Shown here one piece after another: positions 1 to 64,000 of a stretch of 64,000 bases of DNA. The notes beneath the pieces are model-generated. The model made no database searches, was not told where the DNA came from, and saw only the letters and a list, made by a program, of their open reading frames with translations. Numbering within the stretch: position 1 is the stretch's first letter; every line of letters begins with the position of its first letter. A program made the position numbers and the translations under genes. The stretch is from Xylophilus rhododendri (GTDB lineage Bacteria > Pseudomonadota > Gammaproteobacteria > Burkholderiales > Burkholderiaceae_C), in contig NZ_CP047650.1 in NCBI RefSeq assembly GCF_009906855.1, positions 1,488,001-1,552,000 on the forward strand, read 5' to 3'.

Positions 1-19
1 TTCCCCTAGGAGACTCCGC

Positions 20-451
20 ATGAGCCGCATCACCATCTATCACAACCCCGCCTGCGGCACCTCGCGCAACACGCTGGCGATGATCCGCAACAGCGGCGAG
101 GAGCCGGCCGTCGTCGAATACCTCAAGACCCCGCCGGACCGGCAGACGCTGACGCAGTTGGTCGCCGACAGCGGCCTTCCGGTGCGCGAAATGATGCGCC
201 GCAAGGGCACGCCCTACGACGAGATGGGGCTGGACGAGGCGCGCTGGTCCGACGAGCAATTGATCGACCTGATGCACGAGCAGCCCATCCTGATCAACCG
301 CCCCATCGTGGTGACGCCGCTGGGCACACGCCTGTGCCGGCCGTCGGAGCTGGTGCTGGACATCCTGCCCGGCGCTCAGCAGGGCGCGCTGGCCAAGGAG
401 GATGGCGAACTGGTCATCGACGCGCAGGGCAAACGCGTCGCCCAGCCTTGA
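20..451 (+). CDS. arsC: Arsenate reductase (glutaredoxin-dependent)
   Basis: Cytoplasmic enzyme that reduces arsenate to arsenite using glutathione and glutaredoxin. The 143-aa length is normal for the ArsC family. The N-terminal motif HNPACGTSRNTL carries the catalytic Cys12, and Arg60, Arg94 and Arg107 fall at the same numbers as the oxyanion-binding arginines of the E. coli plasmid R773 enzyme (the last two in NRPIVVTPLGTRLCRP). The ATG follows a purine-rich AGGAGA ribosome site. No arsR, arsB or acr3 lies in view; the gene starts at the window edge, so partners could sit upstream. It could also be a housekeeping YffB/ArsC-like protein, but the complete residue set favours ArsC. Confidence 0.93.
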   Translation: MSRITIYHNPACGTSRNTLAMIRNSGEEPAVVEYLKTPPDRQTLTQLVADSGLPVREMMRRKGTPYDEMGLDEARWSDEQLIDLMHEQPILINRPIVVTPLGTRLCRPSELVLDILPGAQQGALAKEDGELVIDAQGKRVAQP

Positions 452-564
452 GTCAGAGACCGGTTACGGCACCAGTACAAACCTGAGCGTGCCGGTGCGG
501 CTTGGCTGCAGGCGTAAGGTCCGAGCACTCCAAGAACCACCGCGGCCGCCCGCGGCGCACCTCC

Positions 565-1263
565 ATGACCAGTCCCCCCAGCCTTCGCCGCCCAGCCACC
601 GACTACTCGCAGCAGGCCGGCGGCGGACACCCAGGCATCACGCGGCGGCAGCTGGGCATGGGCGCCATCTCGCTGGTGGTGATCGGCGCGGGCCTGCGCC
701 ATCTGCAGACGGCGGGCGCCGCGTCCAACCCGGCCGAAGGCGCCGTGCACGCTCCCGCAGAGACGGCCGACTTCCTCGCCTTCTCCACCGCCATCACCGG
801 CCACAAAGACCTCGACAGCATCACCGCCGGCCGCATCTGCGCCGCCATGCTCAAGGCCTCCGCCGAGTTCGCGGGCCAGCTCAAGACCCTGTCCGCATTG
901 GCCACGCCCGGCCTGGAACCCAAGGCCGTGCTGGCCCAGGCCGATTCAGCCGGCCTGCGTGGGACAGCGCTATCCATCGTCGCGGCCTGGTACACCGGCA
1001 CGGTCGGATCGGGCCCCGGCGCCACCATGGTCGCCTATGCCAAGGCCTTGATGTACCGGCCGATCGCCGACGGCATGACGGTGCCCACCTACTGCAACTA
1101 CGGCCCCGGCTGGTGGACGGCCGCGCCGCCGCCGGTGGGCGTCTCGCCACCGGTAGAGCCCAAGCCGGTGGCGGCCCCGCCGACGACCGGCACCCCCACA
1201 CCCGCATCGAATCCCCCGAAGTCCCCCAAGACCACCCCCAGCGCCACCGGCGCCGCCCGCTGA
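565..1263 (+). CDS. Membrane sugar dehydrogenase, small (gamma) subunit with Tat signal
   Basis: Small subunit of a periplasmic FAD-dependent sugar/polyol dehydrogenase (FAD-SLDH / gluconate 2-dehydrogenase subunit 3-like family). In the Burkholderia cepacia FAD-glucose dehydrogenase the equivalent gamma subunit is the Tat hitch-hiker that carries the catalytic subunit to the periplasm. A twin-arginine motif (TRRQLGMG, Arg27-Arg28) precedes a hydrophobic stretch. The body (about residues 60-185) has the family's DFLAFS and YCNYGPGWW segments. After residue about 188 comes a Pro/Thr/Ala-rich tail of some 45 residues, making the protein 232 aa instead of the usual 150-180. The ATG at 565 is preferred over an upstream in-frame start at 502 because it gives a standard Tat n-region; no strong ribosome site is seen. 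Confidence 0.85.
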   Translation: MTSPPSLRRPATDYSQQAGGGHPGITRRQLGMGAISLVVIGAGLRHLQTAGAASNPAEGAVHAPAETADFLAFSTAITGHKDLDSITAGRICAAMLKASAEFAGQLKTLSALATPGLEPKAVLAQADSAGLRGTALSIVAAWYTGTVGSGPGATMVAYAKALMYRPIADGMTVPTYCNYGPGWWTAAPPPVGVSPPVEPKPVAAPPTTGTPTPASNPPKSPKTTPSATGAAR

Positions 1264-1288
1264 GCCCCGCCAGAGAAAGAACAAGAAC

Positions 1289-2941
1289 ATGAAAACAGCT
1301 TCCTTCGATGCTTCCGGCGATGCCATCGCCGACGTGGTGGTGGTGGGCTCCGGCGTGGTCGGCGCGATGATCGCGGACCAGCTCGCGGCGCAAGGCCATT
1401 CGGTGCTGATCCTCGAAGCCGGCCCGCGCATCGAGCGCGGCCAGGCGGTGGAGAACTGGCGCAACATGCCCTTCGAGAACCGCGCCGGCTCCGACTTCCA
1501 GGGCCTGTACCCGCAGTCACCGCTGGCGCCCGCGCCGCTCTACTTCCCCAAGAACAACTACGTGGGCCTGAGCGGCCCCAGCGGCAGCGGCTACCAGCAG
1601 GGCTATCTGCGGGTGGTGGGCGGCACCACCTGGCACTGGGCGGCCTCCTGCTGGCGCCACCTGCCGGTGGACCTGAAGATGAAATCCACCTACGGCGTGG
1701 GCCGCGACTGGCCGATCAGCTATGAAGAGCTGGAGCCCTACTACTGCCGCGCCGAGCAGGAGATGGGCGTATCGGGCCCCAACGACCCGGCCCTGCAGTC
1801 GCCGGTGGAGCGCAGCAAGCCCTATCCGATGGACATGATCCCCTGGGGTTATGCCGACAAACGCGTGGCCGAGATCGTCAACCCGCACGGCTACCGCTCG
1901 GTGCCCATTCCGCAGGGCCGCAACGCCCAGCCCTGGGAGGGCCGGCCCGCCTGCTGCGGCAACAACAACTGCCAGCCGATCTGCCCGATCGGCGCCATGT
2001 ACAGCGGCATCCTGCACGTCACCAAGGCCGAGGCCCGGGGCGTGAAGGTGCTGGCCGAATCGGTGGTCTACCGCGTCGATACCGACGAGAGCAACCGGGT
2101 GACCGCCGTGCACTGGTACGACAGCGAGAAGAAGTCGCACAAGGCCAGCGCCAAGGCCTTCGTGCTGGCCTGCAACGGCGTGGAGACACCGCGCCTGCTG
2201 CTGATCGCCGCCAACGAACGCAACCCCAAGGGCATCGCCAACCGCTCCGACCAGGTGGGCCGCAACATGATGGACCACTCGGGTTTCCATTGCACCTTCC
2301 TGGCCAGCGAGCCGATCTGGACCGGCCGCGGCCCCGCCCAGAGCAGCTGCCTGGTGGGCCCGCGCGACGGCGAGTTCCGCTCGGAATACTCGGCCAACAA
2401 GATGATCCTGAACAACATCAGCCGTGCCGCGCCCGCCACCTCGCAGGCGCTCAAGCTCGGCCTGGTCGGCAAGGAACTCGACGACGAGATCCGCCGCCGC
2501 GCGGTGCACGGCGTGGACTTCTCGATCAGCCTGGAGCCCCTGCCCGAAGCCGACAACCGCCTGACCCTCAGCCCCGACCGCCGCGACCCGCTCGGCCTGC
2601 CCTGCCCGGACATCCACTACGACGTGGGCGACTACGTGAGAAAGGGCGCCGAGGCCGCGCACCAGCAGCTGGAGCACATCGGCAAGCTCTTCAACGCGGT
2701 GGAGTTCAACATCACCACCGCACTCAACGCCAACAACCATGTGATGGGCGGCAACATCATGGGCGCCGACCCGCGCGACTCGGTGGTGGACGGCAACTGC
2801 CGCACCCATGACCACGCCAACCTGTGGCTGCCGGGCGGCGGCGCGATGCCTTCGGCCAGCGTGGTCAACAGCACCCTGTCGATGGCCGCGCTGGGCCTGC
2901 GGGCGGCCGACGACATCGGCCGCATGCTGGCGAAGGGCTGA
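1289..2941 (+). CDS. FAD-dependent sugar dehydrogenase, catalytic (GMC) subunit
   Basis: Catalytic subunit of the membrane dehydrogenase, oxidising a sugar, polyol or aldonate in the periplasm and passing electrons to the tri-heme cytochrome encoded next. The N-terminal Rossmann motif GSGVVG (20-25) and the acidic residue near 43 bind FAD. The cluster CCGNNNCQPICPIG around residues 222-236 matches the Cys pattern that holds a 3Fe-4S cluster in the B. cepacia FAD-glucose dehydrogenase. The GMC C-terminal domain (HVMGGNIMG, then PGGGAMPSASVVNSTLSMAA) supplies the active-site His. It lacks its own signal peptide, as expected for a Tat hitch-hiker. The exact substrate (glucose, sorbitol, gluconate, fructose) cannot be read from the sequence. 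Length 550 aa is typical. Confidence 0.92.
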   Translation: MKTASFDASGDAIADVVVVGSGVVGAMIADQLAAQGHSVLILEAGPRIERGQAVENWRNMPFENRAGSDFQGLYPQSPLAPAPLYFPKNNYVGLSGPSGSGYQQGYLRVVGGTTWHWAASCWRHLPVDLKMKSTYGVGRDWPISYEELEPYYCRAEQEMGVSGPNDPALQSPVERSKPYPMDMIPWGYADKRVAEIVNPHGYRSVPIPQGRNAQPWEGRPACCGNNNCQPICPIGAMYSGILHVTKAEARGVKVLAESVVYRVDTDESNRVTAVHWYDSEKKSHKASAKAFVLACNGVETPRLLLIAANERNPKGIANRSDQVGRNMMDHSGFHCTFLASEPIWTGRGPAQSSCLVGPRDGEFRSEYSANKMILNNISRAAPATSQALKLGLVGKELDDEIRRRAVHGVDFSISLEPLPEADNRLTLSPDRRDPLGLPCPDIHYDVGDYVRKGAEAAHQQLEHIGKLFNAVEFNITTALNANNHVMGGNIMGADPRDSVVDGNCRTHDHANLWLPGGGAMPSASVVNSTLSMAALGLRAADDIGRMLAKG

Positions 2942-2942
2942 G

Positions 2943-4364
2943 ATGAAAACCAAGCTCAAGACCCTGGCCGCCCTGGCCGTGCTGGCCCTGTCCGGCATGG
3001 CGCAGGCCCAGTCCGCCTCCGCCTCCGCCGCCGATACCGACGCCCTCGTCGCCAAGGGCCGCTACCTGGCCGTGGCCGGCGACTGCGCCGCCTGCCACAC
3101 CGCCACCACGCCCGGCGCCCAGCCCTTCGCGGGCGGCTACTCCATCGAGTCGCCGCTGGGCACCATCTACGCCACCAACATCACGCCGAGCAAGACCGCT
3201 GGCATCGGCAGCTACACCGAAGAGCAGTTCGCCCGCGCCCTGCGCCAGGGCGTGCGCGCCGACGGCCAGCATCTCTACCCGGCCATGCCCTACACCGCCT
3301 ACACGGTGGTGAGCGACGAGGACACCCACGCCCTCTACACCTACTTCATGAAGGGCGTGGCGCCGGTGGATACCGCCCCGCAGCAGACCGCCCTGCCCTT
3401 CCCCTTCAACATCCGCGCCTCGATGGCGGTGTGGAACACCCTGTTCCTGCAGGACCGGCGCTTCGTGCCCGACGCCGCGCTGAGCCAGGAGGTCAACCGC
3501 GGCGCCTACCTGGCCAACGGCCCGGCGCACTGCAGCACCTGCCACACCGCCCGCAATGTGCTGATGGCCGAGGACCATGCTGCCTTCCTGGGCGGCGGCC
3601 CGCTGGGCGCCTGGTACGCGCCCAACATCACGCCCGATGCCCGCGCCGGCATCGGCAGCTGGAGCGATGCCGAACTGCTGCAGTACCTGCGCACCGGCCA
3701 CACCGAACACGCCCAGGCCGCCGGCCCCATGGCCGAAGCGGTGGAGAAAAGCTTCCAGCACATGGAGCCGGCCGACCTGAAGGCCATCGTGGCCTATCTG
3801 CGCACCGTGCCGCCGGTGGCCGAAGCCAGGCAGGCCCAGCCCGCCACCGCCTTCGGCAAACCCCGGGACGATGAAGCCACCCAACGCGGCGCCGTCGGCC
3901 CCAACGAACGCAAGGGCCTGCATGCCGGCGCGGCGCTCTTCAGCGGCTATTGCGCCAGCTGCCACCAGGCCAACGGCGCCGGCAGCCAGAACGGGCTCTA
4001 CCCGGCCCTGTTCCACAACACCGCCACCGGCCATGCCCAGCCGGCCAACCTGGTCGCCGCCATCCTCTACGGCGTGGACCGCGAGGTGGACGGCCATCAC
4101 GTGCTGATGCCGCGTTTCGATCAGCAGTCGCAGGTGCAGCCCCTCACCGACGAGCAGATCGCCTCCGTCTCCAACTACGTGCTGGCGCGCTATGGCAACC
4201 TGGCGGTGGAGGTGCAGCCGCGCGACGTGGCCGAGGCGCGCGCCGGCGGGCCACGCCCCTTGCTGGCGCGGCTGCAGCCGATGATCCTGCCCCTGATGGT
4301 GGCCGGCGTGGTCGTGGTGCTGCTGCTGATCGCGTTCCTGGTGATGCGCTGGCGGGTGAAATAA
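2943..4364 (+). CDS. Tri-heme cytochrome c subunit of the sugar dehydrogenase
   Basis: Membrane-anchored cytochrome c that takes electrons from the FAD subunit and hands them to ubiquinone. Three CxxCH haem sites are present: CAACH near residue 48, CSTCH near 197 and CASCH near 337. A Sec signal peptide (cleavage after MAQAQ) begins the 473-aa protein, and one C-terminal membrane helix (about 446-467) ends it. The ATG follows the TGA of the catalytic subunit by one base, so the two are translationally coupled. Order small-catalytic-cytochrome is that of B. cepacia FAD-glucose dehydrogenase; Gluconobacter/Acetobacter aldose and alcohol dehydrogenases use the same type of cytochrome. Confidence 0.93.
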   Translation: MKTKLKTLAALAVLALSGMAQAQSASASAADTDALVAKGRYLAVAGDCAACHTATTPGAQPFAGGYSIESPLGTIYATNITPSKTAGIGSYTEEQFARALRQGVRADGQHLYPAMPYTAYTVVSDEDTHALYTYFMKGVAPVDTAPQQTALPFPFNIRASMAVWNTLFLQDRRFVPDAALSQEVNRGAYLANGPAHCSTCHTARNVLMAEDHAAFLGGGPLGAWYAPNITPDARAGIGSWSDAELLQYLRTGHTEHAQAAGPMAEAVEKSFQHMEPADLKAIVAYLRTVPPVAEARQAQPATAFGKPRDDEATQRGAVGPNERKGLHAGAALFSGYCASCHQANGAGSQNGLYPALFHNTATGHAQPANLVAAILYGVDREVDGHHVLMPRFDQQSQVQPLTDEQIASVSNYVLARYGNLAVEVQPRDVAEARAGGPRPLLARLQPMILPLMVAGVVVVLLLIAFLVMRWRVK

Positions 4365-4437
4365 ACCCCTAGGCCCCGCCGTGATGGCAAGATCCGCCCC
4401 CAGTGGTTGGACGATTTGCACATCTGGCGGGAAATCC

Positions 4438-4974
4438 ATGGCGCGCAGCTTGGTTTTGGGCATTGCCCTGACGGGTCTCACGATCCTGGGCGGATGCAGC
4501 TCACTCATCACGGAAGGCAGCACCGCGGGCGCCGGCATCGCCGGCACCGCCGTGGCGACATCGCTGACGAACAGCGCGAGCGCGGCGGCCGGCATCGGCC
4601 TGGGCGTGCAGGCAGCCGCCCGCGCCGCGGTGCAGTACGGCCAGCGCCGGGTGCATGCCGAGACGCAGGACCAGATCGCCGAGATCGCCGGCCCGCTGGA
4701 GGTCGGCCAGGTCACCCGCTGGAAGGCCTGGCACCAGATCGCCCTGGAGCCCGACGAGGTCGGCCGGGTCACGGTCAGCCGCACCATCAGCACCGGCGAA
4801 CTTCAGTGCAAGGAGATCGTGTTCTCGGTGGACGAGGCGGCCGACGGCAAGGCGCATGCGATGGACGCCTCGATCGCCAGCGGCTTCTATGTCGCTTCCA
4901 TCTGCAAGAGCGGCTCGCGCTGGCAATGGGCCTCGGCCGAGCCGGCGACCGCGCGCTGGGGCGGCCTGCAATGA
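4438..4974 (+). CDS. Putative lipoprotein, first of a tandem paralogous pair
   Basis: Unknown function. The 178-aa product begins with a lipoprotein signal peptide (lipobox LGGC), followed by Gly/Ala-rich segments resembling membrane-associating glycine-zipper sequence (about 25-75) and a C-terminal domain ending WQWASAEPATARWGGLQ. The next gene encodes a paralogue with the same layout and the same ending pattern. The two overlap by ATGA, which implies coupled translation and possibly a heteromeric envelope complex. The start at 4438 is chosen because it gives a proper signal peptide after GGCGGGAAA; an in-frame ATG at 4381 would put 19 polar residues in front. Confidence 0.7.
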   Translation: MARSLVLGIALTGLTILGGCSSLITEGSTAGAGIAGTAVATSLTNSASAAAGIGLGVQAAARAAVQYGQRRVHAETQDQIAEIAGPLEVGQVTRWKAWHQIALEPDEVGRVTVSRTISTGELQCKEIVFSVDEAADGKAHAMDASIASGFYVASICKSGSRWQWASAEPATARWGGLQ

Positions 4975-5467
4975 GGTGCGCGCTGCCTGCCGCGCTGCTG
5001 GGGTTCGCGGCCCTGCTGGGCCTGGCGGGCTGTTCCTCGGTCGGCAGCGTCTCGGGCGCGGCGGCTGGCGTGGCCTCCGGCGGCCTGAGCGGCAATCCCG
5101 CGGTCGGCATCGCGGTGGGCATCGGCGTGCGTGCCGTGGTGGACGAATCGGTGGACCGGCTGTCCCGCCGCTGGAGCGACGAGGAGCAGCACAGCATCGC
5201 GCTGGCCGCCAGCACGCTGGAGGTGGGCCAGCGCGCCCCTGGAGCGTGCGCCATGCCGTGGCCTTCCGCGATGCGGACGGCCAGGTGCAGGTGGTCCGCG
5301 CCTTCCGCACCGCGCTGGCGGACTGCAAGGAGGCCGCCTTCACCGTGTCCGAGAGCGACCCCGCCCTGGCCGCGACCTGGTTCACCACGACCATGTGCCA
5401 GGGCCCCCGTGGCTGGCAGTGGGCCGCCGCCGAACCGGCGGTCGCGCGCTGGGGCGCCTTGCAGTGA
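4971..5467 (+). pseudogene. Second tandem lipoprotein, frameshifted by one missing base
   Basis: Paralogue of the preceding lipoprotein. It starts with an ATG overlapping the upstream TGA and has a lipobox (GLAGC) and a Gly/Ala-rich segment. In the starting frame it reads to EVGQRA at about 5237, then loses similarity. From the C4 run at 5236-5239 the next frame continues with PWSVRHAVAFRDADG and ends WQWAAAEPAVARWGALQ, matching the paralogue's C-terminus. One extra C would restore a full protein of about 165 aa. Without it, the starting frame stays open into the convergent gene, giving an implausible long product. Either a sequencing/assembly deletion or a recent pseudogene. Confidence 0.7.
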
Positions 5468-5529
5468 TGCCCTGCGGCCGCCAGCCGCAGCCAGAGGTAT
5501 TTCGGCAGGCCGGGGCCGCGAAACCCCGG

Positions 5530-6408
5530 TCAGCGTGCGTCCGCGTTTTCGACGGCCTGGGTTCTCACGTAGCGGGCGATGGTGGCGATCAGGCGGTCGA
5601 GGTCGCCTTTCAGGGCCTGGAAATGGCTGTTTCGCTCGCGCGTGCGCTCGTCCATGTAGAGAGGCCTGCGGATCTCGATCTGCATGCTGTGGCGCCGCAG
5701 CTGCGGCCTGCCGATCTGCGCTAGCAGCTCCACGCCCTTGTAGGGGTCGTTCAGCGCGACCGTGTACCCCATGGCGGCCAGCGTGCTGCGCACCAGCTCC
5801 ACGAAGGCGGGCTCGCAGGTGCTGCCGTCGCGGTCGCCGAGCACGAAGTCCGCGAGCGGGCCGCGGTCGTGCATCTGCAGCCGCTCGTAGGCGTTGCCGG
5901 GCATGGAGTGCAGGTTCAGGTGCCAGACGGCGCCGAAGCGGGCATGGGCCTGCTCGATGGCGCTGGCCAGGGCCTGGTGGTAGGGCTTGTAGCAGCGCTC
6001 GATGCGGTTCTGCACCTCCGCCACGCCGAGGCGGCGGTCGTAGATGGGCGTATCGAGATGGACCGTGCGCCAGATCAGCCCGCTGCCGATGCGGCTCTTC
6101 TCGCTGGGCCGCGCCAGGCCCGGCCATGGCGCGTCGAGCAGCGCGGGGTCGATGTCTTCGAGCTTGCGGTTGGGGTCGATGTAGCTGCGCGGGAAGTCGG
6201 CCGAGATCAGGGTCGCGCCCTGTTGCGCGAGGCCGGCCCAGAGCGCATCGACATGGGTGTCTTCGGCGCTGCGCAGAAGGGCCAGCGGCACGGCGGCCCG
6301 GAAGTCGTCGGGATAGCGGGTGCCGCTGTGCGGCGAATCGCACACCAGGGCGATGGGCGGGGCCGCGGGCGGCAGGAGCGTGAAGCTGGGATGAGGGGTG
6401 GGGGCCAT
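5530..6408 (-). CDS. N-formylglutamate amidohydrolase family protein
   Basis: Predicted cytoplasmic zinc amidohydrolase of the N-formylglutamate deformylase family (HutG-type in Pseudomonas, the last step of histidine degradation, giving glutamate and formate). The 292-aa protein has the family opening CDSPHSGTRYP with the metal-binding His, the conserved EDTHVD segment, HLNLHSMPG, and NDPYKG near the C-terminal third. No other hut gene is near, so the substrate may be another N-acyl amino acid. The start at 6408 is chosen because family proteins begin shortly before the PHSG motif; there is no convincing ribosome site, and the frame stays open further upstream. Confidence 0.85.
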   Translation of the reverse strand: MAPTPHPSFTLLPPAAPPIALVCDSPHSGTRYPDDFRAAVPLALLRSAEDTHVDALWAGLAQQGATLISADFPRSYIDPNRKLEDIDPALLDAPWPGLARPSEKSRIGSGLIWRTVHLDTPIYDRRLGVAEVQNRIERCYKPYHQALASAIEQAHARFGAVWHLNLHSMPGNAYERLQMHDRGPLADFVLGDRDGSTCEPAFVELVRSTLAAMGYTVALNDPYKGVELLAQIGRPQLRRHSMQIEIRRPLYMDERTRERNSHFQALKGDLDRLIATIARYVRTQAVENADAR

Positions 6409-6509
6409 CGGACGACAGGACTGGAGGAAGGGCCCGCAGTCTGTGCCGCAGCCCGGGCCATGGCCAAACGACAAGCTGTCATTCGGCCATGACGGCTGCT
6501 CATAGGCCT

Positions 6510-7454
6510 TCAGCCTTCGCCGTGTCCGGACATGGCCATGGCGGCGATTTCTCCCTTCGCGGTCTCGATCAGCCAGCTGCGGAAGGCGGCCACGCCCGGC
6601 TGGTGGCGGCGATGGGCCGGGGTGCAGAAGTAGTAGCCGCGCTGGGACAGGATCGGCAGGTCGAACGGTACTGCGAGCCGGCCGGCATCGAGCTCCGCCT
6701 GCACCAGGAAACGCGGGACCAGGCCGATCCCGAAATCGGCGATGGCCGCCTGGATCACGCCCGCGACCAGGTCGTAGGACTGCCGCAGGTTGGGCGCCGT
6801 GGCGCGCGCGCCCGCGGCACGCAGCCAGTGGGTCCAGGCGCCGGGCGAGGTGGTGTGATAGAGCAGCGGCTCGCCGGCCAGCTCGTCGGGCGTCTGCCAG
6901 CGGCCCTGTTCGTGGCGCGCGGCGGCGCGCGCCGGGCTGCACACCGGCACCACTTCGCGGCCGATGAGGTACTCGCAGGCCAGGGCCGGCCACTGCTCCT
7001 CGCCCAGCCCGGTGAGGATGGCGCAGTCCGGCGTGCTGCCCGAGAAGTCCTCCTGGCTGCGGTAGGGCACGAAGCGCAGCTGCACATCCGGGTAGCGCGC
7101 ATGGAAGGCCGCGAGCCTGGGGATCAGCCAGACATGCGCCAGGGTCGGCACGACCGCCGCCGTGATGTCGTGGCCGCCATCGTTGCCCAGCCGCAGCCGC
7201 ACGCTGGCGGCCTCGATGGCGGCCAGGGGCTCCTGGATTTCATCGAGGAACTGCCGGCCGGCAGGCGTCAGGCCGAGCTGGTGCGAATCGCGCTGCAGCA
7301 GCTGTTTGCCGTAGTGGCTTTCCATGCGCGCCACCGCCCGGCTGATGGCGCCCTGGGTCACCAGCAGCTCGGTCGCCGCACGCGAGAAGCTGCCGGTACG
7401 CACCACGGCCACGAATGCATGGAGCTCTGACATGGAGGCGGAATGCAGTCGCAT
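6510..7454 (-). CDS. LysR-family regulator (GcvA-like), divergent from Bug receptor
   Basis: DNA-binding regulator. The N-terminal winged helix-turn-helix (AFVAVVRTGSFSRAATELLVTQGAISRAV, residues about 13-41) is followed by the effector-binding domain typical of GcvA-like LysR proteins. It is transcribed away from the Bug solute-binding gene at 7600 and probably controls it. The longest start (7454) overlaps a perfect palindrome at 7453-7465. If that palindrome is the operator, the internal ATG at 7433 (MSELHAF) would be the true start. Effector unknown, perhaps the carboxylate bound by the neighbouring receptor. Confidence 0.9.
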   Translation of the reverse strand: MRLHSASMSELHAFVAVVRTGSFSRAATELLVTQGAISRAVARMESHYGKQLLQRDSHQLGLTPAGRQFLDEIQEPLAAIEAASVRLRLGNDGGHDITAAVVPTLAHVWLIPRLAAFHARYPDVQLRFVPYRSQEDFSGSTPDCAILTGLGEEQWPALACEYLIGREVVPVCSPARAAARHEQGRWQTPDELAGEPLLYHTTSPGAWTHWLRAAGARATAPNLRQSYDLVAGVIQAAIADFGIGLVPRFLVQAELDAGRLAVPFDLPILSQRGYYFCTPAHRRHQPGVAAFRSWLIETAKGEIAAMAMSGHGEG

Positions 7455-7465
7455 GGTGCAACCAT
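7453..7465. promoter_or_regulatory. Palindrome, candidate LysR operator
   Basis: ATGGT-GCA-ACCAT is a perfect 5-bp inverted repeat with a 3-bp centre, in the divergent control region between the LysR gene and the Bug receptor gene. The spacing fits a LysR-type autoregulatory site, but the T-N11-A core is not exact. It overlaps the longest possible LysR start codon. Confidence 0.35.
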
Positions 7466-7599
7466 ACCGCAGCTATGAGCGCTGGTAATTGTCTTATCCC
7501 GGTTTGTCGATTGCGGCGGCGCGCGGCTGGCGGGAGACTTGGTTCCACCTTGTCGCAGCCCTCCACGAAGAGTCCATCTTGAAAACGTTCATCCCGCTC

Positions 7600-8577
7600 A
7601 TGTCCAGGCGCCGGGCCTTGGTCGCAGCCTTGCCTGCGCTTGTGTTGGCCGCCGGCGCGCAGGCCCAGGGCGGTCCGTATCCGGACCGTCCGATCAAACT
7701 CGTCGTGCCCTTTTCGTCCGGCGGCTCCACCGACCTGGCCGCACGGGTGATCGCCGAATACGCGGGCCGCGAGCTCAGGCAGCCGGTGATCGTCGACAAC
7801 CGGGCCGGCGCGGGCGGCTCCCTGGGCATGGAGATCGTCGCCCGCTCGGCGCCCGACGGCTACACCCTGGGCATGGCCACCATGAGCACCCACGGCTCGA
7901 ACCCGGCGGCCTATGGCAGCAAACTCAAGTACGACGCGCTGCGCGACTTCGTGCCCATCACCAATGTGGCCAGCGTGCCGACGGTGTTCATGATCAATCC
8001 CGGCGTGCCGGCGAAGTCGATGCAGGAGCTGATCGCCCTGGCCAAGGCCAAGCCCGGGAAATACAGCTTCGCCACCCCGGGCACCGGCTCGCTGGGCCAT
8101 GCCAACATGGAGTACTTCCAGAACCTGGCCGGGATCCAGCTGCTGCACATTCCCTACAAGGGCGCCGGTGCCGCGCTGACCGACGTGCTGTCGGGCCAGG
8201 TCGACATCATCAGCGACAACCTGCCCTCGGCCCTGCCGCAGATCAGGTCCGGCAAGCTGCGCCCGCTGGCGCTCAACGGCGAGAAGCGCTCCCCGCAACT
8301 GCCCGACGTGCCGACGTTCGGCGAGCTGGGCTTCAAGGAGATCAGCGCCGGCAGCTGGTTCGGCATCGTGGCGCCGGCCGGGACTTCGCCCGCCATCGTG
8401 GCCCGGCTCAACCAGGCGATTCACAAGGCGATGCTGCAGCCTGAATTCCTGAAGAAAATGGATGAAGCGGGCGCCACGCCCACACCCACCACGCCCGAGC
8501 AATTCGGCGAGCAGATCAGGCTGGCGATCGGCCGCTACGCGCATGTGGCGAAGATCGCCAGGATCGCGGTCGATTGA
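7600..8577 (+). CDS. Bug/TctC-family periplasmic solute-binding protein
   Basis: Periplasmic receptor of the tripartite tricarboxylate transporter family. These bind carboxylates, amino acids or related small acids and normally serve TctA/TctB membrane subunits, though most family members in Burkholderiales are orphans, as here. After the signal peptide (RRR n-region, cleavage near AQA) come the diagnostic YPDRPIKLVVPFSSGGSTD and the DNRAGAGGSLG ligand loop. Start choice: the ATG at 7600 gives a clean signal peptide; a TTG at 7579 preceded by GAAGAG is an alternative adding seven residues. The divergent LysR gene is its likely regulator. Confidence 0.93.
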   Translation: MSRRRALVAALPALVLAAGAQAQGGPYPDRPIKLVVPFSSGGSTDLAARVIAEYAGRELRQPVIVDNRAGAGGSLGMEIVARSAPDGYTLGMATMSTHGSNPAAYGSKLKYDALRDFVPITNVASVPTVFMINPGVPAKSMQELIALAKAKPGKYSFATPGTGSLGHANMEYFQNLAGIQLLHIPYKGAGAALTDVLSGQVDIISDNLPSALPQIRSGKLRPLALNGEKRSPQLPDVPTFGELGFKEISAGSWFGIVAPAGTSPAIVARLNQAIHKAMLQPEFLKKMDEAGATPTPTTPEQFGEQIRLAIGRYAHVAKIARIAVD

Positions 8578-8581
8578 CCGA

Positions 8582-9187
8582 TCAGGCCGCCGCCAGCGCC
8601 TGGCTGTCGAACTGGATAGCGAATGCCGCGCTGTGCCGCGCCGTGCAGCGGTCCACCCAGGCATCGATCACCGGATCGCCCGGCTTGCCCTTCCAGGCAT
8701 AGGCCGAACTCAGCAGCAGGTCGGCGGCGGTGAAACGTTCGCCGAAGAGGAAGTCGCGGCCTTGCAGCGCCTCGCGCAGCCGGGCCTCTGCCTCGGCCGT
8801 GGTGCGAAAGGTGCGCACCAGCGCCGGATGCTGCAGGCCGGCGGATTCCAGCGTGAGCAGCGGCTCCATCACGCCCGCATACCAAGCGAACCAGCTGAGG
8901 TAGGCGCCGCGCTGCGGATGGTCCGGCGGAATGCTCAGGCCGGCGGCGGGAAAGCGGTCGGCCAGGTACTGGACGATCGCGGCCGACTCCCGGATCTGCA
9001 CGCCGTCTTCCAGCAGCAGCGGCACCTTGCCCTCCGGATGCGGATTGCGGGCGTCGCGGGCGCCGGAGCCGTCCAGGCGCTCGATGGTGACGATCTCGAT
9101 GTTCACCTCGTCGAGCGCGCCCAGCTCCTGGAGCAGGGCCAGCACGCGGGTGGAACGGCTGCGGGGGGAATGGAACAGTGTCAGCAC
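8582..9187 (-). CDS. Glutathione S-transferase family protein
   Basis: Cytoplasmic GST. The thioredoxin-fold N-terminal domain (LFHSPRSRSTRVLALLQELG, glutathione-binding GKVPLLLEDG, and ESAAIVQYLADRF about 66-80) is followed by the all-helical domain with FTAADLLLSSA (N-capping motif). The catalytic position is likely Ser8 or Ser11 of HSPRSRS, as in bacterial beta/zeta-like GSTs. Translation starts at GTG 9187 with AAGGAG seven bases upstream. It is divergent from the regulator at 9262 and converges with the Bug gene, leaving only four bases between stops. Substrate unknown. Confidence 0.9.
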   Translation of the reverse strand: MLTLFHSPRSRSTRVLALLQELGALDEVNIEIVTIERLDGSGARDARNPHPEGKVPLLLEDGVQIRESAAIVQYLADRFPAAGLSIPPDHPQRGAYLSWFAWYAGVMEPLLTLESAGLQHPALVRTFRTTAEAEARLREALQGRDFLFGERFTAADLLLSSAYAWKGKPGDPVIDAWVDRCTARHSAAFAIQFDSQALAAA

Positions 9188-9261
9188 AGGAGACTCCTTC
9201 TTCGGGTGGTGGGAAGCTGCTAATCTAGCCAGCCCTCCTGCCAGAACCTGTCAGCTGAACC

Positions 9262-9945
9262 ATGCCCCGCCCGGACCGCCTTTTCCGCCTGCTGCAGGCC
9301 CTGCGCCAGCTGCCGGCGCCGGTCACGGCGGCGCGGCTGGCCGAGGAGACGGGCGTCTCGGTGCGCTCCATCTACCGTGACATCGACAGCCTGCGCGCGG
9401 CCGGCGCCGAGATCGGCGGCGAGCGCGGCTTCGGCTACTGCCTGGTGGAGGACGGCACGCTGCCGCCGCAGATGTTCAGCCGCATCGAGATCGAGGCCCT
9501 GGTGCTCGGCATGGCCGAGGTGCGCCAGAGCGGCGACCCGGCCCTGGCCCAGGCCGCCGCCTCGGTGCTGGCCAAGGTGGCCGCCACCCTGCCGCAGGCG
9601 CGGCAGCAGCAGGTGGTGCATGCGGTCTCGCAGGTCTACCGGCCCGAGACGCGTTACCCGGACATGCCCTGCCTGCCCGCCATTCGCGAGGCCTGCTGGC
9701 GCGAGGAGGCCCTGGTCATCGCCTACCGCGACAAGGACGACCGGCCCAGCCAGCGCACCATCTGGCCGCTGGCCGTGGTCTACCTGGAGCAGAAGCTGAT
9801 GGTGCTGGCCTGGTGCTGCCTGCGCGCGGACTTCCGCATGTTCCGCCCCGACCGCATCGCCAGCACTTCGCCCGAGGGCAGCAGCTTCCGGCCGCAGCGG
9901 GTGGGGCTGCTGCGGCGCTACATCGCCAGCATGTCGGCGGCCTGA
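9262..9945 (+). CDS. YafY/DeoR-like HTH transcriptional regulator with WYL-type domain
   Basis: Transcriptional regulator of 227 aa. The N-terminal HTH_11 winged helix (RLFRLLQALRQLPAPVTAARLAEETGVSVRSIYRDI, about 6-41) is typical of YafY-type proteins, and the remainder resembles the WYL domain (EALVIAYRDKDD, TIWPLAVVYLEQKLMVLAWC) in a short form. Such proteins sense small ligands or nucleic acid. It is transcribed divergently from the GST gene with 74 bp between starts, so it most likely regulates that gene and itself. Confidence 0.87.
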   Translation: MPRPDRLFRLLQALRQLPAPVTAARLAEETGVSVRSIYRDIDSLRAAGAEIGGERGFGYCLVEDGTLPPQMFSRIEIEALVLGMAEVRQSGDPALAQAAASVLAKVAATLPQARQQQVVHAVSQVYRPETRYPDMPCLPAIREACWREEALVIAYRDKDDRPSQRTIWPLAVVYLEQKLMVLAWCCLRADFRMFRPDRIASTSPEGSSFRPQRVGLLRRYIASMSAA

Positions 9946-10045
9946 AACGGCGGCTTTGCAGGATTGTTGATGATCGTTGCACGATCCTCCGCAGCTGGGC
10001 CCGGGGTGCAGACAAACGCGGTGCCGGCGCCTTAAGCTTCGTCCC

Positions 10046-11028
10046 ATGCTGACATCCGCCCGGCCCCCTCTGCGCACCGAACCCGCCATCGACCAGATGC
10101 AGGTCACGGTGATGCGGGCCGAGCTGGCCGCGATGATCGAGCGCCGCACCGGCACCGACGGCTCCCACGACACCGCCATCGCGCGCCTGGGCTTCTCCCG
10201 CACCACGCAGGTCCATCACCCGGTGCATTCGGTGTGCGAGCCGGCCTTCTGCATCCTGGCCCAGGGCAGCAAGCGGATTCTGCTGGGCGACGAGGTCTAC
10301 ATCTACGACAGCAACCAGTACCTGGTGGCCTCGCAGAACCTGCCGGTGTCCGGCCAGGTGATCGATGCCTCGCCCGAAGCGCCCTACCTGGGCCTGCGGA
10401 TTTCCTTCAGCGTCAAGGAGATCGCCGAACTGGCGCTGGAGTTCGGCCTGGCCGACGCCGCCCCCGGGGCGCGGCGCAGCGCGGCATCTTCACCGGCGCC
10501 CTGACCCCCGTGCTGCTCGACCCGGTGCTGCGGCTGATGAAGCTGCTCGACACCCCCGAGGACGCGCCCGCCCTGGCGCCGCTGATCTCGCGCGAGATCC
10601 TCTACCGCCTGCTGAAGTCGCCCGACGGCTGGCGGCTGGCGCAGATGGCGGTGGTCGACAGCCACAGCCAGCGGGTCACCCAGGCCATCGCCCTGCTGTC
10701 GCAGCACTACCGCGAGCCGCTGCGCATCGAGGACCTGGCGGCGGCGGTGCACATGAGCGTGTCCTCGCTGCACCACCATTTCAAGGCCGTCACCTCGATG
10801 AGCCCGCTGCAGTTCCAGAAGCAGCTGCGGCTGCAGGAATCGCGCCGCATCATGATCGGCGAACACGTCGATGCCGCCACCGCCGGCCACCGCGTGGGCT
10901 ACGAGAGCCAGTCGCAGTTCAACCGCGAGTACAGCCGGTTCTTCGGCATGCCGCCGGTGCGCGATGTGAAGCGCCTGCGCGAGCAACAGCTCGGCCAGGC
11001 CAGCCCGGCCGCCACGCCGGGCCGCTGA
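10046..11028 (+). pseudogene. AraC-family regulator, frameshifted by one missing base
   Basis: Reads as one AraC-type activator broken once. The first frame (10046 to about 10465) encodes the AraC_N ligand-binding half: HSVCEPAFCILAQGSKRILLG and the GLRISFSVKEIAEL segment. From the C5G4 run at 10461-10469 the frame must slip by one base; the second frame then continues GIFTGALTPVLLDPVLRLMKLL and the C-terminal double HTH (LRIEDLAAAVHMSVSSLHHHF and GHRVGYESQSQFNREYSRFFG). Adding one G or C restores a protein of about 327 aa with family-typical length. Either an assembly error in a G/C run or a fresh inactivation. It lies just upstream of the cyclophilin-fold gene and may have controlled it. 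Confidence 0.8.
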
Positions 11029-11133
11029 CGGCCTGGCGAACCCATTCCCGTACCGCCCGATGCGCGGCGCCCTTGCCGGGCGCCGCGGGGCGGCGTTCGG
11101 CCCCGTCGCGGGCCCTGCCTGAAGAGGTCAAGC

Positions 11134-11532
11134 ATGAAGATCCATCTGAAATTCGATGGTCAGGTCGTCACCGCGACCCTGGCCGATACCGCCGCCGCGC
11201 TGGCTTTCATCGCCATGCTGCCGGTGCGCATCACGCTGCACGAGCTGTTCGGGCGCGAGAAATTCGGCGCGCTGCCCCGGCCCGTGGGCCCGGCACCGCT
11301 GCGCTCGCAGGCCTGCACGGCGGGCGACCTGATCTGCTGGTCGGCCGGGCCCGACCTGGCGGTGCTGTACGGACAGGAGGCGTATCCGCTCAGCGGCGGC
11401 TTCCATCTGCTGGGACGCATCGACGAGGGTGCGCAGGCCTTCGCGGTGCCGGGGCCGCTCGACGTGAGCATCGAGCTTGCGGACCGGCGCGGCAGCGAAC
11501 GCACCCGTTCCCACACTGCGCTCGCCGGCTAA
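11134..11532 (+). CDS. Cyclophilin-like fold protein
   Basis: Small 132-aa protein of the cyclophilin-like family (Cyclophil_like type: N-terminal MKIHLKFDGQVVTATLADT, central LPVRITLHELFGREKFGALPR, and a GDLICWSAGPDLAVLYG strand). The fold resembles cyclophilin, but the catalytic proline-isomerase residues are not conserved in this family and its function is unknown. ATG preceded by GAAGAGGTC. It follows the broken AraC gene on the same strand and its end overlaps the stop of the convergent Bug gene by four bases. Confidence 0.8.
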   Translation: MKIHLKFDGQVVTATLADTAAALAFIAMLPVRITLHELFGREKFGALPRPVGPAPLRSQACTAGDLICWSAGPDLAVLYGQEAYPLSGGFHLLGRIDEGAQAFAVPGPLDVSIELADRRGSERTRSHTALAG

Positions 11533-12503
11533 TTGACCGAGATATGCGCCTCGCGGATCAGCGGCTGCAGCTGCCTGGACTGCTCCTGCACGAACTCCGC
11601 GAAGGGCTTGGGCGCGCGGTAGATCGGCTCGTGTCCCGGCACCCGCAGCTTGCGCTGCAGGTCCTCGTCGCGCAGGGCGGCGGCCAGGGCTTCGGTGAGC
11701 TTCTTGACCACCGGGGCCGGTGTTCCGGCTGGCGCATAGAGCCCGACCCAGGTCGTGGCTTCGTAGTTGCCCAGCCCGGCCTCGTCCACCGTCGGCAGCT
11801 TGGGAAACACCGGTGAGCGCTGTGCGCCCGTGGTCGCCAGCACCCGCATGCGGCCGGTCTTGACCAGGGGAATCGCGTCCGGGAAATTGATGATCGCCAT
11901 GTCGATGTCGCCGTGCACCAGCGCCTTGGCCGTGGGCGGGCCGCCTTCGTAGGGCACATGCACCATGGCGGGCAACCCGAAGGTGCGCTTGAACTGCTCG
12001 CCGGCCAGATGCGACATCGTGCCGTTGCCGGTGCTGCCGAACCTGGCGTTGGCGCCCTTGGCCTTGAGTTCGGCGATCAGCTCGCGCAGGTTGGTCGCCT
12101 TGGTGTTGGCACCGAGCGCGAGCAGGTGCGGGCTGTCGCTCACCATGCCGACCGGCTCGAAGGACTTCACCGGGTCGTAGGGCAGATGGCTGTAGAGCAA
12201 GGGCGCCGAGACATGGCTGGCCGTGCCGCCGAGGATCAGGGTGTAGCCATCCGGCGGCGCCGCGGCCACATAGGCAGCGGCGAGCGTCGCGCCGGCGCCG
12301 GGCCGGTTCTCCACCACGATGGTCTGGTCGAGCAGGGTGGCCATCTTGTCGGCCAGCTGCCGGCCCAGCACATCCACCGCGCCGGTGATCGGGTAGGGAA
12401 TCACCAGGGTGATGGGTTTGACGGGATAGGTGCCGGACTCCGCCGCCGCACCCAGGCTGCAGGCACAAAGGACCGCGGCCAGGACTTGCTTGATGGACTT
12501 CAT
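11529..12503 (-). CDS. Bug/TctC-family periplasmic solute-binding protein
   Basis: Orphan periplasmic receptor of 324 aa with Sec signal peptide (MKSIKQVLAAVLCACSLGAAA), the family motif YPVKPITLVIPYPITGAVD and the loop ENRPGAGATLAA. The usual FAPGG/FPPGG turn is YPITGAV here, so the ligand pocket may differ from the other five Bug proteins in the window. It sits 90 bp downstream of the HAD-like gene on the same strand and may be the last gene of the enolase-Bug-HAD operon, though the gap leaves room for its own promoter. Confidence 0.92.
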   Translation of the reverse strand: MKSIKQVLAAVLCACSLGAAAESGTYPVKPITLVIPYPITGAVDVLGRQLADKMATLLDQTIVVENRPGAGATLAAAYVAAAPPDGYTLILGGTASHVSAPLLYSHLPYDPVKSFEPVGMVSDSPHLLALGANTKATNLRELIAELKAKGANARFGSTGNGTMSHLAGEQFKRTFGLPAMVHVPYEGGPPTAKALVHGDIDMAIINFPDAIPLVKTGRMRVLATTGAQRSPVFPKLPTVDEAGLGNYEATTWVGLYAPAGTPAPVVKKLTEALAAALRDEDLQRKLRVPGHEPIYRAPKPFAEFVQEQSRQLQPLIREAHISVN

Positions 12504-12592
12504 GTGCCTGCCTTGCGTTTGCCGTAGGACATTTTCGCCCTGGCGGTGACAGCAATTCTGGCGGTACGGCTTGACCGCAGCCTGACCTCCGT

Positions 12593-13450
12593 TCAGGCGC
12601 CCAGGGCCTGCGCCATGCGCACCAGGTCGGGCTGCATGAGATCGAAATAGGCCTCCGGCCCGATATCGACCTTGCCGCGCGGGCCGTATTCCAGCGGCCG
12701 CGGGAGAAAGCCCACGCTGAAGCCGAATTTCTTCGCCGCTTCCAGGTCGTATTTATGCGCCGCGACCATCAGGATCTGTTCCGGGCGCAGATTCAGGGAA
12801 TTGGCGGCAAGCGCATACACCTTGGGATCGGGTTTGGCGGATTTCACCAGCTCGGCCGTCAAGATGCAGTCGAAAGGCAGATCCGCCGATTTGATCATCT
12901 GCACCAGCGAGGCCATGCTGCCGTTGGACAGCGTCGATAAAGTGAACCGGTTCTTGAGCCGTTCCAGCCCTGGCTTGGTATCTGCCCAGGGATCGATCTG
13001 GTACCAGAGATAATTCAACTGGTCTCTGTCAGCAGCATTGAGCCTGGTGCCCCATTCGTAGGAAACCAGTGTCTTGTCCAAGGCCTCGCGGTACACGAAA
13101 TCGGCCGAGCGCCAGGGCGATTTTCCTTGGGCGATTTCATCCGTCAATTTTCGCCACTCCGCGCGCCACTGGTCCAGCAGCTGCACCCAGTCCACCTGAA
13201 TACCGAGGGACTCGGTGAATGCAGCGCCCTTTCTGGTGATGGACCCATAGGTATCCAGCAACGTGCCGACCGTGTCGAAAACAATGGCCTTGATCTGGCC
13301 CGGATTGAAATCCATCTTGATGCTTCCTGTATTTTCGGCGGCCACCGCGGGCAGTACGATAGTCGTGGCAAGCGCCGCACCGACGGCTTTGACGAAGGCT
13401 CTTTTATTGAAAAGCACCGGATCGAACGATGTTTGCATGATTTGTTCCAT
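12593..13450 (-). CDS. HAD hydrolase, haloacid dehalogenase type II-like, with export signal
   Basis: Haloacid dehalogenase-superfamily hydrolase of the type II (L-2-haloacid dehalogenase) branch. The nucleophile Asp59 lies in VFDTVGTLLD, motif II is STLSNGS (172-178), the catalytic Lys206 is in SAKPDPKVY, and motif III is VAAHKYDLEAAK. Unusually, about 40 residues precede the fold: NKRAFVKA followed by the hydrophobic VGAALATTIVLPAVAA, which looks like a Tat-type (Lys-Arg variant) or Sec signal. Family members are normally cytoplasmic. Seven bases downstream of the Bug gene, so co-transcribed with it and the enolase-superfamily gene. An ATG at 13438, with GGAAC upstream, is an alternative start. 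Substrate unknown; true dehalogenation is not proven. Confidence 0.82.
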   Translation of the reverse strand: MEQIMQTSFDPVLFNKRAFVKAVGAALATTIVLPAVAAENTGSIKMDFNPGQIKAIVFDTVGTLLDTYGSITRKGAAFTESLGIQVDWVQLLDQWRAEWRKLTDEIAQGKSPWRSADFVYREALDKTLVSYEWGTRLNAADRDQLNYLWYQIDPWADTKPGLERLKNRFTLSTLSNGSMASLVQMIKSADLPFDCILTAELVKSAKPDPKVYALAANSLNLRPEQILMVAAHKYDLEAAKKFGFSVGFLPRPLEYGPRGKVDIGPEAYFDLMQPDLVRMAQALGA

Positions 13451-13456
13451 GGCTTG

Positions 13457-14434
13457 TTAATCGAGCTTGGCGCCGGACACCTTCACCACCTCGGCCCATT
13501 TCGTGGTTTCAGCGCGGACAAGGCTGCGGAATCCTTCGGCCGATTGCGGCGTGAGATAAACACCGAGCGCCTGGCATTTCTCCGCCATGCCCGGCGCGGC
13601 CAGGGCCTTCTGGATCTCCGATTCGAATCGTTTGGCGATGGCGGGCGGTAATTTCGCCGGCGCCACCATGCCGGCCCAGGCCGTGACCTCGTATCCCGGC
13701 ACGGTTTCATTGACCGCCGGCACCTGCGGAAAATCCGGCTGCCGTTTCGCCGAACTGACCGCCAATGCCCGCACCCGGCCGGCCTTCACCATTTCGGCGA
13801 CGACGGAGGAATTGACGAACATGGCGTCGATCTGCCCGCCCAGCAGATCGGTGATTCCAGCGGTCGATGCCTTGTAGGGCACATGGACCATTTTGGCCCC
13901 GGTGAGATGCTTGAATAACTCCATGCCCAGGTGCGCGGAAGTACCGTTGCCATCGGAGGCATAGGACAGTTTGTCCGGGTCCTTGCGCAGGGCCGCGATC
14001 AGATCGGCCACGGTCTTGTACGGACTGGCCGGATTCACCACCAGGAAATTCACGGTTTGCCAGGTTCCACCCAGCAGCGTCAGGTCTTTTTCGGTGTCGT
14101 AGGGAATATTGGGCAGCAGGGCCTTGTTGGTGGAGAGCGCAACGAGATTCCCATAACCGATCGTGTAGCCGTCCGGCGACGAATGCACCACATCCATCAT
14201 GCCGATGACCTGCGAGGCACCGGGCTTGTTCTCGATCACGAAGGCCACACCGAGCTGCCGGCTCAGCTGGTTGCCCAGCATGCGGGCCATGACGTCCGCG
14301 CCGCTGCCGGCCGCCGAGGACACGACCAGCCGAATCGGTTTTTCCGGCCACGCGACCTGCGCCGAGGCTGCGAGCGGCATGACACCGAGCGAACAAGATG
14401 CCAAACCCAGCGCTAGAAGTAATCGAAGACGCAT
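13457..14434 (-). CDS. Bug/TctC-family periplasmic solute-binding protein
   Basis: Periplasmic receptor of 325 aa in the enolase-Bug-HAD operon, likely delivering or sensing the operon's organic-acid substrate. The signal peptide (MRLRLLLALGLASCSLG, cleavage near ASA) is followed by WPEKPIRLVVSSAAGSGADV and ENKPGASQVIG. The common FAPGG segment is SSAAGSGAD here. The start at 14434 has a strong GGAGGGAA seven bases upstream; an in-frame start at 14488 would add 18 basic residues and run into the upstream gene. Base composition here is visibly less GC-rich than in flanking genes. Confidence 0.93.
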   Translation of the reverse strand: MRLRLLLALGLASCSLGVMPLAASAQVAWPEKPIRLVVSSAAGSGADVMARMLGNQLSRQLGVAFVIENKPGASQVIGMMDVVHSSPDGYTIGYGNLVALSTNKALLPNIPYDTEKDLTLLGGTWQTVNFLVVNPASPYKTVADLIAALRKDPDKLSYASDGNGTSAHLGMELFKHLTGAKMVHVPYKASTAGITDLLGGQIDAMFVNSSVVAEMVKAGRVRALAVSSAKRQPDFPQVPAVNETVPGYEVTAWAGMVAPAKLPPAIAKRFESEIQKALAAPGMAEKCQALGVYLTPQSAEGFRSLVRAETTKWAEVVKVSGAKLD

Positions 14435-14484
14435 ACAGTTCCCTCCGTCGAATTGAAATAGTGAAAATCGGCGCCGTGCCCGGC

Positions 14485-15642
14485 TCATTGATCGACCATG
14501 GAGCCATCGACATGCGCGCGCATGGCCACCGACAGCGACTTCCCGGGGAATCTTCCAGGGACATCCTCGGGAATGAAAACACCGAGCCCCGGCGCCTGCG
14601 GAATGGCCAGGAATCCATGCTCCGGTGCCGCCAGCCCTTCGACCACATTCGCGCCGCGCAGGCCGTCGCGGCCTTCATAATCGACGCTTTCGTACACATA
14701 CTCTTGGATCGCGAAATTGGGGATGGCCGCATCGAGTTGCAGGCAGGCCGCCAGATTGACCGGCGACAGCGGGTTATGGAAGACGACCTGCGCGTCGCAG
14801 GCCTCCGCCAGGGCCGCGATTTTCTTGCCGGCCGTGATGCCGCCGCACACGGAAATACAGGGCCGCACGAATTCGGCACCGCGCCGCGCCAGCAGCGTTT
14901 GAAACTGCTGGAGATTGGTGAACCGTTCTCCCGTGGCGATCGGCACCGGCATATGGTCCGCCACCCAGGCCATCGCATCCGGATTACCCGGCCGGATCGG
15001 ATCCTCGATATACATGGGCAGATATTCTCGGATCATGTGGCCGAAAGTGATCGCTTCGGCCGGCGACATGCGGTTGTGCAGTTCGATGCAGATATCCACC
15101 GAACTGCCCACGGCATGGCGTACCGCCGCGATATTCTGGGTGGCATCGCCGATTTTGTCCGCATGCGTCTTGAACCAGGGCTTTGCATTACCCTCTTCCA
15201 GCAGCGGATTCAGATAACCGAGCGCATTGAAACCCATGCCCTTGAGTATGCCGGCTCTTTCCAGCAGATGCTCCGGCGTCTTGCCCTTGCAATGGCTGTA
15301 GAGCCGCACCTTGTCGCGCACGGCGCCGCCCAGCATTTCATAAACAGGCACGCCATGGTGCTTGCCCTTGATATCCCACAGCGCCACATCGATCGCCGAA
15401 ATGGCGCCGCCGATCGCTGCGCCGCTGAATTGCTGGAAGCGGTACATCACATTCCAGTGGTGCTCGATTTGCCGCGGATCCTTGCCCACCAGATATTCCG
15501 CGAATTTCCGGATGGCTTCGGCACTGGCTTCGAGATGGCCCCATGCACCGGATTCTCCGAGTCCCACGATACCATCCGAGGTGGTTATTTTCGCGAACAG
15601 GAACTTGTCCACGAAAAGTGGCTCTACACTGGCAATCTTCAC
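14485..15642 (-). CDS. Enolase-superfamily (mandelate racemase/galactonate dehydratase-like) enzyme
   Basis: Sugar-acid dehydratase or racemase of the mandelate racemase group, abstracting a proton alpha to a carboxylate with a bound Mg2+. The N-terminal capping domain (ASVEPLFVDKFLFAKITTSDGIVGLGE) is followed by GGAISAIDVALWDIKGK and the barrel. Metal ligands appear in CIELHNRMSP, YIEDPIRPGN and ATGERFTN; the His in VVFHNPLSP is the likely C-terminal base. This pattern (ELHxR, EDP, GER, HNP) is closest to galactonate/rhamnonate dehydratases. GTG start with GAAGGGA upstream; 385 aa. First gene of the operon with a Bug receptor and the HAD-like protein; the LysR gene is divergent. Confidence 0.88.
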   Translation of the reverse strand: MKIASVEPLFVDKFLFAKITTSDGIVGLGESGAWGHLEASAEAIRKFAEYLVGKDPRQIEHHWNVMYRFQQFSGAAIGGAISAIDVALWDIKGKHHGVPVYEMLGGAVRDKVRLYSHCKGKTPEHLLERAGILKGMGFNALGYLNPLLEEGNAKPWFKTHADKIGDATQNIAAVRHAVGSSVDICIELHNRMSPAEAITFGHMIREYLPMYIEDPIRPGNPDAMAWVADHMPVPIATGERFTNLQQFQTLLARRGAEFVRPCISVCGGITAGKKIAALAEACDAQVVFHNPLSPVNLAACLQLDAAIPNFAIQEYVYESVDYEGRDGLRGANVVEGLAAPEHGFLAIPQAPGLGVFIPEDVPGRFPGKSLSVAMRAHVDGSMVDQ

Positions 15643-15713
15643 ATTTTCCCTTCGGAGTTTATCGGCGCATGCAGCGGTGTCGCGTCGCCATTCTCCAGGG
15701 ACGGCCATGCCAT

Positions 15714-15724
15714 GTGAAATTCAC
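15714..15724. promoter_or_regulatory. Palindrome GTGAA-A-TTCAC, candidate LysR operator
   Basis: A perfect 5-bp inverted repeat around one central base, placed in the 123-bp divergent region between the enolase-superfamily gene (start 15642) and the LysR gene (start 15766). Position and symmetry suit an operator shared by both promoters; no measured data. Confidence 0.4.
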
Positions 15725-15765
15725 GATCCGTATAGGGTATGCAAGCCTTCGTGGCGGGAAAGAAC

Positions 15766-16794
15766 ATGGAACTGAGCTGGCTGGAAGACCTGATCGCCCT
15801 GCATTCGAGCCGCAGTTTTTCGAAAGCCGCGGAAATCCGGCATGTGACCCAGCCCACGCTGAGCCGAAGAATCCAGAGCCTGGAGATCTGGCTGGGCGCA
15901 CCGCTCATCGACCGGCGGGTCTTTCCCATCGTGCTGACCGAGCAGGGCAAATCCTTCATCAAGGCGTCGGAGGACATCGTGCAGTCGCTGTACCGCGAGC
16001 GCGATATCTGCAGGGGCGTCACACGCCCGGTGCGGGGCACCATGTCCTTCGCCATGGTGCAGTCGATCGCCACGGACTTCTTTCCGGACTGGATCAAGCT
16101 CGCCGAATCGAAGATCGGCCCGCTCAAGCTCAGCGTGGCGTCACGCAGCCTGCATGACTGCGTGCAGGCCCTGATCGTGGACAGCTGCGACCTGATGTTG
16201 GCCTACGCGAGCAAGGGCTCGCCGCAGATCCTGGACGCATCGCGCTTCCAGACCCTCACGGTGCTGGAAGACCTGCTGGTACCCGTCTGCGCGGTGGACG
16301 AGCACGGCAGCCCCGCCTTCGCGCTGCCCGAGGTGCTGACGACGCCCATCCCCTACCTCGCCTACTCCTCCTACGCGTCCCTGTCCGGCGCGGTGAGTTC
16401 GATCATCGAGGCCCACGCCAGGCGCGAAATGCTGGACCAGTGCTACGAGTCCGACTTGGCCAGCGCCTTGAAATCCATGGCCCTGTCGGGCCGCGGCGTG
16501 GCCTGGCTGCCGCACTTTTCGGTGAAGGCCGAGATCGCGGACGGCCTGCTGGCGGTGGCGGGCAGCATGCGCTGGGCGGCGCCGATCCAGGTCAACGCCT
16601 ACCGGGCGATCGAGACACGCAGCCAGGACGAGGAAGCGCTGTGGGCCTGGATGCAGGCCCATCCACTGGGGCGCAACGCGATGCTCGACGGGATCACCGG
16701 CCCTGCGGGCGCCGCCAGCGCCGTCGATCCCCGGTCCTCGAATTTCCGCCGCGACTATCCCTCGATGAGCGGTCGCCGCACCCGCAGGCGCTGA
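15766..16794 (+). CDS. LysR-family regulator of the enolase-Bug-HAD operon
   Basis: LysR-type regulator of 342 aa with an N-terminal HTH (LEDLIALHSSRSFSKAAEIRHVTQPTLSRRIQSLE) and a standard effector domain. It is divergently transcribed from the enolase-superfamily/Bug/HAD operon, the classic arrangement for a pathway-specific activator sensing the substrate. The ATG at 15766 (MELSWLEDL) has GCGGGAAAGA just upstream and matches family starts; an ATG at 15739 would add nine residues. Its 3' end overlaps the convergent AlkB-like gene by 40 bp. Confidence 0.92.
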   Translation: MELSWLEDLIALHSSRSFSKAAEIRHVTQPTLSRRIQSLEIWLGAPLIDRRVFPIVLTEQGKSFIKASEDIVQSLYRERDICRGVTRPVRGTMSFAMVQSIATDFFPDWIKLAESKIGPLKLSVASRSLHDCVQALIVDSCDLMLAYASKGSPQILDASRFQTLTVLEDLLVPVCAVDEHGSPAFALPEVLTTPIPYLAYSSYASLSGAVSSIIEAHARREMLDQCYESDLASALKSMALSGRGVAWLPHFSVKAEIADGLLAVAGSMRWAAPIQVNAYRAIETRSQDEEALWAWMQAHPLGRNAMLDGITGPAGAASAVDPRSSNFRRDYPSMSGRRTRRR

Positions 16795-17420
16795 TCCGCC
16801 GTCCGGAAAGTCACCGACCAGCGCGGGACCAGCGGCGCGGATACGCTGAGCTGCCAGTCCATGCCGGCCTCACCCGAGATGCGGTAGACCGAGCGCGGCG
16901 CGACTTCGAGATGGAGGCTGGCCCTGCGCCCAGGCTTGCCGGCAGAACCGCCCATCGAAGAGGGCCGCAGCTGCAGCATCGCGGGCGCCCCCAGCGAGAC
17001 CTGGGCGCCCAGCTCGCCATCGGGCTCGTCGCCATGACGGTCCGAGGGCATGCCGGGCCGGTATTCGGCGACGACCGTCTCGACCAGCCGGTCCGGGCCG
17101 ATGCGAAGCCAGCCGGCGGCCCGGTGCCGCAAAGGTTCCAGCACTTCGGGCAAGGGCCCTGCAGAAGGCTGGCGATTGTCGTCGTTTTCCGTGCTGCCGC
17201 CGTAGCGGATGACCCGGCGGCCCGCACCCGCCGACCGGTGCTGCACTTCCACGAGCGGCAGAGTGCCCAGGACCGCCAGCCAGTGGCGCTCCTCCGCGGG
17301 CGTCAGGAAATCCGGCTGATAGACCATGCCCGGCGGAAGCACCGGCGGCGCCTGCGCGAAGCTGAAAAGGCCGGACTGGCGGGGATCCTGGAGTTCGGAC
17401 GAAGGACGGCGGGCAGGCAT
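16755..17420 (-). CDS. AlkB-like 2OG-Fe(II) oxygenase fold protein lacking the distal His
   Basis: Related to AlkB-type 2-oxoglutarate/Fe(II) dioxygenases that repair alkylated DNA or RNA or modify proteins. The fold landmarks are visible: FLTPAEERHWLAVL (38-51), VVAEYRPGM with the HxD pair H129 and D131, the VSLGAPAMLQLR strand, and the C-terminal arginines R200 and R206 of PRWSVTFR that bind 2-oxoglutarate. The second iron histidine, normally in W-x-H, is Leu191 (DWQLS), a one-base CAC to CTC change. The iron site is therefore incomplete and the protein may be inactive or use another ligand. 221 aa; the start at 17420 is chosen for length and gene spacing. Confidence 0.7.
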   Translation of the reverse strand: MPARRPSSELQDPRQSGLFSFAQAPPVLPPGMVYQPDFLTPAEERHWLAVLGTLPLVEVQHRSAGAGRRVIRYGGSTENDDNRQPSAGPLPEVLEPLRHRAAGWLRIGPDRLVETVVAEYRPGMPSDRHGDEPDGELGAQVSLGAPAMLQLRPSSMGGSAGKPGRRASLHLEVAPRSVYRISGEAGMDWQLSVSAPLVPRWSVTFRTADQRLRVRRPLIEG

Positions 17421-17463
17421 TGCCGCGAGATTACCTCGCGGCCGGCGAAGTCGACGGCGGTCT

Positions 17464-18018
17464 CTAGCGGATGAAACGCTCGATGTAGTTCTCCGGCAGG
17501 CCCAGCTGCCGGTAATGCCGGCGCGCGGCTTCGAGCTTGGTGAACACATCCTCGTAGCCCACTGCCACGCCCTGCGGGTCCACATAGGTGTAGCCGCCGG
17601 TCACATGGAACCAGGTGATCATCTCGGTGACGCCCTCGGGCACCACCAGGGTATGGGTCTCGCCGGCCGGCTCGTGGGCATAGGAGCCCTCTTCCGCGAT
17701 CCAGTCGTGTTCCAGGTACTGCCAGCGGCCCTTGAGCACCAGCGCATGCACCGGGCCGGAATGGCGGTGGCGCGACAGCACGCCGGCCTTTTGCACCCGC
17801 AGCAGGTTCACGTAGTAGCCGCCGCTGGTGCACAGCAGCAGCGGCTTGAAGGAGACGCTCCGGGTCACCGGCACCCACAGCTCGTCGTTCTCCAGCCAGC
17901 GGTCCAGCACGTTGAGGTGGACCAGGTCGGGCGACATGTAGGGCACCTGGGGCAGTGCGTAGGGAATGGCCAGTTCATCGGGCCTGGCGGCGGGGGCGGC
18001 GGCATGTGGGGTGTTCAT
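17464..18018 (-). CDS. Cupin protein, 2,4'-dihydroxyacetophenone dioxygenase family
   Basis: Single-domain cupin of 184 aa resembling the 2,4'-dihydroxyacetophenone dioxygenase (DAD) family, which cleaves an aryl ketone side chain at a non-haem iron. Cupin motif 1 is SRHRHSGPVHALVLKG with two His and the Glu replaced by neighbouring residues; later metal-site residues include the Glu-Thr-His of PAGETHTLVVP. Many DAD-like cupins have unknown substrates. Same strand as, and downstream of, the XRE-cupin regulator at 18643 (76 bp gap), suggesting joint control. Confidence 0.8.
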   Translation of the reverse strand: MNTPHAAAPAARPDELAIPYALPQVPYMSPDLVHLNVLDRWLENDELWVPVTRSVSFKPLLLCTSGGYYVNLLRVQKAGVLSRHRHSGPVHALVLKGRWQYLEHDWIAEEGSYAHEPAGETHTLVVPEGVTEMITWFHVTGGYTYVDPQGVAVGYEDVFTKLEAARRHYRQLGLPENYIERFIR

Positions 18019-18094
18019 GCCGGGCAGCTTAGGTTCGGGATGGCCGGATGCCCAGGCCCCGTGGCGATCAGGGGGTGTTCCGCGCTGGAACAGC

Positions 18095-18643
18095 CTAGTA
18101 GGTCGGCGGGGTCACCGCGCTGATGATCTCCGCCGTGCCGGGCCCGACATTGCGAAAACGGTGCGGCATCTGGCTGTCGAAGTAATAGCCCTGCCCCGGC
18201 CCCAGCACCCGGGTCTGGTCGCCCACGGTCACCTCGACCTGGCCGCTGAGGATGAAACCGGCCTCCTGCGATCGGTGCGAGAAGGCCTCGCCGGTGTCGG
18301 CGCCCACCGCATAGCTTTCCTTCAGCATGAGGATGTGGCGGTTGGGATGGTTCATGCCCAGCATGCGGTAGGAGATGGTGTCCTGGTCGCCGATCTCGAC
18401 CAGGTCTTCCTCGTCGTAGAAGGGCGAATAGGGCAGCGTCGTCTGCAGGCCGTCGAAGAAGCCGACCAGGGTGGTGCCCAGGGCGTCGAGCATGGCCGAG
18501 AGGGTGTCGACGCTGGGGCTGGTCTTGTCGCGCTCGACCAGGGAGATGGTGGCGTGCGAGATGCCCGAGCGCTGCGCCAGCTCGCGCACCGACAGCTTGC
18601 GCCGCATGCGCAACTGCTTGAGATGGATGCCGACTTGGGCCAT
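18095..18643 (-). CDS. XRE-family regulator with C-terminal cupin (PuuR-like)
   Basis: 182-aa regulator with an N-terminal HTH_3 domain (LKQLRMRRKLSVRELAQRSG, then ISHATISLVERDKTSPSVDTL) and a C-terminal cupin_2 sensor (about 110-175: HRSQEAGFILSGQVEVTVGDQ, GPGQGYYFDSQMPHRF). Proteins of this build, such as PuuR, repress amine or amino acid catabolic genes and sense a small ligand through the cupin. It follows the M81-peptidase gene by 62 bp on the same strand, so it may regulate the Bug-M81 cassette, the following cupin gene, or both. Confidence 0.9.
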   Translation of the reverse strand: MAQVGIHLKQLRMRRKLSVRELAQRSGISHATISLVERDKTSPSVDTLSAMLDALGTTLVGFFDGLQTTLPYSPFYDEEDLVEIGDQDTISYRMLGMNHPNRHILMLKESYAVGADTGEAFSHRSQEAGFILSGQVEVTVGDQTRVLGPGQGYYFDSQMPHRFRNVGPGTAEIISAVTPPTY

Positions 18644-18705
18644 GGTGTCCTCGCTGCCGATCAGCCGGCATTATGGGCTTGGGCCCCCTCGCGCCGGCCC
18701 GGCCT

Positions 18706-20211
18706 TCAGCCCCCGGGCAGCCGGCGCCTGCGCACCGCCGTCACCGGCTGGTAGGCGATTTTGTCCACCGGATAGAAGGGGCGGGCCACGGTGAAGGGCT
18801 GTTCGGCCGGGCGGTAGGCGGTCATGCCGACGGTGTCGCAGGTCATGCAGTCGCCGCTGTCCGCATAGTTCAGGGTGAAGTGGTAGCCGGAGCGTGCCAC
18901 GACCACCTGCTGCTCTGCGACCGGTATGCCCAGGGCTTCGTAGAAGCGGGGGTCGAGGTAGGTCAGCGGAAGCTCGGTCAGCGCGATCCGCACCTGGCCC
19001 AGCTGCACCACCGCGTAGGGGCCGGTCGCCACGGACACGCCACCCATGGCCGGGCCCTTGATCACCACGTCGACGTTCGAACCCCGGGCCAGCAGCCGGC
19101 AGGCGGCCGACACCGGCGGGGTTTCGGTGGAGTAACGGCCGCCGATGGACAGCTCCACCATGTCGCCGATCTCCGCATCCCTGCATCGCCGCACCGATGC
19201 CGCGTCGCGGATCGGCAGGGCGGCCCGGAGCGCGGGAAAGTCCGCCAGCAGCGTGTTCAGCACGAAGGTGCTGTCGCCCGGCCCGCCGGCCGCCACCCGG
19301 TCGCCCTGGTCGCCGATGACCACCGGGCGTGTGCGGCCCGGCTCGGCGGCGCGCGTCAGGCAGGTATGGATGTCGGGCAGCACGCCGACCAGCTCGTCGC
19401 GCGCGGCCCACAGGGCATCGGCGATCTCGTGGGCCGCGTCCCAGGCCGGCTCGGCCTGGCCGTTGCCGTAGGCGATCACCGTCTGGCCCATGTGCGCGAC
19501 GTCCAGGAACTGCTGGACGTTGAAGATGCTGATGTCGAACAGCCCGCTGGTCTCCACCAGCGCCCGGACCCGCGCGTGCAGGCCCATCAGCGGCTCCTCG
19601 TCGGTGCGGTCCTGGCCCAGGGTCAGCATGGGGAAATGCACCGACACGCAGACCGGCTCGAAGCGGCCCGCCAGCATGGCCAGCGCGCCGCGCATGGCGC
19701 GCTCGCCGGTCTCGGCCATGTCGGCATGCGGGTTGGTCTTGTAGCCGGTGAGGAAGTCGCAGGCCGCCAGGGTGTAGGGGGTGACATGGGCATGCAGGTC
19801 CAGGCCGGCGGTGATCGGCACCGTGGGGCCGACGATGTCGCGCAGGCTGCGGATCAGGTCGCCTTCGGGATCGTCGTGCGCGGTGGTGACCATGGCGCCG
19901 TGCAGCGCCAGCACGATGGCGTCGAAACCGCCGTGGCGGGCGGCGTCCAGCATCGCCGCCTTGAATTCCGCATACACCGCGTCATCGACGATGCCCGAGG
20001 GAAAGGCCCGGAACGAGGCCGGCACGATCACCGAGAAACCCGCCGCCTCGGCCGTGTCGATCACGCCGCCCAGCACCGAGCGGGTGCCGCGGTAGGCGTC
20101 GAGCGCCTCCTGCCCGAAGGCGATCTGGAACTGGTCGCGGCCGGTCGGGATGGGGTTGAAGCTGTGCGACTCCTGGTAGAGGGAGCCGCTGAGGATGGTC
20201 TTGTAGCTCAC
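18706..20211 (-). CDS. M81-family metallopeptidase (MlrC-like), left copy
   Basis: Zinc peptidase of the M81 family, named for MlrC, which degrades linearised microcystin peptides; most bacterial members have unknown substrates. The N-terminal domain (GSLYQESHSFNPIPTG) carries the conserved ExHxF segment; the metal-binding core is DLHAHVTPY and YKTNPHADMAETGERA (about 185-225); the C-terminal MlrC_C domain includes VVIGDQGDRVAAGGPGDST. 501 aa, normal for the family. GTG start with GAGG seven bases before it, nine bases after the Bug stop. Paralogue of the gene at 22526, in mirror orientation. Confidence 0.92.
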   Translation of the reverse strand: MSYKTILSGSLYQESHSFNPIPTGRDQFQIAFGQEALDAYRGTRSVLGGVIDTAEAAGFSVIVPASFRAFPSGIVDDAVYAEFKAAMLDAARHGGFDAIVLALHGAMVTTAHDDPEGDLIRSLRDIVGPTVPITAGLDLHAHVTPYTLAACDFLTGYKTNPHADMAETGERAMRGALAMLAGRFEPVCVSVHFPMLTLGQDRTDEEPLMGLHARVRALVETSGLFDISIFNVQQFLDVAHMGQTVIAYGNGQAEPAWDAAHEIADALWAARDELVGVLPDIHTCLTRAAEPGRTRPVVIGDQGDRVAAGGPGDSTFVLNTLLADFPALRAALPIRDAASVRRCRDAEIGDMVELSIGGRYSTETPPVSAACRLLARGSNVDVVIKGPAMGGVSVATGPYAVVQLGQVRIALTELPLTYLDPRFYEALGIPVAEQQVVVARSGYHFTLNYADSGDCMTCDTVGMTAYRPAEQPFTVARPFYPVDKIAYQPVTAVRRRRLPGG

Positions 20212-20220
20212 GTGGCGGCC

Positions 20221-21195
20221 TCAATCGAGCTTGACGTTCACCGCCTTGAGCAGGGCGGCCTGGCTGGTGCGGTCGTCCTCCATGGTCTTGCCGAAATCCT
20301 GCGGCGTGCCGCCGGCCGGGAACACCGAGAGTTTCTCGATCGCCTCGCGGATGCGCGGCTCGGCCAGCGCATCGTTGGCCGCCTTGTTCAACCGCGCGAT
20401 CACCTCGGGCGGCGTGCTGGCCGGCGCCACGATGCCGAACCACGAGAACAGGCCCAGCTCGGGCAGGCCCTGCTCGGCATAGGTCGGCACATCGGGCAGG
20501 CTGGGCACGCGCCGGTTGCCGGACACCGCCAGGGCCTTGAGCTTGCCGCCCTGGATGTAGGGCAGCGAGGACGGCAGGTCGTCGCTCAGCACATCGACCT
20601 GGCCGGCCAGCACATCCTGGATGACGAAGCTGATGCCCTTGTAGGGCACGTGCAGCAGCTGGGTGCCGGTGCGCAACTGGAACATCTCCATCTTGAGATG
20701 GCCGCCGCCGCCGGCACCGGACGAGCCGAAGGAATACCTGCCCGGATTGGCCTTGGCCAGGGCGATGAATTCGGTGAGGTTCTTCGCCGGCACCTGCATG
20801 CCGGCGGACCACACCGTGGGGCAGTTGGCGATGTTGACGACGGGCAGCAGGTCCTTGCGCACGTCGTAGTTGAGCTTGCGGGTCAGCGGCAGCACCGAGT
20901 GCGATGTCACGGTGGCGATGCCGAGCGTGTAGCCGTCCGGCGCCGCCCGCACCACCGCCTCGGAGCCGATGGCGCCGGCCGCGCCGGCCCGGTTGTCCAC
21001 CACGATCGACTGGCCCAGGTAGCGGGCCATGCCGTCGGCCATGATGCGGGCCAGGATGTCGGTGGTGCCGCCCGGCGCGAAGGGCACGATGATCTTGATC
21101 GCATGGTTGGGAAACGCCTCGGCCGCGAGCGCCGGTGCGGCGGCCACGGCCAGCGCGGCCAGGAGGAGAAGGGATCGGCGGTCGGTGGCGGGCAT
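20221..21195 (-). CDS. Bug/TctC-family periplasmic solute-binding protein, left cassette
   Basis: Periplasmic receptor of 324 aa co-transcribed with the left M81 peptidase. Signal peptide (DRRSLLLLAALAVAAAPALAA), FPNHAIKIIVPFAPGGTTDILAR, and the ligand loop DNRAGAAGAIGSEAV. It shares more with the right-cassette Bug protein (PFAPGGTTD, GAIGS, ATVTxH, DNLPSSLP/DDLPSSLP) than with the other Bug proteins here, supporting a common origin. No membrane transporter subunits are nearby. Confidence 0.93.
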   Translation of the reverse strand: MPATDRRSLLLLAALAVAAAPALAAEAFPNHAIKIIVPFAPGGTTDILARIMADGMARYLGQSIVVDNRAGAAGAIGSEAVVRAAPDGYTLGIATVTSHSVLPLTRKLNYDVRKDLLPVVNIANCPTVWSAGMQVPAKNLTEFIALAKANPGRYSFGSSGAGGGGHLKMEMFQLRTGTQLLHVPYKGISFVIQDVLAGQVDVLSDDLPSSLPYIQGGKLKALAVSGNRRVPSLPDVPTYAEQGLPELGLFSWFGIVAPASTPPEVIARLNKAANDALAEPRIREAIEKLSVFPAGGTPQDFGKTMEDDRTSQAALLKAVNVKLD

Positions 21196-21557
21196 GGGAT
21201 CTCCGGTCGTGGCGGGTTGCGGGGCGGCCTCACTGTGCGTTCGTTTGCCGGGTGGCGAAACAGGGCCGGCACCGGGTGGTGAATATGTTTACCAAAGCCG
21301 CGCGCAGCCAAGGCCGTGAGCCCTCCACATCGGTGCGCAAACGCGGGCCGCCGCGCCCCGGCACAGGGCAGCGGCGCGCCCCCGTCCCGACGTCACGGCG
21401 ATGCACCAACGTGCGGCCGCCCCGCGCATCGGCTTGCCGGCCAGTCCAGTTTTGTGGACGTCCCTCCCGCGCCCCCTGTTCGCCCCCGGCGCGAGTTCCT
21501 AGACTGCGCCGGCCGCAGCGAAACCTTTGCTGCCCCGAACCACCTCCCGACCTCGCC
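21196..21557. promoter_or_regulatory. 362-bp divergent control region of the two Bug-M81 cassettes
   Basis: Non-coding stretch between two outward-facing Bug genes. It must hold both promoters. The clearest element is the palindrome at 21444-21459. An AT-rich patch lies near 21280-21296 (GAATATGTTTACC) and could be part of the leftward promoter. No convincing open gene was seen; longer frames here are extensions of the right Bug gene in GC-rich DNA. Confidence 0.5.
21444..21459. promoter_or_regulatory. Palindrome GTCCA-N6-TGGAC, candidate operator
   Basis: Perfect 5-bp inverted repeat separated by GTTTTG, about 100 bp before the right Bug start and 250 bp before the left one. Symmetry and location suggest a dimeric regulator site; candidates are the XRE-cupin protein (18095-18643) or the LysR protein (25381-26292), each encoded at one end of the mirrored block. 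Confidence 0.4.
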
Positions 21558-22529
21558 ATGAAAAAACTCCTCCTGGGCCTGGCCCTCGCCGCCGCCACCG
21601 CCGCATCGCCGGCATGGGCGCAGACCGACGCCTGGCCCGCCCGTCCGATCAAGCTGGTGGTGCCCTTCGCGCCCGGCGGCACCACCGACCTAATCGCCCG
21701 CGCCATGGCCGACCGGCTGACCCGCGAACTCGGCCAGCCGGTGATCGTGGACAACAAGGCCGGCGCCTCCGGCGCCATCGGCTCCGACTTCGTCGCCAAG
21801 GCCTTGCCCGACGGCTACACCATCGGCATGGCCACGGTCACCACGCATGCGGTGAATCCCGCCGTGTTCCCCAAGCTCAGCTACAACGTGCTGCGCGACC
21901 TGGCGCCGGTCACCCAGCTGGTGTCGGTGCCCAATGTGATGACGGTCTCGCCCAACCTGGGCGTGAGCACCATGGCCCAGTTCCTGGCCCGCGAGAAGGA
22001 GCAATCCGGCAAGCTGACCTACGGCTCGCCCGGCCCCGGCTCCGAAGCCAACCTGATGGGCGAGCTGTTCAACCAGTCCGCCAGAACGCACATCCTGCAT
22101 GTGCCCTACCGCGGCGCCGGCCCGGCCCTGCAGGACGCCATGGCCGGCCAGATCGACGCGGTGTTCGACAACCTGCCCTCCTCCCTGCCCTTCATCCAGA
22201 CCGACAAGCTGCGTGCCCTGGCCGTGGCCGCGCCCAAACGCATCCCGCAGCTGCCGGCCGTGCCCACCTTCGAGGAAGTGGGCCTGAAGCCGGTCAACGA
22301 CAGCTCCTGGTTCGGCCTGGTGGCGCCAGCGAAGACACCCGCCGCCATCGTCGACCGGCTGCAGGCCGCGTCGGCCAGGGTGCTGGCCACGCCGGACATG
22401 GTCGCCACGATGGAGAAGTTCGCCGGCACCGGCGTGGGCAGCAGGCCCGAGGCCTTCCGGGCGCTGCTGGAGAGCGAGCTGAAGAAGTTCAAGACCCTGG
22501 CCGACGCCGGCAACATCCGACTCGAATGA
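21558..22529 (+). CDS. Bug/TctC-family periplasmic solute-binding protein, right cassette
   Basis: Periplasmic receptor of 323 aa. Signal peptide MKKLLLGLALAAATAA (cleavage near AWA), then WPARPIKLVVPFAPGGTTDLIAR and DNKAGASGAIGSD. Its stop overlaps the start of the right M81 peptidase by ATGA, so the receptor and peptidase are made together. The pairing suggests the receptor captures the same compound, or a product, that the peptidase acts on. The ATG at 21558 gives an exact signal peptide; frames upstream are not coding. Confidence 0.93.
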   Translation: MKKLLLGLALAAATAASPAWAQTDAWPARPIKLVVPFAPGGTTDLIARAMADRLTRELGQPVIVDNKAGASGAIGSDFVAKALPDGYTIGMATVTTHAVNPAVFPKLSYNVLRDLAPVTQLVSVPNVMTVSPNLGVSTMAQFLAREKEQSGKLTYGSPGPGSEANLMGELFNQSARTHILHVPYRGAGPALQDAMAGQIDAVFDNLPSSLPFIQTDKLRALAVAAPKRIPQLPAVPTFEEVGLKPVNDSSWFGLVAPAKTPAAIVDRLQAASARVLATPDMVATMEKFAGTGVGSRPEAFRALLESELKKFKTLADAGNIRLE

Positions 22530-24100
22530 GCGACCTTCCCCACCAGACCGCCACCGGCCGCGCGCCGCGTGTGCTGGTCGGCCAGATCTTCCAGGAGGCC
22601 CACGGCTTCACGCCGCTGCGCACGCCGCTGGAGGCCTTCGCCATCGAGCGTGGCGAAGAGGTCATCGCGCAGAACCTGCAGGCCGATTCGGTGCTGGGCG
22701 GCATCCTGCGCACCGGGGTCGCCGCCGGCTGGGAGCTGGTGCCCTCCATCGCCGCGCGTGCCAGCCCGGGCGGCCGGGTGACCGACGCCGCCTACGACCA
22801 CATCCTGTCCGCGCTGCTGCAAGCCGCGCGCTCCGGTCCGCTGGACGCCATCGCGCTGTGCCTGCACGGCTGCATCCAGACCGAGAGCCTGGACAGCGCC
22901 GAGGCCGACCTGCTGCATCGCCTGCGCGAGATCGTGGGGCCACGGGTGCCCATCGTGGCCGGCTTCGACCTGCACGGCCATGCCGGCGGCGGCATGCTCG
23001 AATACCTGGACTTCGCCTCCGCCTACAAGACCAATCCCCACGGCGATGCCGCCGCCACCGGCGAGCGGGTGGCGACGGTGCTGGCCGGCATGCTGAAGGG
23101 CGAGCTGCGGCCCGTGGGCATGCAGGTGCTGGTGCCCATGCTGACCGGCGGCAACGACGAGACCGGCAGCGGTCCGCTGCTGCGGCTGCACACCCTGGCG
23201 CGCGAACGGGTGGCTGCGGACCCGCGGCTGCTCGACGCCTCCATCTTCAACGTCAACCCCTTCATCGACGGCGCGGGTGTGGGGCAGACGCTGCTGGTCT
23301 ATGCCACCGGTGCCGAAGGCCGTGACAGCGCGGCGGCCCTGGCCGAGACGCTGGCAGAAGGCATCTGGAGCGCCCGCGCGGAATTCACCCACGCCCTGCC
23401 CACGCTGGAAGAGGTGCTGGCACAGGCCCGGGGCCGCGTCGTGCTGGGAGACTTCGGCGACCGCGTGCTGGCCGGTGCACCCGGCGACAGCCTGTTCCTC
23501 GCCAGGCAGGTGCTGGCGCGGCACCCGGCCTTGCGTGTGGTGGCGCCGGTCACCGATCCCGCTGCCCTGATGCTCTGCCAGCAGGCCGGCGCCGGAGCGC
23601 AGGTCACGCTCCCGGTGGGCTGGAGCATCACGCGAGCCGAGGCACCGCTGCAGCTCGAAGGCACCGTGCTGGCCACCGGCGTGGGTGTCTACCGCAACCG
23701 CGGCGCCTTCATGCGCGGCGCCACGCTGCAGGTCGGCGAATACGCGGTGCTGCAGGCCGGCCGCGCCACCCTGCTCATCACCCGCAATCCGCTGATGAGC
23801 CAGGACCCGGGATGCTTCCTGGACCTGGGCATCGATCTGGATGGCGCGGATGTGATCGTCGTGAAGTCCGGCTACCACTTCAAGCTGGCCTTCGGCGACT
23901 GGGGCGATTGCGTGTGCATCGCCACCCCCGGGCTGACGGTGTTCGACCCCACCACGCTGGACCTGCAGAAGGCCCGTCCGCTCTATCCGCTGGACGCGCC
24001 GGAGTTCCATGCCCGGGCCGTCCCGGCCCGATCAACGCAGTTCGATTTCACGACAGGCCGACAGGACTTTGGGAATGCTTATGAGCAATCTGGTGGGTGA
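22526..24100 (+). CDS. M81-family metallopeptidase (MlrC-like), right copy
   Basis: Second M81 peptidase, 524 aa. The N-terminal domain has GQIFQEAHGFTPLRTP; metal-binding core FDLHGHAGGG and YKTNPHGDAAATGERV; C-terminal domain VVLGDFGDRVLAGAPGDS and VVKSGYHFKLAFGDWGDC, closely parallel to the left copy's VARSGYHFTLNYADSGDC. Coupled by ATGA to the Bug gene before it; its last 20 bases overlap the aminotransferase start. The C-terminus is some 20 residues longer than in the left copy. Confidence 0.92.
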   Translation: MSDLPHQTATGRAPRVLVGQIFQEAHGFTPLRTPLEAFAIERGEEVIAQNLQADSVLGGILRTGVAAGWELVPSIAARASPGGRVTDAAYDHILSALLQAARSGPLDAIALCLHGCIQTESLDSAEADLLHRLREIVGPRVPIVAGFDLHGHAGGGMLEYLDFASAYKTNPHGDAAATGERVATVLAGMLKGELRPVGMQVLVPMLTGGNDETGSGPLLRLHTLARERVAADPRLLDASIFNVNPFIDGAGVGQTLLVYATGAEGRDSAAALAETLAEGIWSARAEFTHALPTLEEVLAQARGRVVLGDFGDRVLAGAPGDSLFLARQVLARHPALRVVAPVTDPAALMLCQQAGAGAQVTLPVGWSITRAEAPLQLEGTVLATGVGVYRNRGAFMRGATLQVGEYAVLQAGRATLLITRNPLMSQDPGCFLDLGIDLDGADVIVVKSGYHFKLAFGDWGDCVCIATPGLTVFDPTTLDLQKARPLYPLDAPEFHARAVPARSTQFDFTTGRQDFGNAYEQSGG

Positions 24101-25364
24101 TGTTTCCAGCTCGGCACGTGTGCTGCCCGAGCTGCATGGCGAAAAACTCTTCATCGCGCGCGGCCGGGGCGCCTATCTCTGGGACGAACAAGGCCGCCGC
24201 CATATCGACACCGCCCTGGGTTTCGGCGCGGTGCTGCTCGGCCATTCGCGGGCCGCCGTGCTGGAGCCGGTGGCCCGTGCGCTGCAGGATGCCGCCTCGC
24301 CCTCCTGGGCCCATGTACGCGAGCACCCGGCCGCCACCGCCCTGGCGCAGTTCACCGGCGCCATGAGCAAGGTGATGTTCACCAACTCCGGCAGCGAGGC
24401 GGTGCACCTGGCCTGCCGCGCCGCGAGGGCCTTCACCGGCCGGGGCCGCATCGCCAAGATGGCGGCGGGCTTCGACGGCTGGTTCGACGAAGTCACCCTC
24501 GGCAATGTCTCGACCGCCGAAGCAGCCTTCGCCGATGGGGCCAGGCCCGCCACCGAACGCACCACCGTGCTGCGCTTCAACGACTTCGAGGACGTCGAGC
24601 GCCTGTTTCAGGAAGACCGCGACATCGCCGCCGTGGTCATGGAGCCCATGCTCGCCAACGCCGGCTGCATCATGGCCGCGCCCGGCTACCTGCGCCATGT
24701 GCAGGACGTGGCGCGCCGGCATGGCGCTTTGGTGATCGTCGACGAGGTGCTGATGGGTTTCCGGCTCTTCGCGGGCCTGACCAGCCTGCGCGAAGGACTC
24801 ACGCCGGACATCGCCACCGTCGGCAAGGCCATCGGCAACGGCGTGCCGGTATCGGCCGTGGTGGGCCGGCCCGAGGTGCTGGCCGGCTTCGAGCGCGGCA
24901 CCGTGCTGCGCGGCGGCACCTTCAGCGGCAACCCCATGGCCTGCGCCGCGCTGCTCGCCACCCTGCAATGCCTGCGCGAGAGCGACTACGAAGCGCTCGC
25001 TGCCAAGGGCGATGCCCTGCGTGGCTTCATCGAGGCCGAGTTCGCCCGCCAGGGCATCACCGTGAGCACCAGCGGCTTCGGCACGGTGTTCAGCGTGTGG
25101 CCCTGCGCCACCGCACCGCGCAGCTACGAGGAGGCGAGCCGGGCCGCATCGCCCGCGTTCTCGAAGGCGCTGCACCTGGCGCTGCGCGAGGCGGGGCTGC
25201 TGGTCATGCCCTCGCCCTACGGCCGCATCTATCTGTCCTTCGACCATGACGATGAGGTGCTCGGGGAAATGAAAACCGCCTTCGCACAGGCGGCCGCCCG
25301 TATGGCCGCCGACTTCGGCAGCACCGCACCCGCGCGAGCCAAGGCCATCCCCGCATCGGCCTGA
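24081..25364 (+). CDS. Class III aminotransferase (glutamate-1-semialdehyde aminomutase-like)
   Basis: PLP enzyme of aminotransferase class III, 427 aa. The PLP lysine is K249 in VGKAIGNGVPVS, the ring-stacking Asp is in IVDEVLMGFR, and FTNSGSEAVHLACRAARAFTGR binds phosphate. The subgroup resembles glutamate-1-semialdehyde aminomutase-like proteins used in amino acid or amine catabolism, not haem synthesis. The ATG at 24081 has GGGA at proper spacing; an ATG six bases earlier abuts the same site. Overlap with the M81 gene indicates one operon: receptor, peptidase, aminotransferase, then LysR, consistent with uptake and breakdown of an amino-acid-like compound. Confidence 0.9.
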   Translation: MSNLVGDVSSSARVLPELHGEKLFIARGRGAYLWDEQGRRHIDTALGFGAVLLGHSRAAVLEPVARALQDAASPSWAHVREHPAATALAQFTGAMSKVMFTNSGSEAVHLACRAARAFTGRGRIAKMAAGFDGWFDEVTLGNVSTAEAAFADGARPATERTTVLRFNDFEDVERLFQEDRDIAAVVMEPMLANAGCIMAAPGYLRHVQDVARRHGALVIVDEVLMGFRLFAGLTSLREGLTPDIATVGKAIGNGVPVSAVVGRPEVLAGFERGTVLRGGTFSGNPMACAALLATLQCLRESDYEALAAKGDALRGFIEAEFARQGITVSTSGFGTVFSVWPCATAPRSYEEASRAASPAFSKALHLALREAGLLVMPSPYGRIYLSFDHDDEVLGEMKTAFAQAAARMAADFGSTAPARAKAIPASA

Positions 25365-25380
25365 GGGCAGCGTTCGCGCG

Positions 25381-26292
25381 ATGGACTTCTACACCCAGCT
25401 GCGCATTTTCCTGTGGGCCATCGAGGCGGGCAATTTCTCGTCGGCCGCACGTGAACACGACCTGGCGCCCTCCACCGTCAGCAAGGCCATCGCGGCGCTG
25501 GAGGCCAGGCTGGGCGTCAAGCTGTTCCAGCGCGGGCCGCAGGCCCATCGCGTGACCGCCGAGGGCGCCGCCTACCAGCCCAGCGCCCGGGCGGTGATCG
25601 ACGCGATGGCGGTGGCCGAGTCCGCCGCCGGCACCTTGGCGCAGCGGGTGGCCGGCGTGCTGCGCATCCACGCCCTGCCCACCTTCGCCAAACACCAGCT
25701 GCTGCGCTGGCTGCCCGAGTTCCTGGCCCGCTATCCGGAGCTGCGGGTGGAGCTGTCGGTGGGTGCGCAGTACGTGGACCTGTTCGACCAAGGCGTGGAC
25801 ATCGCGATCCACAGCGGCGTGCTGCCCGATTCGCCGCATCGGGCGCATCGCATTGGCGCCTCGGACTGGCTGGTCTGCGCCGCGCCCTCCTATCTGGCAC
25901 GGCACGGCGAACCCGCCGTGCCGGAGGACCTGCTGCGCCACACCTGCTTCAACTTCAGCTTCGCGAGCCCATGGAACAGCTGGTCGTTCCGGCGCGGCGA
26001 AGGTGTGGTGGTGGTGCCGGTCGAATGCCAGGCTTCCTTCACGCAGGGCGACATGCTGCGCGAGCTGGCGCTGGACAGCGCCGGCATCGTGCGGCTGGCG
26101 GCCTTCCATATCGGCGAGGACCTCGCGGCCGGGCGGTTGGTGGCCCTGCTGGGCGACTTCCACCTGCCGATGCCGGAGCCGATCTACCTGGTGCATGCGC
26201 ACCGCGAGCAGCACAGTCCGCGGGTGCGGGCCTTCGTGGACTTCCTGAAGGCGCGGGTGGATACGCAGGCCTGGGTGGTCAGGCAGGACTGA
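25381..26292 (+). CDS. LysR-family regulator at the end of the M81 operon
   Basis: LysR-type regulator of 303 aa. HTH in LRIFLWAIEAGNFSSAAREHDLAPSTVSKAIAALEARLG; effector domain resembles the CrgA/DsdC-like group (VDIAIHSGVLPDSPHRAHRIGASDWLVCAAPSYL). It starts 16 bp after the aminotransferase stop, so it is probably co-transcribed, an arrangement less usual than divergent LysR genes and possibly autoregulatory for the right cassette. Confidence 0.93.
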   Translation: MDFYTQLRIFLWAIEAGNFSSAAREHDLAPSTVSKAIAALEARLGVKLFQRGPQAHRVTAEGAAYQPSARAVIDAMAVAESAAGTLAQRVAGVLRIHALPTFAKHQLLRWLPEFLARYPELRVELSVGAQYVDLFDQGVDIAIHSGVLPDSPHRAHRIGASDWLVCAAPSYLARHGEPAVPEDLLRHTCFNFSFASPWNSWSFRRGEGVVVVPVECQASFTQGDMLRELALDSAGIVRLAAFHIGEDLAAGRLVALLGDFHLPMPEPIYLVHAHREQHSPRVRAFVDFLKARVDTQAWVVRQD

Positions 26293-26397
26293 TCCGCATC
26301 GAATCGAGGCCACGGCAGCACTTGCTGCCTCTGCTTGGCCACATGCTTCCCGATCGCCCTGGCGGCGGTCCCGCCGACGTTGCGCAAGGGCAAAATG

Positions 26398-26420
26398 GCG
26401 CCCAACGTGCATGCGGGCGC
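26398..26420. other. Hairpin upstream of the ATPase/HNH pair
   Basis: Stem GCGCCC/GGGCGC with an 11-base loop containing the palindrome GCATGC, 56 bases before the ATPase start. A second stem (CGGCGG/CCGCCG) lies at 26363-26376. They may act as a rho-independent-like end for the LysR gene (no T-run follows) or as leader structure of the defence operon. Confidence 0.3.
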
Positions 26421-26476
26421 TTGAACCACGCAAGGATTCCAGTGAAGTGTGAAGATCATTGAGGACACCCAGGAAA

Positions 26477-27883
26477 ATGAACACCCCTCCATTCGGGCTC
26501 CTCGCGCCGGTCCAGAAGGTCCACATCGAGAACTTTCGCGGCGTCCGAGACCTCTCCGTCGAATTGCATGAACATGTGACCGTGTTCTTCGGCATCAATG
26601 CCGCTGGCAAGACCACGCTGCTGGACGCGCTCGCCATCGGCCTGGGCGCCTATGTCACCCGTGTCCCGAAGGCCAAGGGGCTCACTTTCCAGAAGCACGG
26701 CGACATCCGCATTCCCTGGAAGAGCCACCCGCAGTGGAATGAGAAACGTGGCGTGGAGCGCGCTTACGCGCGAGTCACCGTCACCTGCGCAAACCGGCTC
26801 GAATGGGACGTCCACAAGCTGCGCTGGGCAGCGGACCGCGCCGGCGGCCCCTTCATCGGCCTGAAGCAGCTTCACGAAAAGTTCGACCCGCTTCTGAGAG
26901 AGGCCCTGGAAGCCGGCCAGGACGACGCCGGCACGGCGAGCGCGTTACCGCTGGTGGCCGCCTACGGCACGGAACGCGCGGTGGTAGCCCTGCCGCTGCG
27001 CAAGCGCGACTTCAAGAACGACTTCCATCGCCTGAACGCCCTCGACGAATCGCTCAAGACCAGCACCCGCTTCAAGAGCGTGTTCGAGTGGTTCGTGGTG
27101 GCCGAGGACGAGGAGCGCCGGGAGCGGGAACGCCGCAAGGACTTCGACTATTGCCATCCACCACTCGAATGGGTGCGCGGTGCCGTGATGCGCGCCGGCC
27201 TGCGCTGCCAAAGGCCGCGCATAGAGACCAGGCCCAATCTGCGCATGATGGTCGATCTGACGCACCCGGACGGCTCGCTGGAAGAGATCGACATCGCCTC
27301 GCTATCCGATGGCTACCGGACGCATTTCGCGCTGGTCGTCGACATTGCCCGGCGCATGGTGCAACTCAATCCCAGCGACAACCTGGCAGCGCCTGACCGA
27401 GGCACCAACACCGAGGCGCTCATCCTGATCGATGAAATCGACCTCCACCTCGATCCGACATGGCAGGCCCGTGTGGTCAAGGGCCTGCGCGATGCGTTTC
27501 CGCGCGCCCAGTGGGTGCTGACCACGCACTCCGAACAGGTCATCGGATCGGTGCCGGCCGCGTCGGTGCGCAAGCTGGTGGCCGGCGACGGGGAAGTGCT
27601 GGTCGAACCCGTTCCGTTTGCGGAAGGAGCGACCAGCGAACGCATCCTCATCGAACTGATGGGCGCGAAGGAACGCGCAGGCGATGCGACCGATGGCCCC
27701 AACACCATGCGCCTGAAAACGTACACGGACCTCGTGAGAAAGGGGCAAGGCGCGGCGCAGGCCGCCCAGGCCCTGCGTGAAGAACTCGAAACAGTCCTCC
27801 CGGGCGATGAGCGGCTGCACCAGGCGGACCTGGAAATGCAGAAACGCGAGCTCCTCCGCAAGATCACGGGGAACGCCCCGTGA
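26477..27883 (+). CDS. AAA/ABC-type ATPase, PtuA-like component of a Septu-type defence pair
   Basis: Predicted cytoplasmic ATPase of 468 aa related to the SMC/RecF-like AAA_21 group. Features in order: N-terminal strand VHIENFRGVRDLSVEL, Walker A FGINAAGKTT (G39-T47), charged central region with EDEERRERERRKDF (about 215-228), signature LSDGYRTH (276-283), Walker B ALILIDEID (314-322) and the His switch TTHSE (349-353). This layout matches PtuA, the ATPase of the Septu anti-phage system and of some retron effectors. It overlaps the HNH gene by GTGA, so the two products are made together. No reverse transcriptase is near, so a retron is unlikely. The ATG at 26477 has AGGA very close; GAGGA lies 11 bases upstream. 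Confidence 0.85.
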   Translation: MNTPPFGLLAPVQKVHIENFRGVRDLSVELHEHVTVFFGINAAGKTTLLDALAIGLGAYVTRVPKAKGLTFQKHGDIRIPWKSHPQWNEKRGVERAYARVTVTCANRLEWDVHKLRWAADRAGGPFIGLKQLHEKFDPLLREALEAGQDDAGTASALPLVAAYGTERAVVALPLRKRDFKNDFHRLNALDESLKTSTRFKSVFEWFVVAEDEERRERERRKDFDYCHPPLEWVRGAVMRAGLRCQRPRIETRPNLRMMVDLTHPDGSLEEIDIASLSDGYRTHFALVVDIARRMVQLNPSDNLAAPDRGTNTEALILIDEIDLHLDPTWQARVVKGLRDAFPRAQWVLTTHSEQVIGSVPAASVRKLVAGDGEVLVEPVPFAEGATSERILIELMGAKERAGDATDGPNTMRLKTYTDLVRKGQGAAQAAQALREELETVLPGDERLHQADLEMQKRELLRKITGNAP

Positions 27884-28689
27884 AGCATGTGCGCGCGCTC
27901 GCGGCGCAGCCTCCCCTGCTTCGGGAATACAACACAAATCACCCGGACGAAGCGCTGCGCCCGGCCGATGAAGCCGCCGCCGCCTGGGAAGCATTCAAGG
28001 CGGACCGGGCCGCCCATGCACAACTGCTCGATCACCTGACCCGGGCACAACAGGGCCTGTGCATCTATTGCGAGCAGCGGCTGGTCAACGCCGCCGGGAC
28101 GCTTGTGCCGATGGACTGCCAGGTGGAACACGTGTTGCCGAAGTCGGGCGCTGCCGGACGGGTACTGGATTGGCAGAACCTGGCGCTGGCCTGCTGCGGC
28201 GGAACCTGGCCACACCACGACGACCCATCCCGCCGATACCAGTCGAAGCAGAACACATCGTGCGGCCAGACGAAGGATGCGAGTGTGTTGCCCTGCGACC
28301 CGCGAAACCTGCCGCTGCTCGATCCTTTGGTGCAGGTGGCTATGGACGGCACGCTGGAGGTGGATGCAGCCTGCTGCACCGCGGCAGCGGTGCAGCAGGC
28401 CGATGTTCTACGGGCGATCGAGCTTCTGAACCTTGACTGCGAGCGGCTGCGCAAGACCCGGCAGGACATCGGGGACGACGTGCGGACAGCATTTGTCTCC
28501 TTGCTCCTGCAAATCCAAGCCATCCCACTGACGCCGCTGGAGCAGCGTCATGCGATCGAGCTGTTCGTCGCAGGCAGGCTTCAGCCCGACGTTCGGGGCA
28601 ACTTGCTGCGTTTCTGGTCGGCGGAGCGCAGTGGGATCGGTGCTCCGGCTGAATCCTGGCTTGAGACAAGCCAGGCGCTATTTGTATGA
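27880..28689 (+). CDS. HNH endonuclease, PtuB-like (TIGR02646-type) component of a Septu-type pair
   Basis: Predicted nuclease of 269 aa. It has the zinc-binding and catalytic pattern of PtuB/TIGR02646 proteins: CIYCE (C61, C64), the HNH core VEHVLPKS (E83, H84), WQNLALACCGG (N100, C105, C106) and CDPRN (139-143). In Septu, PtuB is the nuclease held or activated by PtuA and cleaves nucleic acid on infection. The GTG start overlaps the ATPase TGA. Only about 230 residues are usual; here a C-terminal helical region (about 165-269) adds length. Remaining doubt is about which Septu or retron-effector subtype it belongs to. Confidence 0.85.
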   Translation: MKHVRALAAQPPLLREYNTNHPDEALRPADEAAAAWEAFKADRAAHAQLLDHLTRAQQGLCIYCEQRLVNAAGTLVPMDCQVEHVLPKSGAAGRVLDWQNLALACCGGTWPHHDDPSRRYQSKQNTSCGQTKDASVLPCDPRNLPLLDPLVQVAMDGTLEVDAACCTAAAVQQADVLRAIELLNLDCERLRKTRQDIGDDVRTAFVSLLLQIQAIPLTPLEQRHAIELFVAGRLQPDVRGNLLRFWSAERSGIGAPAESWLETSQALFV

Positions 28690-28690
28690 A

Positions 28691-28709
28691 CGGCGATGGG
28701 CTTCCGCCG
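28691..28709. terminator. Short hairpin between convergent genes
   Basis: CGGCG/CGCCG stem with a nine-base loop in the 28-bp gap between the HNH gene and the convergent acetyltransferase gene. It could stop transcription from both sides but lacks a T-run. Confidence 0.3.
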
Positions 28710-28717
28710 CAAACGCC

Positions 28718-29284
28718 TCAACCCGCGCGATCCGGACCCGCGACCGGCCGCAGGATCCTGGCCGGATTGCCGGCCACCACCACCGCCGCCGGCACGTCCC
28801 GCGTGACGACCGCCCCGGCGCCGATCACGCTGCCCGGGCCGATGCTCACGCCCGGCAGCACCTGTACCCCCGCGCCGATCCAGACGTCGTCGCCGATCGT
28901 GATCGGATAGGCGTACTCCAGGCCCTGGTTGCGGCGCGCGGCGTCCAGCGGATGGCCGGAGGTGTGCAACCCCACATTCGGCGCGATGAAGACGTTGTGG
29001 CCGATGCGCACCCGGGCGGCATCGAGGATGACCAGGTTGACGTTGGCGTAGAAGTGGTCGCCGATCTCGATGTTGAAACCGTAGTCACAGAAAAAGGGGC
29101 CATCGAAGACCGGCCCCTCGCCCAGGCGGCCCAGCAGCGAACGCAGGATCTCGATGCGGGGCGCGCGCAGGTGCGCGGCCGTCTGGTTGAAGGCAAAGAG
29201 TTTGGCCTTGGCCGCATCCCTGTGCGCCAGCAACTCGGGATCGTGGTTGGCGTCGTAGAGCAGGCCGGCGGCCGCTTTTTCCAT
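28718..29284 (-). CDS. Maltose/galactoside O-acetyltransferase-like hexapeptide protein
   Basis: Acetyl-CoA-dependent O-acetyltransferase of the left-handed beta-helix family (Maa, LacA, NodL). N-terminal Mac domain (EKAAAGLLYDANHDPELLAHRDAAKAKLFAFN) then hexapeptide repeats (IEIGDHFYANVNLVILDAARVRIG, ITIGDDVWIGAGVQVLPGVSIGPGSVIGAGAVV). The catalytic His is in LHTSGHPLD. The start at 29284 gives the standard family N-terminus; a TTG at 29317 would add 11 residues. Acceptor sugar unknown. It converges on the Septu-like pair. Confidence 0.92.
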   Translation of the reverse strand: MEKAAAGLLYDANHDPELLAHRDAAKAKLFAFNQTAAHLRAPRIEILRSLLGRLGEGPVFDGPFFCDYGFNIEIGDHFYANVNLVILDAARVRIGHNVFIAPNVGLHTSGHPLDAARRNQGLEYAYPITIGDDVWIGAGVQVLPGVSIGPGSVIGAGAVVTRDVPAAVVVAGNPARILRPVAGPDRAG

Positions 29285-29348
29285 TTCGTTCAAGCTGGGT
29301 CCAGTGGGAATCGACAAGCCGCGGAGGCTACCGCAGCTTGCCCGGCGC

Positions 29349-29795
29349 TCAAGCCTGCGCCGGGAACCGGCCCAGCTGGAGGAACAGGCCGAACCAGTCC
29401 TCCATATGCCAGGTCGTGGCGACCCGGCCTTTCTGCAGGGTGTGGAACTCGTACAGGCGAAAGCTCACCTGCTTTCCGGTGGCGGCGATGCCGAACAGCG
29501 GGCCCTCGTGGGTGCCGGTGATCTCGCCGCGGACCGCGATCTTGCCCGGCTCCTGGACCGTGTCGTGAATGGTGATGCGCAGATCCGGAAGGGCCTCGCC
29601 CAGCATGCGGATGATGGCCTTGATGCCCTCCGGGCCGGCGGCCTGGCCGGGTGCCATCGGGATGTCCTGCCAGTCTGGTGTGAGGACCGTGTCGACAAGG
29701 TCGGGCTCACGTTCGCTAAAGGCACGGTAGAAGGTTTCGACGGCTTCGCGTTCGGCGCGAAGACGGGCGTTAGCTTGGTGTTCGGTGGCTGACAA
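29349..29795 (-). CDS. SnoaL-like / ester cyclase family protein
   Basis: Small alpha+beta barrel (NTF2-like) protein of the SnoaL ester-cyclase group, about 148 aa, unknown substrate. Family segments: VETFYRAFSEREPDLVDTVLTPDWQD, GPEGIKAIIRMLGEALPDLRITI and TTWHMEDWFGLFLQLG. The TTG start at 29795 is chosen because the only in-frame ATG (29864) would leave just 23 bp for two divergent promoters; the start is uncertain. Divergent from the LysR gene at 29888, which is the likely regulator. Confidence 0.78.
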   Translation of the reverse strand: MSATEHQANARLRAEREAVETFYRAFSEREPDLVDTVLTPDWQDIPMAPGQAAGPEGIKAIIRMLGEALPDLRITIHDTVQEPGKIAVRGEITGTHEGPLFGIAATGKQVSFRLYEFHTLQKGRVATTWHMEDWFGLFLQLGRFPAQA

Positions 29796-29887
29796 AAGGG
29801 ACTCGCATGTGTTGGTTGACGGGACGATTCTGGGCAGCTGCCTAAAATCCGTCCAACAAATCATCGATATATACGTTTATCAGCTCC
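29796..29887. promoter_or_regulatory. AT-rich divergent promoter region, SnoaL-like gene / LysR
   Basis: Unusually AT-rich for this DNA, especially 29860-29882. CGATATATACG at 29865-29875 is a near-palindrome, and a LysR-type T-N11-A site is plausible. Contains the promoters of the SnoaL-like gene (leftward) and the LysR gene (rightward). Confidence 0.4.
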
Positions 29888-30798
29888 ATGGATTTTCACG
29901 GCATAGACCTCAACCTGCTGGTGGCCTTCGATGCACTGATGAACGAGCGCAACGTGACCCGCGCCGCGGCCCGGGTCGGCGTGAGCCAGCCGGCGATGAG
30001 CGCCGCGCTTTCGCGCCTGCGGCTGCTGCTGGCCGACCCCTGTTCCTGCGCGGCGCCGGCGGGCTGCTGCCGACCCAGCGTGCGCGGGATCTCGCCGAAC
30101 CCCTGTCCCAGGCGCTGGCGCAGATCGAGGCCACGCTGGTGAAGCCGACCGGGTTCGTGCCGGCCCAGGCCGCGCTGACCTTCAACCTGGGCCTGCAGGA
30201 CTACCCGACCTTCGTGCTGCTGCCCGCGCTCCTGCAGGCCTTGGGTGAACAGGCGCCGAAGGTGCTGCTGAACGTGCGCGCCTTCAACGACCGCGACCAT
30301 GCGGTCGACCTGCTGGATGCCGGCGCCATCGATGCCGCCATCGGCGTGGCGCCCACGCAGACGGACTCGCGGATTTCCAGCCTGCCCCTGCTGCATGACG
30401 AGTTCGTCACCATCGTCGCGCGCCGCAACCCTGCCGCCAGTCGCGGCATGACGATGAAGAACTACCTGTCGCTGTCGCATGTGCTGGTCTCGCCGGAGGG
30501 AGACCGCCACGGCATCGTCGACCAGGCGCTGGCCCGGCAAGGCAAGACACGCAGGCTGGGCCTGACCCTGCCGCAGATGTTCGCCGTGCCCGCCGTGGTG
30601 GCGCGCACCGACATGACGGCCACGGTGCTGAAGCGGTTCGCCTCGGCGGCGCAGGAGGCGGCCGATCTCGTCCTGTTTCCGCCGCCGCTGGCCTTGCCGG
30701 AGATGACATTCCATCTGATCTGGCACCGGCGGGTGGACAACAGCGTGGCGCAGGCCTGGTTGAGGGACCTGATCGGGGCTACCGCCGCATCGCTGTGA
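29888..30798 (+). pseudogene. LysR-family regulator, frameshifted by one missing base
   Basis: Intact LysR gene apart from one break. The starting frame gives [18 protein letters not shown] and the HTH ([24 protein letters not shown]), then leaves the family at LLADP near 30040. The adjoining frame resumes with [16 protein letters not shown] and runs to the end of the effector domain (VPAVVARTDMTATVLKRFA). A C4 run (GACCCCTG, about 30037-30040) needs one more C to read LLADPLFLRG. Restored length about 303 aa, NodD/PcpR-like group. Divergent from the SnoaL-like gene. Confidence 0.82.
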
Positions 30799-30801
30799 CT
30801 A

Positions 30802-30818
30802 GCCGGCCTGCAGCCGGC
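30802..30818. terminator. Hairpin between convergent genes
   Basis: GCCGGC-CTGCA-GCCGGC, a 6-bp perfect stem in the 28-bp gap between the frameshifted LysR gene and the convergent SnoaL-like gene. Placed well for a two-way terminator, but without a T-run. Confidence 0.4.
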
Positions 30819-30826
30819 CCCACCGC

Positions 30827-31282
30827 TCAGAACATCGTGTTGTCGTTGGCCGATTTCTCCGGAATCGGCTGAACCGCATCCCAGTGCTCGACGATCTTGC
30901 CTTGTTCGAGCTTGAAGATGTCGATGATGGCATTGCCCCGTGTGCCCGGCTCGCGCACCGCATGGACGTGAAGAATCACCGTATCGCCATCCACGAACGA
31001 CGCCTTGATTTCGCTGTGCGACTGGGGAAACTTCTCACGCAGGAACGCGATGAACTTGCGAAAGCCCTCGGGCCCGTCCTGGGCGCCCGGGTTGTGCTGC
31101 ACGTAGCGCGGGCCCACGAACTGCAGTGCCGCATCGGCGTCCTTCTGGTTCAGGCCCTTCTCGTAGAAGGCCAGCACGGCCTGGCGGTTCGACTCCTCCT
31201 GCGCCGTATGCGACTGGGACCAGCCGATGGAAGGGACGAGGAAGATCAGGGATGCGATGCAGGTGGTGAGCCGAACGGTCAT
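30827..31282 (-). CDS. Exported SnoaL-like (NTF2-fold) protein
   Basis: 151-aa protein with a Sec signal peptide (MTVRLTTCIASLIFLVPSIG, cleavage near WSQ) and a SnoaL-like domain: AVLAFYEKGLNQKDADAALQFVGPRYVQHNP, DGPEGFRKFIAFLREKFP, IIDIFKLEQGKIVEHWDAVQPIP. Exported members of this family are common in Burkholderiales, with unknown role. The 19-bp gap to the DJ-1/PfpI gene upstream suggests an operon. Start at ATG 31282 is chosen for the signal peptide. Confidence 0.85.
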   Translation of the reverse strand: MTVRLTTCIASLIFLVPSIGWSQSHTAQEESNRQAVLAFYEKGLNQKDADAALQFVGPRYVQHNPGAQDGPEGFRKFIAFLREKFPQSHSEIKASFVDGDTVILHVHAVREPGTRGNAIIDIFKLEQGKIVEHWDAVQPIPEKSANDNTMF

Positions 31283-31301
31283 GGGAGCTTTCTCAGGGAT
31301 G

Positions 31302-31946
31302 TCATGGTGCTGTCGCGGAGGGCCCGAGATAGGCCGGCGCCCGCTCGTCGTTTTCGTAGCCGCCGTAACGGGTGTCCGCCGGGTAGTACTCGGTCTGGAA
31401 CTGGACCTTGCCCGCCATCTCCGGGCCGGCGACATGGGCGATGAAGGCCAGCATGAGGTCGATGCCGGCCGAGACGCCGGAAGATGTCCACACATCGCCG
31501 TCGTGGACGAAGCGTTCTTCGACGACCTCGACGTCTGCGAGGGCCCGCAGCCTGTCGAGCGAAGCCCAATGCGTCGTGGCCTTCCTGCCGCCCAGGAGGC
31601 CTGCCGCATGCAGCACGAACGCGCCGGTGCAGACGGACAGCATGGCCTTGCAGTCCTGGGCCCGGTCGGCCACGAACTGCACGAGCGCCGGGTTGTTCAC
31701 TTCCTTGCGCGTGCCCTGGCCGCCGGGGACCAGCAGGTAGTCCAGCGGCGGGCAGTCGGCGAACGAGTGGTCGGGGTTGACCGACAGCCCCTTGGCGCAG
31801 CGCACCGGCCCTGCGGACTCGGACACCAGGATGCACCGGTCGGGGCCACCGGAAGACGCCTGGGCCTTCCACATGGTCAGCATTTCCCAGGGTCCGATGA
31901 AATCCAGTTCCTCGACATTCTCGAAGATCAATATGCCGAAGTTCAT
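31302..31946 (-). CDS. DJ-1/PfpI family protein (isocyanide hydratase-like)
   Basis: Glutamine-amidotransferase-like fold protein of 214 aa. The nucleophilic elbow is SVCTGAFVLHAAGLL with Cys near residue 105, and an acidic residue lies in the N-terminal VEELDFIGPWEML, as in Pseudomonas isocyanide hydratase (InhA), which hydrates isonitriles to N-formamides. The ending (TEYYPADTRYGGY) is family-like. The ATG at 31946 has AGGA upstream at good spacing. Other DJ-1-type activities (glyoxalase-like, chaperone) cannot be ruled out. Confidence 0.88.
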   Translation of the reverse strand: MNFGILIFENVEELDFIGPWEMLTMWKAQASSGGPDRCILVSESAGPVRCAKGLSVNPDHSFADCPPLDYLLVPGGQGTRKEVNNPALVQFVADRAQDCKAMLSVCTGAFVLHAAGLLGGRKATTHWASLDRLRALADVEVVEERFVHDGDVWTSSGVSAGIDLMLAFIAHVAGPEMAGKVQFQTEYYPADTRYGGYENDERAPAYLGPSATAP

Positions 31947-32006
31947 GACCGGGTCCTGCAAGTTGGCGACCCGCCATGGTAGCCAGGATGCGCGGCCGCT
32001 GCCGGG

Positions 32007-32288
32007 TCAGCGATCCGCCAGCATCCAGTCTTCCGCCCGCTCGAACATGCCCTGCTCTCCCAGCTGCCGCAGCGCCACATCGGCCACCCAGCCGACGCGC
32101 TCCAGCGCATGGCGCATCAGCAGGATGCGGTCTTCGCGGTCGTCTTCTTCCTGGTTGTCGGCGGTGGCCGTCCGGGGACGCGACAGGACGATCGCGTTGG
32201 TGGCCAGGGTGCTGACTTCACGCAGCAAGGCGCGGGTCTGGACGGTGTCGGTGTGCTCTGGTTGCGACTCCGGGTTCTCTGTCTTCAT
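32007..32288 (-). CDS. Small acidic hypothetical protein
   Basis: 93-aa protein with no recognised domain. Begins MKTENPESQPEHTDTVQTRALL with an excellent AGGAGG ribosome site; the middle is rich in charged residues (ADNQEEDDREDRI) and the C-terminal half looks like an amphipathic helix (RHALERVGWVADVALRQLGEQ). Similar short proteins occur in Comamonadaceae without assigned role. Its 5' side holds the large inverted repeat at 32364-32523. Confidence 0.6.
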   Translation of the reverse strand: MKTENPESQPEHTDTVQTRALLREVSTLATNAIVLSRPRTATADNQEEDDREDRILLMRHALERVGWVADVALRQLGEQGMFERAEDWMLADR

Positions 32289-32363
32289 GCTTGCCTCCTG
32301 ATCGATGGCTCCACAAAGGAACTCCGCCGACCGCGCTTCAACACATGAAGGTGGCGGCGGCCC

Positions 32364-32523
32364 GAACAGGTTGGCGTACCGGCAGTTTCCCCGCGGAGAA
32401 CCCGGCAGGGCGTGAGCCCTCCCACTCGAGCCGCCATAAACGAATCGAATGAAAGCCGCAGGGTTGCGGTTGCTGGGTCTGCGGCTTTCGCCGCAGGGAA
32501 ACTGCCAGGACGCCAATCCTGTC
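32364..32523. repeat. Nested inverted-repeat element in a 329-bp gap
   Basis: Outer arms TTGGCGTACCGGCAGTTTCC... at 32371-32396 and its near-complement at 32491-32516 match at 23 of 26 positions, and with a one-base bulge the match continues out to about 32364 and 32523. Inside, GAAAGCCGCAG (32451-32461) pairs perfectly with CTGCGGCTTTC (32479-32489); the latter can instead pair with GCCGCAG at 32490-32496. A GCGC-T7-GCGC motif follows at about 32525-32540. It could be a small mobile repeat (REP/MITE-like) or a structured leader of the 93-aa gene. The rest of 32289-32617 shows no gene. Confidence 0.55.
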
Positions 32524-32617
32524 CGCGCTTTTTTTGCGCGAGGGGCAAATGTAGTTCAGGCTGGCCGAGGCACGCAATCCAGCGAGCGGATCACGAGGCA
32601 TCCTCAGCCGCGATCGC

Positions 32618-33976
32618 TCAGTCGATCAAGCCGATCTGGATATAGCCCTGCGTCGCCGTGTTCGTGCGTGCACCCACGACCGCGCCGATCTTCGCGCCCT
32701 GGGTCACGAAGAACTTGTTGGCCGGGATCTCGCGCGAGGTTCCGCCGCGCATGCCCAGCGGGCCGATGCTGGCGAGCGTATTCAGGTCCAGGTTCACCGC
32801 ATAGGCGGTGCCGGTGGTGTCCACGCCGGTCGATGCCAGGCTGGTCGAAGTGACGTCGGCCTTGCCCCAGGCGCCCAGCGTGTCGGCGCCGCGGGCGGTG
32901 ACGTTGGCGAAGGTGGAGATGTCCTGCGGGCCGATGCGGAAGACCCGGGTGGGGCCGTCCGGCACCACGGCGCCGGCGCCGAAGTACACGTTCTGTCCGC
33001 CGATCACGGCGATGCGGAAGTTGCCGATGTCGGTGGCGTCGGCGTTGTTCACGATGTGCCAGCTGCCGGCCGTGGTGTTGGGCGTCACCGTGTAGGTGTT
33101 GAAGCTGCTGCAGCTGGCCATGGCGGTCACGGCGACGCTGTTGCAGGTCTCGAAGATGGTGCCGGCGCCACGCACCCGCACCTGGCGAATGTTGGAGTCG
33201 CGGCCGGTGGCGGTGATGTCGATGCCCAGGCGGTTGTAGACGCCGTCGAGCTGCGCCGCGGTGGTGACCAGCGCGCGCGATGCCACGAAGGCCGTCACCG
33301 CATAACGCACCGGCGAGGCGAAGGCGACCGCGAAGGGGAACGAACCGACGATGTTGTTGCCATCCGCCGCCACCCGCAGGCGCGCGGTGTTGGTGGTGTT
33401 GGGGTTGAGCGGGCTCGTGATGTCCCAGGTGCCGGCCTCGCTGGCATTGGCCGAGATCGTGGCGCTGGCGGCCACGTTGTTCTCGTCGGTCATGACCAGC
33501 GACTTCGTGTCGAAATTGATGGCCAGTTTCTGGTTGCTGCCGTTGGTGGCGAACACGCTGTAGCTGCCGTTGCGGCTGTCGCCCGCGCCCACCTTCAGCA
33601 CCACGGCCTTGGTGTTGCCAGAGCCGTTGACCGAGGTGGCGGTGACGGTATAGGTGACGGCGCTGGTGGTGCCGTTGACGAGCTGGCCGGACCAGAGCTG
33701 GGTCGTGGTGCTGGCCTTGGCGACCGTGATGGCGCTGCTGTCGCTGGCGCTGGTGCTCCAGGTGCTGGCCTGGTCGGTGCCGATGGAGACCGAGTCGCCG
33801 GGTGCCACCGCCACCTCGCCCGAAGCGCTGGGCGTGACGGCCGCGCCGTTGACCTGCAGGCTGACGCTGATCGGCGCATAGACGGTGCCGCCGTTGCCTC
33901 CTCCCCCGCCACAACCTGCCATGAAGAAAGCCAGCGCCAATCCGCTGGTACCCAGGAACCTGCTCACCGAAACCAT
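32618..33976 (-). CDS. Putative lipoprotein with poly-Gly linker, unknown function
   Basis: 452-aa surface or periplasmic lipoprotein. The signal peptide ends in a lipobox followed by a run of Gly (AGCGGGGGNGG), a style common in Burkholderiales. The rest is Ser/Thr/Ala/Asn-rich and beta-structured: an Ig-like first part (VSLQVNGAAVTPSASGEVAV, STWSTSASDSS) and a repetitive second part (residues about 130-450) with no known domain. Start at ATG 33976 gives a correct lipoprotein signal; an upstream start at 34081 would add 35 basic residues. Downstream of the histidine kinase on the same strand. Confidence 0.75.
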   Translation of the reverse strand: MVSVSRFLGTSGLALAFFMAGCGGGGGNGGTVYAPISVSLQVNGAAVTPSASGEVAVAPGDSVSIGTDQASTWSTSASDSSAITVAKASTTTQLWSGQLVNGTTSAVTYTVTATSVNGSGNTKAVVLKVGAGDSRNGSYSVFATNGSNQKLAINFDTKSLVMTDENNVAASATISANASEAGTWDITSPLNPNTTNTARLRVAADGNNIVGSFPFAVAFASPVRYAVTAFVASRALVTTAAQLDGVYNRLGIDITATGRDSNIRQVRVRGAGTIFETCNSVAVTAMASCSSFNTYTVTPNTTAGSWHIVNNADATDIGNFRIAVIGGQNVYFGAGAVVPDGPTRVFRIGPQDISTFANVTARGADTLGAWGKADVTSTSLASTGVDTTGTAYAVNLDLNTLASIGPLGMRGGTSREIPANKFFVTQGAKIGAVVGARTNTATQGYIQIGLID

Positions 33977-34113
33977 GTTTTGCTGTCCGTGTTGTTGTCG
34001 ATACGGCGCCGTCTTTTTGCGGAGCCGCGAAATCGTAACACCGCACTTACACAGAAGATGCCGTGCTTTACGAACACGCAACCATGGCCGCGCGGGTGTC
34101 GGCCTATGCCCGC

Positions 34114-36542
34114 TCAGGCCCCGCGCAGGCTCCTGACGGCGGTACGCAGCGAGTCCACCGCGAAGGGCTTGGTCAGCACCTGCATGCCGGGCTCCAGGTG
34201 GCCGTTGCCGATGACGCTGTTCTCGGCATAGCCGGTGATGAAGAGCACCTTCAGCTCCGGCCGGCGCTCGCGTCCGGCGTCCGCCATCTGCCGGCCGTTC
34301 ATGCCGCCGGGCAGGCCGACATCGGTCACCAGCAGGTCGATGCGCAGGCTGGACTGCAGCATCTTCAGTCCGGCGACGCTGTCGGCGGCCTCCAGGGCGG
34401 TGTAGCCCAGGTCGGCCAGCACCTCGGCCACGATCATGCGCACGGTGGGTTCGTCGTCGACGATCAGCACCGTCTCGCCCTGGGCCGAGGGGGCGGTGTC
34501 CGCGGCGCTGGCCGCGGGCTCCTCGCCTTCGGCCTCGCCGTGGTGGCGGGGCATGTAGAGGTAGACGGTGGTGCCCAGGCCCGGCTCCGAATAGATGCGC
34601 ACCTGGCCGCCGGACTGCTGGGCGAAGCCGTGGATCATCGACAGCCCCAGGCCGGTGCCCTGCCCGATCGGCTTGGTGGTGAAGAAGGGCTCGAAGACAC
34701 GGGCCACCACCTCGGGATCATGCCGGTGCCGGTGTCGGTCACGCTCAGCGAGAGGTACTGGCCGGGCGCCAGGTGATATTCCTGCGCGGCCTGCTGGTCC
34801 AGCCAGCGGTTGGCGGTCTCGATGGTGATGCGGCCGCCGTCGGGCATGGCGTCGCGGGCGTTGATGCACAGGTTCAGCAGCGCGTTCTCCAGCTGGCTCG
34901 GGTCGATGAGCGCGGGCCAGAGGCTGGCCGCGCCCACGGTCTCCAGCGTGATCTGCGGGCCGATGGTGCGGCGCACCAGCTCCTCCATGCCGCTCACCAG
35001 CCGGTTGACGTTGGTGGGCTTGGGCGTGAGTGTCTGGCGGCGAGAGAACGCCAGCAGGCGATGGGTGAGCGCGGCGGCGCGGCGGGTGGCGCCCTGCGCC
35101 ACTTTCACATAGCGCTCCAGGTCGGCATGGCGGCCCTGGGCGATGCGGGCGTTCATCAGGTCCAGCGAGCCGGAGATGCCGGCCAGCAGGTTGTTGAAGT
35201 CGTGCGCCAGGCCGCCGGTGAGCTGGCCGACGGCTTCCATCTTCTGCGACTGGCGCAGCTGCTCCTCGGCACGCAGCAGTTCGGCGGTGCGCTCGGTCAC
35301 GCGCTGCTCCAGCGTCTCGTTGAGGGCGCGCAGTTCGGCGGCGTTGCGGTCGCGCTCGGCGGCGACGGCGCGGCGGTCTTCCACGTCGATCAGCACGCCG
35401 GGGAAACGCAGCGGGGTGCCGTCCGCGGCATGCTCGACACGGCCGTTGGCCTCGATCCAGTAGTACTGCCCGTCCGCGCGGCGCACCCGGTACTGGTGGG
35501 CATAGGTACCGCCGTGGCGGATGGCATCGCCGATGGCCGCAGCCAGGCCCGCCTGGTCGTCCGGGTGCACGGTCGCCACCACCTGGGCCAGGCTGATGCC
35601 GCTGCGGCCGATGGCGGGGTCGAGGCCGAAGGCGACGGCGAAGGCTTCATCGACCGTGAACTTGTCCGTCGGCAGGTCCCAGACCCAGGTGCCGATGATG
35701 GCGCCCGCCGCCAGGGCCAGCTGCACCCGCTCGCCGTTCTCGCGCGCCACGGCCTCACTCACCCTCAGGCGCTCCTCGGCCGTTTTGCGGGCGGTGACGT
35801 CGTTGAAGAAGATGGCGATCTGCCGCTCCTTCGGATCGCCGACGCGGATGGCCCGCACGTCGAACCAGCGGCCGAAGGCCTCGGCATAACTCTCGAAGTT
35901 GGCGGGCTGGCCGGTGCGGGCCACGCCGCCGTAGGTGTCGAACCAGAACTGTTCCAAGTTGGGCGCGAACTCGGTGACCCATTTGCCGCGCAGGTTCACG
36001 CCGGACTCGCGTTCGAAGGCCGGGTTGGCTTCCACGAAGCGGTAGTCGATGGGTTTGTCCTGCGCGTCGAATTTCACTTCGACGATGGCGAATGCCGTCT
36101 CGACGGTTTCGAGCAAGGTCTTGAAGCGGTCCTGCGACTGGCGCAGGCGTTCGCCGGCTTCCTGCTGGTAGGTGCGGTCGCGCAGGATCTTGACGTAGCC
36201 GTAGTGCGTGCCGTCGTCGTGCAGCAGCGGCATCAGCTCGCCTGAGGCCCAGAAGCGCGTGCCGTCCTTGCGCAGGTGCCAGCGTTCGTCGCTGGCGCGG
36301 TCGTCGGTCCGCGCCAGCTGCATCTCGTGCTGCAGCCGGCCGCTGGCGCGGTCCTCCGGCGTGAAGAAGCGTTCCGAGGTGCCGCCGACCATCTCGTCGG
36401 CGCGCCAGCCGAGCACCCGCTCGGCGCCGGAATTCCAGTCGGTGACGATGCCTTCGAGATCGGTCACGATGACCGCGAAGTCGATCGCGCTCTCGATGAC
36501 GTTCTGAAGGTGGGAAGAAGCAGCGGGCGAGGTTTTGCGCAC
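34114..36542 (-). pseudogene. Hybrid sensor histidine kinase (PAS-PAS-PAS-HisKA-HATPase-REC), frameshifted
   Basis: Sensor kinase with three PAS domains (about residues 10-130, 140-265 and 280-405), a coiled segment, HisKA with phospho-His447 in GGLAHDFNNLLAGI, HATPase_c with N box NLCINARDAMPDGG, and a receiver ending (VLIVDDEPTVRM, phospho-Asp in LLVTDVGLPGG). No membrane helix, so cytoplasmic. The first frame breaks at TDTGTGM in the ATP-binding G1 box; the next frame continues PEVVARVFEPFFTTKP and carries the rest. At about 34717-34720 one C on the plus strand (GGATCATG where GGATCCATG is expected) restores a protein of about 809 aa. Assembly error or recent inactivation. Confidence 0.85.
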
Positions 36543-36597
36543 AGGGGATTCTAGGGGGCCCCTGGCGCGGCGGATGCAAGCGGGTGAAGGCTGCGGC

Positions 36598-38253
36598 TCA
36601 GGCGGCCAGGGCCTGGAAGTTGCGGAAATCCCAGTGCCGGCCCGGCGCGGCGTCGATCAGCTGGCGGGTGTATTCGTGGCCGGGCTTGGTGAGCACCGAC
36701 TCCGCATCGGCCGCCTCCACGATGCGGCCGGATTTCATGACCACGATGGTGTCGCAGATCTGCGCCGCCACCCGCAGGTCGTGGGTGATGAAGAGCACGG
36801 CGATGTCGGTCTTCGCCCGGATGTCCTCCAGCAGCTGCAACACCTGGGCCTGCACCGACACATCGAGCGCGGACACGGCCTCGTCTGCGATCAGGATCTC
36901 CGGCTTCAGCGCCAGGGCACGGGCGATGCAGATGCGCTGGCGCTGGCCGCCGGAGAACTGGTGGGGATAGCGTTTCATCGCATCGGCATCGAGGCCGACC
37001 ACGTTCAGCAGCTCCACCGCGCGGGCATTCGCCTCGGCCGTGGAGGCGCCGAAGTTGCGCATGCCCTCGGTGATCGAATCGCCCACACGCATGCGTGCGT
37101 TGAGCGAGCGATACGGGTCCTGGAACACGATCTGGATGCGTTGCCGCAGCGGATGCAGCTGGGCACGCGAGGCCTGGGCGATCTCGGTGCCGGCGATCTT
37201 CACGCTGCCACTGCTGGGCGCGATCAGGCGTGCGATGCAGCGCGCCACGGTGGACTTGCCCGAGCCGGATTCACCGACGATGCCCAGGATCTCCTTCTTG
37301 CGCAGGGTGAAGCTCACCTCGGCCGCGGCATGCACGGTGCGGCCGGATTTGAAGAAGCCGCGCTCGGAATAGGTCTTGCCCAAAGCCTTGACCTGCAGCA
37401 CCTCGCCGCCCTCGATCCGGTTCTTCGCGCCGGGCACCAGGCTGGGCACCGAAGACACCAGCATGCGGGTATAGGGCTCGACCGGCCGGGCCAGGATCGC
37501 ATCGCGGCTGCCGGTCTCCACCACCCGGCCCCGGTTCATCACCACCACCCGGTCGGCGATGTCCGAGACCACGCCGAAGTCGTGGGTGATGAAGAGCACG
37601 GCCGTGTCGTTGGAGCGCTGCAGTTCCTGGATCAGCGCCAGCACCTGCTTCTGCGTGGTGACGTCGAGCGCGGTGGTGGGCTCGTCGGCGATCAGCAGGC
37701 GGGGCTTCAGCACCAGCGCCATGCAGATCACCACCCGCTGGCGCTGGCCGCCCGAGAGCTGGTGCGGATAGCTGCGGTAGATGCGTTCGATGTCCGGCAG
37801 GTGCACCGAGGCCAGCATCTCCAGCGTGCGGCGCCTGCGTTCGGCCGCGTCCAGCTTGCTATGGGCGCGCAGCACTTCCTCGATCTGCCAGCCCACGGTG
37901 CGCACCGGGTTCAGCGCCGTCATCGGCTCCTGGAACACCATCGACATACGCGTGGCGCGCAGGGTGCGCAGGCGCTCGGGCGAACATTGCAGGATGTCCT
38001 CGCCATCGAGCAGGATGCGGCCGGCGACGGGCTTCAGGGCATCCGCAGCCAGCAGGCCCATCACGGCGAAGGAGGTGACGGACTTGCCGGAGCCGGACTC
38101 GCCGACCACACACACCGTCTCGCCGGCGAAGACATCCAGGCCGATGTCCTGCACCACCTTGCGGGCGCTGCCGTCGGGCGAGCCGACCAGGGCGACCGAC
38201 AGGTTCTCGATGCGCAGGACCGGCTGCGCCGTCATGGGGCTGGCTTCATACAC
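36598..38253 (-). CDS. Fused dipeptide/oligopeptide ABC transporter ATP-binding protein (DppD-DppF)
   Basis: 551-aa protein with two complete ATPase modules in one chain, energising uptake by the two permeases upstream. Module 1: Walker A GESGSGKS (51-58), signature LSGGQ (167-171), Walker [13 protein letters not shown]. Module 2: Walker A GESGSGKS (327-334), signature FSGGQ (433-437), Walker [12 protein letters not shown] (Ala where Pro is usual). In E. coli Dpp the two are separate proteins; fused forms (GsiA-like) are common in this transporter class. GTG start with GGAGGG eight bases upstream, three bases after the permease stop; an ATG at 38235 is an alternative. Confidence 0.93.
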
Positions 38254-38256
38254 GGC

Positions 38257-39135
38257 TCAGACCCTCCGCGCCATCTTGGGATCGAGCAGGTCGCGCATCG
38301 CATCGCCCAGCAGATTCACGCTGAGCACCGTCAGCGCCAGGAACACGCCGGGCAGCAGGATCAGTTCGGGCTTGAGCTGGAAGTACATGCGCCCCTCGGC
38401 GATCACATTGCCCCACGAAGGGAACTCGGGCGGCATTCCCAGGCCGAGGAAACTCATCACCGCCTCCGACAGGATGGCCGAGGCGAAGATGAAGGTGCCC
38501 TGCACGATCAGCGGCGCCAGGGTGTTGGGCACCAGGTGGCGCAGCATCAGCATGGGGGTGGAGGTGCCCTGGGCCAGGGCGGCTTCCACATAGGGCTCGT
38601 CGCGCAGGCTGAGGATGAGGCCGCGCACCAGGCGCACCACACGCGGGAACTCGGGCACGGCGATGGCCACCAGCACGGTGAAGATGCTCGCACCCGTCAC
38701 CGCCACGAAGGCGATGGCCAGCAGGATGCTTGGGATGGACATGATGCCGTCCATGATGCGCATGACCACCATGTCGGCCGTGCGGAAGTAGCCGGCGACC
38801 ACACCCACCAGCAGGCCGGGCACCAGCGCGAAGACGGTGGTGCCGGCGCCGATCATCAGCGACACCCGCGCGCCGTGGATGACACGCGAGAGCACGTCGC
38901 GGCCATAGGCATCGGTGCCGAACCAGTGGGCGGCGCTGAAGCCCTTCAGGCGGTTCATCGGATCGATGGCCATGGGGTCGGCCAGGCCGATCCAGTCGGC
39001 GGCCAGGGCGCTGGCCACGATCAGGACCAGCAGCACCAGGGCGACCAGAACGGGGCCGGTGGTCAGCGCCCGGAACAGCGGCGATCGCAGCCGGCGGACA
39101 GGCGGCAGCGCGGTGGCGGCGGGAACGGAACTCAT
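38257..39135 (-). CDS. Peptide/nickel-type ABC transporter permease (DppC-like)
   Basis: Inner-membrane permease of 292 aa with about six helices. An N-terminal DppC-type segment (HWFGTDAYGRDVLSRVIHGARVSL) and the EAA loop (PEYVEAALAQGTSTPMLMLRHLVPN region) contact the ATPase. Partner of the permease at 39146. Start at ATG 39135 is chosen; a GTG six bases earlier is possible. Ten bases separate it from the preceding gene. Confidence 0.93.
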   Translation of the reverse strand: MSSVPAATALPPVRRLRSPLFRALTTGPVLVALVLLVLIVASALAADWIGLADPMAIDPMNRLKGFSAAHWFGTDAYGRDVLSRVIHGARVSLMIGAGTTVFALVPGLLVGVVAGYFRTADMVVMRIMDGIMSIPSILLAIAFVAVTGASIFTVLVAIAVPEFPRVVRLVRGLILSLRDEPYVEAALAQGTSTPMLMLRHLVPNTLAPLIVQGTFIFASAILSEAVMSFLGLGMPPEFPSWGNVIAEGRMYFQLKPELILLPGVFLALTVLSVNLLGDAMRDLLDPKMARRV

Positions 39136-39145
39136 GGGCACGGTC

Positions 39146-40087
39146 CTAGTAGCGGATGCGGGGATCGACCACCGAATACAGGATGTCGATCAGCAGGTTC
39201 ACGGCGATGTAGACCATGGAGAACAGCAGCAGCAGGCCCTGGATCAGCGGATAGTCCCGCGCCAGCACCGACTCCACCACCAGCCGGCCCAGGCCCGGCA
39301 GGTTGAACACCGATTCGGTCACCACCACGCCGCTGATCAGCAGCGCGATGCTGATGCCGATCACCGTGATGATGGGCACCGCTGCGTTGCCCAGCGCATG
39401 GGCCACCAGCACGGCGCGCTCGGTGATGCCCTTGGCGCGGGCGGTGCGGATGAAGTCCTCGCCCATCACCTCCAGGATGCTGCTGCGGGCGATGCGCGCG
39501 ATGAGGGCGATGAAGCCGGTGGCGAGCGCCACCGTGGGCAGCAGCAGGTGCTGGGCGAAGGGGCCGATGCCGGCCGACAGCGGCTTGTAGCCCTGCACCG
39601 GCAGCCAGCCCAGCTTCATCGAGAACAGCATGATGAGGGCGTAGCCGGTGACGAAGATCGGCACCGAGAAACCCAGCACCGAGAACGCCATCACCCCCCG
39701 GTCCACCCGGGTGCCGCGCCGCCAGGCGGCGAACACGCCCAGCGGCACCGCCACCAGCACCGACAGCACGATGGTGGAGACGGCCAGCGCGAAGGAGGGC
39801 CCCACCCGCGCCGCGATCATCGAGGTGACCGGCGTGCCGGAATGCAGGGACACGCCCAGGTCGCCCTTGAGCACCTGCGTGCCCCACAAGAGGAACTGGG
39901 TGGGGATGGACCGGTCCAGCCCCATGTGGGCGCGGATCTTCTCCAGCTGCTCCGGCGTGGCCGAGTCGCCGGCCAGGATCAGCGCCGGGTCGCCGGGCGT
40001 GAGCCGCAGCAGGCAGAAGACCATCACGGCCACGGCCAGCACCACCGGCAGCGTGGCCAGGATGCGGCGCAGGATGTAGCCCAGCAT
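39146..40087 (-). CDS. Peptide/nickel-type ABC transporter permease (DppB-like)
   Basis: Inner-membrane permease of 313 aa: MLGYILRRILATLPVVLAVAV first helix, DppB-type LTPGDPALILAG and LDRSIPTQFLLW, EAA loop EVMGEDFIRTARAKGITERAVLVAHALGN. It forms the channel with the DppC-like protein. The start at 40087 is fixed by homology of the N-terminus; the 17-bp gap from the binding-protein gene supports one transcript. Confidence 0.94.
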   Translation of the reverse strand: MLGYILRRILATLPVVLAVAVMVFCLLRLTPGDPALILAGDSATPEQLEKIRAHMGLDRSIPTQFLLWGTQVLKGDLGVSLHSGTPVTSMIAARVGPSFALAVSTIVLSVLVAVPLGVFAAWRRGTRVDRGVMAFSVLGFSVPIFVTGYALIMLFSMKLGWLPVQGYKPLSAGIGPFAQHLLLPTVALATGFIALIARIARSSILEVMGEDFIRTARAKGITERAVLVAHALGNAAVPIITVIGISIALLISGVVVTESVFNLPGLGRLVVESVLARDYPLIQGLLLLFSMVYIAVNLLIDILYSVVDPRIRY

Positions 40088-40104
40088 CGGCGTCTGTCCC
40101 GGGC

Positions 40105-41703
40105 TTACTTGGCGTCGGACTTCTTGATGTTCCAGAACACCGGGGCCGGCGATTCCAGCACGCCCGAGAGCTTGTTGCTGTAGGCGGCGGCGGTGACGAT
40201 CTGGCCCAGGGTCACGGCCACGCCCTCGTCCAGCATCACGTCCTGCAGCTGCTCGGCGATGTCCTTGCGTTCCTTGTCGGTGCGGGCGAACAGGAAGTTC
40301 TCGCGCAGCGATTCGATGGCGGGCACGGTGGGCCAGCCGAACCAGGCCTTCTCGCCGTTGGCCGAGATGCCGTAGTTGCGCAGCGGGTCGGAGATCTCGC
40401 TGGTGTGCCAGGTGGTCACGAAGATGCTCCAGCCGCCCTTGGCCGGCACGTCGCGGTTGGCGCGGCGCGAGAGCATGGTCATGAAGTCCATGGCCTGCAG
40501 CTGCACGTTGAAGCCGGCCTGGCGCAGCTCCTGCGCCATCACCACCGGCAGGGCCGAGGCCATGGCGATGTCGGTGGCATGCAGGATGGCCACCGGCGCG
40601 CCGTCGTACTTGGCCTGCTTGAGCAGTTCCTTGGCCTTGGCGATGTTCGAGGGCACGATCATGTCGGCGTGCTTGTTGCTCGAATACGGCAGGTTGCAGC
40701 CGAAGACGGCCGCGCAGGTCTTGAAGTAGGCGGGGTCGCCGACCTGGGCCTTGAGGGTCTCGTCCTGGCCGATGGCGTACATGGCGGCCTGGCGGATCAG
40801 CTTGTTGTCGAAGGGCGGCTGCAGCTGGTTGAAGCGGTACATGGGCTGGTAGCCCAGCTTGTCGAGCGTGCGCACGGTCACGCCCTTGCTGGCCTTGACC
40901 ATGGGCACCAGGTCGAAGGGCACGGTCTCGACGTAATCGACCTCGCCGCTGGTGAGTGCGTTGACCATGGTCATGGAGTCGGCCATGGCCACCCATTCCA
41001 CGCGGTCGACGTTGACCACCTTGCCGCCGGCCACGCCGCTAGGCGCCTCCTTGCGCGGCACGTAGTCCTTGTTCTTCTCGTAGACCACCTTCACGCCGGG
41101 CTGGAACTCGGCCTTGACGAACTTGAAGGGGCCGGAGCCGGTGTAGTCGGTGATGGCCTGGGTCGCCGGTGTCATCGCCACCCGCTTGGGCATGATGAAG
41201 CTGGGCAGGCCGCTGGGGCGGGCCAGGGCGGTGAGCAGGTCGACCGGCTTGGAGAGCACCACCTTGAAGGTCTTGTCGTCCACCGGGGTCATCTCGGTGA
41301 CCAGGGGCATGACCTGGCGGCCGATCTTGTCCTGCTGCGCCCAGCGCTGGATGGAGGCGATGCAGTCCTCGGATTTGACCGGGGCGCCGTCGTGGAACTT
41401 CAGGCCCTCACGCAGGGTGAAGGTGTAGGTCTTGCCGTCGGGCGAGATGGTCCACTTGTCGGCCATCTGCGGCTGGATCTTGTTGTCCAGGTCGGTCGCC
41501 AGCAGCGTGTCGTAGATCATGTAGCCGTGGTTGCGCGTCTGGTGCGAGGCGGTCAGCACCGGGTCGAGCACGGTGAGCTTGCTGGCCATGACCACCGACA
41601 GGGTCTGGGCGCCCGCCGGGTTGAACAGGGTGGCGACTGCCGTCAGCGCCAGCGCGGCGCCGGTGCGGCCCAGCCAGGACTTGCTTGTTTTGCCAATGGT
41701 CAT
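40105..41703 (-). CDS. ABC transporter substrate-binding protein, family 5 (peptide/nickel type)
   Basis: Periplasmic receptor of 532 aa, SBP_bac_5 family (DppA/OppA/GsiB relatives). Signal peptide MTIGKTSKSWLGRTG with hydrophobic stretch to NPAGA, then DPVLTASHQTRNHGYMIYDTLLATD, the classic first-strand motif LREGLKFHDGAPVKSEDC, and C-terminal lobes. Substrate cannot be read from sequence; the neighbouring amidohydrolase suggests a ring-containing or amide compound rather than a simple dipeptide. Confidence 0.93.
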   Translation of the reverse strand: MTIGKTSKSWLGRTGAALALTAVATLFNPAGAQTLSVVMASKLTVLDPVLTASHQTRNHGYMIYDTLLATDLDNKIQPQMADKWTISPDGKTYTFTLREGLKFHDGAPVKSEDCIASIQRWAQQDKIGRQVMPLVTEMTPVDDKTFKVVLSKPVDLLTALARPSGLPSFIMPKRVAMTPATQAITDYTGSGPFKFVKAEFQPGVKVVYEKNKDYVPRKEAPSGVAGGKVVNVDRVEWVAMADSMTMVNALTSGEVDYVETVPFDLVPMVKASKGVTVRTLDKLGYQPMYRFNQLQPPFDNKLIRQAAMYAIGQDETLKAQVGDPAYFKTCAAVFGCNLPYSSNKHADMIVPSNIAKAKELLKQAKYDGAPVAILHATDIAMASALPVVMAQELRQAGFNVQLQAMDFMTMLSRRANRDVPAKGGWSIFVTTWHTSEISDPLRNYGISANGEKAWFGWPTVPAIESLRENFLFARTDKERKDIAEQLQDVMLDEGVAVTLGQIVTAAAYSNKLSGVLESPAPVFWNIKKSDAK

Positions 41704-41734
41704 CGCGTATTCCTCGAAAAAAGGGTTGCGTCGG

Positions 41735-43180
41735 TCAGACGAAGTCGAAGGAGAGGGGGGACATCTCGCTGGCGGAGCGGCCGGCCACCAGGTCGCGCTG
41801 GGGCACGAGTTTTTCGGCGCGGCGCTGGCCTTCGTCCACGGCGGCGGAGGCGGCGCGGTAGTCGAGGGAGCTGACTTCGCCGCGGTGCACCACCCGGTGG
41901 CCGTCCACATAGACGGTGTGCACGGCGCGGTCGGCGGCGGCATAGACGAGGCTGCGCACCGGGTCGCGCGAGGGGCGCATCAGGTGGTGCGTCATGTCCA
42001 CCATGACCAGGTCGGCCTTGGCGCCGACCGCGATGCGGCCCAGGTCGTCGCGGCGCAGGGCGGTGGCGCCGCCGACGGTGGCGGCGTGGAAGATCTGGCC
42101 GGTGGTGACGGTGTGCGGCGAGTTGGCCATCAGCCGGGCCAGATAGCCCACGTGGCGCATCTCCTCGATCATGTTGTGCGGATAGGTGTCGGTGCCTATG
42201 CCCATGTTGATGCCGGCGCGGAGATACCGGCCGAAGTTGCGCAGGGCCATGCCTCGGCGCATGAAGACGGTGGGGCAATGGGCGACGGTGGCGCCGGTCT
42301 CGGCCAGGATGGGCAGGTCCCTGACCGTGCTCCAGCGGGTGTCCGGATGGTCGTCCACGAAGATGCCGTGGCCGACCACGCTGCCCTTGTCCAGCACGCC
42401 CAGCTTGTGCAGCCACTGCACAGGCGTGAGGCCGTGGCGGCGGGTGATCTCGTGGAACTCGGGCAGCGACTGGGCCGCATGGGTCTGCCAGCCGATGCCG
42501 CGCCTGGCGGCCTCGGCATGGCTGGCCTGCAGCAGCTCGGGCGTGCAGGTGTCGATCTGCGCCGGCACCACCATGCCGTCGAGCCGGCCGCAGGGATGGG
42601 CGCGGGCGGCGTCGATCAGCCGCAGCGCGTTCTCCATCGAGGCGATGCCGGCCTTCTCGTCCCAGTCGTATTCCACGACATGGCCGTTGCGGGTGTACCA
42701 GCGGGCCGAGCGGAACATGGGCGCGATGAAGGCGCGCAGGCCGCTCTTGACCATGATGTCCTGCCAGTGCTCGTGCGGGATGGACATGTCCACCACCGTG
42801 GTCACGCCCGACATCAGCAGCTCGGCCGCGGCCAGCGTGGTCTGGGCCGGAGCCACCTCGTCGTCCCCATGCATGGTGGGCATGTACTCGTAGAGGTTGC
42901 TGTTGTAGAGACCGGCCGAGCCGGTCTCGTCGGTGTAGCCCTTGTTGATCGGCTCGTGCACCAGGTGGCTGTGGATGTCCACCAGGCCGGGCATGACCAT
43001 CATGCCGCTGCCGTCCACCACCTCGATGCCGGGCATGTTCGATGCGTCGAAGCCGGGCCCGACGTGGAGGATGCTGCCGCCGGAGAAGGCGACGTCCGCG
43101 CCGCGCATGTAGACATGGCGTTGGCTGGCGGCATCCCAGGCCACGACAAAGGCTGCGTTCTGGATCAGGGTGACGTTCAT
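41735..43180 (-). CDS. Amidohydrolase, TRZ/ATZ (cytosine deaminase-like) group
   Basis: Metal-dependent hydrolase of 481 aa. The metal pair is D-I-H70-S-H72 in PGLVDIHSHL; further ligands are the His in WQTHAAQS, the His in VGHGIFVDD, and the Asp in GIGTDTYPHNM. This order is that of TRZ/ATZ enzymes (atrazine chlorohydrolase, melamine, guanine and S-adenosylhomocysteine deaminases). First gene of the five-gene transporter operon, so it probably acts on the imported compound. The ATG at 43180 has AAGG upstream. Divergent from the GntR regulator. Confidence 0.9.
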   Translation of the reverse strand: MNVTLIQNAAFVVAWDAASQRHVYMRGADVAFSGGSILHVGPGFDASNMPGIEVVDGSGMMVMPGLVDIHSHLVHEPINKGYTDETGSAGLYNSNLYEYMPTMHGDDEVAPAQTTLAAAELLMSGVTTVVDMSIPHEHWQDIMVKSGLRAFIAPMFRSARWYTRNGHVVEYDWDEKAGIASMENALRLIDAARAHPCGRLDGMVVPAQIDTCTPELLQASHAEAARRGIGWQTHAAQSLPEFHEITRRHGLTPVQWLHKLGVLDKGSVVGHGIFVDDHPDTRWSTVRDLPILAETGATVAHCPTVFMRRGMALRNFGRYLRAGINMGIGTDTYPHNMIEEMRHVGYLARLMANSPHTVTTGQIFHAATVGGATALRRDDLGRIAVGAKADLVMVDMTHHLMRPSRDPVRSLVYAAADRAVHTVYVDGHRVVHRGEVSSLDYRAASAAVDEGQRRAEKLVPQRDLVAGRSASEMSPLSFDFV

Positions 43181-43247
43181 GACGGATACCTTCGCAAGGA
43201 GCGTGCCGGCGTCGACAATTTCAATCAAAAATGTGACGGCCGCCAGC

Positions 43248-43295
43248 GACAATGTCCTGAGTAAATGTAGACAATCGCATAAAAAGCTGTAGACA
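43248..43295. promoter_or_regulatory. Candidate GntR operator region (TGTAGACA direct repeats)
   Basis: Two exact copies of TGTAGACA at 43266-43273 and 43288-43295, 22 bp apart (two helical turns), plus the palindrome GACA-A-TGTC at 43248-43256. They lie in the AT-rich 182-bp gap between the amidohydrolase operon and the divergent GntR gene, where a FadR/FCD-type dimer would bind. Confidence 0.5.
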
Positions 43296-43362
43296 TAGAT
43301 AGAGTCAAACCCGGCAACCGCCCCGACGATGCACAGCCGCTGTGCACCCGCCCTACCCCTTG

Positions 43363-44079
43363 ATGAACATGGCCACCTCCGAACGCACCATCGACGAGCC
43401 CTCGGAAAAAAACCGCGGCGCGCCCAGCGCCACGGACATCTACGAACGCATCTACGCCGCCATCCTGGACAACCGCCTGAAGCCCGGCGCCAAGCTGGCC
43501 GAGGAGCGCCTGGCCGAGATCTTCGAAGTGAGCCGCCCGCGTGTGCGCGAGGTGCTGGCCCGGCTGGCGCGCGAGCAGATCGTGGAGCTGTTCCCGCAGC
43601 GCGGTGCCTATGTGGCCAAGCCCTCCATCGAACGGGCGCGGGATGTGTTCGAGGCCCGCCGGGTGATAGAGCCCGCCGTGGTGCGCCGCCTGGCGCGCAC
43701 CATGACACCCGCCAAGTTGGAGCGCCTGCGCGAGCACACGGTGCTGGAGGACGCGGCCCGCCAGCGCAACGACAAGCGGGCCATCATCCGCCTGGCCGGC
43801 GAGTTCCACATCGTGCTGAGCGAGCTGGCCGGCAATGCCGAGATGGCGCGCGCCATGCGCGAGCTGGCCACGCTGAGCTGCCTGGTGATCTTTCTCTACA
43901 GCCTGCCCACCACCACCTGCTGCCGCAACGACGAACACGCCGAGATCATCGAGGCCATGGGTAAGGGCGACACGGCGCTGGCCGAGCGCCTGATCCTGGC
44001 CCACCTCGACCACATCGAGGAGAGCGTGAAGCTGGAGACCTCCGACGAGATCGTCGATCTGGAGGACGTCTTCAAATAG
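43363..44079 (+). CDS. GntR-family regulator, FCD (FadR) subgroup
   Basis: 238-aa regulator: N-terminal winged HTH (DIYERIYAAILDNRLKPGAKLAEERLAEIFEVSRPRVREVLARL) and an all-helical FCD ligand domain (FEARRVIEPAVVRRLARTM, FHIVLSELAGN with metal His, and HAEIIEAM with metal His). Such proteins usually repress until an organic acid binds. Divergent from the amidohydrolase-ABC operon, which it presumably controls. Start at ATG 43363 (MNMATSE) is chosen; a GTG at 43342 is possible. Confidence 0.92.
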   Translation: MNMATSERTIDEPSEKNRGAPSATDIYERIYAAILDNRLKPGAKLAEERLAEIFEVSRPRVREVLARLAREQIVELFPQRGAYVAKPSIERARDVFEARRVIEPAVVRRLARTMTPAKLERLREHTVLEDAARQRNDKRAIIRLAGEFHIVLSELAGNAEMARAMRELATLSCLVIFLYSLPTTTCCRNDEHAEIIEAMGKGDTALAERLILAHLDHIEESVKLETSDEIVDLEDVFK

Positions 44080-44094
44080 CCCGGCCCCGGCCGC

Positions 44095-44904
44095 TCAGGT
44101 GCCCACACGCAGCGGCGCCGCGATCTTGCGCAGGGCGGCCAGCACACTCAGGGCGGTGATGCGGCCGGTCTTGGGGTTCTCGCTGGGAATGTTCTGGATC
44201 TCCATGGTGAAGGAGGCCGAATCCGCCTCCACCACGATCTGGTGGATGTTGCGCTCGGCATGCGGATCGGCCCACACCTCCAGCACCGTGCGGTCCGGCC
44301 CGATGCCGGCCAGGGACAGCGCCACCGCCACGTTCAGGTTGGCCGCGAAGCCCTTGGCCGCGCCGCGCGGCGAGCCGCGGTAGATGCACATCGGCTCGGT
44401 GATGCCCTCGATGACGATGTTGTTCTCCGCCAGGTAGGGCGCGCCGAGCAGGCCGCGCACCGGCTTCCTGGTCTTCATGGTCACCGAATGGATGGTGCCT
44501 TCGGCGGCGGCGCTCACCGCGTCCAGGCCCAGCAGCGCGCCGGTGGGCACGATGATCTGGCCGCCGTGCTCGCGCGCCAGCTCGATCAGCTCGGGGTGGA
44601 ACAGCAGGGCGCCGGCGCTCAGCACCATCACCGTCTTGCCGGCCTGCAGCATGGGCGCGGCGATCTGCGGCAAGAGGGCCGAGGGGGCGCATTCCACCAC
44701 CAGGTCGCAGTGCTCGACCAGGCGCTCGATCGCGGTGAAGACCGGCTCGCCCTGCAGGCTGATGGAGGCACGGGCCTTGGCCTCGTCGCGCACGCCGATG
44801 GCGGCCAGGGTCAGGCCGGGCAGCGTGCCCTGGTCCAGCGCCGAGGCGAGTTTCTTGCCGACGGCACCGAGGCCTGCGATACCGACGCGGAGGGGGGTCT
44901 TCAC
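44095..44904 (-). CDS. nadX: L-aspartate dehydrogenase
   Basis: NAD(P)-dependent aspartate dehydrogenase of 269 aa, converting L-aspartate to iminoaspartate/oxaloacetate. In some bacteria it feeds NAD synthesis as NadX, in others it degrades aspartate. N-terminal Rossmann motif GIAGLGAVGKKLA (8-20); conserved GALLGLDA; C-terminal DPHAERNIHQIVVEAD with the catalytic His. GTG start with AAGGA nine bases upstream. It follows a LysR gene and a Bug receptor on the same strand, suggesting catabolism of aspartate or an analogue; no nadA or nadC is nearby. Confidence 0.9.
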   Translation of the reverse strand: MKTPLRVGIAGLGAVGKKLASALDQGTLPGLTLAAIGVRDEAKARASISLQGEPVFTAIERLVEHCDLVVECAPSALLPQIAAPMLQAGKTVMVLSAGALLFHPELIELAREHGGQIIVPTGALLGLDAVSAAAEGTIHSVTMKTRKPVRGLLGAPYLAENNIVIEGITEPMCIYRGSPRGAAKGFAANLNVAVALSLAGIGPDRTVLEVWADPHAERNIHQIVVEADSASFTMEIQNIPSENPKTGRITALSVLAALRKIAAPLRVGT

Positions 44905-44980
44905 TTGGGATGTCCTTCTGGTTTTTCGAGTCGGGTGCGATCTTAGGAAGGCCCGGCCCGGGCTGACAAACGAATACGGC

Positions 44981-45970
44981 TCACCGCGCCATTGGTTTGG
45001 CTGATGCATGCGCCACCGGCGGGGCTTCGGCCTGCGCCATCAGCAGCACCCATTTGCGGAACTTGCGCACCGCCGCGTTGTCGACGCGGGACTCGTGGGT
45101 GAGCAGGTAGTACTCGCCGGCGCTGGGCACCTCGGCCTCGAAGGCGATCTCCAGGCCCGGGGCGCGCTCGGCATAGGTTTCGAAGAGCTTGCGCGGCACG
45201 ATGGCGATGCCCTTGCATTCCTGCGCGGCCTGCAGCGCCATGAAGAAATGGCCGTATTCGGCCGAGGCCTTGCGGCTGCGGCTGGCGATGCCCTGGGTGG
45301 CCAGCCAGTCGCGCCAGGCGTTCTGCCGGCTGGCGGTGTGGATCAGGGCGTACTTCAGCAGGTCGGCCGCGGTGTCGATGGCCGCGCCCTGGTCCAGCAG
45401 CTTGCGGGAGATGACGGGCACCAGCACGTCGTCGAACAGGTAGTCGGCCTCGATGCCGTCCCAGCGGTCGGTCATCACCAGGTCGATGCCGGGCAGGCCG
45501 CGGCGGTAGTGGCGGCCGGGCAGCTTGCCCACCCGCAGGGCCACGTCGATGTCGCTGCCGCGCAGGTCGACGGCGGAGATGGAGGTGGCCACGCGCACCT
45601 CGATGTCGGGATAGGCGGAGGAAAACGCGCTCAGGCGCGGCATCAGCCACATGGTGGCCAGGGTCGGCAGGCAGGACACGGTGAGGATGCGGTGGTCGCG
45701 CTGGGCCAGCATCCTGCGGGTGGCGCGCTCGATCTCTTCCAGCGCGTTGAGGCAGGCGGCGTAGTACTGCCGGCCGTCCTCGGTCAGCTCGACCCGCCGC
45801 ACCAGGCGTTCGAACAGGCGCTTGCCCAGCCAGGCCTCCAGGTTGCGGATCTGCAGGCTGACCGCGCCCTGGGTCAGGGCCAGTTCGTCGGCGGCGGCGG
45901 TGAAGGAGCCCAGGCGCGCGGCGGCTTCGAAGGGGCGCAGGGTGGCCAGGGGCGGGAGGGTTCGGCGCAT
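44981..45970 (-). CDS. LysR-family regulator (GcvA-like)
   Basis: 329-aa LysR protein opening MRRTLPPLATLRPFEAAARLGSFTAAADELALTQGAVSLQI, the GcvA-type HTH. It lies between the Bug receptor gene (14 bp upstream) and the aspartate dehydrogenase gene (76 bp downstream), all on one strand, rather than divergently. It may be expressed with the receptor and regulate the cluster. Confidence 0.93.
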   Translation of the reverse strand: MRRTLPPLATLRPFEAAARLGSFTAAADELALTQGAVSLQIRNLEAWLGKRLFERLVRRVELTEDGRQYYAACLNALEEIERATRRMLAQRDHRILTVSCLPTLATMWLMPRLSAFSSAYPDIEVRVATSISAVDLRGSDIDVALRVGKLPGRHYRRGLPGIDLVMTDRWDGIEADYLFDDVLVPVISRKLLDQGAAIDTAADLLKYALIHTASRQNAWRDWLATQGIASRSRKASAEYGHFFMALQAAQECKGIAIVPRKLFETYAERAPGLEIAFEAEVPSAGEYYLLTHESRVDNAAVRKFRKWVLLMAQAEAPPVAHASAKPMAR

Positions 45971-45983
45971 GAAGGGGCTGGAG

Positions 45984-46985
45984 TCAATCCAGCCCGATTT
46001 TCGTCTTCTCGATCACGCCCTTCCACAACAGGTTCTCGGCGGCCACGTACTTCGCCATCTCCGCGGGAGACTTGAGCAGTGGATCCATGCCGCGCGAGGC
46101 CATGCCCTGGGCGATGGCCGGGTCGCGCAATGCGGCGTTGAGCGCCTCGGTCAGGGTGGCCAGCACGGCGGGCGGGGTCCTGGCCGGCGCGAACAAACCG
46201 AACCAGGTGCTGACCTCGAAGTTCTTCACGCCCAGCTCGATGAAGGTGGGCACCGTGGGCAGCAGGGGCGAGCGCTGGGCGCTGGTGATGGCGATCGGCA
46301 CGATCTTGCCGCTGCCGACCTGGGCCAGGGTGGTGGGCAGCGGGTCCATCAGGAAGTCGATCTGGCCGCCCAGCAGGTCGGCCATGGCCGGGCCGCTGCC
46401 CTTGTAGGGCACATGCAGCATGGAGGTGCCCAGCTCCAGGTTGAGGAAGGACATCTGCGTGTGGTGCGAGGTGCCGGGGCCGGCCGAGCCGTAGGTCAGC
46501 TCGCCGGGCCGCTTCTTCAGCTCGGCCAGCACGGCGGCGAAGTCGGGGAACTGCGCCGGGTGGCCGGAGATCATCACGCTGGGCACCGAGGCCAGGCCGC
46601 CGATGGGCGCGAAGTCCCGGGTGGACGAATAGGGCACCGTCTTCATCATGTGCGGCACCACCGCCATGGTGCTGGCCGCCCCCAGCAGCAGGGTGTAGCC
46701 GTCGGGCTCGGCACGCGCCACCGCGGCGGTGCCGATGGTGCCGCTGGCGCCGGGGCGGTTGTCGATGACGAAGCCGATGTTGAGCAAGTCGCCCATCTTC
46801 TTGAGGATGGGCCGCGCCACCGTGTCGTTGATGCCGCCCGGCGGGAAGGGCACCACCACATGGATGGGCTTGGCGGGAAAACGCTCCTGCGCGACGGCGC
46901 CCTGGGGCAGGCCGGCCAGGGCGAGCAGCGCGCCCAGCGCGGCGCAGGCGCTCAGGCCGAATCGGCGGATCTTGGAGACGGGCAT
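45984..46985 (-). CDS. Bug/TctC-family periplasmic solute-binding protein
   Basis: 333-aa periplasmic receptor: signal peptide to AVAQ, FPAKPIHVVVPFPPGGINDTVARP, and DNRPGASGTIGTAAV. The Bug fold often binds acidic amino acids (BugE glutamate, BugD aspartate), and here aspartate dehydrogenase is encoded two genes downstream, so aspartate or a related diacid is a reasonable ligand. That is inference only. Confidence 0.93.
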   Translation of the reverse strand: MPVSKIRRFGLSACAALGALLALAGLPQGAVAQERFPAKPIHVVVPFPPGGINDTVARPILKKMGDLLNIGFVIDNRPGASGTIGTAAVARAEPDGYTLLLGAASTMAVVPHMMKTVPYSSTRDFAPIGGLASVPSVMISGHPAQFPDFAAVLAELKKRPGELTYGSAGPGTSHHTQMSFLNLELGTSMLHVPYKGSGPAMADLLGGQIDFLMDPLPTTLAQVGSGKIVPIAITSAQRSPLLPTVPTFIELGVKNFEVSTWFGLFAPARTPPAVLATLTEALNAALRDPAIAQGMASRGMDPLLKSPAEMAKYVAAENLLWKGVIEKTKIGLD

Positions 46986-47128
46986 GCGGATGTTCCTGTG
47001 GGCTGTCCGGATGGAAAGCGAAGTGGATTCATCCTAGGGATGGGGCAGCCCGACCGGCAAGCGAGCATTTTTCGGACCACGTGCGAGTCCCGCTAATCCG
47101 TGGGGCGCCCCGCCCGCCCTGCCCCGGT

Positions 47129-47890
47129 TCAGGCCACGCGGGCCGGCTGGGTGGCGGCCCACGCCACGGCGTCGTCGCCGGCGGGCAGTGCCAAGGGGCT
47201 GGCCTCGTCGGTGGCGGCGCGCCAGATGGCCTCGGCCACCTGCGCCTCCCGGGTCACCGGGCCGCTGTAGTTCTGGAAGCCGGCCATCACCTGCTGCAGC
47301 ATCGGCGCGTATTCGTCCGGCGCGGCCACCATGGAGCGCGGCATGGCGTTGGCGCCGAATTTCGTCGACTGGGCCATGCCCGGCAGCACCACCCGGGCGC
47401 GCACGCCCAGCGGCGCCAGCTCCAGCGCCAGCACCTCGGTGAAGGCCACCACCGCCGCCTTGCTGGCGGTGTAGACGGCCAGCAGCGGCAGGGCCTTGAG
47501 GGTGACGGTGGAGGCCACGTTCACCACCACGCCGGCGCGGCGCTCGCGCATCTGCGGCAGCACCGCCTGGGTGAGCGCCATCAGGCCGAGCACATTGGTC
47601 TCGAAGACCTCGCGGCAGACGCCGATCGCCTGCGATTCGAAGGCGCCGAGCAAGCCCACGCCCGCGTTGTTGACCAGCACGTCGATGGGCCCGGCGGCCG
47701 CGACGGCGGCGCGGATGCTGGCCTCGTCGGCCACGTCCAGCGGCAGGATGCGCAGATGCTCGGACTGCGGCAGCAGCGCCGCATCGGGCGTGCGCATGGT
47801 GGCGACGACCTTCCAGCCCTGGGCCAGGAAATGGCGGGCGGCTTCCTGGCCGAAGCCCGAGGAGCAGCCGGTGATGAGGACGGTTTTCAT
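47129..47890 (-). CDS. SDR-family oxidoreductase
   Basis: Classical short-chain dehydrogenase of 253 aa. NAD(P) motif TGCSSGFG (8-15), NNAG, catalytic Ser in VNVASTVTL, and YTASK with the active Tyr and Lys. Start at ATG 47890 (MKTVLITG) is standard; frames upstream add an unlikely leader. Divergent from the AraC regulator at 47994, which is the likely controller. Substrate unknown. Confidence 0.92.
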   Translation of the reverse strand: MKTVLITGCSSGFGQEAARHFLAQGWKVVATMRTPDAALLPQSEHLRILPLDVADEASIRAAVAAAGPIDVLVNNAGVGLLGAFESQAIGVCREVFETNVLGLMALTQAVLPQMRERRAGVVVNVASTVTLKALPLLAVYTASKAAVVAFTEVLALELAPLGVRARVVLPGMAQSTKFGANAMPRSMVAAPDEYAPMLQQVMAGFQNYSGPVTREAQVAEAIWRAATDEASPLALPAGDDAVAWAATQPARVA

Positions 47891-47947
47891 GAGAGTCGGT
47901 TCCTGGATAACGAGGTACAAGCCCGCACTCTAGGACGCCACAACCCG

Positions 47948-47962
47948 TCTATCTACAATAGA
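47948..47962. promoter_or_regulatory. Palindrome TCTAT-CTACA-ATAGA with embedded -10-like TACAAT
   Basis: Perfect 5-bp arms in the 103-bp gap between the SDR and AraC genes. TACAAT at 47954-47959 resembles a sigma-70 -10 box for the AraC gene; no clear -35 box. Regulator binding over the -10 would fit autorepression. Confidence 0.35.
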
Positions 47963-47993
47963 AAATCCTTTAATCATTCGAGATCGTCCGGAC

Positions 47994-48890
47994 ATGACCG
48001 ATCCCCTGGCCGACGTGGTCACCCTGCTGCAGCCACGCATGACGTACTCGAAGATCGCGGTGGGCGCCGGCCGCTGGCGGGTGCGCTGCCCCGAGGGCCG
48101 CGACCCGATGTTCTTCGTGATGCTGCACGGCGCAGCGCGGCTGCTGCCGCAGGGGCTGGATCCTGTGACCGTCGAGACCGGCGACTTCGTGCTCATCCCC
48201 AACCGGCTGCCCTTCACCATGAGCAGCCTCGATCCCCTGCCCGAGGACGAGGAATGCGCCGACCCCGTCTGCATGCCCAACGGCGAGATGCGCATCGGCG
48301 AGCTGGAAGGCGAGGCCGAGCACCGCATGCTGATCGGCCACTGCGAGCTGGGCTCGCCCGACACCGCGCTGCTGGTGTCGCTGCTGCCGCGGCTGGTCCA
48401 TGTGCGGGACGAGGCACGGCTGTCGGTGCTGGTGTCGGCGGTGGTGGACGAGGCGCGCAGCCAGCGGCCCGCGCGTGAGGTGGTGCTGGAGCGGCTGCTG
48501 GAGCTGATGCTGATCGAGGCCCTGCGTTCTTCCCGCGACGCCGTGGCCTCGCCCGGCCTGTTGCGCGGCCTGTCCGACGAGCGGCTGGCCCTGGCGCTGC
48601 GCGGCTTCCACCAGGCACCGGGCGACTCCTGGACGGTGGCCCTGCTGGCCCGCATGTCGGCCATGTCGCGCACCACCTTCTTCGAGCGCTTCAGCCGCGC
48701 CGTGGGCGTGCCGCCGATGGAATACGTGCTGGCCTGGCGCATGGCCCTGGCCAAGAAACTGCTGCGGCGCGGCGAGGGGCCGATCGCGGACGTGGCGGCG
48801 CAGGTCGGCTACAGCTCGCCCAGCACCTTCACCGTGGCCTTCACCCGGCATGTGGGTGTGGCGCCTGGGCGGTTCGCGCGTGCGCGGTAG
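47994..48890 (+). CDS. AraC-family regulator with N-terminal cupin
   Basis: 298-aa regulator with an N-terminal cupin_6 sensor domain (VTLLQPRMTYSKIAVGAGRWRV, FVMLHGAARLL) and a C-terminal AraC double HTH (WTVALLARMSAMSRTTFFERFSRAVG and GPIADVAAQVGYSSPSTFTVAFTRHVG). Divergent from the SDR gene, a very common pairing in which the regulator activates the dehydrogenase. Confidence 0.93.
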   Translation: MTDPLADVVTLLQPRMTYSKIAVGAGRWRVRCPEGRDPMFFVMLHGAARLLPQGLDPVTVETGDFVLIPNRLPFTMSSLDPLPEDEECADPVCMPNGEMRIGELEGEAEHRMLIGHCELGSPDTALLVSLLPRLVHVRDEARLSVLVSAVVDEARSQRPAREVVLERLLELMLIEALRSSRDAVASPGLLRGLSDERLALALRGFHQAPGDSWTVALLARMSAMSRTTFFERFSRAVGVPPMEYVLAWRMALAKKLLRRGEGPIADVAAQVGYSSPSTFTVAFTRHVGVAPGRFARAR

Positions 48891-48897
48891 CGGGTCT

Positions 48898-49953
48898 TCA
48901 GGCCGCTATGCGCACCGTGTCGCGCCCGGCCTGCTTGGCCTGCAGCATGGCCAGGTCGGCGCGGTTGAGGGTCTGGGTGATCGCCTCGCCCTCGCGCAGC
49001 GCGGCCACGCCGGCCGAGACGGTCAGCCGCCCGTCCGGCCGGGGTACGCTGGCCAGCAGGTGGCGCAGGCGGTTGGCCAGGGCGTGGGCCTGGGTTTCGT
49101 CCTGGTCGGGCAGCAGCACGCAGAACTCCTCGCCGCCCAGGCGGCCGAACAGGTCGCTGCCGCGCAGGGCCTGCTGCAGCACGTCGGACATGCCGCGCAG
49201 CACCGCGTCGCCGGCGGCATGGCCGTGGCCGTCGTTGAGGCGCTTGAAGTGGTCGATGTCGAGGTAGAGCAGGGTCAGCGGCGCGCCGGTGCTGCGGGCG
49301 ACGTTGGCGGCGTTCTCGGCCTGCTGCAGGAACTCGGCGCGGCTGCGCGCGCCGGTGAGGGTGTCGGTGACCGACAGCTCGGCCAGGCGGCGCTCCTGGT
49401 CGAAGGCGCGGCGGGTGTTGTCCTGGATGCGCGAATGGCTAACGAAGCCGGTGACCACCGCCATGGTGGCGAACAGCAGGGCGAACAGGGTGTCGGTGCG
49501 GCCGGCCGTGTGGTTGAAGACAAAGGGCAGGAAAAAGGCGTAGCAAACCAGCGAGCCGCCGATCCACTGGGCCATGGTGATCCAGAAGAAGCTGGTGGCC
49601 AGCACGACCAGGACCGCGGCCGGCACGAAATACATCAGCGGCTGGTCGGTGCCCAGTGCGCCCAGGTAGCTGTTGAAGGCCACGGTGCCGATGGTCGCCA
49701 TGCAGGCCAGGCCATAGGTGCGCACCGTGGGCGCCCGCACGATGAGGAAGGCGAACAGCGCGGTCAGCGGCAGCAGGGCCACGCGCAGCCAGACGTATTC
49801 GGGCGTGGGCATCAGCAGGCGCACCACCAGGGCGAGCGCGCTGCCCATGGTGGCCGTCACGCCCATCTCGATGGCGGTCAGTTGCAGGCGCCGCAGGGTG
49901 TGGTTGCGGTAGGCGTTCTCGTAGGCGCCCGGGGCGGCGATCCAGCGCTTCAT
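48898..49953 (-). CDS. Membrane-bound diguanylate cyclase (GGDEF)
   Basis: 351-aa protein making cyclic di-GMP. About six N-terminal membrane helices (roughly residues 30-185) form an uncharacterised sensor region; the GGDEF domain follows with [29 protein letters not shown], active site GGEEF (about 272-276) and the inhibitory RxxD site RGSD just before it, so product feedback is expected. The start codon overlaps the stop of the D-Ala-D-Ala ligase gene by ATGA. Confidence 0.92.
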
Positions 49954-50987
49954 CGCGGCTCGGGCGTGGCGCGCAGCGCGCCGTCGCGTTGGTGGCGTTC
50001 CAGCGCCAGCTCTATCAGGCGGGTGATCAGCTCGCCATAGGCCAGGCCGGTGGCCTCCCAGAGCTTGGGATACATGCTGACCTGGGTGAAGCCCGGCAGC
50101 GTGTTGACCTCGTTCAACACCGGCTCGCCGTCGGGCTTCAGGAAGAAGTCGACCCGCGCCAGGCCCTGGCATTCCAGGACTTCGTAGGCATCGACGGCGA
50201 GCTGGCGGATCCTGGCGCTGGCCGGCTCGCCGATGGCGGCGGGGATGGCCAGTTCGGCGCCGTCCGCGCGCAAGTACTTGGTGTCGTAGGCGTAGAAGTC
50301 GTCGTGCACGATCACCTCGCCGCAGACGCTGGCGCGCGGATCGTCGTTGCCCAGCACCGCGCATTCGATCTCGCGGCCGACGATGGCGGCTTCCACCAGC
50401 ACCTTGTGGTCGTATTCGAAGGCGGTGGCGAGCGCGGCGGCGAATGCCTCACGGGTATCCACCTTGGCGATGCCCACGGACGAACCCTGGTTGGCCGGCT
50501 TCACGAACATCGGCAGGCCCAGTTCTGCGGCCAGCGCGTCGAAGTCGGCTGCCACGCCGCGGCGCAGGCAGACGAAGGGGGCGACCGCGATGCCGGCGGC
50601 GCGCAGCAGGCGCTTGCTGAAATCCTTGTCCATGGCCAGCGCCGAGGCGAGCACCGGGGAGCCCACGAAAGGCAGGCCGGCCATGCGCAGCAGGCCCTGC
50701 AGGGAGCCGTCCTCGCCCAGCGTGCCGTGGATGAGGGGGAAGACCACATCGACCTGGTCGAGGATGGCGGAGGCGGACTGCGAGGCATCGCAGGCCATGC
50801 GCAGCAGCTCGCTGCTGCTCGTCGGCTGCATGGCCGGCCGGCCGGTATGCCAGCGGCCTCGGGGATCTACATAGACGAGTCTCGGATCGAAACGGCCGGC
50901 ATCCAGCCGCTGCAGCACATGGAACGCCGACTGGACCGACACATCGTGTTCGGCGGACTTTCCCCCAAAGATCAGACCGACACGCAT
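49950..50987 (-). CDS. ddl: D-alanine--D-alanine ligase, stand-alone copy
   Basis: ATP-grasp enzyme of 345 aa joining two D-Ala for peptidoglycan. Residues: [19 protein letters not shown] (Glu13 binding), [29 protein letters not shown], the loop [10 protein letters not shown] with the Tyr typical of D-Ala-D-Ala rather than D-lactate ligases, and [22 protein letters not shown]. It is not in a division/cell-wall cluster, so probably a second ddl (DdlA-type). It overlaps the GGDEF gene by four bases. The ATG at 50987 is chosen over a TTG at 51002. Confidence 0.94.
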
Positions 50988-51047
50988 CCTGCTCACTTGC
51001 AAATTCCTTCCCGCCGCGCGGGAACCCGACCGCCGATGGTAGCCGGC

Positions 51048-51917
51048 TCAGGCTTCGGGCATCGCGGCGCGCAGGGCGGTGGCGAGCAGACGCAGGGCGC
51101 CGCCAGGGGCCGAAGCCTCCGGACTGCGGCTGTGCAGCACCACGTCGGCGACCGGCAAGGCGGGCAATCCCAGCGCGGCGCCCACGTCGATCGCGCCCAC
51201 CGGCGCGGCGCGCTGGCCGAGCGCGGCCACCGCCAGCCCGGCGGTGACGGCGGCGCGCAAGGCGGTCACGCCGCCGCCCAGGAAGACCTCGCGGTAGGCG
51301 ATGCCCGCCTGGTCCAGCAGGTCCAGCGCCAGCGCCCGCACGCCGCAGGGCGGCGCCTGGGAGGCCAGGCGCAGCGGCTCGCCGTGCACCGCCTGCCAGT
51401 GCGGCGCGGCATACCAGCGGAAAGGTTCGGAGAAGAGCAGTTCGTTGTCCTGGCGCTTGTCGAGGCGGCGCACGATGACGGCGTCGCACTGGCGTTTGTC
51501 GAAGGCGCGCAGCAGGGGCTCGGAGCCGCCGATGCGCACTTCCAGCTGCAGGCCCGGATCGAAGGAGCCGGCCTGGGCCAGCAGCGCGGGCAGGTCGGTG
51601 CCGGCGAGGTGGTCGGCGATGCCGACGGTGAGGCGGCGTGGTGCGTCCTCGAAACCCCTGAGCGCCTGTTCGTGCGCCGCCAGCAGGCCGCGCGCATGGC
51701 CGAGGAAACGCAGGCCATCCGCCGACAGCCGCACCAGGCGCGGCGTGCGCTCCAGCAGGCGGCGCTGCAGGCGCTCTTCCAGGCGCTTCAATTTCAGGCT
51801 GACGGCCGACTGGGTGCTGCCCAGGGCCTCCGCGGCACGGGTGAAGCTGCGGAAGTCGGCCACCAGCACGAAGGCCTGCACGGCATCCAGATCCATGGGG
51901 CGGACGGCAACAGTCAT
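51048..51917 (-). CDS. LysR-family regulator, divergent from MATE pump
   Basis: 289-aa LysR protein: HTH DLDAVQAFVLVADFRSFTRAAEALGSTQSAVSLKLKRLEERL and effector domain. The ATG at 51917 has GAGGA five bases upstream. Divergent from the MATE efflux gene with about 60 bp between starts, so it likely controls drug-efflux expression. Confidence 0.92.
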   Translation of the reverse strand: MTVAVRPMDLDAVQAFVLVADFRSFTRAAEALGSTQSAVSLKLKRLEERLQRRLLERTPRLVRLSADGLRFLGHARGLLAAHEQALRGFEDAPRRLTVGIADHLAGTDLPALLAQAGSFDPGLQLEVRIGGSEPLLRAFDKRQCDAVIVRRLDKRQDNELLFSEPFRWYAAPHWQAVHGEPLRLASQAPPCGVRALALDLLDQAGIAYREVFLGGGVTALRAAVTAGLAVAALGQRAAPVGAIDVGAALGLPALPVADVVLHSRSPEASAPGGALRLLATALRAAMPEA

Positions 51918-51979
51918 TTCAATCCTCAATCACTGATATGCCCGGCGAGGCATTTACGCAATTATCGATCCTGCCTAGC

Positions 51980-53434
51980 ATGGCCGGCAAGATGGACGCC
52001 AACACCCCCACCGATGCCCGCGCCGGCATGAACGCCCGCACCCGCCTGCTGCTCGAAGGCCCGATCACCCGCACCCTGCTGAAGCTGGCCGCGCCCAATA
52101 TCCTGCTGATCGTGGGCCAGGCCGGCGCCGGGCTGATCGAGACCTTCTTCATCAGCCGCCTGGGCACCGATGCCCTGGCCGGCGCCTCGCTGGTGTTCCC
52201 GGTGGTGATGCTGATGCAGATGATGTCGGGCGGCGCCATCGGCGGCGGCATTGCCTCGGCCATCGCCCGGGCCCTGGGCGGCGGCCGTCGCGACGATGCC
52301 GACCGGCTGGCGGTGCATGCCCTGGCCATCGCGGCGGGCTTCGGCATCGCCTTCAGCCTGATCCTGCTGCTGGGCGGGCCCTGGCTCTACCGCAGCATGG
52401 GCGGGCAGGACGCCTCGCTGCGCGCCGCCCTCACCTACTCCAACGCGATCTTCGCGGGCATCGTGCTGCTGTGGCTCTTCAATGCCCTGGCGGCCGTGAT
52501 GCGCGGAACGGGCAACATGACGGCGCCGGCCATGACCGTGTTCTTCGGCACGCTGGCGCTGGTGCCGCTGTCGCCGCTGCTGATCTTCGGCGCCGGGCCG
52601 GTGCGCGGCATGGGCATCGTGGGCGGGGCCATCGCCATGCTGCTGTATTACGCGGCGGGCTGCCTGGTGCTGGGCTGGCTGGTGCTGTCGGGCCGCAGCG
52701 TGGTCAAGCCTGCGATGGCGCACCTGCGGCTGCGCTGGCCGCTGCTGCGCGACATCCTGAAGGTGGGGCTGGTGGCGGCGCTGGTGACCTTGTCGACCAA
52801 CCTCACCATCATGATCGCCACCGCCTATGTGGGCCGTTTCGGCACGGCGGCGATCGCCGGCTACGGCACCGGATCGCGGCTGGAATACCTGCTGGTGCCG
52901 CTGGTCTTCGGCCTGAGCGCGCCGGTGGTCACCATGGTGGGCACCAACCTCGGCGCCGGGCAGCGCGAGCGGGCGCTGCGTGTGGCCTGGACCGGGGCTG
53001 CCCTGGCCACCGGGCTGACCGAGCTGGTGGGTGTGCTGGCCGCGCTGTTTCCGATGCAGTGGCTGTCGCTCTTCGGCAGCGATCCGGCCATGCTGTCGGC
53101 CGGCGCGCAGTACCTGCGCACGGTCGGGCCGGCCTATGGGTTCTTCGGGCTGGGGCTGTCGCTTTACTTCGCATCGCAGGGCGCCGGGCGCCTGCTCTGG
53201 CCGGTGATGGCCAACGCGGCACGGCTGGCCACGGCGGCCATCGGCAGCGCGCTGGTGCTGCAGGCCGGCGGCGGGCTCGGCGCCATGTTCCTCACCCAGA
53301 CGGTGGCGCTGATGCTGTTCGGGCTGGTGATCGCGGCTGCCGTCTCCGGTGGCGCCTGGTTCGGCCGGCCGGGCTTGCCGCGCACGCCCTCAGGGCTGAT
53401 GTTGCGGCTGGCCGGCAAGAATCCGATGGCTTAG
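51980..53434 (+). CDS. MATE-family multidrug efflux transporter
   Basis: 484-aa inner-membrane protein with about 12 helices in two MatE halves (TLLKLAAPNILLIVGQAGAGLIETFFISRLG opens half 1; LLRDILKVGLVAALVTLSTNLTIMIATAYVGRFG opens half 2). Exports cationic drugs or metabolites using Na+ or H+. Start at ATG 51980 or 51992; no strong ribosome site for either. Its stop overlaps the convergent small gene by four bases. Confidence 0.92.
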   Translation: MAGKMDANTPTDARAGMNARTRLLLEGPITRTLLKLAAPNILLIVGQAGAGLIETFFISRLGTDALAGASLVFPVVMLMQMMSGGAIGGGIASAIARALGGGRRDDADRLAVHALAIAAGFGIAFSLILLLGGPWLYRSMGGQDASLRAALTYSNAIFAGIVLLWLFNALAAVMRGTGNMTAPAMTVFFGTLALVPLSPLLIFGAGPVRGMGIVGGAIAMLLYYAAGCLVLGWLVLSGRSVVKPAMAHLRLRWPLLRDILKVGLVAALVTLSTNLTIMIATAYVGRFGTAAIAGYGTGSRLEYLLVPLVFGLSAPVVTMVGTNLGAGQRERALRVAWTGAALATGLTELVGVLAALFPMQWLSLFGSDPAMLSAGAQYLRTVGPAYGFFGLGLSLYFASQGAGRLLWPVMANAARLATAAIGSALVLQAGGGLGAMFLTQTVALMLFGLVIAAAVSGGAWFGRPGLPRTPSGLMLRLAGKNPMA

Positions 53435-53631
53435 CTCGGCGCCGCGGCGGCACCGCCCTGGATCACCCGCTGCAGCTCGGCCTCGCCCGCGTCATGGGCC
53501 TCCTCGAAACTGCCGTAGTGATGGGCGGCCACCGATACCGGCCTGGAGATGCTGTCCACCAGCATCTCCACCACCACCCAGCGATGGGCCGAGGGGCCGT
53601 CTTCCAGTACCTGCAGGCCGAATCGCTTCAT
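53431..53631 (-). CDS. Small hypothetical protein
   Basis: 66-aa protein, MKRFGLQVLEDGPSAHRWVVVEML..., with AGGAAA upstream of the ATG. Alternating hydrophobic residues and a helical end (SFEEAHDAGEAELQRVIQGG) look like a real small folded protein. No recognised family. It lies 26 bp downstream of the DUF6232-like gene on the same strand. Confidence 0.6.
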   Translation of the reverse strand: MKRFGLQVLEDGPSAHRWVVVEMLVDSISRPVSVAAHHYGSFEEAHDAGEAELQRVIQGGAAAAPS

Positions 53632-53657
53632 GGGATTTCCTGGTGGATGGCCGGATT

Positions 53658-54110
53658 TCAGCCGTGGGCTGCGCGGCCGACGTTCCAGGTCGCGGTTGCC
53701 GGCAGGCGGCGGCGCACGATGGCCAGCCGCGTGGCCTTGACCACCGCCGACACCAGGCGGCCATCGCGCGAACGCAGGATTTCCTGCTCGCCTGACAGTG
53801 TCGTCAGCACGATGGTGTGGCTCTGGAAGCTGCCCACCAGCCGCACCACCGCGGCCGACAGCAGCGCGAGCACGCCGGCGAAGGCGGCCATGCCCACATC
53901 GGCCGGCGAATTGATCAGCTCGCCGATGGCCCACAACACGAAGAGCACGGCGAAGGCGAAAGGCACCGACTTGCCGACATAACTGGATTCCGACTGCACC
54001 CGCACCTCCTGCGCGAGGCTCAGCGGATGGGCGATGCCATCGATGACGACGCGGCGTTCGGTGACCAGAACGTCGCCTTGCTCGAACAGAACGGTTTCCT
54101 GGGGGCTCAT
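53658..54110 (-). CDS. Two-helix membrane protein with PH-like domain (probable DUF6232)
   Basis: 150-aa protein: an N-terminal beta segment (DVLVTERRVVIDGIAHPLSLAQEVRV), two membrane helices (about 47-66 and 72-93), and a C-terminal beta segment (HTIVLTTLSGEQEILRSRDGRLVSAVVKAT). This layout matches DUF6232, small proteins of unknown function. Family assignment is from memory of the pattern only. Confidence 0.65.
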   Translation of the reverse strand: MSPQETVLFEQGDVLVTERRVVIDGIAHPLSLAQEVRVQSESSYVGKSVPFAFAVLFVLWAIGELINSPADVGMAAFAGVLALLSAAVVRLVGSFQSHTIVLTTLSGEQEILRSRDGRLVSAVVKATRLAIVRRRLPATATWNVGRAAHG

Positions 54111-54215
54111 GGTGGGTGTTGCCGGGAAGCTGAAGGATTGCCGACTATGGCCACGCCCGCTCGCCCGCGCCTGTAGGCGATGGCCGCATAACAGACTCGG
54201 CCAATCCGCCCAGGC

Positions 54216-54461
54216 TCAGGCCGGATCGTCGGCCTGCCCGGCCTGCAGCGCGGCCATGCGGCGCTGCAGTTCCAGGGCCTGGGCCTCGGCCTCGCGCTGC
54301 CGGCGTGCCGATTCCTCGTCCGCCCGCCGCGCATCTTCCCCGGGCGGCCAGAGGCCGTGGCCGCTGGCGACCATCACGGCGAGCGCGCTGAGCTGCGCGC
54401 CGGCTTCCGCCTCCAGCTCATGCCAGGGAGACGGCGCGCTCGGGTCGGGGGTGGAAGACAT
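54216..54461 (-). CDS. Small hypothetical protein with C-terminal helix
   Basis: 81-aa protein starting MSSTPDPSAPSPWHELEAEAGAQ; the C-terminal half is Ala/Glu/Arg-rich and probably a coiled coil (ADEESARRQREAEAQALEL). No known domain. It sits before the divergent pqi operon. Moderate doubt that it is expressed, since composition is GC-rich and no strong ribosome site is seen. Confidence 0.45.
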   Translation of the reverse strand: MSSTPDPSAPSPWHELEAEAGAQLSALAVMVASGHGLWPPGEDARRADEESARRQREAEAQALELQRRMAALQAGQADDPA

Positions 54462-54621
54462 GGGCGGCACCGTACGCAATCGCCGGGCCAGGGTCAATAG
54501 TCGGGCCGAAAGACCATGGCAAGCGCAGCAGGCCCGGCCCGCGCCGGGCCTTGCGGCGACTCCAGCACGGGGGTCCGGCCGACACGGCGGGGCGCGGCCG
54601 CGCGGGCATACTCGCTGTCCC

Positions 54622-55275
54622 ATGCTCGAAGTCCCCGATGCGATCGTCTGCGAAAGCTGCGACACCGTCTGGCGCCGCACACCGCTGCGCCCGCGCGAGG
54701 TGTCGCACTGCCGCGTCTGCGGCGCCGAACTCGACCGCCATGCCGGCGCGCACCGGCGCCGCCTGCTGCCGCTGTCGGTGGCCAGCCTGATCACCTTCGC
54801 GGTGGCCAACCTGTTTCCCATCGTCGAGATCGAGTTGCGCGGCCGCACCAGCCAGACCACGCTGGCCGGCGCCGTGGTGGCGCTGGCGGCCGAGGGCCGC
54901 TCGCTGGTGGCGCTGCTGGTGCTGGCCACCACCATCGTGTTTCCGCTGATGCAGCTGCTCATCCTCATCTGGCTGCTGGTGCCGCGCGCCCCGCGCGAGT
55001 TGCCCGGCGGCTTCGCCTGGATGGTGCGCACCATGCAGAGCCTGCGGCCCTGGGGCATGGTGGAGGTGTTCCTGCTCGGCGTGCTGGTGGCGCTGATCAA
55101 GCTCTCTGGCCTGGCCAAGGTGCTGCCCGGGCCGGCCCTGTTCGCCTTCGCGGCGCTGACGGTGCTGCTGACCGCCGTGCTGTCCTTCGATCCGCGCGGC
55201 TTCTGGGATATGGTGGCCACGCCCTCCGCCCGCGCCGGCCGTGCCGGACGGCGCGGCCAGGACAGCGCCGCATGA
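54622..55275 (+). CDS. pqiA: Paraquat-inducible protein A, first half-size copy
   Basis: 217-aa inner-membrane protein of the PqiA/LetA family with a zinc ribbon (CESCDTVW...CRVCGAEL) then four helices. It is a partner of the MCE tunnel protein PqiB in phospholipid transfer between inner and outer membrane. E. coli PqiA carries two such domains in one ~417-aa chain; here each domain is its own gene. ATG at 54622 fits the zinc-ribbon start. It overlaps the next gene by ATGA. Confidence 0.93.
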   Translation: MLEVPDAIVCESCDTVWRRTPLRPREVSHCRVCGAELDRHAGAHRRRLLPLSVASLITFAVANLFPIVEIELRGRTSQTTLAGAVVALAAEGRSLVALLVLATTIVFPLMQLLILIWLLVPRAPRELPGGFAWMVRTMQSLRPWGMVEVFLLGVLVALIKLSGLAKVLPGPALFAFAALTVLLTAVLSFDPRGFWDMVATPSARAGRAGRRGQDSAA

Positions 55276-55922
55276 CGGCCGACCCGTCGCAGCCGCCCCT
55301 GCGCGCCATCGACGCCGGCCTGCTGCCCTGCCGCTACTGCGGCACCGTCTGGCGGCAGGCGCAGGAAGGCCAGGCCTGCGAACGCTGCGGCACCGTGCTG
55401 CATGCACGCAAGCCCGACAGCCTCAACCGCACCTGGGCGCTGCTGATCGCCGCGGCCGTGATGTACCTGCCGGCCAACCTGCTGCCGGTGATGATCACCC
55501 GTTCCCTCTTCGGCACGCAGAGCGACACCATCCTCAGCGGCATCATCTTCTTCTGGGTCAGCGGCTCCTACGGCATCGCCGCCATCATCTTCGTGGCCAG
55601 TTTCCTGGTGCCGCTGTTCAAGCTGGCGGCGCTCTTCGTGCTGCTGGTCAACGCCGGACGGCGCAGCGACTGGCGGCAAGAGGAGCGCTCCAAGCTCTAC
55701 CACGTGATCGAGGTCATCGGCCGCTGGTCCATGCTCGATGTGTTCGTGGTGGCCCTGCTCAGCGGCCTGGTGCGCATCCAGGGCTTTGCCGAGATCACCG
55801 CCGGCCTGGGCATCGCCGCCTTCGCCTCGGTGGTGGTGCTGACCATGCTGGCCTCCCTGAGTTTCGATTCCAAGCTGACCTGGGACGGGCGTCCCTCTGC
55901 GAAAGGCAAGACAAATCCATGA
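55272..55922 (+). CDS. pqiA: Paraquat-inducible protein A, second half-size copy
   Basis: 216-aa PqiA-family protein with zinc ribbon CRYCGTVW...CERCGTVL and four helices (about 53-75, 97-120, 150-170, 175-195), including the conserved PANLLPVM and FLVPLFKLAALF. It corresponds to the second domain of E. coli PqiA and presumably pairs with the first copy. ATGA overlaps at both ends show tight coupling with the neighbours. Confidence 0.93.
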   Translation: MTADPSQPPLRAIDAGLLPCRYCGTVWRQAQEGQACERCGTVLHARKPDSLNRTWALLIAAAVMYLPANLLPVMITRSLFGTQSDTILSGIIFFWVSGSYGIAAIIFVASFLVPLFKLAALFVLLVNAGRRSDWRQEERSKLYHVIEVIGRWSMLDVFVVALLSGLVRIQGFAEITAGLGIAAFASVVVLTMLASLSFDSKLTWDGRPSAKGKTNP

Positions 55923-57598
55923 ATGGTGACGACACCCAGCCCCCGGCCGCGCCCCTGCCGGCAGACGCGCCGACGGCGCCAACCGCGGCCGCACCGCCCG
56001 CGCTGGAGGCGCCGCGCGTGGCGCGCCGCCGCAACTGGCTGCCCTCGCTGATCTGGCTGATCCCCATCGTGGCCGCGCTGGTCGGCCTGACGCTGGTGGC
56101 CAAGGTGCTGATGGGCCGCGGCCCGGAGGTCGAGGTCAACTTCAAGACCGCCGAAGGCCTGGAGGCCGGCAAGACCGCCGTGAAGTACAAGGACGTGCAG
56201 ATCGGCGTGGTGCAGAGCCTGCGCCTGGCCAAGGACCGCTCCCATGTGCGGGTGGTGCTGCAGCTGTCCAAGGACGCCGACAGCTTCACCGCCAAGGACA
56301 CCAGCTTCTGGGTGGTGCGGCCGCGGCTGGACACCAGCGGCATCTCGGGCCTGACCACGCTGCTGTCGGGTGCCTACATCGTCGCCGACCCCGGCGTGGC
56401 GGAGGAAACCGCCAGCGAGTTCACAGGCCTGGAGACACCGCCCATCGTCACCAGCGACGCCTCGGGCAAGCAGTTCTCGCTGCATGCCGACGACATCGGC
56501 TCGCTCGATGTCGGCTCGCCGGTCTACTACCGCCGCATCAAGGTCGGCCAGGTGGCGGCCTACGAGCTGGATCCGCAGGGCAAGGGCGTGAACCTGCGCA
56601 TCTTCGTCAACAGCCCCTACGACCGCTTCGTCGGCACCAACACCCGCTTCTGGCATGCCAGCGGCATCGACATGCAGCTGGGCTCCGGCGGCCTGACGCT
56701 GCACACCCAGTCGCTGGCCACCATCGTGCTGGGCGGCATCGCCTTCCGTGCGCCGGACGACAACAACGGCGCGGAGGCCAAGGAGAACACCGCCTTCGCC
56801 CTGGCCGGCGACGAGAGCACCGCGCTGAAGCCGCCGGACGGCCCCTCCAAGACCGTGCTGCTCTACTTCAACCAGTCGCTGCGCGGCCTGCAGCCGGGCG
56901 CCTCGGTGGACTTCCGCGGCGTGGAGATCGGCGAGGTGAAATCGATAGGCGTGGAGTTCGACCGCAAGACCCGCGAGTTCCGCATGCCGGTGCTGGTGCA
57001 GATCTACCCCGACCGGCTGCGCCGCAAGGGCGACGACGCCGCGCCGGAATCCAAGTACACCCAGGACCAGCAGGTGCGCTACCTCGTCAGCAAGGGCATG
57101 CGTGCCCAGCTGCGCAGCGGCAACCTGCTGACCGGCCAGCTCTATGTGGCGGTGGACTTCTTCCCCAAGGCGCCGCCGGCCCAGATCGACACCGACAAGG
57201 ACCCGATCGAGCTGCCCACCATGTCCGGCAGCCTGGATGCGCTGCAGTCGCAGGTGCAGGAGATCGTCGGCAAGGTCAACAAGGTGCCCTTCGACGAGAT
57301 CGGGCAGGACCTGCGCAAGTCGCTGGCCGAACTCAACAAGACCCTGGCCGGCACCGAGAAGCTGACCCGCACGCTGAACAACGACGTGGCGCCCGAGGTG
57401 ACCGCCGCCGTGAAGGATGCCCGCAAGACCATCACCAGCGCCGAGCGCACCCTGGCCCAGGACTCGCCCCTGCAGCAGGACGTGCGCGAGACGCTGGAAG
57501 AGTTGAAGCGCACCTCCGCCTCGGTGCGCACCCTGGCCGACTACCTGGAACGCCATCCCGAATCGCTGCTGCGCGGCAAACCGGACGACAAGAAATGA
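55919..57598 (+). CDS. pqiB: PqiB-like MCE-domain intermembrane transport protein
   Basis: 559-aa protein with one N-terminal membrane anchor (about 41-63) and three MCE domains (about 68-155, 180-245 and 305-395) followed by a long helix (KVNKVPFDEIGQDLRKSL onward). PqiB hexamers form a periplasm-spanning lipid tunnel. Each MCE repeat shows the G-L-x-x-G-x-x-V/x-Y/F-x-x-V pattern. Overlaps pqiA and pqiC by ATGA. Confidence 0.94.
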   Translation: MNGDDTQPPAAPLPADAPTAPTAAAPPALEAPRVARRRNWLPSLIWLIPIVAALVGLTLVAKVLMGRGPEVEVNFKTAEGLEAGKTAVKYKDVQIGVVQSLRLAKDRSHVRVVLQLSKDADSFTAKDTSFWVVRPRLDTSGISGLTTLLSGAYIVADPGVAEETASEFTGLETPPIVTSDASGKQFSLHADDIGSLDVGSPVYYRRIKVGQVAAYELDPQGKGVNLRIFVNSPYDRFVGTNTRFWHASGIDMQLGSGGLTLHTQSLATIVLGGIAFRAPDDNNGAEAKENTAFALAGDESTALKPPDGPSKTVLLYFNQSLRGLQPGASVDFRGVEIGEVKSIGVEFDRKTREFRMPVLVQIYPDRLRRKGDDAAPESKYTQDQQVRYLVSKGMRAQLRSGNLLTGQLYVAVDFFPKAPPAQIDTDKDPIELPTMSGSLDALQSQVQEIVGKVNKVPFDEIGQDLRKSLAELNKTLAGTEKLTRTLNNDVAPEVTAAVKDARKTITSAERTLAQDSPLQQDVRETLEELKRTSASVRTLADYLERHPESLLRGKPDDKK

Positions 57599-58221
57599 AG
57601 CTTCGCCACGCCACGCTCCTGGCCTGTGTATCGGCCCTGGCTCTGGCCGCCGCCGGCTGCGCCAGCAGCGAGAAAGAGCGCTACTACACCCTGGCCGCGC
57701 CGGCCCTGGCCAGCGCACCGGCCATCGCGGCCGGCGGCGCCCCGCTCTACATCGACATGGGCGCCGTCGCCTTGCCCGAACGCCTGGCCCGCCAGCAGAT
57801 GCTGGTGCGCCAGGACAGCGACGGCGCCGAAATGCGCCTGCTGGAGAAGAGCCGCTGGGCCTCCTCGCTCGAAAACGAGATGCGCGATGCGCTGGCCGCC
57901 GGCGTGGCCGCGCGCCTGGGCGCCATCGACGTGACCCGCCAGCCGCGCGCCGGCCAGCAGCCGACATGGCGCATCGCCGTGCGGGTGCAGCGCTTCGACG
58001 CGGTGGAAGACAGCCGGCTCGACGCCGCCTTCAGCTGGAACCTGCGCCGCTCGGACCTGGACCGCAACCTCAACTGCGCCTGGTCCACGACGCAGCCGGT
58101 CGGCGCCGGCATCCCCGCCCTGGCCGAGGGAGCGCAGCGCGCAACGGCCCAGGCGGCCGAAGCCATCGCCCGGCAGATCGCCGCCTTGCAGGCCGATCCG
58201 GCCGCCGCCTGCCTTCGCTGA
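57595..58221 (+). CDS. pqiC: PqiC-like outer-membrane lipoprotein
   Basis: 208-aa lipoprotein with lipobox (AAAGC) and the ABC-type transport auxiliary domain (formerly DUF330): RYYTLAAP, YIDMGAVALPERLARQQMLVR, ASSLENEMRDAL. PqiC docks the PqiB tunnel to the outer membrane. Last gene of the four-gene operon, starting inside the pqiB stop. Confidence 0.92.
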   Translation: MKLRHATLLACVSALALAAAGCASSEKERYYTLAAPALASAPAIAAGGAPLYIDMGAVALPERLARQQMLVRQDSDGAEMRLLEKSRWASSLENEMRDALAAGVAARLGAIDVTRQPRAGQQPTWRIAVRVQRFDAVEDSRLDAAFSWNLRRSDLDRNLNCAWSTTQPVGAGIPALAEGAQRATAQAAEAIARQIAALQADPAAACLR

Positions 58222-58311
58222 AAACCAAACAAGCAGCGCCGTTTTTCTTCGTTCCCGCAGGCCGGGGGCCGGCCTAACCTTCGTCGCATTCCAAGCGAAG
58301 GAGAAGCCCCC

Positions 58312-59838
58312 GTGACCACCCGCCTGCCCCGTCTCAAGAGTTCGCGTTCGGCCGCCGTCAAGGCGCGGCTGGACCATCCGGTGATCGACACCGACGTGCA
58401 TGTCAACGACTACACGCCGGCGCTCGAAGACTATGTGCAGCACTACGGCGGCAGCGCCCTGGTGGATGCCTTGCGCAAGTCGCTCGGCGGCCGTTTCGCC
58501 ACCCGTTCGGCCGCCGGCAAGGACTGGTACCAGCAGACCCCGGAGGAACGCCAGCACCACCGCACCCTGCGTGCCCCGTGGTGGGCCCGGGTCACCCGCA
58601 ACACCCTGGACCTGGCCACCTACACCCTGCCCGAGCTGCTGGCCGAGCGCCTGGCCGAACAGGGCGCGGACTATTCCATCCTCTTTCCCAACGACGTGCT
58701 GGCCCCGGCCGCCGCCAGCGACGAATTCCGCCAGCCGCTGCACCGCGCGATCAACCACTTCCATGCCGATGTGTGGAAAAAGCATGCGCACCGCCTGACA
58801 CCCGTCGCCGGCATCCCGCTCAACACGCCGCAGGAGGGCATCGAGGAGCTGGAGTTCGCCGTCAAGACACTCGGCCTGAAGGTGATCAACATCGCCGGCG
58901 GCGTGCGCCGGCCCATCCCTTCCATCGCCGAGAAATACCCCAAGGCCGAGCATCCGGACGTGGCGCGCCACGCCAGCTACACAGACTTCTACGGCATCGA
59001 CAGCCCGCACGACTACGACCCCTTCTGGGCCAAGGTGGTGGAGCTGGGCGTGCCGGTCACCACCCACTACGGCAGCCAGGGCTGGACCGGGCGGCAGTCC
59101 ACCAGCAACTACATGTTCAACCACATCGGCCACTTCGCGGACGGCTCGCAGGCCTTCGCCAAGGCCTTGTTCTTCGGCGGCGTCACCCGACGTTTTCCGC
59201 AGCTGCGGGTGGCCCTGCTGGAAGGCGGCGCGGACTGGGGCTCGCATGTCTACACCCACCTGGTGGACCGCTTCGAGAAACGCAACCGCCACGCCATCCA
59301 GAACTACAACCCGGCCCATGCGGACATCGAACTGCTGGCCGCCCTGTTCGAGGAATACGGGGGCGAACTCACCAAGGGCCGGCCGGTGGACAAGGCCACG
59401 CTGCTGCGCGACAGCCTGGGGGTGTCGGCCCTGCCGCACAGCCGCGATCCGGTGGGGGATGAACTCGACGACTTCCTGGCCGCCGGCATCCAGAGCGTGG
59501 AGGACATCCGCGAGCGCTGGGTGAAGCCCTTCTACTTCGGCGCCGAGGCCGACGACCGCACGGTGGCCGCCGCCTTCAACACCAAGGTGAACCCGCTGGG
59601 CACGCAGATCAATGCGATCTGGTCCTCGGACATCGGCCACTGGGACGTGCCCGACCTCACCGAGCCCCTGGCCGAAAGCTGGGACCTGGTGGAGCAGGGC
59701 GTGATCAGCGCGGAGGACTTCCGCTCGCTGGTCTTTTCCAATCCCTACCGCTTCTATACCGAGGCCAATCCGGACTTCTTCCGGGGCACCGACATCGCCG
59801 CCAAGGTGAGTGACCAGTCGCAGGTGCAGGGCGGCTGA
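58312..59838 (+). CDS. Amidohydrolase-2 family metal hydrolase/decarboxylase
   Basis: 508-aa TIM-barrel protein of the amidohydrolase-2 family (ACMSD/gamma-resorcylate decarboxylase relatives). N-terminal metal motif DTDVHVND (D28, H30), later His in TTHYGSQGW and an Asp in the C-terminal ATTIWSSDIGHWD-like segment (IWSSDIGHWDVPD). GTG start with AAGGAG eight bases upstream. It precedes the sulfonate-type transporter by 91 bp on the same strand and may act on its substrate. Exact reaction unknown: could be hydrolysis or decarboxylation. Confidence 0.85.
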   Translation: MTTRLPRLKSSRSAAVKARLDHPVIDTDVHVNDYTPALEDYVQHYGGSALVDALRKSLGGRFATRSAAGKDWYQQTPEERQHHRTLRAPWWARVTRNTLDLATYTLPELLAERLAEQGADYSILFPNDVLAPAAASDEFRQPLHRAINHFHADVWKKHAHRLTPVAGIPLNTPQEGIEELEFAVKTLGLKVINIAGGVRRPIPSIAEKYPKAEHPDVARHASYTDFYGIDSPHDYDPFWAKVVELGVPVTTHYGSQGWTGRQSTSNYMFNHIGHFADGSQAFAKALFFGGVTRRFPQLRVALLEGGADWGSHVYTHLVDRFEKRNRHAIQNYNPAHADIELLAALFEEYGGELTKGRPVDKATLLRDSLGVSALPHSRDPVGDELDDFLAAGIQSVEDIRERWVKPFYFGAEADDRTVAAAFNTKVNPLGTQINAIWSSDIGHWDVPDLTEPLAESWDLVEQGVISAEDFRSLVFSNPYRFYTEANPDFFRGTDIAAKVSDQSQVQGG

Positions 59839-59929
59839 GCCGGCCCCGCTTTTCCTTCCATCCATCTCCAGGCAGGCGCCGCATCCGCGCGGCGTCCGGC
59901 CGCTGCATTGCCCGAACAAAGGTCCTGTC

Positions 59930-61027
59930 ATGACTCTCCCCGCCTCCTTCCCGCGCCGCGCCATCCTGGCCGCCGTCACCCTCTCCATCGCCGGCCTGGC
60001 CCAGGCCGCACCGGATGTCATCCGCATCGGCGTGGCCAGCGCCGGCGGCGGCGAGCCCGTCACCTGGGGCGGCTCGCCGGGCGGCGTGGTGCGGGTGAAC
60101 AACTGGCTGGAAGACGCCTTCAAGGGCACGAACACCAAGGTCGAATGGCTGTTCTTCAAGGGCGCCGGTCCGGCGGTGAACGAAGCGCTTTCGAACAAGC
60201 AGATCGACTTCGCCTACCAGGGCGACCTGCCCGCCGTGGTCGGCCGGGCCAATGGCCTGAAGACCAGGCTGCTGGTGGCCAGCGGCACCCGCAACAACTC
60301 CTATGTGGTGGTGCCGCCGCAATCGGACATCCACGACATCAAGGGCCTGAAGGACCGCAAGGTCTCGATCTTCCGCGGCACCAACGGCCACCTGGTGGCG
60401 ATCAATGTGCTGGCCGGGGCGGGCCTCACCGAACGTGACCTGAAGGCCGTCAACCTCGACTCCGGCAGCGCCCAGGCCGCCCTGGTCTCCAACGGCGTGG
60501 ACGCGGCCTTCGGCGGCTACGAATGGTTCAAGGTGCGCGACCAGGGCCTGGCCAAGGTGATCTACACCACCCAGGGCAAGGACCCGGCACTGACCCGCCA
60601 GGCCGCGCTGCTGGTGCGCGAGGAATTCGAGAAGGCCAACCCGGCCGAGGTGCAGAAGGTGGTCGATACCTTCGTGCGTGCGGCCGACTGGGCATCGGAC
60701 GAGAAGAACCGCACCGAGCTGTTCCGCATCTGGGCGCGCAGCGGCACGCCGCTGCCTTCGTGGGAAGCCGAGTTCGACAAGCAGACGCTGGCCGAACGCA
60801 ATTCGCCGCTGCTCGACGACTTCATCGTGGCCCGCTACCGCGCCGTGTCGGAGGACGCGGCCAAACTCAAGCTGATCCGCCGGCCGGTATCGCTCGACGG
60901 CTGGTTCGAGCCGCGTTACCTGCAGGCCGCCCTGCAGCAGCAGGGCCTGCAGAAGCGCTGGACGGCCTTCGATGCCAAGGGCCAGCCCAAGGCGGGTTCC
61001 GCCGCCACTCCGCTCGCTTCGCGCTGA
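59930..61027 (+). CDS. Sulfonate/nitrate-type ABC transporter substrate-binding protein (SsuA-like)
   Basis: 365-aa periplasmic receptor. Signal peptide with cleavage near AQA, then PDVIRIGVASAGGGEPVTWGG and VEWLFFKGAGPAVNEALSNKQIDFAYQGDLPAVVGRANG, typical of the SsuA/TauA group, followed by DLKAVNLDSGSAQAALVSNGVDAAFGG. ATG at 59930 is fixed by the signal peptide. First gene of an ABC operon with two permeases, an ATPase and a monooxygenase. Confidence 0.92.
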   Translation: MTLPASFPRRAILAAVTLSIAGLAQAAPDVIRIGVASAGGGEPVTWGGSPGGVVRVNNWLEDAFKGTNTKVEWLFFKGAGPAVNEALSNKQIDFAYQGDLPAVVGRANGLKTRLLVASGTRNNSYVVVPPQSDIHDIKGLKDRKVSIFRGTNGHLVAINVLAGAGLTERDLKAVNLDSGSAQAALVSNGVDAAFGGYEWFKVRDQGLAKVIYTTQGKDPALTRQAALLVREEFEKANPAEVQKVVDTFVRAADWASDEKNRTELFRIWARSGTPLPSWEAEFDKQTLAERNSPLLDDFIVARYRAVSEDAAKLKLIRRPVSLDGWFEPRYLQAALQQQGLQKRWTAFDAKGQPKAGSAATPLASR

Positions 61028-61033
61028 TCCGCC

Positions 61034-61822
61034 ATGGCCGCCGCCATCGCCAACACCGCCGCGAGGCGCATCGAACCGCTGCTGCTGCCCGTCGGCCTGC
61101 TCGCCCTCTGGGCGCTGGGCGCGGCCCAGGGCTGGATCTCCGAGCAGGTCCTGCCACCGCCGCGTTTCGTGTGGGAGACGCTCAGCGAACTGGCCACCAG
61201 CGGCGACCTCTGGCTGCATGCCAGCGCCAGCCTGCAGCGGGTGGTCGTGGGTTTCCTGGCCGGCAGTGCACTCGGCCTGGCGCTGGGCACGGCCATGGGC
61301 CTGTCGCGCAAGGCCGAGTCCTATCTGCTGCCCACTTTCAACGCCATCGTGCAGATCCCGGTGCTGGGCTGGATGCCTTTCGTGCTGCTGCTGGTGGGCA
61401 TCGGCGAGCCGCTGAAATACATCCTGATCGCCAAGGCCGCCCTGGTGCCGGTGGCGCTCAACACCCTGCAGGGCTTCCGCCAGGCATCGCCCGCCTTGCG
61501 TGAGGTGGGCCGGGTGTACGGCTACAGCAAGCGCCAGGAGGTGCTGGAGATCGTGCTGCCCACCGCCCTGCCCACGCTCTTCACCGGGCTGCGGCTGGGC
61601 TTCACCAAGGCCTGGCTGTCGCTGGTGGTGGTGGAGCTGGTGGCGTCCAGCGAAGGGCTGGGTTATCTCATCGTGTACGGCCGGCAGCTGTTCCAGCTCG
61701 ACCTGGTGATGGCGGCGGTGATCGTGGTCGGCGCGGTGGGATACGCCATCGACCGGGCACTCGACTTCGCGGAGCGCCGCGTGGCGCAGCGCCACGGCGC
61801 GACGACTGGAAAAGCATCATGA
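61034..61822 (+). CDS. SsuC-like ABC transporter permease 1
   Basis: 262-aa inner-membrane permease with about six helices and the EAA loop (REVGRVYGYSKRQEVLEIVLPTALPTLFTGL). Six bases after the receptor gene; its stop overlaps the next permease start by ATGA. Sequence differs clearly from permease 2, so the two may pair as a heterodimer. Confidence 0.93.
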   Translation: MAAAIANTAARRIEPLLLPVGLLALWALGAAQGWISEQVLPPPRFVWETLSELATSGDLWLHASASLQRVVVGFLAGSALGLALGTAMGLSRKAESYLLPTFNAIVQIPVLGWMPFVLLLVGIGEPLKYILIAKAALVPVALNTLQGFRQASPALREVGRVYGYSKRQEVLEIVLPTALPTLFTGLRLGFTKAWLSLVVVELVASSEGLGYLIVYGRQLFQLDLVMAAVIVVGAVGYAIDRALDFAERRVAQRHGATTGKAS

Positions 61823-62670
61823 GCGCCACCCTGCCCTCCTTCGTCGGCGTGGCCGATGCACCCCTGTTGGCCGGCGAGCTGCCGCCCGAGCCGCGTGCCG
61901 CCCAGGCCGTGCGCAAGGCCGGCGCCGGCCGCTGGCGCGGCCTGGTCGTGCCGGCCGTCGCCCTGGTCCTGTGGGCCGTGGCCGCGCGGCTGGACTGGGT
62001 CAACTCCGCCCTGCTGGTCTCGCCCGCCCAGGTGGCCGCCACCTTCTGGGAGTTGATCGTCACCGGCCGGCTGTGGCTGGCGCTGCAGGCCAGCCTGGCG
62101 CGCGAACTCACGGGCCTCACCATCGGCGTGGCCAGCGGCCTGGTGCTGGGTGCGCTGCTGGGCCTGTGGCCGCGTTTCTCGCGCATCGTCGGGCCCAGCT
62201 TCAACACCTTCAAGCAGATCTCCCTCTTCGCCTGGATCCCGCTGATCTCGGTTTGGTTCGGCCTGGGCGACGTGGCCAAGGTGGTGTTCCTGTCGCTGGC
62301 CGCGCTGGTGCCGGTGGTGGTCAACACCGCCGACGGCATCCGCAACACGCCGGCCAGCCTGCTGGAGGTGGCGCGGGTCTACGGCTACACCCGTGCCCAG
62401 ACCATCCTGCAGGTCGTGCTGCCCGCCGCGGCGCCTTCGATCTTCACCGGCTTCTACCTGGCCCTGGTCTATTCCTGGCTCGCCACCATAGGCGCCGAAT
62501 ACCTGCTGGTGGCAGGGCGCGGCGTGGGCAATCTGCTGATCGAGGGCAGCGAGCATTTCCAGATGGATCTCGTCATCGCCGGCATGGTCACCCTGGGCCT
62601 GGTCGGCTGGGCCATGAACGCCCTGGCCCGCGCGGCCGAACGTGCACTGGCGCGCCGGCTCGGCCGCTGA
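61819..62670 (+). CDS. SsuC-like ABC transporter permease 2
   Basis: 283-aa permease with an extra charged N-terminus of some 50 residues before the first helix (GLVVPAVALVLWAVAARLDW). EAA loop: LLEVARVYGYTRAQTILQVVLPAAAPSIFTGF. Translationally coupled to permease 1. Most Ssu systems have a single SsuC that dimerises. Confidence 0.93.
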   Translation: MSATLPSFVGVADAPLLAGELPPEPRAAQAVRKAGAGRWRGLVVPAVALVLWAVAARLDWVNSALLVSPAQVAATFWELIVTGRLWLALQASLARELTGLTIGVASGLVLGALLGLWPRFSRIVGPSFNTFKQISLFAWIPLISVWFGLGDVAKVVFLSLAALVPVVVNTADGIRNTPASLLEVARVYGYTRAQTILQVVLPAAAPSIFTGFYLALVYSWLATIGAEYLLVAGRGVGNLLIEGSEHFQMDLVIAGMVTLGLVGWAMNALARAAERALARRLGR

Positions 62671-62694
62671 AACCCCATTCCCGAAAGACTCGCC

Positions 62695-63552
62695 ATGAAC
62701 ACCACCCTCACCCGCGACCTGCGGATCCACGTCGCCGCCAAGCGCTTCGACAGCAGCCAGTCGCAAGACGGCAGCCTGAAGGTGCTGGAAGACATCCACC
62801 TCGACCTGCCGCCCGGCGAGTTCGTCAGCATCGTCGGCGCCAGCGGCTGCGGCAAGTCCACCCTGCTGCGCCTGGTGCTGGGGCTGGACACCGAATACGA
62901 GGGCCGCATCGAACTCGAAGGCGAACGCATCACCGGCCCTGGCCTGGACCGCGGCATCGTGTTCCAGGACCACCGGCTCTTCCCCTGGCTGACGGTGGAG
63001 CAGAACATCGGCGTGGGCCTGCGCAACGCCGGCCTCTCGCCGGCCCGCAAGCGCGAGCTGGTGGCCGAGCATGTGGCCCTGGTCGGGCTGGAAGGCTTCG
63101 AGAAGTCCTTCCCGCATCAGATCTCCGGCGGCATGGCGCAGCGGGTGGCGATCGCCCGCGGCCTGGTCAACCGGCCGCGGCTGCTGCTGCTCGACGAGCC
63201 CTTCGGCGCGCTGGACGCACTCACCCGTGCCCGGCTGCAGGCCGAGCTGCAGCGCATCTGGCAGAAGGAGCGCATCACCATGCTGCTGGTCACCCACGAT
63301 GTGGAGGAAGCCGTGTTCCTGGGCGACCGGGTGGTGGTGATGCAGCCGCATCCGGGCCGCATCCGCAGGGTGGTGAAGGTGGACCTGCCGCACCCGCGCA
63401 ACCGCAGCGATCCGGCCTTCATCCGCATCCGCGACGACGTGCTGTCGGACTTCCTCGACCCGGCCGAACGCGGCCGAGACGAGGTGCGCCCGGCGCCGAT
63501 CCCCGAACCCTCTTTCGGCCAGCCCGGCTCGCGGCTGCGCTTCGCCTGGTGA
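62695..63552 (+). CDS. SsuB-like ABC transporter ATP-binding protein
   Basis: 285-aa ATPase: Walker A GASGCGKST (48-56), Q-loop FQDHRLFPW, signature SGGMAQRVAIARGL, Walker B LLLLDEPFGALD, and H-loop VTHDVEEAVFLGDR. About 40 extra C-terminal residues follow the domain. Energises the two permeases. Confidence 0.94.
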   Translation: MNTTLTRDLRIHVAAKRFDSSQSQDGSLKVLEDIHLDLPPGEFVSIVGASGCGKSTLLRLVLGLDTEYEGRIELEGERITGPGLDRGIVFQDHRLFPWLTVEQNIGVGLRNAGLSPARKRELVAEHVALVGLEGFEKSFPHQISGGMAQRVAIARGLVNRPRLLLLDEPFGALDALTRARLQAELQRIWQKERITMLLVTHDVEEAVFLGDRVVVMQPHPGRIRRVVKVDLPHPRNRSDPAFIRIRDDVLSDFLDPAERGRDEVRPAPIPEPSFGQPGSRLRFAW

Positions 63553-63574
63553 ATCCCTTTTCCGGAGAGACGAC

Positions 63575-64000
63575 ATGACCCAGAGACAGATCAAGCTCGG
63601 CGCCTTCCTGATGCAGACCGGCCACCACATCGCCGCCTGGCGCCACCCCGAGGCGCAGGCCGATGCCGGGGTGAACTTCCGCCATTACGTGGAACTCGCC
63701 CGTAAGGCCGAGGCCGCGAAGTTCGACGCCATCTTCTTCGCCGACGGCGTGGCGGTGCGCAACAGCAACCCGGCCGCCCTGGCCCGTATCGCCCGCAGCG
63801 ACCAGTTCGAGCCGCTCACCCTGCTGTCGGCCCTGGCCGCGGTGACCGAGCGCATCGGCCTGATCGCCACCGTCTCCACCAGCTACCACGAGCCCTTCAA
63901 CGTGGCGCGCAAGTTCGCCTCGCTCGACCAGATCTCGGGCGGCCGGGCCGGCTGGAACCTGGTCACCTCGGCCACCACCGCCGAGGCGCAGAACTTCAAC
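63575..64000 (+). CDS. NtaA/SnaA/DszA-type flavin monooxygenase (partial, runs off window)
   Basis: First 142 residues of a luciferase-like FMNH2-dependent monooxygenase. The start MTQRQIKLGAFLMQTGHH, the segment FRHYVELARKAEAAKFDAIFFADG, and FASLDQISGGRAGWNLVTSA are characteristic of the NtaA/SnaA/DszA group, which oxidises nitrilotriacetate, dibenzothiophene sulfone, dimethylsulfone-type or related compounds. ATG preceded by CGGAGAG. With the SsuABC-like transporter it suggests sulfur or nitrogen scavenging from organic sulfonates/sulfones. The 3' end is outside the window. Confidence 0.92.
   Translation, partial: MTQRQIKLGAFLMQTGHHIAAWRHPEAQADAGVNFRHYVELARKAEAAKFDAIFFADGVAVRNSNPAALARIARSDQFEPLTLLSALAAVTERIGLIATVSTSYHEPFNVARKFASLDQISGGRAGWNLVTSATTAEAQNFN

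Follow-up and report, generated by a model that had tools for sequence, protein, structure and literature searches.

Organization and setting of the gene pair

We analysed a 64,000-nucleotide stretch of the Xylophilus rhododendri genome (the window) and found an ATPase gene followed by an HNH nuclease gene on its forward strand, with a putative terminator at the end of the second gene:

26477..27883, + strand: ptuA-like ATPase gene, 468 aa; RecF/SMC-type ABC ATPase with AAA_15, AAA_21 and AAA_23
27880..28689, + strand: ptuB-like HNH nuclease gene, 269 aa; GTG start, 4-nt overlap with ptuA
28655..28675, + strand: putative terminator stem-loop inside the 3′ end of ptuB, from a consensus scan only

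Both frames are open, and the two genes overlap through the GTGA at 27880-27883, so that the coordinates, strand and overlap given in the original prediction were all recovered. The GC contents of the genes (65.0% and 64.7%) are lower than that of the window (68.7%), a weak hint that the pair was imported. The consensus scan returned three terminator-like sites against a mean of 2.1 in shuffled sequences, which is not significant, and repeats flanking the pair were chance-like. No sigma-70-like promoter was found by scanning positions 26250-28760, where shuffled sequences yield only 0.1, and this was counted against reading the pair as a Septu anti-phage system.

Upstream of the pair lie genes for a TctC receptor, an M81 metallopeptidase, a class III aminotransferase and a LysR regulator, and downstream lie genes for a hexapeptide acetyltransferase, SnoaL-like proteins, a LysR gene in two frames and a DJ-1/PfpI protein. 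The examined neighbours are thus metabolic or regulatory, and ten neighbouring ORFs gave no PADLOC match at 1e-3, which agrees with the earlier description of the pair as isolated among metabolic genes. The pair stands without a visible defence island among the neighbours examined, and this was also counted against the Septu reading. ARAGORN found no tRNA in the window. To look for an empty site that would point to a recent insertion, the two flanks were compared as DNA with seven genomes of the genus, including its own, and the six congeners showed only scattered matches of less than 280 bases (40 candidates scored per genome).

Other features of the surroundings were observed in passing. At 29888-30798 (+), a LysR-type regulator has its HTH part (29888-30139) and its substrate-binding part (30040-30795) in different frames, which points to either a disrupted gene or an error in the sequence. 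The region 13460-24097 carries, in about 11 kb, three receptors of the TctC type and two M81 metallopeptidases, including two receptor and M81 sets that stand back to back, each on its own strand. No Pfam family was matched at 1e-3 by the 487-aa ORF at 32618-34081 (-), the start of which resembles that of a lipoprotein.

Profile models place the two proteins with PtuA1 and PtuB1

Both proteins were searched against PADLOC models, as the original prediction of a PtuA/PtuB pair had proposed. We found that the top model for the ATPase was PtuA1 (PDLC00311; 5.2e-91, 303.9 bits, residues 13-460 of 468), and that the top model for the HNH protein was PtuB1 (PDLC00349; 1e-49, 167.9 bits, residues 1-264 of 269). 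These scores exclude chance matches. Pfam identified AAA_15, AAA_21 and AAA_23 in the ATPase, while the Pfam HNH match of the second protein was borderline, at 21.4 bits and exactly at the cut-off. The predicted TIGR02646 assignment of the HNH protein was borne out, with 66.3 bits against an NCBIfam cut-off of 52.15. In PHROGs, the ATPase matched an unnamed family (1.7e-38) and the HNH protein matched only weak HNH families.

Among solved structures compared by sequence, the nearest to the ATPase was a chain named PtuA (8ee4; 3.9e-31, residues 12-402). The nearest to the HNH protein was the retron Ec83 HNH chain (5e-6), with a weaker match to the PtuB of 8ee7 (E 0.0057, residues 26-105). AlphaFold single-sequence models of the two proteins had mean pLDDT values of 40.1 and 35.8, too poor to judge the fold.

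Conserved motifs of the ATPase and the HNH protein

We then aligned 14 ATPase/HNH pairs, comprising the window pair and 13 pairs from 12 other genomes, with the relatives' proteins begun by script at the first Met within 80 residues. The alignment leaves aside G171, where a stop interrupts the ATPase match; G436, G365 and G142, where the ATPase gave no match; one HNH match in G263, the third there; additional ATPase matches in G014, G043 and G263; and 11 of the 25 genomes matching the PtuB1 model, the ATPase search having covered the others. In all 14 pairs, which were chosen as matches on one contig, the HNH open frame starts no later than the base that follows the ATPase stop.

The ATPase carries Walker A (GINAAGKT, 39-46), the signature (LSDGYR, 276-281), Walker B (LILIDE, 315-320) and the switch (TTHS, 349-352), which is the SMC/AAA_21 order that had been claimed for it. 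Of the motif columns counted, thirteen in the ATPase (N41, G44, K45, S277, G279, D319, E320, L325, P327, W329, Q330, H351 and S352) are identical in 14/14 pairs. At position 326, within the LHP element, the window ATPase has Asp and the other 13 of the 14 have His; this is a real, lineage-specific change, and it was counted against the Septu reading.

The HNH protein carries C61-x-x-C64, E83-H84 and N100. Among the motif columns counted, C61, H84, N100 and L185 are identical in all 14 pairs, and E83 matches in 12, the remaining two having Asp. The predicted CxxC, EH and N elements were therefore present, while the "CDPRN" part of the predicted pattern was not a feature of the family: C139, D140, R142 and N143 match in 1/14 each, and only P141 is shared more widely (11/14). 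Conservation instead marks C105 and C128 as the third and fourth cysteines; they match in 11 and 12 of the 14 pairs, respectively, with C64 also matching in 11. Judging from this cysteine pattern, C61, C64, C105 and C128 form a probable metal site.

The solved Septu proteins (PtuA in 8ee4, 8ee7 and 8eea; PtuB in 8ee7 and 8eea), which we take to be the E. coli "inflammasome-like oligomer" Septu structures, resemble the window pair in combining an ATPase with an HNH protein and in their motif order. They differ in that the HNH match is only the weak one given above and the solved PtuB reads CCYSE where the window HNH protein reads CIYCE. Compared by description, Septu EcB88 is likewise made of PtuA and PtuB, and the window pair has the types of residue on which that system depends (Walker A and B, and H and N of the HNH motif).

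The pair probably stands alone rather than serving a retron

The effectors of type I-A retrons, PtuA and PtuB of the Ec78/Eco7 and Ec83/Eco4 kinds, form a homologous pair, and we considered whether the window genes are the effector half of such a retron, with the RT and msr-msd RNA located at another site or lost. The retron I-A models do match strongly. In PADLOC, the retron I-A ATPase model gave 211.3 bits with the window ATPase, ranking after five PtuA1 models, and the retron HNH_I-A model was second best for the HNH protein at 82.3 bits, with only one PtuB1 model above it. Moreover, NF041760 (PtuA, retron Ec78 equivalog) matched the ATPase at E 5.5e-59, and the Ec83 HNH chain is, as described above, the nearest solved match of the HNH protein. 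The HNH protein taken alone would thus give no clean separation from retron effectors, which goes against the Septu reading. However, the top PtuA1 and PtuB1 models lead the retron I-A models by about 93 and 86 bits, respectively, and both NCBIfam retron equivalogs stay far below their cut-offs (NF041760, 200.4 bits of 500; NF041761, PtuB of retron Ec78, 69.4 bits of 150).

The original prediction had noted no reverse transcriptase nearby, and we found that this extends to the whole genome: RVT_1 had no match across its 5,873,400 bases (98.49% complete), while the same search gave matches in 3/14 control genomes. The lack of a detected RT in the genome makes a retron unlikely. Of 16 other genomes in which the ATPase or the HNH protein had a match, 7 contained some RT, and an RT adjoins 1 of the 13 other aligned pairs, that of G318 (pair at C6:108831-110956, RT at C6:111070-111699, as contig and position), indicating that the search does reveal a retron arrangement where one exists. 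A caveat is that two of the relatives come from incomplete genomes, G014 (65% complete) and G053 (86% complete, with its pair on a contig of 4 kb). With no RT found genome-wide and the retron models scoring lower, a retron effector was disfavoured and is very improbable. Altogether, the profile ranking, the TIGR02646 match and the lack of RVT_1 in the genome support the Septu interpretation, and the pair is very probably a Septu anti-phage system that stands alone and belongs to the PtuA1/PtuB1 kind, presumably Septu "type I".

Distribution and divergence of the pair

We further studied how the pair is distributed. The HNH protein matched 5/100 genomes including its own and none of the six congeners, and the PtuB1 model matched 25/399 genomes of the order, its own included. 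The best relative of the ATPase was in G258 (36% identity, 2.3e-66), the sole one of 16 other genomes to pass E 1e-50, and none of 368 other genomes of a class sample passed this threshold in a search that scored no more than four candidates in each. These counts show that the pair is patchy and divergent. A scan of genome contigs with the HNH protein found no relative, and a plasmid search returned 32 records, all below 60% identity, with at least 80% coverage of the ATPase in four of them.

The distribution also bears on whether the ATPase and HNH genes have been repurposed or are decaying, with a role in repair or housekeeping. The metabolic genes around the isolated pair and the membership of the ATPase in a wider RecF/Rad50-like group would fit such a role, but both frames are open with their catalytic residues intact, and the patchy distribution across the order and the congeners is a better fit to defence than to housekeeping. 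We consider a repurposed or decaying pair very unlikely.

The original prediction had suggested a divergent subtype from a charged central insert in the ATPase and an unusually long PtuB. These two arguments appear weak, since both features recur in relatives. The charged DEERRERERRKDFDY stretch of the window ATPase recurs as DAERRERETRRDFDY in G258. The top PtuB model already spans 260 positions, and the HNH open frames of the relatives span 200-286 residues before start trimming, compared with 292 for the window. The sequence divergence and D326 are both real. It is unlikely, though conceivable, that the pair represents a sequence-divergent Septu lineage, with Asp for the conserved LHP His of the ATPase and a full four-cysteine PtuB, that has a different trigger or a different nucleic-acid target than characterised Septu.

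A proposed mode of action

As a probable stand-alone Septu system, the pair may be expected to act as its characterised relatives do. Walker and H-N-H mutants are reported to abolish immunity by Septu EcB88, and in the same account EcB88 cuts tRNA-Tyr in the variable loop upon T6 infection (PMC13096335). The PtuAB of retron Eco7 depletes tRNA-Tyr, while that of Eco4 (Ec83) showed no tRNA loss in the experiments described there (PMC11555353). According to a 2026 review, Septu forms a PtuA-PtuB complex of 6:2 stoichiometry by which phage genomes are degraded, and Ec83 PtuAB degrades ssDNA (PMC12948488). Taken together, this Septu and retron PtuAB literature makes ATPase-controlled HNH cleavage of nucleic acid upon infection well founded by homology as a general scheme for the window pair.

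Under this scheme, the ABC-type ATPase PtuA, whose ATP site is complete, would oligomerise and would hold and control PtuB, the HNH nuclease with the probable four-cysteine metal site. Infection would activate the complex, and PtuB would then cut nucleic acid, either tRNA, as Septu EcB88 does on tRNA-Tyr, or phage DNA. This cleavage would stop phage growth, possibly at the expense of the cell. We infer complex formation, metal binding, trigger, substrate and defence from the relatives, and the substrate is not transferable to the window pair because the Eco7 and Eco4/Ec83 PtuAB differ in their target. Given that related PtuAB pairs differ in substrate, a distant pair such as this one could help to map the residues that set it. 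Otherwise the pair is an ordinary one, by which the catalogue gains a divergent stand-alone Septu pair.

A C4 RNA elsewhere in the window

Downstream of the gene pair, the window also carries a C4 antisense RNA (RF01695) at 32350-32441 (-), with 57.3 bits. With 150 candidates scored per genome, 11 C4 matches above the cut-off were found in this genome, compared with 0, 0, 1, 0, 0 and 1 in the six congeners. The C4 is followed by a 91-aa ORF at 32010-32282 (-), which had nine matches in the genome including itself and none in the congeners. The window copy had no PHROGs match, and against Pfam seven of the nine copies gave no match at E 1, the other two matching only below the cut-off. One copy lies on an 18.8-kb second contig. 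By-hand comparison showed that all nine copies lie on the same strand as a C4 match and 67-174 nt past it, so that 9 of the 11 C4 matches have one. The C4 RNA and the small paralogous ORF are a dispersed family in this genome.
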